NCBI RefSeq assembly: GCF_000001735.4
Contig: NC_003071.7
Span: 9,789,151 to 9,853,150, forward strand
DNA: 64,000 nt
Source of the DNA: Arabidopsis thaliana
Lineage: Eukaryota; Streptophyta; Magnoliopsida; Brassicales; Brassicaceae
Reading direction: 5' to 3'
Under the pieces are notes generated by a model. That model saw nothing but the letters and a program-made list of their open reading frames with translations, was not told where the DNA came from and did not search any database. Numbering within the stretch: position 1 is the stretch's first letter; every line of letters begins with the position of its first letter. A program made the position numbers and the translations under genes. This document shows, one piece after another, positions 1 to 64,000 of the stretch.

Positions 1-327
1 TTTATAAGCTGATAGATCGAAAGTTTAGTAAAGTTTAATATTTAAAATTTCCTTGTTCAAAAAAGCACATACAAGGAACAAATATAATAGTACTACATAA
101 ATATCAAATTTATTCAAACTATTATATATTTATATATAATTATTTTTCAAACGACAACCGAAAACAAGAGAATTTTTTCAAACTGAACCAAACCCGAATG
201 GAACTACAAATGGTTTTTTTTTTTTTTTGGATATAGTTTCTGTAAAAACATAAAACCTAATGGATCATACCGAAACCAAAATTGTAATCTGAGGTTTTAT
301 ACAACTTGTCTGATTTATGGTGAACAG

Positions 328-775
328 TGGTGATCACGACATCGCGGTCCCTTTTCTTGCAACTCAAGCCTGGATAAGATCTCTCAATTACTCCCCCATT
401 CATAACTGGAGGCCATGGATGATAAACAATCAAATCGCTGGGTAATATATATCTATTTTTCCTGTTTTATATATGTCTCTCTTGTTTATTCATATTTGTA
501 GTCATATCACAAACTTATGAACTCACGTAAAAATCATTTTTTTTTTACAGATACACGAGAGCTTATTCCAATAAGATGACATTTGCTACTATCAAAGCAA
601 GTGTTATTATTTCAGTTTAAACATTTTTTTGTGTCACTACATTACAATGAAAGTGTGTTTATTAATTTTTTTTTTTTTACTGTTTGGATTATAGGGAGGT
701 GGACACACGGCAGAGTATAGACCAAACGAGACCTTTATCATGTTCCAAAGGTGGATCAGTGGCCAACCCCTGTAA
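328..775 (+). CDS. SCPL8 (SNG1): Serine carboxypeptidase-like acyltransferase, last three exons (partial)
   Basis: Only the 3' end of this gene lies in the window; bases 1-327 are the end of its preceding intron. Exons are 328-441, 551-596 and 695-775 (TAA 773-775). They encode the C-terminal block with the catalytic Asp in S-G-D-H-D, the WRPWMI segment and the catalytic His in GGGHTAEY, ending in SGQPL. The middle exon ends in AAA followed by gcaagt, so the last intron is GC-AG. Family members are secreted or vacuolar serine-hydrolase-fold enzymes that use 1-O-glucose esters as acyl donors. The gene lies just upstream of two close paralogs. SNG1 (sinapoylglucose:malate sinapoyltransferase) is inferred from gene order and the C-terminal sequence; family assignment is certain, the symbol is probable. 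Confidence 0.8.
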
Positions 776-960
776 CAAAAGGCTTATGACCTTCACCTAT
801 AATTATCTACCAACTAATATCCACGTTAAGCGCAGTTGTTTGTGTTGAAATGTTTTTGTTGTTTGCTTTGTTGCATTCTTTTGTGCTTTATGTTACAATT
901 TTATGTGTTTTATGTACTACAGTTCATTATTGTGCGTTGTGCAATTCCTTTTACATTTAA

Positions 961-1620
961 CTAGGGACTAACCCGGGCTAGCCCCGGTATATTTCCTAAC
1001 TATACGTGCAAGAAAATGATGTTCTATTTAACATTTCAGTTTAACTTATATGGTACAAGTAATTGTTTAATTTTATCTATCCAAATATTTTTCATTGTAA
1101 ATTTTTTTTTCAATACATCTTTTTAATTATTAATGTGTATAGTATTTTCTCAATTATACTTCTCTCGTAATTTGTTTTACGATGTTAATTGAACATCGTT
1201 CTATAATAACGAATTTGCCACACTTTTTTTGGTATTGACAAAATTTCCTCAAATAGCTTGGTATTGACATTTGCCCCACATCTTTTATAATTTACGAATA
1301 TGCCCCACGTCTTTTCATATTAACGATTTTGCTACATATCTGTTGGTCTTAACGATTTTGCCCCACATTTATTGGTATTAATGAATTTCCCTCACAGCTT
1401 TTGGTATTTGCAAATTTGTTCCCATCTTTTCGTATTTGCAAATATGTCCCACACTTTTCGAATTTACAAAGTTACCCAACATCTGCTGGTATTTTGCAAA
1501 TGCTTTCGTCATTTCCAGTTATCGAATTAGGCTATTGATGTTGATTCATTCTATCTGAAATTGAGTTTAAAATATTCTTCTTTTTCACCTAAATTAAAAA
1601 AAAAAAAAAAAAAAAACTTA
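961..1620 (-). mobile_element. Helitron-like (ATREP-type) element, 3' end
   Basis: Read on the minus strand, a GC-rich hairpin (CCGGGGCTAGCCCGG, around 974-990) is followed about ten bases later by the terminus CTAG at 964-961 and a flanking T at 960. Hairpin, CTRR end and A/T target are the Helitron 3' signature. The matching 5' TC end was not found, so the right limit is approximate. The body contains a degenerate minisatellite (1205-1510). No coding capacity is seen. Confidence 0.5.
1205..1510. repeat. Degenerate ~28-29 bp minisatellite, about 11 units
   Basis: Eleven diverged units with the pattern 'acgaatttgcccca' plus 'catcttttggtatt' follow one another with a period of 28-29 bases. 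Substitutions are spread through all units, so the array is old. It sits inside the probable Helitron remnant, where such arrays are common. Confidence 0.7.
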
Positions 1621-2015
1621 TAGCAGGTTGAACCTAGAGATTTGATGTTATGAAACCACCAATTCTTAAATTAAATATAGAGATCTTTTTCCATAGTTGA
1701 ACTTGCCCTACCAAAAAAGAGGAAGAAGATTTTGAATTGTTTATCCTTTATAGAATCAATGTTTGAACTCGAAAAAATTGAATGATATGTCAAGTTCTTG
1801 TCTGACATTAACTACAACACTCTCATTGTGTTGACTAAAGCTTGAAGATAGCTTGAGTAACAAGCTAAAGGATTTGTATTTAGGAAGTTTGCCTAAATGC
1901 TTTTATGTGTATTTTCCTAATAGGTTTAGGAAGTTTTCTTGTTATTCTCTTATATAAGGAGATACCAATGTGTGGTATAACTTATGAGTTTGAGAAAGAG
2001 AGATTGAGAACTTTA

Positions 2016-2362
2016 GGGGGTGTTATGGGTTTATTGATTTGTAAGGAATTGGAAATCCAAACAAAAATCATTTGTTATTCAATGATTGATTTTAAAATTC
2101 GAATTAAAATCATGTGTTATTGATTCGATGATTTATAAATACTAGTTAAAATCCTTTGTTATTCGTTTAGTCATTTGTTTTTGGATTTGAGAATACAAAT
2201 TATGTTTTAAATAGAATTAAATGGATTTGAAAGAGAAAAATAGAAGGATTCAAATCCATGGGTAAACACATGTTATTTCAAAATCCATATATCTTGATTT
2301 CATAATTAATAGAGATTATCAAATTCTATATAGATTTACAAATCAATAAACCAATAACACCC
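2016..2362. mobile_element. Harbinger/Tourist-type MITE, 347 bp
   Basis: The ends are inverted repeats of about 30 bp: the left begins GGGGGTGTTATGGGTTTATT and the right, reverse complemented, begins GGGTGTTATTGGTTTATTG. Both sides are flanked by the trinucleotide TTA (2013-2015 and 2363-2365), the usual 3-bp target duplication of PIF/Harbinger elements. The interior is AT-rich and non-coding; open frames across it are accidental. It lies about 770 bases upstream of the next SCPL start codon. Confidence 0.75.
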
Positions 2363-2681
2363 TTAGTTTTCAGTTATTTTTTAAAGCTAGTAATAAAGAG
2401 AGTTATTCTTTGTTAATCTTGTGTTCTTAATCTTAGCTTAGTCAATACATTGCACCTCCATTGTTAATGGTCTTAAGAAATAATGAAGCCACTTTATTTA
2501 ACTAAATTAAAATGACCAGTTATATAACTGATTGTTTCGTTAATTTAATTTCGACGCAAATTCAGATGCATTTTTTTATGGAGTAGATGAATTTCAAAGA
2601 TTTATTATGGGAGCAAAAATCTAGGTTTAAAGTGGAAGTATATAAACCACTTTGAACGTTTTAATCATATTTTCCTTTTTT

Positions 2682-2925
2682 ACAACCTCAACAAATCGTC
2701 TTGTCAAAAGAATGCAGAATAAATTAGTTTTTTTTTTTTTTGTTTGGGCAGCGGAAAACTTTGGACCGAATGAGGGTTAACAACAAAAGAAAAACGAGAG
2801 CGTTAGCTTGTCCATGATTGATCAATGGTGTTGGTGATTCGCTCTAATTTTAGCCACAAAAGCAATGTCCCTACATTACTAAATTTGTGGCAAGTGTAAT
2901 GATAGATATATCATATAAAATTATA
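2682..2925. repeat. Duplicated SCPL upstream block, copy 1
   Basis: This stretch (for example 'gccacaaaagcaatgtccct' and 'ttggtgattcgctc') recurs upstream of the second SCPL gene at about 7160-7352 and continues there at about 9022-9052. It marks the promoter part of the tandem duplication that produced the two genes. Confidence 0.75.
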
Positions 2926-3133
2926 AACCAATGTAAAAACAAACGATTAAATACTTGATGTGATGGTTGCTGCACCAACCACGTGACTCCCCGAAATGGT
3001 TGTTCCACACAAGCAAATTTGAAGAGAGCCTACTCAACGTTAAGCGACTTGTAAAAATAACAAAAGGGCAGTCTAACTTTCCTTTTCTAATGATTATAAA
3101 TATCCTTTTTCCGTAAAAAGAAATTAAAAGAAA

Positions 3134-6100
3134 ATGGGTTCGACACTAAAGCATCTGCTTTTGCTTCTACTTGTTTTGATTCGTCATGTTGATTCTGCTG
3201 CTATAGTCAAGTCTCTTCCTGGTTTAGAAGGCCGTCTTCCTTTCGAACTCGAAACCGGGTTTGTAAAATGTCTCGTCCTTTTTACCAATGAAACTATGTG
3301 TTGTGAGGTCCGAGTTTAGTGATAAGCCATTCTTATGAATGAAGGTACATTGGTATTGGAGAGGAAGAGGACATACAATTGTTCTACTATTTCATCAAAT
3401 CTGAGAACAATCCAAAAGAAGACCCTCTTCTTCTATGGTTAGATGGAGGACCTGGATGTTCTTCTCTCGGTGGCCTTCTTTTTGAGAACGGTAAATCTCG
3501 AATATTTGTTCTTTAGCTAAGCATTATTGTCAATAAGTTGTGTTAAATGAGGCAAATAAATATTTAGGACCGGTGGCTTTGAAGTCTGCGGTTTACAATG
3601 GAAGTAATCCTTCTTTGTTCTCCACTACATATTCATGGACAAAGGTAGCATTAAGTATATATGTTCATATTGGATCACAAACCCCAATAATCTATTCTTA
3701 ATCATTTTAAACTTGGATCTTTTTCTTAGATGGCAAACATAATATACTTGGATCAGCCAGTTGGATCTGGTTTCTCTTACTCAAGAACTCCAATTGGAAA
3801 ATCTAGTGACACAAGTGAAGTTAAGAGGATCCATGAGTTTCTTCAAAAGGTAATAAGACAAAACTAGGTGTCTCTTTAAAGCACCTGCATTTGTGCCTTG
3901 AAGCTCTTGTGTATGTAGATGGTAGTAGTTCTCTTGGTATATAATTATCGATTAATATTGGGCCGAACTAAGCTAAAAGCTTCGCTTGTCTTCTTTTAGG
4001 GTCCAACCGACCAGTATATATTCATATGAAAAGATATATAGATGTTACTTGATATTCTACCTGCAATTAGCTCAATTAAAACACAATCATCCAAAGCATG
4101 TATATTTTCTTTTGTGCAGTGGCTAAGCAAGCATCCACAGTTTTTCTCCAACCCTTTTTACGTCACCGGAGATTCTTACTCTGGTATGATTGTTCCGGCC
4201 CTCGTTCAAGAAATCTCTAAAGGTATGTTTTTTTTTATGATCAATTGATCCCCCAAACATTTTTCTTTTAATATCCTTTCCCAATTTAACAATATAAACA
4301 TTATGGTGCAGGAAATTATATATGTTGCAAACATCTTATAAATCTACAGGTCATTGATATTTAGTTACTTCTGATATTTGGTATATTTTTCCAAATTTCC
4401 AAAACTAAATATTCTTAGTTTTATCTTTTTTTAAACAAAAGCAGGGTTACGTGCTCGGAAACCCGATAACATATGCTGAACATGAGAAAAACTATCGTAT
4501 TCCATTTTCTCATGGAATGTCATTAATCTCTGATGAACTCTATGAGGTAAGAAATTTATGCAACACTTAATTCGTTATCTTTTCACTAAAGAGTTTTCTA
4601 TTTGACGAGTAGAATATGGCCCTGATTTTTACCTTCAGATTATATATTAATATCCTTTACAATCCGGATCTAAGCTTGACATTTCTTGAAGCCTCAAATG
4701 ATATAACAATGATCAAAAAAATTGCAGTCACTGAAGAGAAACTGCAAAGGAAATTATGAAAATGTGGATCCACGTAACACAAAATGTGTGAGACTTGTTG
4801 AAGAATACCATAAGGTACACACTGATTTGGTCCATGTTTTTTTTTCCCCTTGGTAATAAATATCATCACTAATTCAGATTTTTGTTTTGTTTTGTTTATG
4901 GACAGTGCACTGACAAAATAAATACGCAACATATATTAATACCAGATTGCGATAAAAAAGGACATGGAATAACATCTCCTGATTGCTATGTAAGTTTTAT
5001 ATATTTCCTCCATCTACTGATTTTTATTTGTTTCTACATTTGTTCATCTTTAAATAGAGACAAATTTACGCAACATGTCCAATATGTACAAATGGAAAAA
5101 TAATGGACCGATAGATATAGTTCACACATTAAAAATTGTCATTTTTATGATACTTCAAAGAACATTTATACAAGGTTGCTTTTGCAGTATTATCTGTATT
5201 TTCTTATTGAATGTTGGGCCAACAACGAGAGAGTTCGTGAAGCTCTTCATGTTACTAAGGTATAGACTAAGTTGAATTAAGATCTTTTAACTAAATATTT
5301 CAGATCATTGACGAAATGTGATGATATGAAGAAGTTTTTCAAAATCTAAATTATTGACTACTTATAAGTACAGGGGACTAAAGGACAATGGCAGCGATGT
5401 AATTGGACTATTCCATACGATAACAACATCATAAGCAGCGTACCATATCATATGGATAACAGCATCAATGGATATCGATCTCTTATTTACAGGTTTGAGT
5501 TAACATTACCTTTCAAGAAACATTACTTATTCAAGAATTTAACCCAAAAAAAACAAATTACTTTTCAAAAACTTATCTTCTACCCTATACAAGTAGGAGT
5601 GGGCCAAATTCTAATAACAGAGAGAAAAGGTAAACAGATTTTAGTGTAATCGAACTATATTGAACCAAATAAACCAAAAATTATTAAAAGTTTGTTTACA
5701 TACAGGTTAAATATAAATATATATATATATATTTAAATAGACACACACATAATACTTATATTATATTTATTAAATCATTTTATGTTTATATTGTTAATTC
5801 TAACCAAATGTCTGTAAAGATTCTCAAACAAAGCCTAAAGGTTGCCAGTTTGAGTGTCACTTGGGAATGAACCATATAAAATGTCTTGGTCCCTCGTTTA
5901 GAAGGATGTACGGGCCTATGCCCAAAATCTCTTAGTAATTTAAAAAAATATATATATATATATATATCATAAATTCTACTTTTCTAACTACAACTAAACT
6001 AAATCAAATTTGAATCAAACAAACCAAACACCATATATTATTTTATCCGGTTTAAGTTTCTATAAAATCGAAGATTTATATATCAAACCGGTAACAAAAC

Positions 6101-6591
6101 CGTAAACTAGTTTGGCTACAAGATTCAAGAGATTAAAAAATTTGTATGGTTTATGGTGAACAGTGGTGATCATGACATCACAATGCCTTTCCAAGCAACT
6201 CAAGCCTGGATAAAATCTCTAAATTACTCCATCGTTGATGACTGGAGGCCTTGGATGATAAACGATCAAATCGCTGGGTATAGATATTCTTTCTTGTTTT
6301 AGGTTTCTCTTGTTCATTCATTTTCTTATCAAAACTCATGTAAAAATCATTTTTGCCTTTTTGTCTTGACAGATACACGAGAACTTATTCCAATAAGATG
6401 ACATTTGCTACTGTCAAAGCAAGTCTTTTAACTTAACATTTTTTCTGTCATTGCATTACAAATTTACAATGAAAGTGTTTATTAAATTCTTTTTCCTGTT
6501 TGGATTATAGGGAGGTGGACACACGGCAGAGTATCTACCAAACGAGAGTTCCATCATGTTCCAAAGGTGGATCAGTGGCCAACCTTTGTAA
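3134..6591 (+). CDS. SCPL10: Serine carboxypeptidase-like protein, 437 aa, 14 exons
   Basis: Secreted or vacuolar serine-carboxypeptidase-fold protein; this clade works as glucose-ester acyltransferases rather than peptidases (family knowledge). Exons: 3134-3258, 3345-3490, 3568-3644, 3730-3849, 4120-4222, 4312-4349, 4445-4546, 4728-4814, 4906-4989, 5188-5259, 5374-5492, 6164-6277, 6373-6418, 6511-6591; 1314 coding bases in one open frame. A signal peptide covers roughly residues 1-21. The triad is Ser175 (GDSYSG), Asp360 (SGDHD) and His415 (GGGHTAEY). The oxyanion-region motif is [10 protein letters not shown] with Asp75 where peptidases have Asn. Intron 13 is GC-AG. A TATAAAT box lies at 3095-3101. 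Intron 11 (671 bp) is inflated by AT repeats and a possible SINE-like piece. The SCPL10 name rests on cluster order. Confidence 0.9.
5820..5970 (+). repeat. Possible SINE-like fragment ending in an (AT)n tract, inside SCPL intron 11
   Basis: This moderately GC-rich island in an AT-rich intron contains 'gttgccagtttgagtgtcac', which resembles a pol III B box in a tRNA-derived SINE, and ends in an A/(AT)n tract near 5941-5967. The paralogous intron of the next gene lacks it. No target duplication was found, so the SINE reading is tentative. Confidence 0.3.
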
Positions 6592-7159
6592 TAGAAGGCC
6601 TCTTTTAGAGGCTTATTGCCTGTACGTATTACATATATTAATATTCACGCTACGCGCAATTCTTTTGTTTTGAGATGTTTACAGAAAATAGGATAAAAAG
6701 TTTGTCCTTGACATTTTGCCTTCCTCAGGATTACTATTTGGTATCAAGGAATCATTTCAAACTGATGTTAATAACCCTGAACCAACTATTTTACTCATAC
6801 CCTTTTTCACCAGAGATGTAGCCGATGTAAACCTACTTCACTCGTAAGATGTTGATGAGATCTTTAATGGATCTATTCGGTATATTTCTGTTAACATCAG
6901 CCTTGAAACCTTAGCAAAAACATAACTACGATTCCACCTTCTGACTCGCCTTGAGACATATGATTACATGCCTCCAACCACTAAAGCTATTTTTGTTGCT
7001 CATTCGAATTTCACCAAAACTTTACCACAGCATTGCTGAGCTTCATCATGAACAAATCGTCTTGTCAAAAGAATCAACAACATTGATTTTTTGACAAATT
7101 CTGAAACTTTGGTATTTTTGGCATTTTTTCCTTTGTTTACAACTTTTTTTTGGGCAAAA

Positions 7160-7352
7160 CCTTTTTTACAACTTAAACAAATCTTCCTTCTTGTCAAAAT
7201 AAAGACGAATAAATCAGTTTTTTTTTTCTGGTTTTCATCACAAAAATAAATAAATAAATAAAAACAAAAAAACGAGTGAGTTAAGTTGTCCATGATTGAT
7301 GCATGGTATTGGTGATTCGCTCAGATTTTAGCCACAAAAGCAATGTCCCTAC
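7160..7352. repeat. Duplicated SCPL upstream block, copy 2 (interrupted)
   Basis: Copy of the block at 2682-2895. Similarity stops near 7352 after 'aatgtccctacatt' and resumes near 9022 ('tttgtggaaagtgtaatga', compare 2888-2910), so about 1.65 kb was inserted between them. Confidence 0.65.
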
Positions 7353-7364
7353 ATTATTCATTAT

Positions 7365-8885
7365 GTGTAAGAAAAATTGCTAAAAATATCTTTTCAAAAC
7401 TATCCTTTTTTAATTATGTTCTTTGCTTTTGCCATTTTCGTTTATACCTTTTTTAATTTTTAATGATCATTTTACACATATTTTAAAAATATTTTAGGTT
7501 AACAAATGAAATATTGATTTTTCCCGCGAAAAATATTCCGAATATAATTTTTCCACCAAAACAAAATTTCCCTCCAAATTGTTTTACTGCAAATTTTTTT
7601 TTGGCGGAGAATATATTTACAAAGGTTTTTAAAGGATATACAAGGATTTAAAAACCTTTGTAATTCTTTTTAAAACTCTTCTAAATCTTTTTATAACTAT
7701 TTTTAATGGTTAACAAGAGTTTTGAAATGGTTCCAAAATATATACAAATTTTTAAAAATATTTACAATTTTTTTTAGATTTAAAAATCATTTACCATTTT
7801 TTTAAATACTTTATAAGATTTTTAAAAAGATTTACAAAGGTTTTTAAAATCCTTGTAAATCCTTTAAAAACTCTTGTAAATCATTTTAAAAGTTTTTATA
7901 AAGGTTTTCAAAGATTTTAAAAGATTTTAAAATATTTACAAATGTTTAAAGTATTTACATGTGTATTGAAAGACTTTATACCAAAAGGTTTTAAAATGAT
8001 TGACAAGTTGTTTTTAACAACTTTTAAAATGCTTTAAAAACTTTAAAATGATTTTTTAAGAGTTTTTGAACGACTTACAAAGGTTCTTAAACGATTTACA
8101 AGGATTTTTAAAGGATTTTTAAATGCAAATTTGGCGGGGAATAAAATTTTGCAGAAAAATTTTTTGGCGGGAAAAAAGAAATTTTGGCGCCAAATGTTAT
8201 TCACATTCTACTTACATGTTCTGATTAGATGAAGGGTAATTTGGTAATTTTCTTCAAAAAAATAGCTATTTTTAAAAATGACCAACAGAAAATTATATTG
8301 TTGCAAAAGGGTATTAGAAAAAAGGTATTTTGTAAATCTCCTAATTTATAAAAAGAAATTCTTACGAATGTCCTTCAAATTTTACCTTTATTTTATACTA
8401 TCGTTCTCTGTAATATATTTTTATTTATATTATTTTAAAATTTTTAATGATCATTTTACTCCTATTTATAAATGTGTTAGGTTAACAAAATGAAATATTG
8501 ATTTTTCTAACCAAAAATATTCTAACGCTAATTTCACCCCAAAAAAATCAGAAATTTCAAATAATAATTTTCTCCAAAAAACTATTTTTGGCGAGAAATG
8601 GATTTACAAGGATTTTTCAAGGATTTACAAGAGTTTTAAAGGACTTTCAAACCTTTGTAATTTTTTGTTAAAATTCGGTAAAAACTCTTGTATATCATTT
8701 AAAAATTTTTTAATGCTAAATATTTTTTCGCGAAAAAATTACAGTTTTTAATTTTATATTTTTTTTTAGATAAAAGATAATTTAGTCATTTTGGTTATGG
8801 AAAGAGATAGTTTTAAAAATGAACAATGTAATAGAGTATTTTTGCAAAAAAAACATTGATATTTTTTATTTTACAAATCCATCAA
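7365..8885. mobile_element. Two tandem copies of an AT-rich, MULE-like non-autonomous element
   Basis: Two related units follow each other (about 7365-8335 and 8336-8885). Each has a left part with 'aatttttaatgatcatttta' and 'ggttaacaaaatgaaatattgatt' and a right part with 'tttttaaaaatgaacaatgt'-type sequence and 'tttgcaaaa'. The interiors consist of degenerate 'tttacaaggatttttaaa' reiterations, with GC-rich E2F-like motifs near their edges (7518-7533, 8163-8174, 8183-8194). There is no coding sequence. The ends resemble Arabidopsis Mutator-like (VANDAL-like) termini from memory, but no clean inverted repeat or target duplication was established. Confidence 0.45.
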
Positions 8886-9692
8886 TTAAAATTTAAAAAT
8901 ATAACATAACTAAAAACAAAATAAATGCTTGGGCTCCGAAAACTTGGACCAGTTACTGGATAAATCAATTAATCATTTGGGCCCCGAAACTTTGGACTAG
9001 CCAATCGTTAAGGATCGATTTTAAGACTTTGTGGAAAGTGTAATGATTATATGAATACAAACAATATACTAACACTGAATTCTTTTAGTCACGTGGTTGA
9101 AAAGATGTTTATTTATATTTTGTATTAATGTTCGATTTTGACAGAAAAAATTGTCATTTAATCTACCAACTTCCAAAATTGTAAACTGTTTTATACATCA
9201 GATTCATATGTACCAAAACTTAAACGTTGATCAGCTGTTTGAAACATGAGAATACGTTAAGCAGACAAAAAAATATACTGTTATTTAGGTATAAACATTC
9301 AGATTTGATTCGAATTATGTTCGAATTTATTTGGATACAAATAATTCAGATACAAGAGTTTTTGCCCGTAGTTCTAGCGAGCCTTTATATATCCAACGAA
9401 AAAAGATTTTTAAAAAATGAGGACAATGTAATAGACAACGAAGGATTTTAAGAAGAAAAAAAAACAATGTATTAATTGTACATTAATATTGTAGATGCTA
9501 CGTGATGGTGTGGCACACAAAACTATTTAATTTTATTTTTTTTAATATTGTCAAAACCAATATTTATTGATCTGAGAGGGCCTACTGAAGGTGGAAGGTC
9601 TACGGAATTAGCAAAAACAATATAAATATTTGATACATAAAGATCCCTTTTCTTTCGCTGAAAGGACTCAAATCTTTAGAAACGAAAAGAGA

Positions 9693-12600
9693 ATGAGTTT
9701 GATACTAAAGTTTATGCTTCTTATTCTACTTGTCTCGAGTCATCATGTTCGTTCTGGCTCCATCGTCAAGTTTCTTCCTGGTTTTAAAGGCCCTCTTCCT
9801 TTCGAACTTGAAACCGGGTTTGTAATATGTCTCTTTTTTTTTAACCAACCAATGCAATTATGTGTTGTGAGTTTGGAGTTAGTAATTAGTCATTTCTTAT
9901 TAATGAAGGTACATTGGTATTGGTGAGGAAGAGAATGTACAATTTTTCTACTATTTCATCAAATCAGATAAGAACCCACAAGAAGATCCTCTTATTATAT
10001 GGTTAAATGGAGGGCCTGGATGTTCTTGTCTCAGTGGTCTTTTCTTTGAGAACGGTAAACCTATAATATTTCTTCTTCACTACGTATTATTTTCAGTGAC
10101 TTGTTTAAAACGAAAAAAAAAAAAAAAATAGGACCTTTGGCTTTGAAGAACAAGGTTTACAATGGAAGTGTCCCTTCTTTGGTCTCTACTACATATTCAT
10201 GGACAAAGGTAGCATAAAGTACGTTCATAATGGATCACAAACCCAATGATTTGTTCTTGATCTTTAAAAGTTTTGGATCATATTCTCAGACAGCAAACAT
10301 AATATTCTTGGATCAGCCTGTGGGATCTGGCTTCTCTTACTCAAAAACTCCAATTGAAAGAACTAGTGACACAAGTGAAGTTAAGAAGATCCATGAGTTT
10401 CTTCAAAAGGTAATAAAACAAAGTTAAGTATCTTTTTGAAGCATTTGTTTTTGGGCCTCTAAGCATGTGTATTTCTCGTGTGTGAAGTTATTGATTGATA
10501 ATGGATATCGGGATATGGATCTCGGCCACATGTAGACTTAACTACGCCAGTTTTCGTGACTTGTGAAAACCACCCCGTCTCATTTAAATTTAACACATTT
10601 TGAATTTTATTTAAATTAAGGATAATATAATTTAGGAGTTTATTAGTAGTTCCCCCAACAAAAAAAACAAGAAAAAAAAAGATTAGCTTATCAATTAAAA
10701 TCTAGAGCTTTTTGTATTGCAGTGGCTAATCAAGCATCCACAATTTTTGTCCAACCCGTTTTACGTTGTTGGAGATTCTTATTCGGGCATGATTGTTCCC
10801 GCCCTCGTTCACGAAATCTCAAAAGGTACGATCTTATATCATATCAACCAATACCCTTACGCTTTTCTTTATATTTTTCCCTCATGTTTTAACAACATAG
10901 ATACTATGATGCAGGGAATTATATATGTTGCAACCCTCCTATAAATCTTCAGGTCATTGATATTCACTTGTTATATTATGTATATTTTTCGAATACTTAA
11001 ATTTGTTTTTGCCAAAACAGGGTTATGTGCTTGGAAACCCGATAACACATATTGAATTTGAACAAAACTTTCGTATTCCATATGCTCATGGAATGTCGTT
11101 AATCTCTGATGAACTCTACGAGGTATGAAATCATCTATGCCATGCTTAATTTGCTTCTTTTTTTTTTTAAGAATCGACTTATATTTTATCCTTCACTAAC
11201 CAGATCTAACCATACCATTTTTCAAAGCCTCAAATAATATAAAAATGTTCAAAACTCTGTTTTTCAGTCATTGAAGAGAATCTGCAAGGGAAATTATTTC
11301 AGTGTGGATCCAAGTAACAAAAAATGTTTGAAGCTTGTTGAAGAATACCATAAGGTACACATTAAAAATTTGTCAATTTTTTTTTTTTTTTGCTTGGTAA
11401 TTAATATAATCACTAATTCAGATTTTGTTTTTTTATTTATTTACAAGTGTACTGACAACATAAATAGCCATCATACATTAATAGCAAATTGCGATGACTC
11501 AAATACACAACACATATCTCCTGATTGCTATGTAAGTAATTCCTTTTTCCTATCTGATTACGCTCCTATTTGCATTAACTTATAGAAAGCTTACAAAGAT
11601 AATCAAAATTTAAAACAAACATCCGTTTAAGATCGAGTAACAAAAATGAAGATGATGATATATGTTGTGCTGAAGATAGTAACTAAGTATATGGATATCA
11701 TTTTTATAAATTTTCATGATTGAAGCTACTGGTATATAATTAAGAAAACAAATGAGTTGTTATAATCATCTTTAAAAAAAAAACGGAGGAAATATATGAC
11801 TATTTTTGGAAAGGATTAGAGTGTTTATATCATTTTTAAAATCTAGACATGCGCTTGTTTCTACATTTATTAGTTGATAGTAAAATATGGAAAAATTATA
11901 GTATCATCCTCTTACAGACAAATTTAGGCGACTAGTATGATGAATTTTTTTGATTAAATTATCAAAATTTGTAATAACTTTATGCTCAAAGTCCTAAGGT
12001 TACACAATCTTTTTACTTATGAGTTGACATACGTTTATTTCGATGATTTCGATTAACATACGTTTATTTCGATTAATATTTTACCAAATTTAAAATTTTA
12101 TTTTATGATATTTCAAAGAAACATATTTACTAGGTTGCTTTTGCAGTATTATCCATATCATCTGGTTGAATGTTGGGCCAACAACGAGAGTGTTCGCGAA
12201 GCTCTTCATGTTGATAAGGTAAAAGCCAACTTTATTTTAAGATTGTTGATAAAGCGTGAAACTATATAGAACATGTTTATTTAACAAAAAATTAACAACT
12301 ACGTACGTACAGAGAACATTTTTAAAACCTAAATTATATATTGTTACAGGGGAGTATAGGAGAATGGATACGAGATCATCGGGGTATTCCATACAAAAGC
12401 GACATTAGAAGCAGCATACCTTACCATATGAATAACAGCATCAATGGCTACCGATCTCTTATCTTCAGGTTAGAATTAAATTTACTTTTAAAAGAACTGA
12501 TCGTATACCCCTATACAAACTACGATATGGGTGCACAAAGAAACAATTACAACAAAGGAAAAAAAAAGAGAAAAAAATATATTCATAACCAGAGATATCT

Positions 12601-13335
12601 GACCAAGAATACAATGAAACCAGTAAAGTTTTACAAAACTATCGTTAAAAACATAAAACAAAGACGGAAACAGATTTTAGTGTACTTGAGCTAAACTAAA
12701 GCGAATGAACCAAATTTTATATTACGTAAACATAAATTTACAAAAACCTTTATAGATTTGTAAACTACGATCAAACCAAGTCCAAACTGAAAACCAAACC
12801 CAAAGTTATATGCGTTGCATCAAACCGAACTGAAACCAAATCAAAGTATAAATGGTTTTTTTTTTTTTTTGGTTTTAGTTTTGTATAGAACTAATTTGTA
12901 CGGTTTATGGTGAACAGTGGTGATCATGACATCACAATGCCTTTCCAAGCAACTCAAGCCTGGATAAAATCTCTAAATTACTCCATCATTGATGACTGGA
13001 GGCCTTGGATGATAAAAGGTCAAATCGCTGGGTAATATATTTATATATACACACTTTTTGTTGTAGATCTCTCTTGTTCGAACAAACCTCGCAAACTCAC
13101 ATAAGAATCATTTTCTTGCAGATACACGAGAACTTATTCCAATAAGATGACATTTGCTACTGTCAAAGCAAGTCTTAATTGTTTCAGCTTAACATTTTTA
13201 TTTTCATTGCATTTCCATTTGAAAAATTGTATTATAATTTTGTTTTGATTACAGGGAGGTGGACACACGGCAGAGTATCTACCAGAAGAGAGTTCTATCA
13301 TGTTCCAAAGGTGGATAAGTGGGCAGCCTTTGTAA
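9693..13335 (+). CDS. SCPL9: Serine carboxypeptidase-like protein, 437 aa, 14 exons
   Basis: Tandem paralog of the preceding gene with identical exon lengths and phases. Exons: 9693-9817, 9909-10054, 10132-10208, 10290-10409, 10723-10825, 10915-10952, 11021-11122, 11268-11354, 11448-11531, 12147-12218, 12350-12468, 12918-13031, 13122-13167, 13255-13335. The start is the first ATG in frame and opens the signal peptide ([14 protein letters not shown]). Triad motifs GDSYSG, SGDHD and GGGHTAEY are all kept. The oxyanion-region motif is [13 protein letters not shown], with Asn where the neighbouring paralog has Asp. The last intron is GC-AG. TATAAATA lies at 9621-9628. Intron 9 (615 bp) is much longer than its counterpart (198 bp). 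Product class certain; acyl donor and acceptor cannot be read from sequence. Confidence 0.9.
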
Positions 13336-14066
13336 TAAAGACTCGTGAGTTTTAGTCTTTTACGTATGAAAAATAAAAGTACTTACCATGAAATGTTTGT
13401 AATAGATGCTAATGGCTTTTGTCAGCTTTATGTCCTTTGTCTCCTTGTCATAACTTTCTCGATTTGTACGTGATACTAAATAAGTTGGAATGAGAAGTTT
13501 CTGTTAATGAATCTCACTTTTGCGAATGATATACTGTACCATACTTGAATCATTCTATTTGACTTTACTCGATCCTTATATACTAGTAAGTTTCATGGGT
13601 GTCATACAAAATTCGTTAAAATTAATGGATTAGTCCATGTTTCAAGTGTAATAGCTAGAGCCATACTTCGATATATTGTAACGTTGTTTCCTTCTTCAAC
13701 TCTGATTTCGATACAAGAAAACTTTAAACAGATGTATCACTTCTTGTAATACTTCACGTCTGTTACTTGAACACGATAAACAGCTGTATCTCAGCAGTTT
13801 CTAATACTCGGTTCTAACACCAACATAGTCTACACAAACTCCAGTCACAACTTGATATACATGTACATTAGTAATAAACTAATAATCGATTAATTTAAGT
13901 TAAGCTCTATTAAAAAAAGGATCTGTGGAAAGCAAACATTTAGTAGTTTGGGCTTTCTAATTTCAATAGACGAAAAAAGAGTACCGAAAAGCAAAATGGT
14001 AATTTGGGCATGGTCCGGCCCATTTTATACAGACATGAAAGTAAATAGGGAAAAAAAAAACTCGAT
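13336..14066. other. 3' flank of SCPL9, no gene seen
   Basis: About 730 bases of AT-rich sequence containing the probable SCPL9 3' UTR (polyadenylation-like 'aataaaag' near 13371). No coding or RNA gene is supported before the tRNA. Confidence 0.6.
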
Positions 14067-14138
14067 TATCAGAGCCAGGTTTCGATCCTGGGACCTGTGG
14101 GTTATGGGCCCACCACGCTTCCGCTGCGCCACTCTGAT
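14067..14138 (-). tRNA. tRNA-iMet(CAT): Initiator tRNA-Met (anticodon CAT)
   Basis: The 72-base minus-strand sequence folds with acceptor stem ATCAGAG/CTCTGAT followed by discriminator A, anticodon CAT (plus-strand 14104-14106) on a G/C-rich stem, and B box GATCGAAACC. The A1-U72 end and AUCGAAA loop, in place of TTCGA, identify the initiator rather than the elongator form. Plant pol III context is present: a CAA motif just upstream of the 5' end, a TATA-like stretch about 30 bases upstream, and an oligo-T terminator right after the 3' end (plus-strand A run 14050-14060). No intron. Confidence 0.95.
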
Positions 14139-14602
14139 TTTTTGATAGATGAGTCATTCTTTATATATATAAAAGAGATTGAAAGATAACATCAAAATAT
14201 AGACCAATAAAATTACAGATAAAATATATTACAAAAAATCCAAAAGTTCTTGGAAATAGATAGAGAACTATCCATAATCGCTTAACTTTATTTGTTGTTC
14301 TAAGAAAATATATAAATGATTCAAAAAAAAAAAAAAATTAATTCGTTTTCTAAATCCAATATATTTAAACATAACTGAATAAAAGTGCCATACCGTAATA
14401 CATACCCTTTTTAAAATTGAAACATTTAAACTATTTTATTTTGTTTTTAAACTAATTATAAAAACATTTACCATATCATTTAAACTAATTTGGTGATTAT
14501 GAAAAAGAAAAACCGAAATTCATATAGATAATTACAAATACGAACGTACCGTTCATGTTCGTACCGTTCATAATTTGACAACATATAATACATTTTTATT
14601 GT
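14139..14602. other. AT-rich spacer, no gene seen
   Basis: AT-rich DNA between the tRNA gene and the 3' end of the SnRK2 kinase gene. The part nearest the tRNA holds its TATA-like upstream element; the rest shows nothing recognisable. Confidence 0.6.
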
Positions 14603-17453
14603 CTATGCGTAATCATCATACCATTCTTCATCATTAGCATCCAAATATTCTTCTTCATCATCATCTTTTTTATCTGATCCAAGCGATTCGACCGGGCGAG
14701 AAAGGTTTGGAATGGTTCTTGCCTCACCAACTATCTTCATAATCTCCTCTACTCTTTGAGGAGAAAAATTAATAAGATTAACATTCCTTTGGTAATAGAT
14801 TGCTTGTGCTGGCTCCTTTAATTCTCTTGGCAAATTCTTTAGGAACCATGCATGACTCTTAATCTCTTTAAGCGTACTTCTCTATAATAGTTACAAAACA
14901 ACAACAGTTTAAGAAGAATAAGTTGATTAGCAGATAAACAATAAGGTTAAAATATATCTCTATACTTACATGTAACGGATTGTGCACAAAAAAAAAAAAA
15001 AAAAACTTACATGTAACGGATTGGCAACAAATATACGAGATAGTAACTTTCTGCAGTCTTCGGATATGTGAACATATCCTGGAATCTTGTAGTTTACGGC
15101 CATTATTTTCTGCATTTTCAAACCCAAAAATGACATATGAGTGTGTGATTATATACGAATCACTTTGTTTATTTGATTATATATAAAAGACCTGAACAGT
15201 TTTTCGGAAATTGCGAGGGTCTTTAGGGTCTTCGAATGGATAAGCTCCTACCAACATAACATAGAGGGCCACTCCACAAGACCACACATCAACTGACTGT
15301 AGAAAGATATATAAATCAAACAATCTCAAGTTATATTCTAAATCTGTAATCAATAATCATCGTCATTTTTATAGTTTCTTCCGACAAGGAGTAGAACATG
15401 TAAAGTTCGAATTCAGGTTGTTAGATAGTTTTTTTGTATGAATTTGGGATTTAAAAATAGGAATTTCGATTATTATATTTTTACAAAATTACGTTTGGTT
15501 TATTTTGTTATACTTTGTTTTCTTGGATTTAATTTTTGTTTGCGAATAAACAAAACATTATTTTAACCAAACTAAATCTTAAACTTTAGATATATCATTT
15601 TCTAACTAGAAAGAAACCCTGACCAACCTTTGATAAGATTTCTTTTTGAATATAAATCATCCCTCCCAAAAGATTAAAATAGGGGAACAAAATTTAACAT
15701 CTTTCGGAGGATCGATTTTTTGCTATTAGACTACCACACATTTGGTAGTATGTTTTGCATTTAGCTCCCAGATTAATTAGCGGTCGATTCGAAACGGACA
15801 AGTGTCCTCTTAGGAAAGTGATAAATATAATTTAAAAGGTAAACACCACGAAATTGTGCATGCATGTTACTTGCGAAAACAAATATTAAGTTGACTAATG
15901 AACATTTTGATGACGTTGGTTATTTGACAGTGGCCATTTAATTTGAATAGATATTGGATAAAGTCGATGTATATAGTAATTAGTATAGAAGATTAGTAAC
16001 AAATGTCATGTGAGTGGATAAGTGAGGCAAGCTTTTGTCGTTTACTACTCTTTTCCACGAATTATGGTTTTATAACTATTGAAAGTGGAATGTCCACCTA
16101 AAAAACTATTGAAAGTGGAATTATATGAATCACTTGTAAATATCTTCGTTACGGGGTAAAATAAACACAAATATCTTATTTACTACGATTAAATAATGGA
16201 AACTAGTGATGTATGTAATAATTTAAATACCTTTCCGTCGTATTCCGATCGACAAAAAACTTCCGGTGCTATATATGCCGGAGTTCCCACCGTTGATTTT
16301 GGGTTGGAGTGCAGAACAGAAGACTGTATACAAAATTTAGAAATTATTATCCATTCAGAAATTTAGATTATGTTACAAAAATTAGAAGAAAAAAATGGAA
16401 TTTACTAAAAGAACAAAAAAAAAACCTTTGAGTAGCCAAAATCACAAATTTTTAAACGTGGTGCTGGGCTTCCATCAAGCAATGTGTTTTCTAATTTCAG
16501 ATCTCTATGGCATATTTGCTGCAAAATAATTTGTTTCATTAATAAAACACATCACACACACAACTAATTACATACAACTTGAGTTGCATCAAAAAAAAAA
16601 AAAACGTTACCAATGCATGTAAGTAATGGACTCCACAAATGAGTTGTTGAAAGAAATATCTTGCCTGCATGTAGAAATAATAAATTAATTGAAATAAATG
16701 AACTTTTAACGAATAAAAAATGTGGTGACGAAAATTATCATTTATTGTCCATTAAAATGCTGTTGTTCTTTTTTTGCTAAAAGTGAAATGCATGTTAAAG
16801 ACAAGAAAAAAAGAATTTCATTTCCAAACCTCAGCTTCGCTAAATCGACCCACGCTAGATATCCGCTCGAACAGTTCTCCTCCAGCTGCATACTCCATTA
16901 CTATTCCAAGATGTGTCGGAGTTAAAACAACCTAAATCATCAACACACCAAGTTTCAATATTTTTTTATTCGCATCAAAAGTGTCAAATTTGGTGTAGTT
17001 TCCGACTACTATGGTTTGAATATTGAACATGTCGAAAAAAATCATTGGATCGAATAGTCAAAAATGGATAAATTTTAGGAGATAAATTTTTTCAATATAT
17101 GAACTCAGAAATTTAAGTAAAGGAGCTAATTAAGATGCTCATCCTTAATAACTTGCCTCTTTAAACCGAACAATATTCGGATGGTTGAGAGCTCTATGAT
17201 TGATTATTTCTCTTGCAACGTTCTCATCTATCTGCATCAGGCAACCAGTTTGGTAACAACATGAAAGTTCTTAGTATAAGAGGAAAGAACAAACAAACAA
17301 AACTAAAAGAAAACAGAAAGAAAAAAAATGGACCTTGTAGCCTCGATCGATGAATTTGACAGCCACAAGCTCGTTTGTTTGCTTATTACGCATAAGCCGA
17401 GCCAATCCGAAATTACCAAATCCTAAATCCTTCACCATCTCATACTTCTCCAT
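14603..17453 (-). CDS. SNRK2.9: SnRK2-family Ser/Thr protein kinase, 339 aa, 9 exons
   Basis: Osmotic-stress/ABA-pathway type kinase. Exons (5' to 3' on the minus strand): 17453-17334, 17231-17157, 16931-16830, 16664-16611, 16518-16426, 16323-16231, 15296-15192, 15109-15011, 14881-14603. The kinase domain starts near residue 4 ([10 protein letters not shown]) with glycine loop GFGNFG, VAIK-type Lys in [18 protein letters not shown] catalytic loop, DFG in KICDFGYSK, and activation segment [12 protein letters not shown]. An acidic C-terminal tail ([20 protein letters not shown]) is typical of SnRK2. Intron 2 starts gcaagt after GAG, making it GC-AG. The start ATG at 17453 was chosen over upstream in-frame codons because it matches the family. 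The 5' leader holds TA and GA microsatellites. Confidence 0.95.
14965..15023. repeat. 18-bp direct duplication around the exon 8 splice donor of the SnRK2 gene
   Basis: 'cttacatgtaacggattg' occurs at 14965-14982 and again at 15006-15023, separated by a 17-base A run. The copy at 15006 contains the real donor of exon 8 (CAT then gtaag on the minus strand); the distal copy repeats the donor. Confidence 0.85.
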
Positions 17454-17556
17454 AGCTACCACTTTTGTTTTTGTTCTCACTTCCCTAAAATGGTCCTTTA
17501 TTATTTTTTTTTTCTTTTTGATGAATCTTCTCGTCCAAAATATCTGTAGAGACTAG

Positions 17557-17596
<40 letters not shown>

Positions 17597-17597
17597 T
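17557..17597. repeat. (TA)12 followed by (AG)8 microsatellite
   Basis: A TA run at 17557-17580 passes directly into an AG run at 17581-17597, about 100 bases upstream of the SnRK2.9 start codon, in its promoter or leader. Confidence 0.9.
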
Positions 17598-17889
17598 AGT
17601 GACTAAGAAGGATGTTGTTTAGTTTGTCTCTTAATAAAAGTTATTAAATCTCTCTCACACACACACAAAAAAAAAAAAAAAGTGATTTAGTTTACACGTA
17701 GCAAACATGACGAATACTTGAATAAAAATGTTGAAAGAGCTTTTCAGGATACGAATGGACATTTCTCGTATCTAACAATTCTTTCTTAACCATTTTTACC
17801 TCTACAAGTATCACTTTTACTATTTCTTGTATGGGTTTAAAGATACTCAAACTGTTGAAATTTACCTCTCAAGCAAGATTAGGTCATTG

Positions 17890-18130
17890 GATTGTGGGTT
17901 TGAGTTTTGAATATCCTGCATACGCGTCACCGTTTAGGTGAACGTTGGACCAATATCTGCTTGGAGAACCCCTTACAAAGGAGGAACCGAAGAGACAAGA
18001 AGAGCAAGCCATTCATGTCCCTCTACCAAATCCATTGTCTAAGAAATGAGAAGTATGAGCCTGTAAATGTGAACGATCAAGATCTTGTGAGTGAGATTTT
18101 AGGAGATGTCTTGGCTGGAATTTAGTCTGT
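17890..18130 (+). pseudogene. Possible decayed coding fragment, unassigned
   Basis: Two overlapping plus frames give protein-like strings: one reads TLDQYLLGEPLTKEEPKRQE and then LPNPLSKK, the other NEKYEPVNVNDQDLVSEILG then DVLAGI before TAG at 18123. Neither has a proper start, and the protein-like character switches frame, as in a decayed exon. I do not recognise the family. It could also be chance, since local composition is only moderately AT-rich. Confidence 0.3.
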
Positions 18131-18489
18131 ACAAGAGAAAATTTAAACATGATCTAATACAAAGAAACCCGAACCAGATGATGCAATAAAACTTTACGAT
18201 TGATTTATAAACCTCTTTTTGTGATAACTTTATTTCTTATGCAGATAATATGAGTCTATACTTACAAAATTTATAATTAATCATTCAACACTGATGATTT
18301 TAAGTCTCAGTAAGAATTTATAATTTTTTTGAAATTTAACTTGATTTTTTTTCTATTTCACAGTTTTCATATGGACAAGCAATTAAATTACATCAAACAT
18401 TTAGGGGACTATTTTTTGCCCTTCAAATGCTGTTTCACTTAAACTAATGAAATTTTCATTTTAAAGTCAGTTTCTTTCAAAGTCAAAAC

Positions 18490-19260
18490 TTATAAATGAT
18501 AGTTATGAAGTGAGGAATTGTCATCTTGCGGCTCGACGGTTGGTGTAAAAGGCTTCTATCTGCGGCGGAAGTTGACTTGGGGTCACTATATACTTGCAAA
18601 GAGATTAGCGGCGGATCCGATGGATCCTAGATGGCTAGTGACCCCAACAATAATGTACTTGTGAGAGTTTGTCTTCGAGTTTCATGAATAAGAAGAGAAG
18701 GCAAGAGAAGACTCTCAAGGAATCAGAAGGTTTGATTCAAAGTTAGAAAACTTCAGGCCCATACGCAAGAAGCCCATCTCGTACAAGTCGTTGAAGAGGA
18801 AGCACGCCTGCAGCATTGTTTCCTTTTAAAGGTTTGTGTCGTTCTGTCCTTTGTAGAAGTGTTCGAACAAAACAGGAAAAACAGGGGACAAAGAATCAAA
18901 GATGCAGAGAGTAGATGAGATGGAATGGCGTGTTTGGTTGAATGTAGTTAATGAGTTGTGTATGTACAAGCTCCAGTAAGAGCCAACTGTATATAAGGAC
19001 TGATTCTAGTGGATTCCGGGACAACAAGTTTCCCGGCGTGAGTAGGGTTTCACACTGAGACCTGAACACGTAAAAACTCTCTCTTGCACTTTACTTTCTC
19101 TGCAATTTCTCTGTTTCTACTCTGCTTCAAGTCTTTCTTTCTAAGTTTCTTTCACACGAGTGTAATGGAGAGAAAGAGAGGGGTTTATGGTGATAAAGGT
19201 CGCTACTTTAACACCCAAAATCTCCACAGTACTTTTGTCACTATCTGAATTAAACTTGGT
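18490..19260. other. Relatively GC-rich non-coding block with a TATA-like promoter, origin unknown
   Basis: This block is clearly richer in G+C than its flanks. It holds an imperfect inverted repeat (gacttggggtcact at about 18571 and agtgaccccaaca at about 18638), a TATA-like 'tgtatataaggact' near 18989, a pyrimidine-rich leader-like stretch around 19078-19150, and no long open frame. It could be a solo LTR fossil, another mobile-element remnant or a non-coding transcription unit. Terminal repeats and target duplications were not identified. Confidence 0.3.
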
Positions 19261-19681
19261 TCTTATAACATGCTAAATTTCACAGGCTTCTGACTACAAC
19301 CAATTGAGTATTACTCTAGGTCCCTTTACACTGCGATGAAACTCGAGAAGAGATCGAAAACTCAATAACTTACTAAGTAAATAGCGTAAAATATACAAAA
19401 CGACTATCAACCATTAGTGTAAGAGAGTTTTGGGCTTCCATAATCTCTCCATAGCATCTTTAAAGTACGATTACTTCAATGGATATATTTTGCTTGTAAT
19501 GTTATTAAATTATCGTCTCGCAGGATCAGATAAAACTCTTATGACCCCAAGAACATCTTACAAGGTTCATGACTACATACCCGTATAAATTTTCATCACT
19601 CAAAAAATACAACTTATTATTGCACACCATAAACAATGTGAAAACTATATCCATCACTTAAACAAGAAATGGATATCTTCA

Positions 19682-20684
19682 TTATGTTGGCTTTTGATTC
19701 TTTTTCCTTTTCCTTACATATACGATTAACTCTCTGGATGTACTAGAAGTATCTTCCACTTCAACTATTTCTTTACCATGTGACACATTTTGAGTCTTCT
19801 CCATTTTCTTCAAAAGAACCAACATCAATCTCAATCAATACCAACATTATCATCTTCAAAAAAAAAAAACTATCTTTATACAAACCTTCTTATTTAAGCG
19901 CTGTCTAGACATTAACTCATAGAATTTCCGCATCATCATCTCTTCTTCCACCTATAAACACAAATGTATGTAAGATTGATTTCTTGCTCATATTATTCAT
20001 ATCAAAAGTACACAAAGTTTCATCAAACAAACCTCAAGTGTTTGGAGTTCTTGAGTCATCGTTTTACGAGTTTCTAAAAGCAATTCAGTTTGCTTCTCCA
20101 AATGGCTGTTGATGTGCTAACAACGGTAAATCATTATACGCAATGCACACACGAAAAATAAGCGTAAAACTGAAAACAAAGACGCACTTTAATAAATCGT
20201 CGGTATATTCAGGATCCATGCTCCACAAATTGATCAACTTCAACTTTATACTGATCTTGTGCTGATCACAAGTGGATCAAAATGTCATGAGAATATAATA
20301 GATAAAAATTACGTACAAAGCACAGTTTGATTAAGAAAAAGGAGAGTCTTTTATCATTGATTCATTCACACACATATCACTAGAGAAGATATGATTCTAA
20401 TAATCTAAAGGGTATGATCACAAATTCGAACAGTTAACAGCAAAAACATAATTAAAGAACCAAACAAAAAAAAAAAAGCAGATTTAGAGAAAGAATATCT
20501 TAGTTAGACAATTCGTCGAGCAACTGGTGTGCATAGTCTCGTGCCTATCAAATTTTTCACAATGCCACGATACTTAAATCAGAAACAATCAATTACGTCT
20601 AATATATAGATAAATCATCAAAAAGGAAGTTCTTTTACGTACCCTTTCGTCAAATTTAACGATTCTTATAACTTTCACCACCAT
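19682..20684 (-). pseudogene. Unrecognised split coiled-coil gene, probably decayed in its 5' half
   Basis: On the minus strand a start (MVVKVIRIVKFDER, 20684-20643) is followed after a GT-AG boundary by ARDYAHQLLDELSN and a TAA (20544-20500). A third piece at about 20255-20187 reads QYKVEVDQFVEHGS in one frame and EYTDDLLK in another. Further pieces with clean phase-0 borders are 20116-20033 (HINSHLEKQTELLLE...), 19951-19886 (VEEEMMMRKFYELMS...) and 19807-19682 (a basic tail ending KKNQKPT, stop). Heptad-like Leu/Met spacing suggests a coiled coil of about 150 aa in total. The stop in piece 2 and the frame change in piece 3 argue for a pseudogene, but site II promoter motifs sit just upstream. 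Family not recognised. Confidence 0.4.
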
Positions 20685-20755
20685 AAACACTTGACGATTC
20701 TCTTCTTCTCTCTCTCAATCTCACCCAAAATCAAGTCCTCTCTTCTACAATGGAG

Positions 20756-20800
20756 TTGACTGGGCTAATGGGCCGGTGTGACTAGGCTAATGGGCCGGTC
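20756..20800 (-). promoter_or_regulatory. Cluster of site II (TGGGCC/T) motifs
   Basis: Within 45 bases there are 'actgggctaatgggccgg' and 'aggctaatgggccgg', a local duplication giving three TGGGCY elements. Such elements mark promoters of housekeeping and growth genes in plants. They lie about 70-115 bases upstream of the minus-strand ATG at 20684. Confidence 0.5.
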
Positions 20801-21634
20801 TATTGTGACCCAAAGAGAACAACAAAGATAAATAAAGTTTCGATTTTTATGTTTATCAGCTCTATGTGCTTCTCATTAGATGAGAGACTTTCGCTAATAT
20901 TTTATGTGTTTGTTTTGTTTTTTGAATGCAGAAGTCCATAAACTTTATATACTAGCGTAAGAATATCCTAACTTAACATTCTAATAAACATAACACTTAT
21001 ATAGGTTGAACTACACTTGGTATTTGATATTTGTAGTTGTAATTTTCTTTTAGGGTTCTTTGAACCACTCCACGATTTTGATCCTTGATTAAATTTTAAA
21101 GTATGTTGAAAAGTAGAAAATATGTGTATCGAGAAACGATCTCTGACTTCTCTGATGTTATGCTTTCACTAACCATCTTTATAGAAAACATACAAAAAGA
21201 TTTGATTCGTTTTGTCCTTTGAATAAATGTTACCAAGAAATTCTGATTACCGCAGGAAAGATGCAACTTTTGGATTCGGGTTTATATTTTAACATAACAA
21301 ATTTACAACACAATGGGCAACCAAAAAGAGGAGTTCATGTGCCAAGCACTTAGAAAAAAAGAAAAAAAAAAAAAAAACAAGCGTGGTGTTTGGGTTTTCG
21401 AGCCTTGAGAGGTTGGTGGGTGTGTTGTTGTGAATCTCTAAGTTTTCTCTGTAAATTATATATTTGTTTACATGTATATAAAACAATGTTTCTTTTTAAA
21501 GTGACCCTTTTAAGCTTTCTTGAAAACAAGATTGTGCATAGATCTCTTCTAAGATCCTTAGCTTTGTTTTCTCTTTTGTGTCTAAAGATCTTGAAAGTCT
21601 TGTGTGCAATAACTTATTAAAGAGATAGAAAAAA

Positions 21635-23318
21635 ATGAAGTTTATGAAACTTGGAACCAAACCTGATTCATTTCTGTCTAAAGGAGACAATGTTAGGTTT
21701 GTAGAAAACAAATATTTACCTCTATGTATTTCTCTGATTATGCTTAAGCAATGTTTTTTCTAAAACTGATATTATTTTTATTGGCTCTTAGGTATGTAAC
21801 AAATGAGTTAGAAACAGAGATCATCATCATCATCGGCAATGTCAAGTTCTATCTGCATAAGGTATGAAACAAACTCTAGCTTTTAAAACATCAAAGAAGA
21901 AGCAAAGTTTTTATGTTTTTGTGTGTTTTTCAGTTCCCATTGCTGTCGAAAAGCGGATTCTTGCAGAAACACATAGCAACATCAAAAAATGAAGAGGAGA
22001 AGAAGAACCAAATTGATGAGATTGACATATCAGAGATTCCTGGTGGTTCTGTTGCTTTTGAGATTTGTGTCAAGTTCTGTTACGGCATCACGGTTACTTT
22101 AAACGCTTACAATGTGGTTGCGGTTCGTTGCGCGGCTGAGTTCTTGGAGATGAATGAAACGTTTGAGAAAAGCAATCTCGTTTACAAGATTGATGTTTTC
22201 TTGAACTCAACCATCTTCCGTAGTTGGAAAGATTCTATCATTGTTCTTCAGACCACAAAAGATCTCTTGTCTGATGACTCAGAGGAGCTCGTGAAGCGTT
22301 GTCTCGGCTCTATTGCTTCTACTGCTTCGATAGACACCTCGAAAGTCAAATGGTCTTATACTTACAACAGGAAGAAGAAGCTTGAGAAAGTGAGAAAACC
22401 AGAAGATGGTGTTCCAAAAGACTGGTGGGTGGAAGATTTATGCGAGCTTCACATCGATTTGTATAAACAAGCCATCAAAGCAATCAAGAACCGAGGTAAA
22501 GTCCCGAGTAACGTTATTGGAGAAGCATTACATGCTTATGCAATAAGAAGAATAGCTGGTTTTAGCAAAGAGTCCATGCAACTCATTGATAGATCTTTGA
22601 TTAATACAATCATAGAGCTTCTCCCGGATGAGAAAGGAAACATTTCCTCTAGCTTCTTGACCAAGCTACATCGAGCATCGATCTTTCTTGGATGTGAAGA
22701 AACCGTGAAAGAAAAGTTAAAGAAAAGAGTCAGCGAGCAGCTTGAAGAGACAACAGTGAATGATATCTTAATGTATGATTTGGATATGGTGCAGAGCCTA
22801 GTGAAGGAGTTTATGAACCGTGATCCGAAAACTCACTCGAAAGTATCCGTGGCAAAGCTCATTGATGGATACTTAGCTGAGAAATCAAGAGATCCTAATC
22901 TCCCTCTTCAGAACTTCCTCTCTCTCGCTGAGACACTCTCTAGCTTCCCAAGACACTCTCACGACGTGTTATATCGCGCAATTGACATGTTTCTAAAGGT
23001 AAAACAAGATTCAAATCCTCTGTTTTTCATAACGTTTCTTGATTTGTTAATAATTTGGAAAATTTTCAGGAACATTCGGGGATTAGCAAGAGCGAGAAGA
23101 AGAGAGTATGCGGGCTAATGGATTGTAGGAAACTATCCGCGGAAGCGTGTGAACATGCGGTACAGAACGAACGTTTGCCAATGCGGGTGATTGTGCAAGT
23201 TCTCTTCTTTGAACAGATTAGAGCCAATGGTTCATCAACAGGATATAGCACTCCTGAGCTTACCACTACTACTCTAAACACTGAGGATGATGAATGGGAC
23301 CATGAGAAAGAGTTTTGA
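21635..23318 (+). CDS. NPY4: BTB/NPH3-domain protein (NPY/MEL clade), 481 aa, 4 exons
   Basis: Member of the NPH3/RPT2-like family; NPY proteins act with PINOID-type AGC kinases in auxin-controlled organ formation and root gravitropism, probably at the plasma membrane. Exons: 21635-21696, 21792-21861, 21934-22998, 23070-23318. The N-terminus [13 protein letters not shown] and the BTB segment ([20 protein letters not shown]) lead into the NPH3 domain: [18 protein letters not shown] near residue 180, and the C-terminal block with [36 protein letters not shown] and [12 protein letters not shown], where the family has its conserved Tyr/Leu-rich end. A short acidic tail ends in WDHEKEF. It converges with the HOOKLESS1-like gene (370 bases apart). 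NPY4 is inferred from family plus position. Confidence 0.93.
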
Positions 23319-23688
23319 TTGAATCTTTCTTATTTTGTTTCTTCAACACCATCTTTGAGTTTTACTGGTAGTTTTCATTTTCCTAAATTAGAAAACATTT
23401 GGTGCTTGACCTTTGTAATTGGGCCAAGTTTTAATGGGCTTTGTGTTCGGCTTGAAGCCTTTCTCATCTCGAATTTTAAATGAGAATAAAAATCAGAGCA
23501 AATTTTGCATTCATTTGTCTCGTTGATGATGGTAATTTCACTAATTTGGGAAATAAAATCACAAACTTGTAGTCAAACAATAATGGAAAAATTTGGAAAT
23601 AAGAAAAATAAAAAAAATCTGATAGAGAAAGTTGAATAATATTCCTTTCCTTAAATATAAATTAATTATGTCATTTTGAGTTATAAAA

Positions 23689-24928
23689 CTAAAATTCTCT
23701 AGGGTCAACAAAAATAGAATCGCCAGGTGGCGATTTAGTCCAATCACCAACAGAACCATCACTATAATCTTCTCCAAGCCGTTTAATACACCACAAATCC
23801 TCAGCGCACGATAGCACTTTCCAATGCGGTATCCCTCGCCGGAGCGGCTCTTCGCCGGCGACTTCTGCCGCCACCACGCCGCATCCTCCTTCCTTTGCCA
23901 AATTATGTGCATGGTCACACAATGCCTTCACCATTTTCTCCGCGCGTGGTCCTTCTCCGCCGATTCCGTACATAAAATGCAGCCCAAACGGCCGGAAAAC
24001 CGCCGGGATCGACGGTATTTTCAAAAACGGTAGAGTTTTATCAACCATGCGCGTCGCTTTTGAAACCACGCGCCTCAATCTCGACGCGCCGCGAACTTCT
24101 AATCTAAACGAGTCTTTACAATTCCACACGCTTAAAACCGCCCACGAGTCCGGTGGATACTCCAAGAACTTAGCCGAACCGGGCCATGACCTAGACCCGG
24201 ATCCGTAACAACTGCCACGTGGAACCGCGACGAATGTTCCTAACGAGAGTTTGTTATTCAAAACAGAGTCAATGTCGCGAGGGAAAAACTCGGTTGTGCT
24301 AAACCGAAGCCGGTATAGTAACTCAGCATCAGACGGTTCAAGCTTAATTACGGTAACCCGACGAGAAATGTTGACCCGGTGTGCGTAAACCGGGTTAACC
24401 AAAATAGACGGTGTACGAAACTCGGCGTAACCACATTTTCCGGTGAAAAGATTGACGGAAGCGTGATTGTCGTTTTCAGTTGCAAAATAGGAATATTCAG
24501 CCCCGTTTTGACTAAACCAATCTTCCATAGCCTTCACGAGCTTAAACCCTATCCCTTGTCTCCTGAAGTAATTAATTAAAAAAAAACGTGATTAGTTTAA
24601 GCGTTAATTACTCGTGATTGGTTTAGCGTTAAATGCGTGAGATTTAATTAAAACGTACCGGTGTGTAGGAGAAACGCGGAGACCCAAAATGTAAGCGAGT
24701 TTAGTGTAAAGTGGTTTGGTAATAACGACATCGTTTTGGGATTTGTTATGAGTTAAATCAAGTCTTTTGGTGGTGATACCACATGTAACGGTTTTGATAC
24801 ATCCCCGAATCATTCCAACTAACTCTTTCTTCTCTTTCGGACCAATCTCAGCCACCTATTACAAATTCCAATTTTAAGTTAAAACCTTCTTTTTATTTAA
24901 TAGTTAACAATAATAATAACAATAAAAT

Positions 24929-24964
<36 letters not shown>

Positions 24965-25483
24965 GCTTTTGGGTTAGTTAGTTCATGTAATTGCTCTTTA
25001 TATAAAGAAACGGGTTTTTAATATCTTCGGTTTGAGTTGTAACCAGCATGAGGCAAGAAGGTGAATGTCGTTTCACTTATCATTTTTTAATTAATTAACT
25101 ATAAAACAAAACAAAACAAACCATTTTTTATTTTGATAAACAAACACAATCTTTTTTTTGTAAGTTAATAATTCGTATATTTGCTTCGTCATTATGAAAA
25201 GAAATAAGATTTCTCACTAATTAGTGATAAAATATATTTTGGTTAACAACTTAAATTTAGAAAACTGTATTTTTTTATATATTTTAAGATTTAGGTGTTA
25301 TGAGTAATTTACCAGCATGAGGTAAGAAGGTGAATGTCGGACACGGCAAATAGGGTCACCTAAGAGATCGGTGAAGAGAGAAAGTTTTCCGGCTGGGCCA
25401 ACTTCGCACCGCCGTTCAACATCTTCTACAGTGGCTAAGTCTTTACTTGGGTCGTATTCTCTAACCTCCACAAGCACCGTCAT
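23689..25483 (-). CDS. HOOKLESS1-like GNAT N-acetyltransferase, 413 aa, 3 exons
   Basis: Homolog of HLS1, the nuclear N-acetyltransferase-like protein needed for apical hook formation, where it links ethylene and auxin responses. Exons on the minus strand: 25483-25313, 24855-24659, 24562-23689. The N-terminus MTVLVEVREYDPSKD and GDPICRVRHSPSYLML begin the GNAT fold. The acetyl-CoA binding loop reads RRQGIGFKLVKAME across the exon 2/3 junction, following LGLRVSPTHR. The long last exon encodes the HLS1-specific C-terminal half (EDLWCIKRLGED...DPREF). Length fits the HLS1 family. The leader upstream of the ATG carries a CT (GAGA on +) repeat at 25530-25557, a common BPC-binding context. In Arabidopsis this position is At2g23060. 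Confidence 0.92.
24931..24963. repeat. (TAA)11 microsatellite in intron 1 of the HLS1-like gene
   Basis: Uninterrupted TAA triplets inside the 457-bp first intron. Length polymorphism between accessions is likely. Confidence 0.9.
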
Positions 25484-25559
25484 ATTCTCTGTTTTCTAAT
25501 TCCTCTAATAACTAAAAACAGAGGAGATTGAGAGAGCGAAAGAGAGAGAGAGAGAGATA

Positions 25560-28500
25560 TGGAGAAATGAGAATAAAGTGTGAAGTAGTAGCTTAGGGTT
25601 TTATATAGAGGAAAAGAAGTGAGACTGTTGCAATAAGAAGTCAGCAGATTTTCCGAGGACATAGGATTTTTTTTTTAATATAAATATAACGTGAGGTATA
25701 AGCAAAGAACACAGAAGCTATGATGTGAATCTAATGTTTAAGCTATACGAGCTAAGATTTTTTAAAAATACAAATAATAAGATTTTTAAAAGGTTTTGAA
25801 AATGACTCTTGGTATTATTTTCGGCTGCCATTTTAGTTATGAATAACAAATTAAATAGTTCTATCATTGGAGAGAGTTAATAGGACCCAATATTAATTCC
25901 CTATTAATTATGCTCATTTTTCGCAATGTTCATTTTTTGGAATATACTGTTTTATTTTATATAGTGAATTTTTCAGTAAACAAATGAACGAATCTAGAGG
26001 GAATTGATTTCATGAGATCATGCACAGAGGAAAAAAGAATTTGGAATGATCAGATTAGTAGTATCAATACAATAATCTAATAGTGGAGGGCTGAGTTAAT
26101 TATTCTTACTTATTTTCCCCGTTTAATAAAATGATTATTTTTGTTCTTTAAACAATTGTTTAGTTAGGAATTTTATACAAAGATATCAGAGAACAACTCA
26201 ATATGGAATTAGAATAATTTTAAATGAAATAGAAAAATAATTATTTGTCGATGCTATGAAGTGAGAATATTAATGGGTGATTAAGACGAGCATTGATATG
26301 GAACTTGCTCAGAAAAGAGACGTGGAAAGTGTGAGTGAGAAGTGGAAATGGCGGCTTATGGTTTCTCTCACTCTCTTTTCATTTTCTCTTTGTTAATTTT
26401 ATTTGTTCATAATTATCCGTTTTTGCATGAACGTATGTATAATTGTTACTCTTACCTTACCTCTAATCATTTGCTCTAAGTCATTGTTATTGATAGGCCT
26501 AGTTATTGACACGGCATCATAAATGAGCCGTTATGTTAATAAAATACATATATGAATACGAAAGGAGATGCAAAAACTCAACCCCCAAAAGAAGAAATAT
26601 GAAACAGAATCGTTTTGTATTTATACTACTTATCATTATACGAAAGTTAACATTTTTGTGTTGACAAAAAATAATTAAACATTTAACTAACAACAATAAT
26701 TTGTAAAACGAGTCATTGGCTGCTTATTAAACACTACATATATGTAAATCGTTGCAGTAAAATGTAATCGTATATCACTAGACACTAGTCTTACTCTTAT
26801 CATCAATCTTAAAAGTGGTTAAAAGTAGTAGAAACAAAATAGTATCATTGATTTATTTGTGTATTAATATCTTTTACTTTTTCTTACGTTAGTAAGAAAA
26901 ACATGACCATGTATATATAATATACTCGAATTTGCGTCTCCTTGAATTTTCATGTTTTGAAACGGACAGGAAAGGTTACATAAAAAAGAAAGGGACAAGA
27001 AAAACTTCATGACTTGAATAAAGGATATGTATCACGACAACATTATAGTTGGCAATATAAAACAATTGATATGTTCGACTCATTAACTAGTTGAAAAATT
27101 CCCCTTTTATAAAGTTAGGCTACTCCAATCACACAATTAATCATTTTTTAAAAATCGCTTGGTAATATTCACCTAATGAAATCGGATCAGAATGATGGAA
27201 TTGTAATCGAGAATTATTAGCAAAACAAAATCGAATAAATGAATATATCGTATGAAAGTGCGTTTGGCAATTGGCATGGCCCCCATTTGTTTCCATAACA
27301 ATCTTAAGACTTTTTAATCAAACTCTTCTAAAAGTTCAATAAAATTAGCAAGTGTGTTACTAAAGAACCTAATTATTCCGTCAAATTTCAAAATAAGTAT
27401 GTCGCCTTAATTAGTCAATTGATGTGTATATCATCTAGATGCTTATAGACATAAATAATTTGGATTCGATTATATTTAATCTGTCTATTCATGGGATCAA
27501 GCATTTTTTTTCTCCCACAGGATTGTCTAATCGTAGATTCCCACCCTTTCAAAATAATAAGATACTACCAATTTACGTATATCCTAATATCCATCACATA
27601 TTAGTTACTGTGAATATATGATCGTTATTCCCATTTCGTATAGAAATTTAAAACAATATCTGAATATCGACCATCTCTATCTAACATAAAGATATATTTA
27701 TATTACTCAAAAACGCAAAATGTCGAACCAAGCAAGACTTGAGAGGCATTCAAATGGAAAAATGGGGTTTTCATAAACACAGGATTGTCGTGAACTTTTG
27801 TTATTATATAGTTGTACCAAATATTTTCTTAGTTATTTCCATTTGGAATTATTCTTTGATGAGGTGAGTAGTATTAAGTTATTTATAAAAATTGACACTA
27901 AACTAATAATTCAGATCAAAATGTAGATTTTTCCTTTGTAAAATACAACCATCTCAATTTGAATATGATGTGTCATCTATAGTCAATGATGTACATGACA
28001 AAAGCGCTTACGTCATAGGATTCAGAATAAACTAAAAAGAGAGACGAAGAAAGGCACTAATCTAAGGCAAATATAACGGTGCGTAGTTTCAGATATATCT
28101 TCCCATCTTACCTTATAATGTTCTCCACCGTCACATTCGTGTATGCTAGAAATTTAGTGTTCCTTTCTTAGTTTTTGTTCAAGAAACTTATAACTTCTTT
28201 AGAGTTGCTAGTGTTGAGATTGAGTCTTCGAATTAGGTTTCGCAAAAGAACTATATTTGTAGACTTATACGTATTCTTGATCCTTTCACGATTTCAAAGT
28301 AAAAAGAAAAAACAGAAACAGAAATTAAAAAGTTTGAGGAAAGTGACTTTAGTCAAGTATTAAACGGTTCATATTTTCGGGTTTTTACATCAAAGTTCTA
28401 TTCCAGCAAATTGTGTTATCAATCAAGATGTCTTAAAAAAAATAAATACAAATCCGTTTTAGTGATTCGAGTTAACTTTCACCGAACTTAGTTTAGCTCG

Positions 28501-31500
28501 AACACTCTATTTTACCTAGAGTCTTTAGGACCTTCTTCTTCTACGAGATAAAGAGATAGTCTTCCCGAAACATAGTCTATCATGAACTTATTATGTCGTG
28601 TTAGATAAAAACTATATATTTTTTGTAGGTTCAATTTCTTTTTGTCATAATATATTTCAAATTACAAGATTAAAAAGTATGGTTTCCGGTTTGTTTTGAA
28701 TTTATTTACTTATTTTCTGTTAAAAATACTTTTAGATAAATATATACATATAAACTAAAAATTCTGTACAAATTTTCAAATAAAATTTCTTAATTCCGTT
28801 TAGAATGAACTAAGTCGGTTTAACGGCATAATACACTTTCATATGTTTTTTTTTTTTTTTTTTTTTTTTGTTGAAAACACTTTCTTAGGTTCATGTATGA
28901 ATACAGCATTCGTGGTTGGGTTGTCTAATATAAAATCCATGAGATTAGTGTATATAAATTAGGTTTGAATTTTTAAAACATAACATAAGCCATGGACCAC
29001 ATCGTATGACGCAAAATGTCGAGTGATTAGCAGACAGATTAGTGTTTTCCGGTCCAGTTTGTAGAATTCAAACATACATATCATTTCTTGTTATGATTTT
29101 AATATATGTACCTATGATTAATTGTAACGAATTTCAAACATACAAATTCCACGACAAATTCCTCGAGATCGGCATTGAAACGATCTTGATCTAATCCAAT
29201 ATTATTTTGATGATCCGTACGGTACATTATCACGTCCTTTTTTTTTATACGTAAAAATCATTTTCTTACATCGGCTAATTACGAATTACTGAACAGTCAA
29301 AAATAATCTTAATATGCAACAGAGCAAGTTAAAAATAACTAGAATTTAACGAATTGATTTTTGGCCTATCTAATTAATGTCGTTAACTAGTGGAGGGAGT
29401 GACATTGGATTAGTTCTGAAGTTTTCTAAAGTGTATTTTTGTTTTTTAAACAGCAAAGTTCAGAATTATATAAATAAATACATACTAATTTTCTTAGAAT
29501 CTTTTTTTTATATAAATATTACATGTGAAAAATCTACCTAAATGGCTATTCAGTGTTTTAACAATAACTATTTTTCCTCCATTGACATGTAATATGCGTT
29601 TAAATTGGTTGAAACAAAGATACTAACACAAACTATAGTAGAGAAGTCATTGAAATTTTTTAAGCTTCCATCTTGTAATTTCCAATTTCATTTTCACACA
29701 ACTAAAATACTTAATATCAATATAAAATTCATTATTGCTCCCGCTATTCCAAAATACTTGATATATATCATTTATTATTTATTTAAACACAATTCAACCA
29801 ATATAAACAAACTACAAACTATAAATAGTAAAAGAAACCCTTTATCAAAAGTAAAAATAAATAAAATTTGTATAGAAAGATGAGAATATCACTTAATTTG
29901 AAAAAGAGAATTATCTAAAACATCATTTTTATAAAAACAAAACAGAGGGAGTATATGAAAGATTAGTAATCAAGAACAACGCTGACATGTACCCAAATTC
30001 TTGTCCAAGATATAAAGGCTCCAACCACAAATATATGAAGAAAAAAAAAAAATTTTGTTTTAGAGCTATAAATTTATAATTTAAAGTTAAAAAGAAAAGA
30101 TTTCTTAGCATAATTTTATAAATATATAATTCATTATCTTTATTTTGTCAATAGATAAATACTTTACAGTTAGATCTTCAAAAATTGACCATAAAAGAAT
30201 CTGACTACAAAGTAGAAGGTATTATGCCAACACTTTGATTATAATATGCAACTATATGATAGACACGAGAGTAATACAGTACATTTATACGACATTCTTG
30301 ATACTCATGCATACAAATTTCAGAACAAACAGGTCAGTATGAATTTGAATTGAAGAAATTAACTGTTGCTTACGATTACGACATAAGAATCTTTATGAAA
30401 TCATCGAGGATCCATAAACCATGTGATCTTTATTGATTATTAACCTATAGATTGACTTAAGAATGTACTTAGCTTGTAAACCCTAATCTTGTTATACCTT
30501 AATTTATTCAGCATATCATAACGAGGAGGAGGCCAAGACCAGTCAAGCCACGAGCCAAAGTTTTTTTTAGTTATTACTCACTGAATTAAAAGTAGACCTA
30601 GACAAAAATGACTAATATGCCCGTGATACGTCTCTTAGTTGTGAAAATGAGGTCCAGCTGTGAATGTTGGAGGGGGACAAAGCGGCGAGGGGAAGAGACA
30701 AAATCGTGTTGTCGTGTAGGAGAAACGTAACGAGATAATTAGTTGCTAAGGTTATGTCCAATCAAACAATGAAGTGGGTTTAGGTTACGGTCGGAGTGAC
30801 TTATTATATGCATGAGATATCGTCGTAATATCGATGTAATTATCTTCTTCTTCATTTTTTCCAACGTTTGATAAATTTGAAAAAGTCTTTAAACTAGTTA
30901 GAAACACAAATGAAGAGTAATAGATTGAGAAGTTTAGTTCTGAATGGGACTGCTTGTTGACAATGATTACAGTATGTTTGTATAAGTCAATTTGAGAGCA
31001 ACCGAAAGTTTTTATGGTTGGGTAAACTATGCATGAAATATGAAAACGCCATTTCAACCGCGTTTTCGAAATGATGATATCAAAACAATATTAATGTAAA
31101 CCACGTATTTCTCACAATTATTTCGAATTTTAGACTAAGGTATTTAACTTCATACAATGATTAGTTTTTCAAAATCATTTGACTACTATATCAACAAATA
31201 CTTGTATTATGGTAAACTTAATTAAATGGTAAGTTTTTTCATGTGGATTTATATCTAAAATCTAGGCATCATTTCTTTTACAAATACTCACTAGTTACTC
31301 ATAATTAACCACAATAAATGTTATAATGACAAACTAATCATTTTTCTTACATGTCTAAATACACAGTTACATGAAAGTTTCTGGTATATAAAAGTAATTT
31401 AAAAATATCTTTTACAAATTGTTTATGATTAGATAGAAAAAGAGAGGAGACCATATTCATGTGTAATAAAGTCTAGCACTACAACCAAAACCATTTAATT

Positions 31501-31773
31501 GGCATGTGTTTATGTGTGCTAAAGTATGTTAATTTAAAATTATTTTTACAAGAAAAGCAGGTAATTAATTTAGTTAAATGTAATATTTGTGGTGAGGGCA
31601 GATTCCGACACATAGGCTAAGGCCTTAGCTCGTCCGGATCCCGGAGATTATGCACCTTGTCCCCATATACGCCTCTGATTGACTCATGAATCTTGCTTGT
31701 CTAGTGTCTACTACAGTATTACATGTAGTTAATTATACAAACTTATACATATTCACGATATGTCACTAGTTTA

Positions 31774-31814
<41 letters not shown>

Positions 31815-34800
31815 GTGTTCAATCAAACTATACTGACATAATCTAATCCAAACCGAGTCAAAATAATCAATCTAAAAGCCGAACCATATATTCGTTTACG
31901 TAATTAAAAAATATATTTAAACGATCAAATCTGAACAAGAACTAAACGAAAAACAAAAGAATAAACCAATAAAAAACCTAGTTTTCTTAAAATGATAGAT
32001 TTGATTGAAACTAGAATATGAACAAAAACAAAAATTCGTAACAAACTATTCATAATAAATTATATTATCTTTTGTAAGCTATATTAATAAAATAAAACAA
32101 TATCAAAACTTCAAAATTTGAAGAAAAACTTACTGAAATTTGCCTTAATTAAACACCTTCACCTTGTGACCTCCATGTTAGTTATTTTAAAATATAATTG
32201 TACTTTTTGTTTTGTACATTATCAAAAGAGTTCTGTGCTTGAAATGACTTGAGACTATAGTACTTAAATATCTATCTACTCAGAGATATTGCTTTCAGCA
32301 TATATTTCAACCTAAATATTATCTCGTAATTTTAGTATCTGAGAGTTTTGTGGTGGGGAGATAAATATGAGACGCAAAGCAAACTAGTGGATAGGAACGA
32401 GAGACAAAACAAAAGGGCATTAAATAGATGCTACAAAAGCTTTTTGATAGGGTTGTAGCTAGATATATATTTAACCTTGCAAGAAAAATCTGTTATATTA
32501 AAGTACCATCAATTCAGATTATTATTGAATCGTTATTTGTTACTGTCTCCAACCATCTTTTAAAAACCAATTCATCATTCAGATTTGCGATTAGAATGTA
32601 AGATTTACCGAAGTAAGTGAATAGATTATTATTATTTGGTGCAAAAGTGAATGGATTATTAAAAACCAGTTTCTGTATGTTCAAAAAGACGAAATCGCTC
32701 TACTAAGATATATGGACTTAGAATGATGACGTACGATTCAACTGCGGATGAAATGCGATGCGGTTCTAATAGTAATGAAAAAATATATATACACATATAT
32801 GTAGATATTTGATATCTCATCTGTCTTGGCTAAGGACGATAAAAAGAGAGAAACATGGAAGTGAGACATGGAGCGTTGTCTACTGCTAATGAGAATGAGG
32901 TCATCATAGCTTCTGCCATTTCATCACTCTCGTCTTGTCAAATCAACGCCATTCATTATCATCATGATTCATACGCATCCCATGCATGGCAGACATAAGA
33001 ATCAACTCTCTTTCTTGATGACTTATTTAGATAATCTTTGTTTTAACATGTCGTAACCATGTTTTATGATGAAATTTACGGAACATGGACACATTAATAT
33101 TAACATTACATTAATTTACGTGTCAATGAGAGATATATAAAACGTTTAGGAACAACTAATAATGTAGGGTAAGAATGGCAGCAATGTCATTATGTAATAT
33201 CTACGACTAGTGACCTACGTATAAGCACATCAAAGTACTCTAATTAAGTTTTTTAATCAACCGACGTCGACAAAAAAATATTGTGTCCCGATATGCATTC
33301 CTAAAACCACACAAGTTCATATGTATATATACTAAAAAATTTCCGGAAGGTAGATTATATAAACATTGTAATGTGAACCTGTTGATTCATCAGAAGTAAC
33401 ATCGGTCTAAATATCGGTCGGTTAAATATGAGTCACATATTATTGTACGTGGGTTTGAGTCACATCGATGTTCATAAAAAGATTTTGATTTACTCTTACC
33501 AAATTGTAATATGATTCGTTAGGTCTTAAACTCCACAACTTGAACAAAAGTATCTTTACATACTTTCCACTCAAGATAGAACTAAAAACTAAAAAATAGT
33601 AGGGAAGTGTGAAGTGTGCACACTGCACACGATTGTACACGAGTACGGTGGTTATATAGAGTTTGATTGATTCAAAAAGATGATTTGTGATTTTACGTAC
33701 ATGTATAATGTATTATCAGTGGATAATTTCAATTCAAATCTAGAAAAATTTTGAAACTGTAGATTTCTTACTCAAGTAAAGTTACAAACATACATGCTAG
33801 ACGATCATTGTTCTCATTTGCCCTGCATGCTTCCTTTGATCACGTGTTATTAGTTCACCATGAATCTACGACATTATACAGAAATTATTCAAATGATAGA
33901 ATGACACGTTCAAGATCCGATGATCCCATATCTAAATATGAAAAATGTAACGTTTCAATATAAAAACAGGAATGAAAAACAGAAAAATCTTTTTTATTTT
34001 TTTTTGGCCAGAATGAGAAAATCTTTATCACACGAAACTGATTATCTAAAGCATTCCAACAGAATACATCATTCAATAATCTCATTTACTCATACGCGTG
34101 AAATCTCACTTTGGATTAAGGTGTCAAAACTCAAAAGATAATCTTAATTCACAAGACTGCACACCGGTTATCAAACGTTTTTAATCGTTTCCAAAGTAAA
34201 TATTTATTTCTCTTTTGGTGGATGATTTTCTCCAATAATTTGAAAAAAATAACTGATTGATGGATCATGGATGCATATATATACTGAAAATCTTGCACAA
34301 TTATTAGTTATATATTTCCATATTTGGTTTCATATGTTTTAGACACAGCAATATCTTTGCGTGTGCGTAATTCACAAAATTTTAAGAGATGAGTAATTTT
34401 TTTAAGGCATCATTTTCAACAAGAAAGAAAGAGACAGACAGCTATATTGTAAACTAATATAGGATGATTGCATAATCATTTGGACAAAGGGAACCAGAGA
34501 GATTAAACTAAACTTAAAAGATATAAGACAGATAGGTCGAGGTTGTTCCACAGACACAGTACTCAAGATCGGATTACGTGCTTAATGTCCCCTAATCACT
34601 ATTTGGATTAGATTAGAGATTCTTGTGCTTTCTTATGTCTACAGTTATATATCTAACTGACCGACCATCACTCTCTACTCCCGATGCGAGCTTCTTCTAC
34701 CTTCCACGGAGCTGTCAAAACGGGCTAACTAAAACCGGCAAGCCAAACCAACCTGTCCCGCTCAAGAATATGAAATTTTCCAGAAAATTAAAAATGAGAA

Positions 34801-35011
34801 GAAAAGAAAGAAAAACCTTTTGAAACCCGTCTTGTGGATATTTTTTTTTATATAATAAAATTCAAATGAGTTGAATGAAACACTGAGAAAGAGCAAAACA
34901 GTAACACACGCACACTTGAGAGAATGAAACAATGACAGATCGATTTATAACAAATTTGAATCCGTAAAGAAATGAAAAATCAGAAGATTGAACAAGCAAA
35001 TGTTTTCGAGA
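25560..35011. other. Gene-poor 9.5 kb interval, no supported gene
   Basis: Both strands show only short AT-driven open frames (92 codons at most) without family resemblance. Visible content is AT-rich sequence, long T runs (28847-28869 and 31779-31810), and a small GC-richer patch at about 31590-31680. The interval lies upstream of the HLS1-like gene and downstream of the plastid-type CK2 gene, so much of it is available as distal regulatory sequence or mobile-element decay. I could not identify element ends, a tRNA or a microRNA hairpin in it. Confidence 0.6.
31779..31810. repeat. Poly(T) tract of about 32 bases
   Basis: Continuous T run following 'ttaagagt', with 'taagagtgttc' on the far side, so the flanks share 'taagagt'. 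Could be the poly(A) tail of a minus-strand retroposon; no body was recognised. Confidence 0.6.
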
Positions 35012-40193
<5,182 letters not shown>

Positions 40194-40506
40194 AACCGAA
40201 GCTTGATTGATGATGCTTACTACTATTTTTCAACCAAAAACTTTGTAATGATTTTGTTGTATCAAAATTGTGGTAATCTTTACTTTCATAGAAACATAAT
40301 CAACAGCGAAAAGAAGCCAACTTATATTAAAAAAAAAGGTTCCACACAAAGCTTCATTATATAATCATAGCAAGAGACTTATTGTTGAAACAAGTAGAGA
40401 GAAATAGAAACCATAAAATTTGTCGAGACTTTGATACAAACATAGGAAAGATGAGGATCCATACGTTATACATTGGAATCCTTTATAGTTGAGATAATAG
40501 CTTTCA

Positions 40507-41124
40507 TCACTTCTTGAGGTGAGGGAAACAAGCGACAACATCGGCTTTCGGATGCTTCGCCTCCGCGTGCTCCCTGCATTTCACTTCCGATGTCGTGCAG
40601 ATGAATGTTTGCATACAAACCTTGCACTATATAAACACACACATCAACAAATAACAAGTTAATATAACACAAAGCTTCAGGATCAACAAGAAATAACAAG
40701 TTCATTAACACAAAGCTTCAGGATCAACAAGAAATTGTGCATCAACATGAGACAATTAAACTTACGTTTCATGACTACATAAACAATTCCAAAGGACTAA
40801 TAATAATTGGATTCTTATTAAGAAAAGCTGATTCTAGTAACCAATAATTGTAATATTTCGATGATTTCGAAGACGATGATATAAAGTAATAAGTGATCAC
40901 CTGAATCGACATAGCTTTCTTGTTAGCTTCCAATTGGCTACCTATAAGAGAGATCAAATACAAAAATCATTAAGAAACACGATTTTACGGCTAAAATCTC
41001 CATCTTTGAAATTGACTAAAAACCCCTAAAATTGAATCTGGTTGTTACCTTTTCCTGCAGCCTTAGCCTTCTCCAAGTTTTTGGCACGAGCCATGGCTGA
41101 TTTCTGTGCGTTTCCTCCACCCAT
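40507..41124 (-). CDS. Small SERF-like / zinc-binding protein, 78 aa, 3 exons
   Basis: Exons on minus: 41124-41049, 40941-40901, 40626-40507. The N-terminal half (MGGGNAQKSAMARAKNLEKA) matches the basic SERF/4F5-like motif. The last exon encodes a C2H2-type finger: CKVCMQTFIC, then CREHAEAKHP, ending ACFPHLKK. This two-part architecture is conserved across plants and animals; biochemical function is not established. A tandem 38-bp intronic echo ('taacacaaagcttcaggatc' at about 40664-40683 and 40709-40728) lies in intron 2. Likely At2g23090. Confidence 0.92.
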
Positions 41125-43042
41125 CTTTCTGATCGATTAGAAGAAGAACTCAAACCCTAATTTTTCAGAAGAGGAAGAAGAGAAAAATACGAAATGGAAT
41201 TTTTATGCCGACTCTAATGTGAAAAGATTTATATGAGAAAGAAAAAAACGATGCCACTTGATTCTTTTTCTGTAATGTCCACTTACATTTAATTCGCCTA
41301 CTCACCAATCACCTAAAGTTATTTTGGATTCTAGATAATTCAACATAATGGGCCTTCGGACTTATTATCCATTTAAGGCCCGTTAAAACAAGAACCTTTA
41401 ACGTTTAAACGACTGAGGTTTTTTTTTTTTTTTTGGTCTGAATAAATCAGTTGACCAACACACAAATATGTTTTCAATCTAAACCAAGAAAAAGATTCTT
41501 TTTTGCTAATTGATAACCTGTACAGTTTATCTTATTCAAAGGAATTGAGACACTCACTCATTCATGCAAAATGATAGGATTAATATTATTCAGGGAGTGA
41601 GTGGTTTATATTGTTAACTTCTAAAAAAACTAAAACAAAACAGAATTTACAATTAAAAAATTAAAAATAAAGGAAAATTATTTTTTTGTTGTTTTAGGAC
41701 AGACTCTAGTAAATGTCAATTTTATTAGGTCTCTATAAGCTATAACCTACACGATTTATCTTCTTCAAAAAAAATGAGTCACTCACTCACACAAAATATG
41801 ACCGCTTTTTATTGATTGCACGAGCTAACTACTACCTTGTCTATTGAGTATAAGAGAGCAAATGATGGTATAGCAATGAACATCGAGATGATACTAAGAA
41901 AGATTGTCCGAAGAATCTCGATAGTAGTTCGAGCTATCAAACTTTAGAGGTTTAACTCACACTAACGCTCGTTTAGTAGACAACTCGTCAGTCAATTGAT
42001 TTCACCCGGCGAATGAGTGGTTTCTATTGTTAACTTCTAGAAGAATTCATTTTGATTTTTTCTAGATGATTCCGTAATTTTGACATCTAACATATGATTT
42101 CATCATATTCTTTTCGGCCAAAACATGATTCAGAAATTTTAACATAAATTCAAATTGGGCAAAAAATCAAAATTTGGAAATGATTATTTTGTAATTTCTG
42201 TTTTAAATTATTATTGTGTTTTGATGCATATGCTATAAATTTTATCTCAAAATTATGGCTTCTTGAAATCTGGATTTGAGAATCTTGCATATTTCATGTT
42301 AAACCTTGAAAAATATGCAACATCATGAATCCTCATTATCCATTAGTTCTCATAAAATCTTATCTATTTTACTGAAATTTCCTAAGTATTTGAAAGAAAA
42401 ACCTACAAAATCATAATTTTCATCAACATCATGATAATTTGGATTTCGCACCAAATTCGAATTATCTTGAAAATTGAACTCCATAATCTTCTAGTATTTC
42501 CATTGGTCTCACAAAATCGTTGTGGCCAAGATAATGTTTTAGGATCGAAGAGTAATTAAAAGAGCGATAAATATTTTCTTAAAAAGATCTAAGAGAGATT
42601 CAAATATCTAAAAAATCAATTTTTCATATTTGATATACATCTTTGGCGATTAGTTGCGTTGTGGTGAATTCAAACATCTAGAAACAACCAACGTTAAATC
42701 TTTGCTATGAACTTGAATTTTTTTGTTGCACACACATATAAGAAAGAAAAAAAAAAGACTAAAAAACATGTTCAAAAAAATGTGAAAGGCGATGTCAATG
42801 GTCAAGAAATATTATACAAAAACAAATTGTAACAAAATTTTGTGTAGCTTACTTCAACTTAAGACTATTTTTTGGGTGGGATAGTTATTGGGCCTTTTGG
42901 CCTGATAATAATATTGGGCTTCATTTCTTTTTGTGCACCACTTACATCAGTCAAGATCTCAAATTCTCTCCGACGTAATTGAGTTTTTTTGTTTGTTCTT
43001 TTACTTCTTTCTCCGGCTGATTTACCGGTGAATTTTGGATCG
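41125..43042. other. Intergenic region with a degenerate internal duplication
   Basis: A stretch at 41510-41632 ('aatgagtcactcactc'-type and 'gagtggtttatattgttaac') is echoed at 41745-42048 ('gagtggtttctattgttaac'). The rest to 42860 is AT-rich without coding signal. Site II motifs ('attgggcc', 'attgggctt') at 42887-42920 probably belong to the promoter of the following MFS gene. Confidence 0.5.
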
Positions 43043-45266
43043 ATGGGTGTCGTTATTGAGACCTTTATTTGGGAACCAAGCTCAAGCTTCTTCATCTTCT
43101 TCTTCGTTTCCACATTTTTATCGATATCTCTGTTTCCTTACTTGGCCAAAAACAGAACTTTTGGTAGCTTTGATCATTCTATTTCCTCTTCTTTCGCTCG
43201 GTTCCAGAGATGGTTTCTAGCTATCTACACTCTCTCTTCAGGTACATCATTAGATTTCTTCAGTTGGGTCTACAGATTTTTATCTGTATCTATGGTGCTT
43301 TCAATTTCTGGTTTCGAAAGCTTTCAACTTTTGCCTTTTCTCGTCTATCAAAATGGATCCTTTGCTACAATTTGAATTCTTTGATTGGAATGTGGCAGTG
43401 ATGGAAGGTTTATTGTCAGTGTATGGAGAATTGGAGTTAACAACTTATGGCTTAAGTAAAGAATCAATGGTGTTTTATCTCTGTGTTGGTTATTCGACCG
43501 CTCTTGTTCTTGGTCCTGTACTTGGTGTGGTTTCTGATCTCATGTAAGTAGCTTTTAGTAAAATGTTGATCAAAGTGTTTTCATTTTGTGCTAGTAATGA
43601 TAAATACCGAAACTTTTGTAGAGGTCAGAAGAAAATTTGTCTACTCTATTGTGTCTTGCACCTTATTGTTGGTGTGTGGAAGAGGATTACAATGAGTCCT
43701 AGTGCTTGGTTTGCAAATGTTTTTCTCTCCCTTGCTGGTCTTGTATATTCATTTGGGTTTGAGACTTGGCTTGTTGTGGAACATGAAAAGGTATATGGAT
43801 TGGTCATTGCATTTGAGTTTTTATTATTAGATAATCAATGTTCTGATTTTGTAATGATGTTCTGTGTCTTGTATCTTTGTAGCAAAGTCAGAGGAATGAC
43901 TCGTTAAATGAGACATTCTGGTTGATGACTTTTCTTGAGTCTGCATCTTTAATTGGAGGTCAAGTTCTTGCAAATTGGCTTGTGGGTGAAAATGTTCAGG
44001 ATGGGATTGCATTATCTGCTACGGCGTCTCTGCTCTTGTCTGTTGTGACTATTATTTGTATTGTCCAGACTGCAAAAGAGCCGTTGAAGACCCTTCCGTT
44101 TAGGGATTATTCCACAGCTTTCTATGCGTATGTTCTTGGTGGTAAGATTTTGTCTTCATCTATTCAGTTAAAATTCCTGAAAGAGTATACGCTAATCTTA
44201 GCTTGTTAATGTGATCAGACAAAAGAATATGGTTTCTGGGAACTTCACAAGCCTGTCTTCAGTTTTCCACTGCAGTCTTTTGGATTCTGTGGGCACCAAC
44301 AATAGTGGTATGATTAAGCTTCCTAATATAATATTTGCAGTTGCTTGAACCAAATTTTATATTTCAGAAATCAAATTAGCAATGATGGTTACTGTCATTT
44401 GATGTTTAGGACCTCCAGTGATTCCCTAATTGGCCTTTAGATGATAAAATTATTGGTATTTATTTCTCGACAATGGAATGATTAAAATGAGTTATGTTTG
44501 TTTAGGCTGATGGGCGTGAAGTGAATCTGGGATTGATATATCCATGTTTCTTGGGTTCAAGAATGCTTGGGAGTACTGTATTCCCATGGCTAATGAGTGG
44601 ACAATCATTGCTCCGGCTTGAAGATTGCTTAGTCTACATATACGCACTACTTGGGATAGTGTTTTCTATAGTAGCCTATGATTATCAGGTAACTTATTTG
44701 CTTGTTTCACAAAAGTGTACCAGTGAAAAACTTATTTGCTTCATATGGAAGGCCTCACGCATAAAAGACCATATCCTGCAGGAAATCCGAATCTTAGTAG
44801 TACTTTTCTGCTTATTTCATGGCTTTGCTGGACTGGCACTTCCTTTGCTTGCAAGATTAAGAACAATGTAATGCTCTTATATATTTTTCCTTATTATTCA
44901 TCAGAGACATTCTTTGTTAGTAGAAGAACCTTTCTTCTCTGTTGTAACGGACTGTTATCTTTATTTATAGGTATGTACCAAATGAATTGCGTGGAGGGAT
45001 GATAAGCCTCTCTCAAGTTCCAGCCAATGCAGCTATTTTGTTTTTCTTAATCCAGGTTTGTGCTATCAAAAACACAATTGTTAACCTATTTTGCTTCTGT
45101 TTCTGTTACCTTACCGATCTTAATATTGCAGAGAGGCTACTCTAACAAGATCGAGAACTCAACAATGATGGCTCTTGGTGCCATTTCTTTATTCACTGCA
45201 TCTGGTTGTATATATATGTTGAGACGATGGGGAAAGTCACCACACCATGATTGGCACAAATTATGA
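43043..45266 (+). CDS. Major facilitator superfamily membrane protein (MFSD5/molybdate-transporter-2-like), 449 aa, 9 exons
   Basis: Polytopic membrane carrier. Exons: 43043-43241, 43399-43543, 43622-43790, 43883-44141, 44219-44307, 44506-44688, 44782-44867, 44971-45055, 45132-45266; 1350 coding bases in frame. The N-terminus MGVVIETFIWEPSSSFFIFF opens the first membrane helix. Further hydrophobic segments include FYLCVGYSTALVLGPVLGVV, LAGLVYSFGFETWLVVEHEK, and FWLMTFLESASLIGGQVLAN. The loop DLIGQKKICL has the MFS-type basic turn between helices 2 and 3. It ends RRWGKSPHHDWHKL. The first ATG in the frame that matches the family was used. Relatives include the Chlamydomonas MOT2/human MFSD5 group, linked to molybdate; substrate here is inference. 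Likely At2g23093. Confidence 0.9.
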
Positions 45267-45615
45267 TCCTGAGTAACTCGTGGTCTCTGGTTATGATACT
45301 TATGCGGAAGCAGGACAAGGCAAAACGAAGATAAATCTACTGGAAACTCAAGTTGGTCTATGATCTTGTGTTAATGGTCTCGCTTCGATTTTGTAGCAGC
45401 ATGAAGTGAGGAAACACAAAACCTTGGAAGTTCAAAGATGCAATGAAAGCAGTATAAGAGGTTTGATTATTAGTTTAAGAGGATTCTATTATTTTAAATG
45501 ATTGTTTGATTCATGTCTTATTAAGATCATCTCCTTTGGACCTTTTAGGCATTATTGTTTTACTAGTAAATATGAATGAAATTTTTACAAGTTACAAGTC
45601 AAATCTGAATTATCT
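45267..45615. other. 3' flanks of two converging genes
   Basis: 349 bases between the stop codons of the MFS gene (+) and the prolyl hydroxylase gene (-). It must hold both 3' UTRs; there is no other signal. Confidence 0.7.
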
Positions 45616-47085
45616 TCAATCATATGTTTGGTCTCTTATCCATTTGGTGGCAACCCATTTCTCACCCTTGATAACAGGACAGCTTCCATGTAGAGATGTC
45701 TGCAACAACAAACCCAAAATTCTGAGAAAGATCAAACATTTTATGTCTTAAATGAGGTTTTTGATTGTCAGGAACACTAACTTGATCGATCGTTCCATTT
45801 GGAAACAAATTGTAGAAGAAAATGGCGTCTCCTTGTCGCGGCTTTACTTTCAGACCAACACACTTCTCATAATCATATCTTCCATTCATATTTCTCCCAT
45901 TCTGCTTCCACAAAACCATTCTGTTTTACAACTCAAAATCCCAACCATGTTAAATCGAAAGAAAGAAACAATGATTACCTCGAATGGGAACATCGTCTCT
46001 CCACCTTCTTCGACACTCGATAAGAACAATAGGAAAGTCACGACCTGCATTCATATGTTGAGCCATGAGTGGAGGATCAACAGATGGTAGTTTTGAATCA
46101 ACTTTAATAAAATCCGAAGCAAGAAAACGAAGTTAGGTTGCTTACTTACCCTTTGGCTTATTAGGGGACCATACTCTGCTGAATGGAAAGCATCATAATG
46201 TGAATCATACTTCTGGCCAAGCTGATACCTCAAGATGTTGAATGACTGGAGAATAAACACAAGAAGGTCTTATTAATATATTCATAAGTAGGTCTTATTG
46301 ATCATATATGCATTGGTTTTGTATTGCTTACTTCGTAATAATCTTTGGGGAATCTTGTGGCTAAAGCTATTTTCTCTTCGATGGCAGCTAAAACCCCGGA
46401 TTCGTCTTCATCGGTGTGCTGATGAAGACTCCGGTACTGCATTTGAAAATGTTTAGTTTCTTGTAATGGTCATTGATCTACTAAGGCTATCCATTTTCAA
46501 GAATTGAGTCTTATGTAAGTTTTCTTTAACCTTGTTCTAACGTTTTGAGTGGTTTCTGCGGTTTCACCTTTCCTTAAAGCAAGCGTAGAAGGCTTAAGCT
46601 TAGGCTTTGCCATATCGATAACGGCTTCACATTGTTGTTTCGTTGCGAAATTCGGCAAGTAAAAAACTCGAGGATTCCAGCTTAAACCCTGATCATTCCA
46701 CATCAAAACATGTACCAATCCTTGTGAATCTGATGAATCTAAAGTTATGAGAGTTCTCTTTATATTGTTGTAGATTTGAGAAGTAACTGACATGAAAAGG
46801 AATGTTAGAGACAGAAGAACCATGATCCAAAGAATCAGTTTCATCGTTAACAGATCTTCTTGTTGTCGGAATCTCACTGAAACTAATTCCCTGTAGAAAA
46901 CAGAGGAAACAGAGTTCTTAAAGGTCTTCAACGGAACTCGATGATCGAAGATTTTAAGAGAGAAAGAGATAAAGAACCTGAGAGAAAAGATTGAAGAAAC
47001 AGAAACCGAAGATGGCCAAGAAGAAGCAACACGCAATGAAAACGTACGGAAACACTAACTTCTTCTCTTTGCCATATGATCTCAT
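45616..47085 (-). CDS. P4H13: Prolyl 4-hydroxylase (Fe(II)/2-oxoglutarate oxygenase), 274 aa, 8 exons
   Basis: Type II membrane protein of ER/Golgi that would hydroxylate prolines in extensins and AGPs. Exons on minus: 47085-46978, 46890-46792, 46688-46542, 46436-46332, 46245-46150, 46044-45979, 45901-45782, 45699-45616. After MRSYGKEKK comes one membrane anchor (about residues 11-33). The double-stranded beta-helix keeps HYDAF (Fe-binding His and Asp), the distal His in SLHGSCPV, and Lys for 2-oxoglutarate in EKWVATKW. Exon 3 must end at CAAAAC (donor gttaga) to stay in frame; the family-typical donor 11 bases downstream would shift it. As a result the usual R-T-S-x-G segment reads YRSLHQHT. 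P4H13 (At2g23096) from memory of length and sequence. Activity is uncertain. Confidence 0.9.
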
Positions 47086-47341
47086 CTTGACGAAGATTTT
47101 CTTCCTTCGTGTGGAGACTTAGAATCAGCGGGAATTTGAATTCTGAAACAGAGAAAAAGAGAGAGAGAGTTAAAAAGAGAGTTACCAAAGTAGAAGATGT
47201 GTTTGACAGAATCTAACCAAAACTTTGTGTTTTTTTTCTTTTTTCTTTTACAAAGCAAGTCATTTCCAGACTTATTAGATACGTTTAAATTGTGTGCTAT
47301 GAACAGAAGACAAAAAGAAAGGTATAATTAATACTAAAAGA

Positions 47342-48060
47342 CTAGGATTTAACCCGTGGTATACCACAGGGCAAATATTTTATTTATATATATAATAATC
47401 TTAAATTTTACGATTTTAAATTTAGTATTAAAATTATATAATTTTATATTAATATTGTAAAAAAAAAATTAGTGATGATAGAATAATAAATAAAGATTTA
47501 ACCCGTGTTATATCAATGCAAACCCGTCGCACTATATAACTCGTCTCATAATATTTTAATATCTTTTTATAAGGATAAATATTAATAATATTTTATAAAG
47601 TTAAAATATATCAATAATAATATACCATTAATGCTAATAGATCTCTTTAAAAAAGAATATTAGTGTGTAGTACATTTTAGATTTGGAAAGATTTAAATGA
47701 TTGTTGTGATATATTTATTTTAATTCTAAATTTTAGTAACAAAATTGATTTATATTTAGATTTGAGAAGAAATTTGTTAAAATATTAAATGCTAATGGCA
47801 TTGGATGGTAAATAAATCTCAACTTGAGGATTTATTTCATAAAAGTGCTGCAAAAATGTATATGTAGATTTTTTAATACCTTATGTTGAACTCTTGAATT
47901 AACCAAAACTGGTTAATATATTGGGATAACATTGCATTGAAATTCTTGTACTAATAAATATTGGGACACATTGAATTAATAATTTAGTATGTTCTTTCTT
48001 TTTTAACCTTCTTTTTTTTTCCTAACAAACATACAGTAGTACATTTTAAATTGATTACAT
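47342..48060 (-). mobile_element. Helitron-like (ATREP-type) element, 3' end
   Basis: On the minus strand the palindrome TGGTATACCA within CCCTGTGGTATACCACGGG is followed by TTAAATC and the terminus CTAG (47345-47342), then T. This is the same arrangement as at 961. The body is very AT-rich. The 5' TC end was not identified; the right limit is set where AT-rich character gives way before 48100 and is approximate. Confidence 0.5.
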
Positions 48061-48374
48061 TTAAAAAATATTAATGCAGTGATTCACTTACTGTAGGTGC
48101 CAATAAAAATTTAAAAGAACAGTTACAATCTCTCCCTTTTGCGTTACCAAACCAGATCTTTTCCAGGTTTTAGGTCATCACAAACGGCCAACACAACATT
48201 TTGATCAAATACTCAACTATAAAAAAAAGACGAAGCATTACAAATCCGAATGACCAGAAACCTTAATTTAACAAACATTCAAATTGTGTGACCTCATACC
48301 ACGTTGACTGTCCTTTAGCTTACGGGCTCTATCGAGAAGTCGTATTAGTCTAGTGATAAAAGAGTGATGAAGTT

Positions 48375-48455
48375 CACTTGAGGCCTTGAGGGGTGGTGTT
48401 TGACTGTTGAAGCTCACTTGAGGGACTTGAGCTGTGCTGTTTGGCTGCTGAAGAG
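48375..48455. repeat. Imperfect 40-bp tandem duplication spanning the stop codon of the DC1 gene
   Basis: Units beginning 'cacttgagg' at 48375 and 48415 share 'gtggtgtttgactgttgaag' versus 'gtgctgtttggctgctgaag'. The second unit contains the last DC1 codons and stop; the first lies in the 3' UTR. Confidence 0.7.
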
Positions 48456-50558
48456 TTCACTTCCTCTGCTCTCATAGATCTTAACTTTTCTAACACAACC
48501 CAAATCACAGTAAACATTATCTTGGTACTTGAATACCGAAATGTCCGTACAACGTACATGACATACAGAGCAAAACGGTCGAGTGTTACCATCGTTAAGA
48601 GCAATTTCAATCTCTCCTTCTTTTCCGACAAAATGTTGGGGTTTAATGTACATGTCATTTCCCAATAAACATTTCAGATGGAGAGTGACTCTACAAGAGT
48701 CACATGTATAGAACCACTCGCTCGCATCTAGTTTTGATTCACAAATCTCACACCAGTATTGACCACTTGTTGTTCCTTTTTCTCCATAGCAAAGTGTGAG
48801 TGGATGGCTATCGTGCTTGTAGTGTGCTACACTTGGCAAAGTAGCACATTCAACTCCCAGAAAGGAGTCGCAGATCAAACACTCTAAGTACTTTCTTGAA
48901 CACGCATTACTACAACCCATGCATGCTCCTTTGGTCAAATTGATGTAGATGGGGTGATTTGGATGGCTCTCATGGACTGATGTATCAGGAAGGAAAGCAC
49001 ACTTGACATCTACCTGAAAGTCACAAAATTCTACGTTGCAACTGTACACGAAACCCGTACTATGTCGGCGACAAGCACTGCAAGCAAACATGCCTTCAAC
49101 AGAATAACCATCAACGTAAAGCTGAAGAGAGGGGTCACTTTTGTTAAGGATAAGTGGATGCTTGTGTAGCGGATGATGTTGTATGCGAGGAAGACATGCA
49201 CATGCTTCGTGAAGAACAAAGTCGCAGTCCAAACAAGTGTAAAAAGTATCATAAATCGATATTGGAAAGCAGCACGCCTTACAAAACTTTTTTTCACCGC
49301 GATGGCTACCCTTCCCTTGGAGTTTTAGATGACATGAATGAGTGAAATGATGTATCGTCTCCTCATCAATTCTTACGAATGGTTCGATAACTTCTTCTGG
49401 TTCTTCAGGCACATCTTCGAGATCTTTGCCGTCCCACACGTTTTTATTCGTTGCACATTTGGAATGTGCACCATAACAACATCCCTTAATGCAAGAATAA
49501 TGTCCGTAGCTAATGTCGATGGTTTTACGACAAACTCCACAAGAAAAATCACCGGAAATAAGAGAGGAAATGAGAGACAGGCGGTGTTGGTGGCGGGTGA
49601 TCTTAATGACACGAGGTAGATTAATACAAGCTCTATGAACCATGTAGTTACAAGGAAGACAAGCGTAAACTGGATCATGAGCGTCATTGAGAGACAACCC
49701 ACAAACATCACAAGGTAAAGGGATTCGTCTAGGAAAAAGAGTGAGAATGTGGCTGTGGCTTTTTAGGTGAGTGATAGTGAGAGGTGGTGGCTTTATCGTA
49801 CAAGTGAAATTGAGGCTGAAGTTGCAAACAGAACAATGATAGTATATATCTTCAAAACGTTTCTGACAACATTTGCATTTTCCATAATATATATCTGATA
49901 GATCGTTATCGTCATCATCATCATCATCGTCATCATCATCAAGATCAACATCATCATCATCATCATCTTCAACATCAAAAAAAGGACTAAAAAAACGAGC
50001 ACGACGACGAAGAAGACGACGACGACCACCAAACTCATCATCACTGTCAAAAGAACCTTCTGAATCAGAGGACGACGATTCTCCCCATTCTTGAGGTATC
50101 TTAGAGGTGTCAAAATTAGGATCTAAGGAGATGAGGGTGAGTGGGTGAGAAAGGTGAAGAGGGTGTTTCATCTGCTGTGGTAAGACGTGACAACCTCTAT
50201 GGAATTCCAAATTGCAAAGAGGACAAAAGTAATAGTACCTTTTTCCCTCCAAGTGTTTGCCTTTGCATCCGAAGCATTCAGAGAGTTGAGACTGACTTAG
50301 TAAACGGCGGCGTTGGAGCTTGTGCGGTTCAACTGGATCGGAGAAAGGGCAAAGGTGTTTAGTTGGTGGCCGTTGCTGCTGCGTGTTGCCGCCATTGCCA
50401 AACCTTTGCCTTACAGATCGAATGTTATGTCTAGATCGCAGCTTGTCCAAGCGGCGGCGGAACCTGTTTAAGGGAAGCTTCTTCCGCAGTGAAGCCATAT
50501 GGGTTTGTGTTTGTTTACAATTGGATAAAGAAGCAGCCAATTTTATCATTTTGTACAA
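48414..50558 (-). CDS. Cysteine/histidine-rich DC1-domain (C1_2) protein, 714 aa, single exon
   Basis: Plant-specific protein with repeated zinc-binding C1-like (DC1) modules. The frame is uninterrupted. An alternative start at residue 21 (MASLRKKLPL, 50498) is equally plausible and gives a basic N-terminus. Modules of the type H-x-H-P-L ... C-x2-C ... Y-x-C-x2-C-x-F-x-H-x2-C start near residues 85, 225, 265, 330, 400, 460, 510, 560 and 620; examples are CPLCNLEFHRGC, CLPCNYMVHRACINLPR, and CLDCDFVLHEACACLPR. Between modules 1 and 2 lies an acidic tract (residues about 196-219, almost all Asp). The arrangement fits the large Arabidopsis DC1 family, whose members are mostly uncharacterised and possibly bind lipid, Zn or protein. 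Likely At2g23100. Confidence 0.9.
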   Translation of the reverse strand: MYKMIKLAASLSNCKQTQTHMASLRKKLPLNRFRRRLDKLRSRHNIRSVRQRFGNGGNTQQQRPPTKHLCPFSDPVEPHKLQRRRLLSQSQLSECFGCKGKHLEGKRYYYFCPLCNLEFHRGCHVLPQQMKHPLHLSHPLTLISLDPNFDTSKIPQEWGESSSSDSEGSFDSDDEFGGRRRLLRRRARFFSPFFDVEDDDDDDVDLDDDDDDDDDDDNDLSDIYYGKCKCCQKRFEDIYYHCSVCNFSLNFTCTIKPPPLTITHLKSHSHILTLFPRRIPLPCDVCGLSLNDAHDPVYACLPCNYMVHRACINLPRVIKITRHQHRLSLISSLISGDFSCGVCRKTIDISYGHYSCIKGCCYGAHSKCATNKNVWDGKDLEDVPEEPEEVIEPFVRIDEETIHHFTHSCHLKLQGKGSHRGEKKFCKACCFPISIYDTFYTCLDCDFVLHEACACLPRIQHHPLHKHPLILNKSDPSLQLYVDGYSVEGMFACSACRRHSTGFVYSCNVEFCDFQVDVKCAFLPDTSVHESHPNHPIYINLTKGACMGCSNACSRKYLECLICDSFLGVECATLPSVAHYKHDSHPLTLCYGEKGTTSGQYWCEICESKLDASEWFYTCDSCRVTLHLKCLLGNDMYIKPQHFVGKEGEIEIALNDGNTRPFCSVCHVRCTDISVFKYQDNVYCDLGCVRKVKIYESRGSELFSSQTAQLKSLK

Positions 50559-51309
50559 TCCATTTTAGACTTGAGGCTCTCACGTTGAGACTCATTTTGA
50601 TTCAACTATTCGATGCTTCCAGTTCCAGCTGTAGTTTTGTTTTTTTAACGCGCTTTAGTTTACGAAGGGCCGAGGGCCAATAATTTGGCTATATTTTCGA
50701 TTATACAAAGACAACCACTCCTTATTCTTCTATTTAATTGATAATATTTAGCTGTAAATATCATACTAATATTATTTGAATAATGACTATTCAATATAAG
50801 GTAATAAATGACTAGATCATGATCGTTCTCTTGAATGAGTTAGTGAATAAGACGTTTGGTGAGAAGTGTTGACATACAAAATGAAGATAATTTTGTTCGT
50901 GTTTTTTCATGATGCATTGTCATTCATCTACCATTCATCGAATTTATTTTATCACATATATATGAATCAGAAAAAGAAAATAAATTTTTTCAGGTAGATG
51001 GAATGTCCAATATAAATTTATTGAATATTAGTATTATATATTGTAATAGTGAAATTTTGTATAATATTTCTGTGATCATATAACTTTATATAATTATTAT
51101 ATTTTTAGAAATAAATGATAAAATTATAAAGATAGGCTTTCTTGCACAAAACGTCAAAAACAATCGTATAAAACTTAAAAACTTTTAATGTTTTTTTGTT
51201 TTTTTTTTTTTAAATTGCAGATGCTTCTAGGACCCTAGTTTAGATAACGTAAATCTTAACATAAAAGTCACGTATATCGAGAAGCTTACTAATTGCCACC
51301 GGTATACCG
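50559..51309. other. Intergenic, promoter space for DC1 and LEA genes
   Basis: AT-rich 750-base spacer between a minus-strand and a plus-strand gene. No gene is seen; the LEA promoter motifs begin at 51310. Confidence 0.6.
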
Positions 51310-51349
51310 CACGTGTCAGAAATATACGAGCTATACGTGAGCTATATAA
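51310..51349 (+). promoter_or_regulatory. ABRE/G-box and TATA box of LEA-6 gene 1
   Basis: CACGTGTC at 51310-51317 is a perfect ABA-responsive element, and TATATAA at 51343-51349 is placed 53 bases before the ATG. This fits ABA- or seed/drought-induced expression. Confidence 0.7.
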
Positions 51350-51401
51350 GCAGCAAGTGTAAACCTCTCACGGGCAAGCATTTAGCAAAACGCATAACAA
51401 G

Positions 51402-51680
51402 ATGGAGGATCAGAAAAAGCCACCAACGACCGAGCAAGAAGTGAAAGAAGTTAAAAACGACGACCTCGAGTCTATCAAGACCCCATACTTGGACTATGAT
51501 AACTTGGAAGATTACAAGATGAAAGGTTACGGAGCACAAGGCCACCAAGAGCCTAAACTCGGTATGGGAGGTGGAGCCACCGATGCTCCCACTCCTTCAG
51601 GCGGTCTTGGACGCGGTGGAGGCGCTGCATCGACGGATCTTTCTTCTACCGATGCGATTAACCGTCAGGGCGTTCCGTGA
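51402..51680 (+). CDS. Group 6 late embryogenesis abundant protein (LEA_6/PvLEA18-like), 92 aa
   Basis: Small hydrophilic, disordered protein with no Cys or Trp. Signature elements of LEA_6 are present in order: acidic N-terminus MEDQKKPPTTEQE, LEDYKMKGYGAQGHQEPKLG (residues about 36-55) and GGGATDAPTPSGG (57-69). Protein ends in NRQGVP. Intronless. Group 6 LEAs accumulate in drying seeds and under water deficit; protective chaperone-like action is proposed. The upstream ABRE agrees. A second copy lies 1.3 kb downstream on the same strand. Likely At2g23110. Confidence 0.93.
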   Translation: MEDQKKPPTTEQEVKEVKNDDLESIKTPYLDYDNLEDYKMKGYGAQGHQEPKLGMGGGATDAPTPSGGLGRGGGAASTDLSSTDAINRQGVP

Positions 51681-52172
51681 AAAACTTTATTATAGGATCG
51701 TCAACAAACACAAAGGGTAGCTTCGCTTGTCTAATAACTGATCAAGTTTCGGTTCTTTAACGTGTTTCAAAAAACAAAAAAAAAAACACTTGTAATGCAA
51801 GTTTTTTTTTTTTCGTGTAGAGTTTAATGCTAAATAATTCTCAAGTTTGAAATGATATCATACCAAATAAATAGGAACAGTTTTAGGACCTGTTTCGTAC
51901 TTCAATTTTCTCATTTCATATCCATTCATATAGTTTTTTTTTTTTTATAGTTAAAGAGATACGAACCTAATCACCATCTTCAACTCTATTCGTAGTTGTA
52001 GATTAAGGAGCTCTTCCAAGAGATTCATTCTATAACTTCTTTTACATCTTGGAGTACTATGTAACAACCCTTTTTACACTTCCAAAGAGTCCACACTACT
52101 TCTATTTTTAATTTATTTTTTCGTCAAACACTAAGGTTTTCCGTTAGAGATTTAGAGTCATTTATAAACCAC

Positions 52173-52275
52173 GGAAAAGCAGAATACTATGTCAACAATA
52201 ATTTAAGATTTTTTCTCAAATATTTACATGGAAAAGCAGAATACTATGTCAACAATAATTAAGTTTTTTTCTCTA
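52173..52275. repeat. 57-bp-period direct duplication between the LEA genes
   Basis: 'ggaaaagcagaatactatgt' followed by 'caacaataatt' occurs at 52173 and again at 52230, in both cases followed by a T-rich stretch ending in ctc. Confidence 0.9.
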
Positions 52276-52951
52276 GCTTCTATATCTGAACCTCCAAGGC
52301 ATGTTACACTCCTCCTAATTATGTAGAATTGGTTGCTGCTAGTTCAACCATATATCTTCCACAATTAATTATAAATGCCGCTCCTCTGATTTTCTCACCA
52401 ATTAAAGAAGAATCACTAAATTAACATGTTCTAGTCTCAAAAAAAAAAAACATGTAATAGTCTCAAGGATGTTCTAAATGAAAAGGCTCAATAAAACCAA
52501 ATAATGAATCATCACAAAAGCTATGTCAACGAAGACAAAATGCAAGTGTGGATATTTTTCAGAAACTGCGTAAAACACCGTGAAAATCATCTTCTTCTTT
52601 TTTTTTTTTTTGGTCAAACTCTCTACAGAGTTTATCAAGTGATTTTTACCGGTACCTGTTTTTCCTTGTTTGGTTCAACTCAATTATTCGCCTTAAACCC
52701 ACTTTAAGAAAAGCCCACTGAAAAGCCTACTTTAAAATTCAACCAAAAGGCCCATAAGTACTACAGCCGACATCAGCAGACAACAAGCCACGTCGATCTC
52801 GAGGAACCGCGTAATTAACGTGTCGGAATCACACGAGCCACCGTGTACTAGATAGCTCCATAAAAGCAGACACATCTCATGAAGCAGAACCTAAAACCTT
52901 TAATAGCAAACGAAAAATAAAAAAGAAGAAACTAACAAAACAAAAAAAAAA

Positions 52952-53203
52952 ATGGAGGCCGGGAAAACACCACCGACGACGACAACAACGACGGAGAAGA
53001 AAACGGAGCAAGTGAAAGACAACGACTTGCCGACCGATAGCCCTTACATGGCGACGGGTACTTTGGAAGATTACAAATTGAAAGCTTATGGAGCCGAAGG
53101 TCACCAAGAGCCTACTCCTGGTCTTGGAGGTGGCTCCACCGATGCTCCTACTCCTTCTGGCGACGCACCCGCCGCCACTACCACCGATGCGAAAGCTCCG
53201 TGA
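52952..53203 (+). CDS. Group 6 late embryogenesis abundant protein, 83 aa
   Basis: Tandem paralog of the gene at 51402. Conserved core: GTLEDYKLKAYGAEGHQEP (about residues 34-52) then GGGSTDAPTPSGD. The N-terminus (MEAGKTPPTTTTTTEKKTEQ) has a Thr run; the C-terminus is shorter, ending TDAKAP. Intronless. Upstream are ACGTGTC at 52818-52824 and 'gccacgtcg' at 52789, ABRE-like elements, suggesting shared ABA/desiccation control. Likely At2g23120. Confidence 0.92.
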   Translation: MEAGKTPPTTTTTTEKKTEQVKDNDLPTDSPYMATGTLEDYKLKAYGAEGHQEPTPGLGGGSTDAPTPSGDAPAATTTDAKAP

Positions 53204-55260
53204 AAAAAAAGAAAGACTATAATAATGAACGGGTTTTGTGGATCGTCGGAAAACAAACCCATAATTGTAGTATGTTCAATAACTGATCCAGCTTCGTTTC
53301 TTAACGTTTTTATGGTTTAATTAAAAATGTATTTGCGTCTAATGCTGAATGCTAAAGTTCGAGTTTCGTATCAAATGAAGTTGTAACGATTTAATAATTA
53401 ATGTGAAGCTTATTTCTTTTTGATAATGACCAATGTTATCTAGTTTTATCTCCGTCGATCATATAACTTAATTTATTAATTTAGTATTTCATCAAAATTG
53501 AAATAAAAAAAATCGAATTGAAATTATTTAGTTCTTGGTCACAAAGCCAACTTTGGTATTCAATCCAAATATCCGATCTTGGGTTTTTGTTTGGAATTTT
53601 ATGAATAGTACTATCCAAAATAAGAACATTATCTGTTGAATAATTGATGCGTTTTGGGTTTTTTACAATAATATTAGATCGATACTTTCTATTAGAAACA
53701 AAATCATTATCTATTCCCGATCATACTAGAGCGTCTTAATTAATTAATATTCTAAAGAGCCGGTGATCATCATGATGTGTGATGATGCCAAGCGAAGTCG
53801 GTGGCTTTGTGACTTTATGGTACGAACGAATATTTTGTTGAAGGGGATATTTTATTTGCCCACGTACACGTGGTTGGTGATAGCCAGATCTTGGACTTAA
53901 TCTCAATATGATATGTGTGTGCCTCACAAATTATATGTAGTCAACCGATAAAGTATATATATAAATTAATCAGAAACATATATTTATTAGTTAAATTAAT
54001 TAAAAATTTATAGATTTTTTTATAAAATAAAATAAGTTTAGATTAGTGTATATGGTTGCTACGTGCTACTGATTGATTCAGTTCTCTGATTACAAAACAT
54101 TGTGTGTATAGCAAAAATTAATTCAGTTTGAAATTAAATGGCCATCTTTAGATGTTATGTTTGTATACTTTGGTTTGGGTCGATTAAATCAGCTTTTTAC
54201 GAGGCATGTGGCTCATCTGTTATTGGACCAGGATTTTTTCCATTGGGCGTGGTCTCGCAAATACCCATCGACAACGATTTTTTCCATAACCCTTTGAAAC
54301 ATAACATGGATAAAGCTGGCACAGTGAACCATAAAAGTATCATGTTGAGTTGGTTCGGTTCGGACCAATCGGTTATTAATTGCATGTAACCAAAAAAAAG
54401 CATGAACAAATAAACTTAACACTGTTTTGTAAAAAGTCATATGTATGTACAATGCTTGTAAAATGATTTGTTCTTCTCAGGACCACAAAAATAAAAATAA
54501 TGGCATCATCGACACGCCGCTGCTCTCGGTGGTAATTTCCATTTGTCATTGTCTCCACAATGGCATATCCACTTCCAAAAATTAAACGGTTACAAAAATG
54601 GATTTATACTAAGACTAAAGTAACTTGTATATGCAATGTATAGTATGTAGTGTAACTGTGTAAGTAGTATCATATGGTTATATATACATTATGTGGTTTG
54701 ATATCCGATCCGATCGATTCATACTTTTGTTTTAATTATGGAAAAATGCATGCAAAGTATTACTTGTCCACCATTGTGATTATAGAGTTGAACAAAGTAA
54801 GACTAATATTTCCCAAACAAAAACATAAGCAATCTCGTTAGAAAAACAAATCTCAAAATAAGAATATCACTGAAAAGAAATTTTTGTTTTCGTATGCGTG
54901 TCCATAGCGGTGACGGTGATGGTGGCTGAGATGGGACCATCACCGGAATATGCCAACTCTCCAGCTGTTTATCCGTCTAGCAAACAAAAACAAAAAATGC
55001 CGTAGAAAACCAAAATTAGGAAACAACCAAAGATATTGGGCCCAATGCCAGACTGGGCCTAGCTCAAATATTACAACAACCACACATAATTTTTATACTC
55101 TGCTCCAACGGCTACTAATCACCGTAGGTCCCTTCAACGGTCCAGATCTCTCAAATATTTTCTCCTATATACAACATGCAAAGATACATACACTCGAGCA
55201 TTCTTCACTCAACACTCACTTTTTCTCTAATTCCTTAATTCTCTCAACTAATTACAAATT
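53204..55260. other. 2 kb intergenic, no gene supported
   Basis: AT-rich; contains short open frames only. An 83-codon frame at 54138 has no family resemblance. 'gggcccaatgccagactgggcc' at 55039-55060 is a paired site II-like motif about 210 bases upstream of the AGP start. Confidence 0.6.
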
Positions 55261-56036
55261 ATGACTCGCAATATTCTCTTGACGGTTACATTGATCTGCA
55301 TTGTTTTCATCACCGTCGGTGGCCAATCTCCGGCCACCGCACCGATCCATTCTCCTTCTACATCTCCTCATAAGCCTAAACCCACATCTCCCGCCATTTC
55401 TCCAGCTGCTCCAACGCCGGAATCCACGGAGGCTCCGGCGAAGACTCCGGTAGAAGCACCTGTAGAGGCTCCTCCTTCTCCTACACCTGCTTCTACACCT
55501 CAGATCTCTCCGCCCGCTCCTTCACCGGAGGCTGATACTCCTTCAGCTCCGGAGATTGCACCTTCAGCTGATGTTCCGGCTCCAGCTCTGACAAAACATA
55601 AGAAGAAGACAAAGAAGCATAAGACCGCTCCGGCTCCTGGACCAGCTTCGGAGCTTTTAAGCCCGCCTGCTCCGCCCGGAGAAGCTCCTGGTCCTGGACC
55701 AAGCGATGCTTTCTCTCCTGCCGCTGACGATCAGGTAAATAATATATGATTTAACCTAAACAATATGGTAAATTAATTTAGGTAATATGTAAAAATATCA
55801 CTTAAGTAAAAACAAATGTAAATTAGTCCCATCTTTTGACTATAGTTTAGGTTATTCGTTATAATTTAAAAATGTCTGAAATCACAATTTTTTTGTTAGA
55901 TTTGATTCTTTCTAGTTTCTAGAACTTAAAATTTCGAATTATTTTACTGCAGAGCGGAGCACAAAGAATAAGTGTTGTGATACAAATGGTGGGAGCTGCG
56001 GCAATCGCATGGTCTCTACTTGTTCTAGCCTTCTAA
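55261..56036 (+). CDS. AGP17: Lysine-rich arabinogalactan protein, 185 aa, 2 exons
   Basis: GPI-anchored cell-surface proteoglycan backbone. Exons: 55261-55734 and 55953-56036. Order of parts: signal peptide (MTRNILLTVTLICIVFITVG, cleaved before QSPATAP), Pro/Ala/Ser/Thr-rich domain with many AP, SP and TP dipeptides that would be hydroxylated and glycosylated, a Lys-rich stretch KHKKKTKKHK (residues about 112-121), a second Pro-rich part, and a hydrophobic C-terminus (MVGAAAIAWSLLVLAF) as GPI-attachment signal, encoded by the separate last exon. This is the lysine-rich classical AGP plan of AGP17/18/19. AGP17 is associated with Agrobacterium binding (rat1) in the literature. Length and position match At2g23130. 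Confidence 0.94.
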
Positions 56037-56545
56037 TAAATTTTTGTTCTTCTTTTTTTTTTTTTTTTTTTTCAATTCTTAATTTTATTTATTTTATATC
56101 TTTTTTGATCCTCTCCCATTTGTCTCATGTATTACAGCTCACATTTTGTATTCAGCATTTTGATATATTATTTGTCTTTTATGTATACAAATAATAATTT
56201 TAATACATGCTATTTTCTGCAAAATTACTGTTCTCAATTTTGCTAATTATCACATCAATGGTAAAATATTTTCACTCATTTCATATTCACAGCTACACTG
56301 TCTTATGAAATCAGAAAGAAAAAAAAAAAAATTCTATTCCAAATCAAAGTTTATTATGAGAATCAATAGAAAATTAAAGAATACAGAGAACCAACAAAAA
56401 ATCTTGAGTACGAAAAAATTATTTGCAGAAGAGACCTCTTTTGTACAAAATCACTACTTTGGTCACAAGACAAAACATAAAAATAGGCACTGAGAGACCA
56501 GAATCTGTGCATCATCAACATCATCATCATCATCATCATCCATCA

Positions 56546-59500
56546 TCAGCCACGCCCAGCGTTTCCATGCCGTTGGTTTCTGAAGTAACTGAGCAACGCC
56601 TGTGCCTGACAAGTTACAAGATTTTCTCCAAATAAAGAACTCTTCAAAACAATCAAAGTCATGAGTGTGGCTACTTAAATTAAGAGGAACATGATATATT
56701 AGTTATAAAGTTTGTACCTTTTCTCTAGCTCTAGGAGTACCAGACTGTGAGAGAGCGACGAGTGGAGGAACGGCGCCTTCTTGAAGAACCATGTTGCAGA
56801 ACCGACCACTGTTGGTTGAAAGTTGAAGAAGAGCTGCTGCTGCGTTTTCTTTCCCTCTAGCTGAACCCAACTCAACGACTTCAACAAGAAGAGGGATTCC
56901 GCCTTCTTGACCAATCGCGTTTCTTCCTTCCGGAATTGTAGCTAGATTTGCCAAAACAGCAACTGCTTTATCCACCATCCCAGCTGCTGGGTCCATCAGA
57001 TCAATAAGATATCTCACAGCACCTGATTGCACGATCATCGCCTTGTTTTCTTGATGTATCGATAGATTAAACAAGGCAGTAGCAGCGTCTTTCTTACCCC
57101 GAGGGGTACCGTTACCGAGAAGATCTACAAGAGGCCCGATTGCACCCGACTGACCAATCTTAATCTTGTTTTCTTCTATTACAGAGAGGCTGAAGAGAGT
57201 AGCAGCTGAATTCTCCTTGGCTTCAGAGCTCCCATTTTCAAGCACGTGAATGAGCGGCTCAATTGCACCAGCATCAGCAATTGCTTTTTTGTTGTTGTCA
57301 TTGATAGATAAGTTGAGAAGTGCGGTAACAGCGTTTTCCTGTGTAGCTGAGTCAGTTGAGTAAAGTAGTTCCACCAATAAGACGATTGCTCCAGAGTTCC
57401 CAATGACTATCCGATTATCCATGTTGTGCTTGGCTAGCAACCTTAGTTCTGCGGTTGCTTGTCTCTGAGTATCCAATGAGCTGCTTTTCAACTCCTCCAC
57501 CAACTTCTTAACTTGAGTTTCGACCTCAGAAAGATCACGTCTTGTCTCATTCGAAGGCGCTGAAACAATCCTTGAACCGAGTCTCTCTGATGGACGTCGC
57601 CAAAATTGACCACGGGTACGTCTATCCATGAATTTTGGGGAAAAATCAGACAAATCTCGGCGAGTAGCTGCTGAAGTGGTTGCAGCAAGAGGCCCTGATC
57701 TAATTTCTCCTGAAGCATCACTGCTGTAAGGTGTAGCATGAGCTGATTCTTCTGAATTCTCATTCGCATCTGCCCTTGGAAACTCCTCATTGGAAACAGT
57801 GCTAGTAGCAGAAGGGGACCTATGATGGTGGTTCTCAGATGTTTGTCCATTTTCTACTGAGCCTCGTGTAGTTGAAGATACAGATGACCTACCAGGTGCA
57901 TCTGTCCTCAGTTCTCGAGAATCGTTTGATCTATCTTCAAAATCATTTAGTGATCCCCTCCTGGCGTCCAAACCGTAACCATTTCCAGATATACCCGGTG
58001 AAGAAGCACCCAAGGCAGAAGCAGGACGTGAAGGAGAAGCACCTTCTCTTTCAGTTGCTCGGCTTGAGAACGAGGGCTTACCGGTTTCACTTGAAGAAGC
58101 ATCCCAATCATGTGACTTGTTGCTAACTTTACGAGCAGAAACATCAGCACCCGTGCTAGGAATGGAGTCTGTACATGATAAAAGAGGAGAAAGCTCATTT
58201 AAACTTGTTGATTTATTGGGATCAGGCAGCTTGACATCGTTTGTCTCACACCAGTTAGCGATTAAGGCCTTCACGGTGTAATTGGGTATTAGAGTAGTGT
58301 GAGTCAGGGTCTGTCGAGTCTTGGGACACACTTTTAAACCCAAATCAATCCATCTCTTGATAAACGCCTTTTCATATGTTTGTCCTGATGACACAATCAC
58401 TGGATCAGTCATTACTTCAAGTGACAGAGGGCAAAAGAAGTCGGCAAGAATGGCGACACTAGAAGTCTGAGTCTGTTTGATCAGAAGAAGACGTTCATGC
58501 ATGCGGTTTACAATAACAATCAGTTGGTCAAGGAACTCGACTTCTGCATTATTCTCAGACTGCTCAGCCATCTCTTTCTGCCTCTCTAGAGCAACAGCTT
58601 CAATCAGAATCTCCTGGTTTGATCTAAGACCAGTGTTCTCTCCAATTTTCACCAAGATCTCAGGGCTAGGTCCAACACCATCTCTCTGATCCCTCAAAGC
58701 ACCGTCAATGACAGAAGATATTTCTTCATAACTAAGATGCTTAATCTTCTCTAGACATTGCTGCAATTACGAATATTTGTAAATTAACCATTCGTATCTC
58801 CTGCAATTTGATTCAATCGCTAATGTGGACAACACAACAAAACATAAAGCAGTCAGCATCACTACGATCAACCCCTTCCACAAAATTCAGTAACTGATCC
58901 AATTTAATTTCCAACCTAAAGCTAATGTTCTGAACAGACCACATATCTATAGCATATAAATTGATACAAATTTCCTCTAAATGTAAAGAGAAGGTACCTC
59001 AAGAGAAGCTGGGCTTAGCTCATCAGGTAGATGGTTCTTAGAAGACATGAGAAACTGAAAAGTATCCACAATGGTGTCCCGCATCTTTGGTAGCAAAGAT
59101 TCAATTTGAAGAACCTAGACGTAGATATTAAGAGGCTATCATCAACGAAATGATTTATCAGTAACCAAAACTCAAGCAAGAGTGCAGAATAACACAATGG
59201 TCACTAATTTGATCTTAAAACCGTCACGGATTCAAGCTAAAGGCAAAAGAAAACTTCCGAACAATCATAAAGCAAACTAATCTATGCATATGTTAAAACT
59301 CTATATAGCTAAGATACAACCTGAGACGAGAAGAGAAGTTTAGGGACTTACGAAATAGACTTTACTAGAGAAAGCTTGCCAACTCCTGAAAAGATCAATG
59401 GATTGATCAACATCCTGAGTCAATTCTTCAAATGCTTTACCAAGTTTCTCATCAAAAACAAAATCAGAGGTAACAACAACATCTGCTATAGGCTTCAACA

Positions 59501-59612
59501 CTCTCAATAACTCTTCAACTCTCTTATAGTACTTCTCAAACGGGTCTAAATCAATATGTTTAGAAGATGACAGATTTAGAAACGACGAGATACTTCTGAG
59601 AAGAACTTCCAT
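56546..59612 (-). CDS. PUB4: U-box/ARM-repeat E3 ubiquitin ligase, 826 aa, 4 coding exons
   Basis: Ubiquitin ligase of the UND-PUB-ARM class. Exons on minus: 59612-59352, 59114-58998, 58760-56718, 56605-56546. Residues 1-~220 form the U-box N-terminal domain (MEVLLRSISSFLNLSSSKHI...). The U-box is at ~233-306 (FFCPLSLEVMTDPVIVSSGQ, then YEKAFIKRWID and CPKTRQTL). A Ser-rich low-complexity linker (~320-540) follows, then about seven armadillo repeats (IGNSGAIVLLVELL, NAVTALLNLSIND, and so on). End: NQRHGNAGRG. ATG 59612 was chosen because the frame opens upstream only at non-ATG codons. PUB4 acts in chloroplast quality control, cytokinin/CLE signalling and immunity (literature). A CAT microsatellite lies beside the stop codon (3' UTR). 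Confidence 0.95.
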
Positions 59613-61025
59613 TTCCACCCTGAAAAAGCAACAAAATTTGAAACTTCAGATCAAAAGGGTTCACGAATTAACTTGCTACGAATCGAACAATCACCAAAAG
59701 GTACGAACTTTATGGAATCCAAAACTTTTCTCTTGAAGAAAATTCAAATTCAAATGTAACCCATGAGGAGAAAAATCCTGAAATCTTACGAAATTGATCA
59801 AATGGGTGTCTCGGAAATGTAATGAGCAAGAGCTTTGACGAAGAGAGGTTAGAGAATTGGAACAGAGAAAAAAGGGGTAAAATTGAAAACCCTAAGTGAG
59901 ATAGATAGATAGATCGAAACTATACGAGAGAAAGAGAGAAGAAAGAAACAAACATGCACGTGAAGAAGAAGGGAAATCAATCTTTCTCGGTCTTGCAGAT
60001 TATAGTTGAGAGCACGTAAAACGCAAATCTTCTTCTTCTTCTCCGTGTATTATTATTTCTGATTAGCCAAAGAAGAAGGAAAAAAAAAAGATTCGACGAG
60101 TTGTTTGGGTCTGCAATTGGTCAGATCGAAATTTGCTGGCGTTTTAAGCCGTTCTAAGCCGTTTCGGACATTGTTTTGTCAGCTTGGTCTCCTCCACTTT
60201 GTGTTTTGTCTTTTTTTTTTTTTTCCTTCAGGAAACTTACAAAAATCAATCTTTTGATAGAAACTTTTAAAATATACAAATCAACCCTTAGATTACAAAA
60301 AAATACATATATTTTAACTAATTGTCTAAATGTTATCTAATAACATAAATTATGTATATTGAACAATTGCATACTAACGACACTCTAGTAACAAATCAAT
60401 ATATATATGTGTGTTTTGTCTACGTTATTTGATTATTGACTTCTTCTATATTGTTAGATCATAGAAATATAACAAGGTGAGTATATAAATATAATCATAT
60501 ATGAGGTGTGATTGTTCTTTTTTTATTATTATAGAATGTTTGATTGTTCTACCCACACTTTTTAACTATAAATTGTCTCTCAAATCATATGAAACTTTTT
60601 ACTAAAATCTTACGATAAAATCCCAGTTTTCCAATAACATGAGATTTGAAAATTTTATAAATTATCAACTGAATAACCACAGATTTGGAATGTTTTGATA
60701 AATACTAGATTTCAATGAGACTGGATTTTAAAACATTTCAGAAAATGATGACCAGTCCAGTAAGGTGAGATTGTTTTTATGGAATAAATCATCCCAAATT
60801 ACTAATCCAGTATGTCCCTTAAATGTAAAAGTTGAACGTTGAATGAGCTTTTTTCCAGAACAGCACCAAATATTATTGAAACAAAATATTCCTTTAATAA
60901 GATGCCAAAACAGGAAGAAAATTAAAGCATGAGCAAAACACTTTGTATAAATAAGCATCTTTTATCTTTATATATATATCACCCCTAAAACTAAAGAACA
61001 AATAAATCTTAAAAAAAAGTTCACA
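59613..61025. other. Intergenic; PUB4 leader and an AT-rich spacer
   Basis: 59613-60230 includes the PUB4 5' UTR, with CTT-rich sequence near 60030-60045 on the + strand. 60230-60960 is AT-rich with no gene recognised. A TATA-like 'tttatatatatatc' at 60967-60980 precedes the S1 gene by about 45 bases. Confidence 0.5.
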
Positions 61026-61469
61026 ATGAATTGTTTTTCTTATTTTTTCCTTGTTATTATATTATGTGCAGGATTGAATAATGCGAAATTCAACGAAAAA
61101 AACTCCGTAATTTTTAAGAGTTCTCTTGGTCCGAAAAAACTTCTCAGGATTCATTGTACATCAGAACACGACGACACCGACTACGTTTACCTGAGACATG
61201 GACAAACTTACGCATTCAGTTTTCATGATAGTGTCTTGAAAACTATATTTGATTGTGAGTTAAAGCAAGGAAGTAGTTATTATAATTACAACTTTTATGC
61301 AAGATTTAGGGCATATAAAGGTGGAGGTCTGATAGTTCACTACGGTAAAAAGAACTTTTGGGATGCTAGAGAAGATGGTATTTACTTCACACATGGTAAA
61401 GAAACACCTAAATTAGAGTATAAATGGATCCCCGGGGATCCCTCTATGAGAGTGGAGAGCCCCCTATGA
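61026..61469 (+). CDS. Self-incompatibility S1-family secreted protein (SPH), 147 aa, intronless
   Basis: Small secreted protein related to Papaver stigma S1 (PrsS). A signal peptide covers about residues 1-20 (MNCFSYFFLVIILCAGLNNA). The mature part has the S1 hallmarks: LRIHCTSEHDDTDYVYLRHG, YAFSFHDSVLKTIFDCELKQ with the paired cysteines, and the strand YNFYARFRAYKGGG. The C-terminus KLEYKWIPGDPSMRVESPL is slightly longer than the usual family end. Arabidopsis has many such genes with low, tissue-restricted expression; ligand and receptor are unknown for most. Likely At2g23142. Confidence 0.9.
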   Translation: MNCFSYFFLVIILCAGLNNAKFNEKNSVIFKSSLGPKKLLRIHCTSEHDDTDYVYLRHGQTYAFSFHDSVLKTIFDCELKQGSSYYNYNFYARFRAYKGGGLIVHYGKKNFWDAREDGIYFTHGKETPKLEYKWIPGDPSMRVESPL

Positions 61470-61978
61470 GAGCAAATAATGTATTAATCATCTAGGTTTA
61501 ACTACAATTTTATATCTTATGTTCTTGAATAAATCTATTGAATAAAATTTTATAATCGATTAAGATAGTTCATGTTGTTGGCTATACATCTCTAAATTTG
61601 AGATGTGTTATCATATATTGTGTTATACATCGTGAAGCTGTTTTTTTTTCTTTTAAATATATTATAGTTTCGAATTTAAAAAAAAAACATTAATAGCATA
61701 GGCTATAATCTAGTTATTAAGTTTTTTTTTTGTTTTTGGGACAAAACTAGTTATTATTATTAAGTTAAATCCATTACAACAAACATCATTAGCAAATGAT
61801 GAAAGATCTTATTAATTATTATCTCCAGGACCTATCTACTGATACATAGAAGAGCCTTCTTCAACAAAACTAGAGCTGCTTTATAACAACAACACATATA
61901 ATACAAAAGAGAAAGCTAGAACTCATGATCCTAAGGATTACAAGACATAGCTACTACACTATTTTGTTTGGCCCACTC
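61470..61978. other. AT-rich spacer, no gene seen
   Basis: 3' flank of the S1 gene followed by AT-rich sequence with long T and A runs. No coding signal. Confidence 0.6.
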
Positions 61979-62448
61979 TCAATGACTAGACTCCGCTTTA
62001 AATCGCCAAGGAGTGAAAGTGATCATGCCACGAGCAATGAGATAGATGATGAATGCACCATACGAAGCTGTGAACACAGTCACAAAAACCGGTATAGACT
62101 ATGCCATGACCTCATTGGAGAAGAACTCCAACAATAGATAACCGTTGATCATTATTACGAGCGCAGCAACAAGCCACGCGATTGTTTGCACAACTAGGTG
62201 AATCGAGCTTAATTATAAAGCGATCTTTAACGAATGTAGTAAAAGAGTTTGAAAGAAATCGACAAACCTTGTACAAAGGAACGATCATGAAGCTACCATG
62301 ATTTGTTCCTTGGAGACCAAACACAATAATGGAATCAGTGCAAATGGGATTTGAATGGACTAAGCACGTTAAGCCACTCGTTTAAGACATCGAGTGTAGC
62401 TTCCAATGAATCAAACACTAGAGTAACATTAACAGTTGGAATGATAAC
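61979..62448 (-). pseudogene. Truncated NRAMP metal-transporter pseudogene (C-terminal exons)
   Basis: Minus-strand fragments match the C-terminus of plant NRAMP3/4-type transporters: first IIPTVNVTLVFDS..EATLDV then LNEWLNVL (62448 downward), IQIPFALIPLLCLVSKEQIM, and GSFMIVPLYK up to a GT donor at 62268. After a 74-bp intron come VQTIAWLVAALVIMINGYLL and LEFFSNEV (62193 downward), then GIVYTG, VTVFTASYGAFIIYLIARG and TFTPWRFKAESSH with TGA at 61979. The reading frame changes at least three times (after LNVL, in the QIM/GSF region and after GIVYTGF), so no product is possible. Retained intron means DNA-level duplication. NRAMP3 is the next gene downstream in Arabidopsis (memory). Confidence 0.85.
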
Positions 62449-62881
62449 TCAATTTCGTGTGATCAAAGTAGTAGTTTTAAGTTTAAATAGGGCGTTTTTT
62501 ATTTTAAGAAACAAAAAAAAAAAAAAACTTTAAACAAAAGTAGTATGACCACTCACAGCAACATTTAGTAATCCAACAAACGGAAAAAAAGACATCGTTT
62601 AGCTCTTTTAATCCGAGCTAATCCTTCAGAGCCCCCAAGTTATAAAAAGACAACATTTTCTCGGCAAACTATAAAAATAAAAGATAGTACCACAGCTCAC
62701 TTAAGACAATTAACTCTCAGATTCAAGCAAAAAGTTTATTTGATAAATGATTCAAACTGTCGTACGTACAATCTCAACATGAACTTTACCGTTGAATTGC
62801 ATAGCTCTTTACATGTGTCCTTCCGATTAAGTTGAAACGAACCTTCTTATATCTCTTTTGGAAACTGTGAAATCAGACTCA

Positions 62882-63857
62882 GACCTTGTTTGTTTTTCAT
62901 CCAAATGATTCATCCAAATGCAGATGAAAAATGATGTTTGTTTTTTATAATTTAACAAGTATTTGGATGGATCATCTGGATGATACATCTGAATGAGTTT
63001 CTAAATTTAGACAAATTTATGAAATTCATTTAGATGAATTTGATTGAAGCATTTGGATGAAGATGGTTTATTCAAAAATAACAAAAGACAGATATACCCT
63101 TATTTATAATCATAAATTAAATCATGTTATTTTCTATAGATTTCTTAATTAATATTTTTAAAATTACATATTGAAACAAGAAAAACCGCAAAATCATATT
63201 TTCCCGCCAAAACCACAAAATCATTTTTTTGCCAAAAACGTAAAATCATGTTTCCCGCCAAAACCGCAAAATAATGTTTTTCCCACCAAAACCGCAAAAT
63301 CATGGATTTTCCGCCAAAACCGCAAAATAATGTTTTCCCGCCAAAACCGCAAAATCATGGTTTTCCCGCCAAAACCGCAAAATCATGTTTTTCCCACCAA
63401 AACCGCAAAATCATGTTTTTCCCGTCAAAATCGTAAAATCATGTTTTCCCGCCAAAACCATAAATCATGTTTTCGCAAATCCGTAAAATCATGTTTTCTC
63501 GCCAAAACCCCAAACTCATGTTTTCCCGCCAACATCGCAAAATCGTATTTTATCGCCAAAACCGTAAAATCGTGTATTCTCAGCAAAATCATAAAATCAT
63601 ATTTTCCCGCCAATATGTTTAGTATTGATAATGGGTAATGATGTTGAATAATTGTTATTTGTCAAAATGAAAGCATGAACATTTTTATCTAAACGAGAAT
63701 GTGGATGAACTACAAAATGATCAAACAAATAAAGATCCATTTAAATGCATCATGTAGATTAAATTGCAAATAATGAAACAAACATCATTCAAATGTATGA
63801 TTTAAATGAATCATGTAAGTCGATCATCTGAATGGAAATGATGAAACAAACAGGGCC
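62882..63857. mobile_element. Non-autonomous terminal-inverted-repeat element (Harbinger- or hAT-like), 976 bp, with internal minisatellite
   Basis: Left end GACCTTGTTTGTTTTTCATC and right end (reverse complement) GGCCCTGTTTGTTTCATC form an imperfect inverted repeat, flanked on both sides by TCA (62879-62881 and 63858-63860), a possible 3-bp target duplication. Sub-terminal 'catccaaatgattcat' motifs occur repeatedly in both orientations. No transposase is encoded. The GGCCCTGTTTG terminus and 3-bp duplication favour PIF/Harbinger, but the duplication is not the canonical TWA. Confidence 0.65.
63181..63615. repeat. Minisatellite, ~27 bp x 16 units, with E2F-like sites
   Basis: Consensus unit 'atgttttcccgccaaaaccgcaaaatc'-like, in pieces: 'atgttttcccgccaaaa' then 'ccgcaaaatc'. 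Sixteen units can be counted; seven contain exact TTCCCGCC and the rest differ by one or two bases. The open frame of 155 codons across it is a by-product of the repeat, not a gene. Confidence 0.9.
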
Positions 63858-63860
63858 TCA

Positions 63861-64000
63861 TTGACATTGAAAACCTTCTTGTAGCATCAGAATCATCAGC
63901 TGATTTAGGTATCTCTTGTTTCGCGTGACCTTGTTATTTAGAAGGGGCTCTATTAAGCAGTTTGGACGAATCAGATTTTTCAAGATTACGTCTTTAACCC
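63861..64000. other. Window end, unassigned
   Basis: 140 bases outside the transposable element. A minus-strand frame reads QEIPKSADDSDATRRFSM, which looks protein-like, but it is too short to assign. Confidence 0.3.

Follow-up and report, generated by a model that had tools for sequence, protein, structure and literature searches.

A decaying tandem array of E2F-like sites inside a PIF/Harbinger-like element of Arabidopsis thaliana

The stretch of Arabidopsis thaliana DNA analyzed here, referred to as the window (64,000 nucleotides, all coordinates being positions within it), carries near its right end a non-coding element with a tandem array in its interior (Table 1). To the left of the element lies a series of genes (48414-61469) that encode, according to Pfam, a C1-domain protein, a LEA_6 protein, a U-box/ARM protein with PUB2_N and an S1 protein, an order consistent with part of chromosome 2 of Arabidopsis; Pfam gave no family for 55252-55746, 14606-14881 and 43883-44206, and its matches for 46497-47054 and 17274-17552 were all below the cut-off. 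The S1-type protein is encoded on the plus strand at 60951-61469 and matches Self-incomp_S1 (Pfam, 3.8e-25), and since its reading frame ends 1.4 kb before the element, the element is situated behind the 3' end of this gene and not in its promoter. Between the two, on the minus strand at about 61980-62480, is what an earlier note on this DNA called the NRAMP region, where NRAMP-like C-terminal pieces extend over three frames with stops. Hand-joined into one query, these pieces gave Pfam Nramp at an E value of 0.01 and 15.3 bits, under the cut-off of 29.8, and weak matches to eight MntH chain sequences (E 0.059-0.14), while two of the pieces queried apart gave no Nramp match in Pfam, one of them having a below-cut-off match to MalF. 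Judged by its sequence, the NRAMP-like stretch is probably a pseudogene fragment.

The ends of the element were assessed against the rule described for PIF/Harbinger transposons (Grzebelus et al., PMC2213677), in which both arms of a 14-bp terminal inverted repeat (TIR) start with G(N)5GTT and are flanked by a 3-bp duplication, TTA/TAA in that superfamily. In the element, both 14-bp arms have G(N)5GTT, 12 of the 14 bases are paired, and the TCA/TCA flanks are exact; published TIRs of the superfamily such as GGGCCTGTTTG and GGGCCCGTTTG resemble these ends (PMC2213677 for the superfamily rule). No other such pair of ends occurs in the window when at most two mismatches are allowed over a span of 100-3000 bases (shuffle mean 0.06, with at least one pair in 6 of 100 dinucleotide shuffles), where the limit of two mismatches was chosen after the pair was known; at the limit of up to four mismatches used in PMC2213677, the window has five pairs against a shuffle mean of 1.52. 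When the end motif is not required, the window has 73 inverted pairs flanked by a 3-bp duplication (12/14 or better, span 601-1401), eight of which have at least five G/C in the left arm. The claim is confined to the 14-bp ends. Long terminal inverted repeats were considered and set aside, as the extended similarity of the two halves is marginal (the local score is 87, dinucleotide shuffles average 67.5, and 15 of 1000 score as high); a plain base shuffle of the halves looked stronger (maximum 70 vs 89), and the dinucleotide control is preferred. Apart from the repeat array, the element has no stop-to-stop frame of 90 or more amino acids that could encode a transposase, and a blastn search for a second copy in the window matched only parts of the element itself. 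The earlier placement of the array inside a TIR element is supported by the strict test of TIR and duplication, with the TCA duplication being unusual. From the ends and the 3-bp duplication the element resembles a PIF/Harbinger miniature inverted-repeat element (MITE), and because the duplication is TCA instead of TTA/TAA we term it PIF/Harbinger-like without counting it among the typical members.

Table 1. Coordinates of the element, the array, the E2F-like sites and the second repeat in the window
Feature	Position	Strand	Basis
Second AT-rich repeat with inverted internal arms; candidate transposon	7360-8340		Motif search, alignments
Target site duplication, left copy, 3 bp, TCA	62879-62881		
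PIF/Harbinger-like (Tourist-type) element, non-coding, 976 bp	62882-63857		TIR and target site duplication test; frame scan
Terminal inverted repeat, left arm, GACCTTGTTTGTTT, with the G(N)5GTT motif	62882-62895	+	
Left subterminal region, TTCATCCAAATG-type motifs arranged as an imperfect inverted repeat (arms of 27 nt at 62896-62922 and 63035-63061, 85%)	62896-63061		
Minisatellite array with 16 ~27-bp units; unit consensus AAAACCGCAAAATCATGTTTTCCCGCC	63182-63613	+	Tandem Repeats Finder, unit alignment
Exact TTTCCCGCC, site 1	63200-63208	+	Motif search
Exact TTTCCCGCC, site 2	63251-63259	+	Motif search
TTTGGCGG, fits WTTSSCSS, in a unit without an exact site	63311-63318	-	Motif search
Exact TTTCCCGCC, site 3	63334-63342	+	Motif search
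Exact TTTCCCGCC, site 4	63362-63370	+	Motif search
Exact TTTCCCGCC, site 5	63445-63453	+	Motif search
Exact TTTCCCGCC, site 6	63522-63530	+	Motif search
Exact TTTCCCGCC, site 7	63603-63611	+	Motif search
Right terminal inverted repeat GGCCCTGTTTGTTT, as read on the minus strand	63844-63857	-	
Target site duplication, right copy, 3 bp, TCA	63858-63860		

Tandem Repeats Finder describes the array as a minisatellite of period 27 with 16.1 copies and 80% matches, and wrap-around alignment resolves it into 16 complete units and 5 bases of a 17th. The same program also fitted an 83-bp period, but a higher-order repeat of three units is not convincing because the similarity of units at lag 3 (0.835) hardly exceeds that at lag 1 (0.814). 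A stop-to-stop frame of 158 amino acids that runs through the array (63162-63638) is a by-product of the stop-free repeat of about 27 bp and not a gene. The window also contains a further tandem array at 1207-1408, with about seven units of 29 bp that are more diverged (69% matches, Tandem Repeats Finder). Beyond the window, a 17-mer of the array unit was found in no stretch of the viral contigs, and the end pattern of the element occurred there in five stretches, which we take for chance matches. Six bacterial stretches contain AAAACCGCAAAATCATGTTTT, a 21-mer of the unit, and five of them are in one gammaproteobacterial metagenome-assembled genome. These five places (L006 and L008-L011) have common flanks unlike those of the plant array, and so were rejected as relatives of it: they look to be an unrelated bacterial repeat with a chance match of 21 bases.

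Each array unit was compared with the plant E2F consensus strings, WTTSSCSS included. Seven of the 16 units contain the 9-mer TTTCCCGCC without a mismatch, five have one mismatch to it and four have more. The 8-mer TTCCCGCC is exact at seven places, the number given in the earlier note, all of them on the plus strand. CCCACC, CCCGTC and CTCGCC are among the variants that occur in the array. The looser WTTSSCSS has 14 matches over both strands of the array, spread across eight units, and 22 more are scattered through the rest of the window. A match or near match in every unit, which had also been claimed, is slightly too strong a statement: relative to TTTTCCCGCCAAAA, the best mismatch count is 0 in four units, 1 in seven and 2 in two, the other three units have 3, 4 and 6, and three mismatches are unspecific because 26 sites of the window outside the array come equally near. 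Counted against dinucleotide shuffles of the window, TTTCCCGCC occurs 8 times (mean 0.07, maximum 1 in 200 shuffles), and against 1000 shuffles of the array it occurs 7 times (mean 0.048, maximum 2). It should be noted that the units descend from one another, and these figures thus overstate the surprise, the true count being one site amplified in tandem. Outside the array, TTTCCCGCC is found once in the window and TTCCCGCC twice, at 8166 and 10796.

That the units count as one event bears on one alternative, namely that the likeness to E2F sites is a coincidence, TTTCCCGCC being part of the minisatellite unit by accident and never being bound. The expectation of 0.048 per 435 bp from the array shuffles is small for a single motif, yet not negligible across the hundreds of factor motifs that a unit could resemble. 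The stricter pattern TTTSSCGC has 11 matches in the window, seven in the array and four elsewhere, and the latter number is not above the level of window shuffles (mean 2.8, maximum 8). All four, however, are clustered within 7520-8194 (three places, a palindrome being counted twice), and the 14-mer TTTTCCCGCCAAAA has its one exact occurrence outside the array at 8162-8175 on the minus strand, close to the palindrome TTTGGCGCCAAA that starts at 8183, where 200 window shuffles gave no such 14-mer. We therefore regard coincidence as highly improbable. The cluster lies in an AT-rich repeat whose adjacent related parts, 7360-8340 and 8341-8880, match each other in direct orientation (score 212 vs a maximum of 54 in 200 shuffles) and whose first part has inverted arms (score 83 vs a maximum of 54 in 200 shuffles). 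This repeat, 7360-8880, is a putative second transposon with E2F-like sites. All TTTSSCGC matches thus fall in the array or in the AT-rich repeat, and the strict E2F-like sites of the window are confined to repeats, with looser ones also elsewhere.

The AT-rich repeat and the 976-bp element do not align with each other, and the recurrence of the site in both would fit a second alternative, in which the sites are of use to the transposon and not to the host. Through the array, E2F/RBR or the replication machinery would link excision with S phase; otherwise, the direct repeats would bind the transposase or a SANT-type partner as an internal cis array. E2F sites are reported from several transposon superfamilies (PMC12595863), and SANT1, a Harbinger partner protein, binds the ends of PIF in melon, which means that a second DNA-binding protein is in use in this superfamily. 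On the other hand, the array lies in the interior, with 300 bp between it and the left end and 244 bp between it and the right end, it is unlike the subterminal motifs of the element, and its copies decay, even if this copy of the element may simply be dead. We consider a service to the transposon distinctly unlikely. A more far-reaching version, in which repeated E2F sites are convergent in several plant transposon families because E2F/RBR binding couples mobilization or silencing to S phase, and this Tourist-type element took the trait furthest with its minisatellite, a tandem "E2F battery", is a speculation to which we give very little weight.

The pattern of decay in the array provides a way to ask whether the E2F core has been kept. 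Cells that differ from the unit consensus, which is assumed to be ancestral, were compared between core and linker, with gaps counted and insertions not. The tests treat the cells as independent, which is not quite true, as the units are not independent of each other. Changed cells make up 17 of 144 in the core TTTCCCGCC and 28 of 288 in the linker (p 0.51). Split by base class, the numbers for core and linker are 16/96 vs 20/96 at G/C and 1/48 vs 8/192 at A/T, and the joint odds ratio matched for base class is 0.72 (p 0.44), the core being slightly better kept but not significantly so. At G/C positions, the power of the test is 0.82 if the core changes at 0.4 times the rate of the linker and 0.64 if it changes at 0.5 times that rate. 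Core rates higher than roughly half that of the linker would mostly escape detection, and strong selection is therefore unlikely while weak selection is possible. A CpG is kept in 12 of the 16 units in the core and likewise in 12 of the 16 in the linker. Hence, the E2F core has no detectable extra conservation over the linker, and the array gives no sign of having been kept for E2F binding.

The changes themselves are dominated by one class. C>T or G>A accounts for 23 of the 192 C/G cells, compared with transitions at 2 of the 240 A/T cells (Fisher p 6e-7), and there are 13 other changes at C/G cells and 7 other changes at A/T cells. By context, C>T/G>A is found at 6/64 in CG, 7/32 in CHG and 10/96 in CHH. 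Such an excess is the pattern expected from cytosine methylation of a silenced plant repeat, and we infer that the array was probably methylated in the past. The rate at CG sites is not above that at the remaining C sites (6/64 vs 17/128, p 0.49), and the methylation reading accordingly depends on the overall excess of C>T. From unit 1 to unit 16, the changes number 1, 5, 3, 2, 2, 1, 0, 1, 1, 2, 6, 3, 2, 6, 6 and 4, insertions not counted. Units 4-10 are closest to the consensus and several outer units are further away, as expected for a tandem array that turns over in its middle.

These data weigh on the proposal, made in the earlier note, that the array acts as an E2F sponge or as a cell-cycle enhancer for its S1 and NRAMP neighbors, where E2F/DP (with RBR) would be bound and either free E2F would be lowered or nearby genes would be driven in S phase. 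There are seven exact sites within 432 bp, and weak selection on the core is compatible with the power of our test. The literature goes in the same direction: about 85% of Brassicaceae E2F motifs are reported to be located within transposons and those can bind E2Fa (PMC12595863), a dilution of E2F by transposon sites far from genes has already been proposed (PMC12595863), and MITEs are bound by RBR in Arabidopsis (PMC7404004). Nevertheless, the core lacks detectable excess conservation over the linker, the decay dominated by C>T suggests silencing, and one array by itself would not be expected to have much effect as a sponge unless there are many copies. Because the S1-family frame ends 1.4 kb before the element and its NRAMP-like neighbor looks broken, an enhancer role at this locus is unlikely as far as these two neighbors are concerned. 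The proposal finds no support in the sequence, and we rate a sponge or enhancer as unlikely.

We now put forward the reading that we consider probable, namely that we are dealing with a non-autonomous transposon, silenced and in decay, in which an E2F-like site was multiplied incidentally. Specifically, a non-autonomous PIF/Harbinger-like miniature element would have carried one E2F-like site in its interior, and this site together with its linker would have expanded to the minisatellite of 16 units via slippage or unequal exchange. Going by its motifs, the array probably still offers seven or eight candidate sites for E2F/DP in naked DNA. It appears to mutate like a methylated, silenced repeat and would most likely have little or no regulatory effect at this locus. 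If arrays of this kind were bound, one insertion would bring many E2F sites and would provide a clean natural test of the dilution or redirection of E2F by transposons, and the comparison of decay in core and linker across copies is a way to test for selection.

Among the matches listed in the literature search, no paper combined E2F with minisatellite, and the available portions of PMC10477330 and PMC7385995 contain neither the E2F consensus string nor a tandem E2F array. A MITE with an internal minisatellite has been described in Porphyromonas gingivalis (PMC4596501), which is alike in having a tandem array within a MITE; it is bacterial, and E2F is not mentioned in the portion of that paper available to us. 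In A. thaliana itself, the SIRC cassettes are short direct repeats that their authors tie to the interiors of MITEs, and one origin suggested for them is a minisatellite of a MITE with faster mutation in its GC-rich half (PMC10342631). As described there, diverse spacers lie between the repeats of SIRC, and a filter removed tandem arrays, whereas the units of the array reported here follow one another head to tail, which places it outside the SIRC definition. With the PIF/Harbinger (Tourist-type) MITEs, as characterized in PMC2213677, the element has in common the G(N)5GTT ends, the 14-bp TIR, the 3-bp duplication and the lack of coding capacity, and it differs from them in its TCA duplication and its internal minisatellite. 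In the Brassicaceae, transposons, mainly MITEs of the hAT, PIF/Harbinger and MULE types together with Helitrons, are reported to have amplified E2F sites (PMC12595863, reviewing Henaff et al. 2014; further reviews are PMC12477314 and PMC13317346), and the earlier note's description of E2F-like sites amplified in a TIR element, for which the tests of array, motif and TIR speak, agrees with what these reviews relate. The E2F-site MITEs of the Brassicaceae, which we take from those reviews of the work of Henaff et al., are alike in having the E2F consensus inside a MITE. The present element has seven exact copies of TTTCCCGCC in its interior, and the site is spread over 16 tandem units of a single element. 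The array therefore looks like one more case of the transposon-borne E2F sites already described, and it adds to the known list of such transposons a variant in tandem form.
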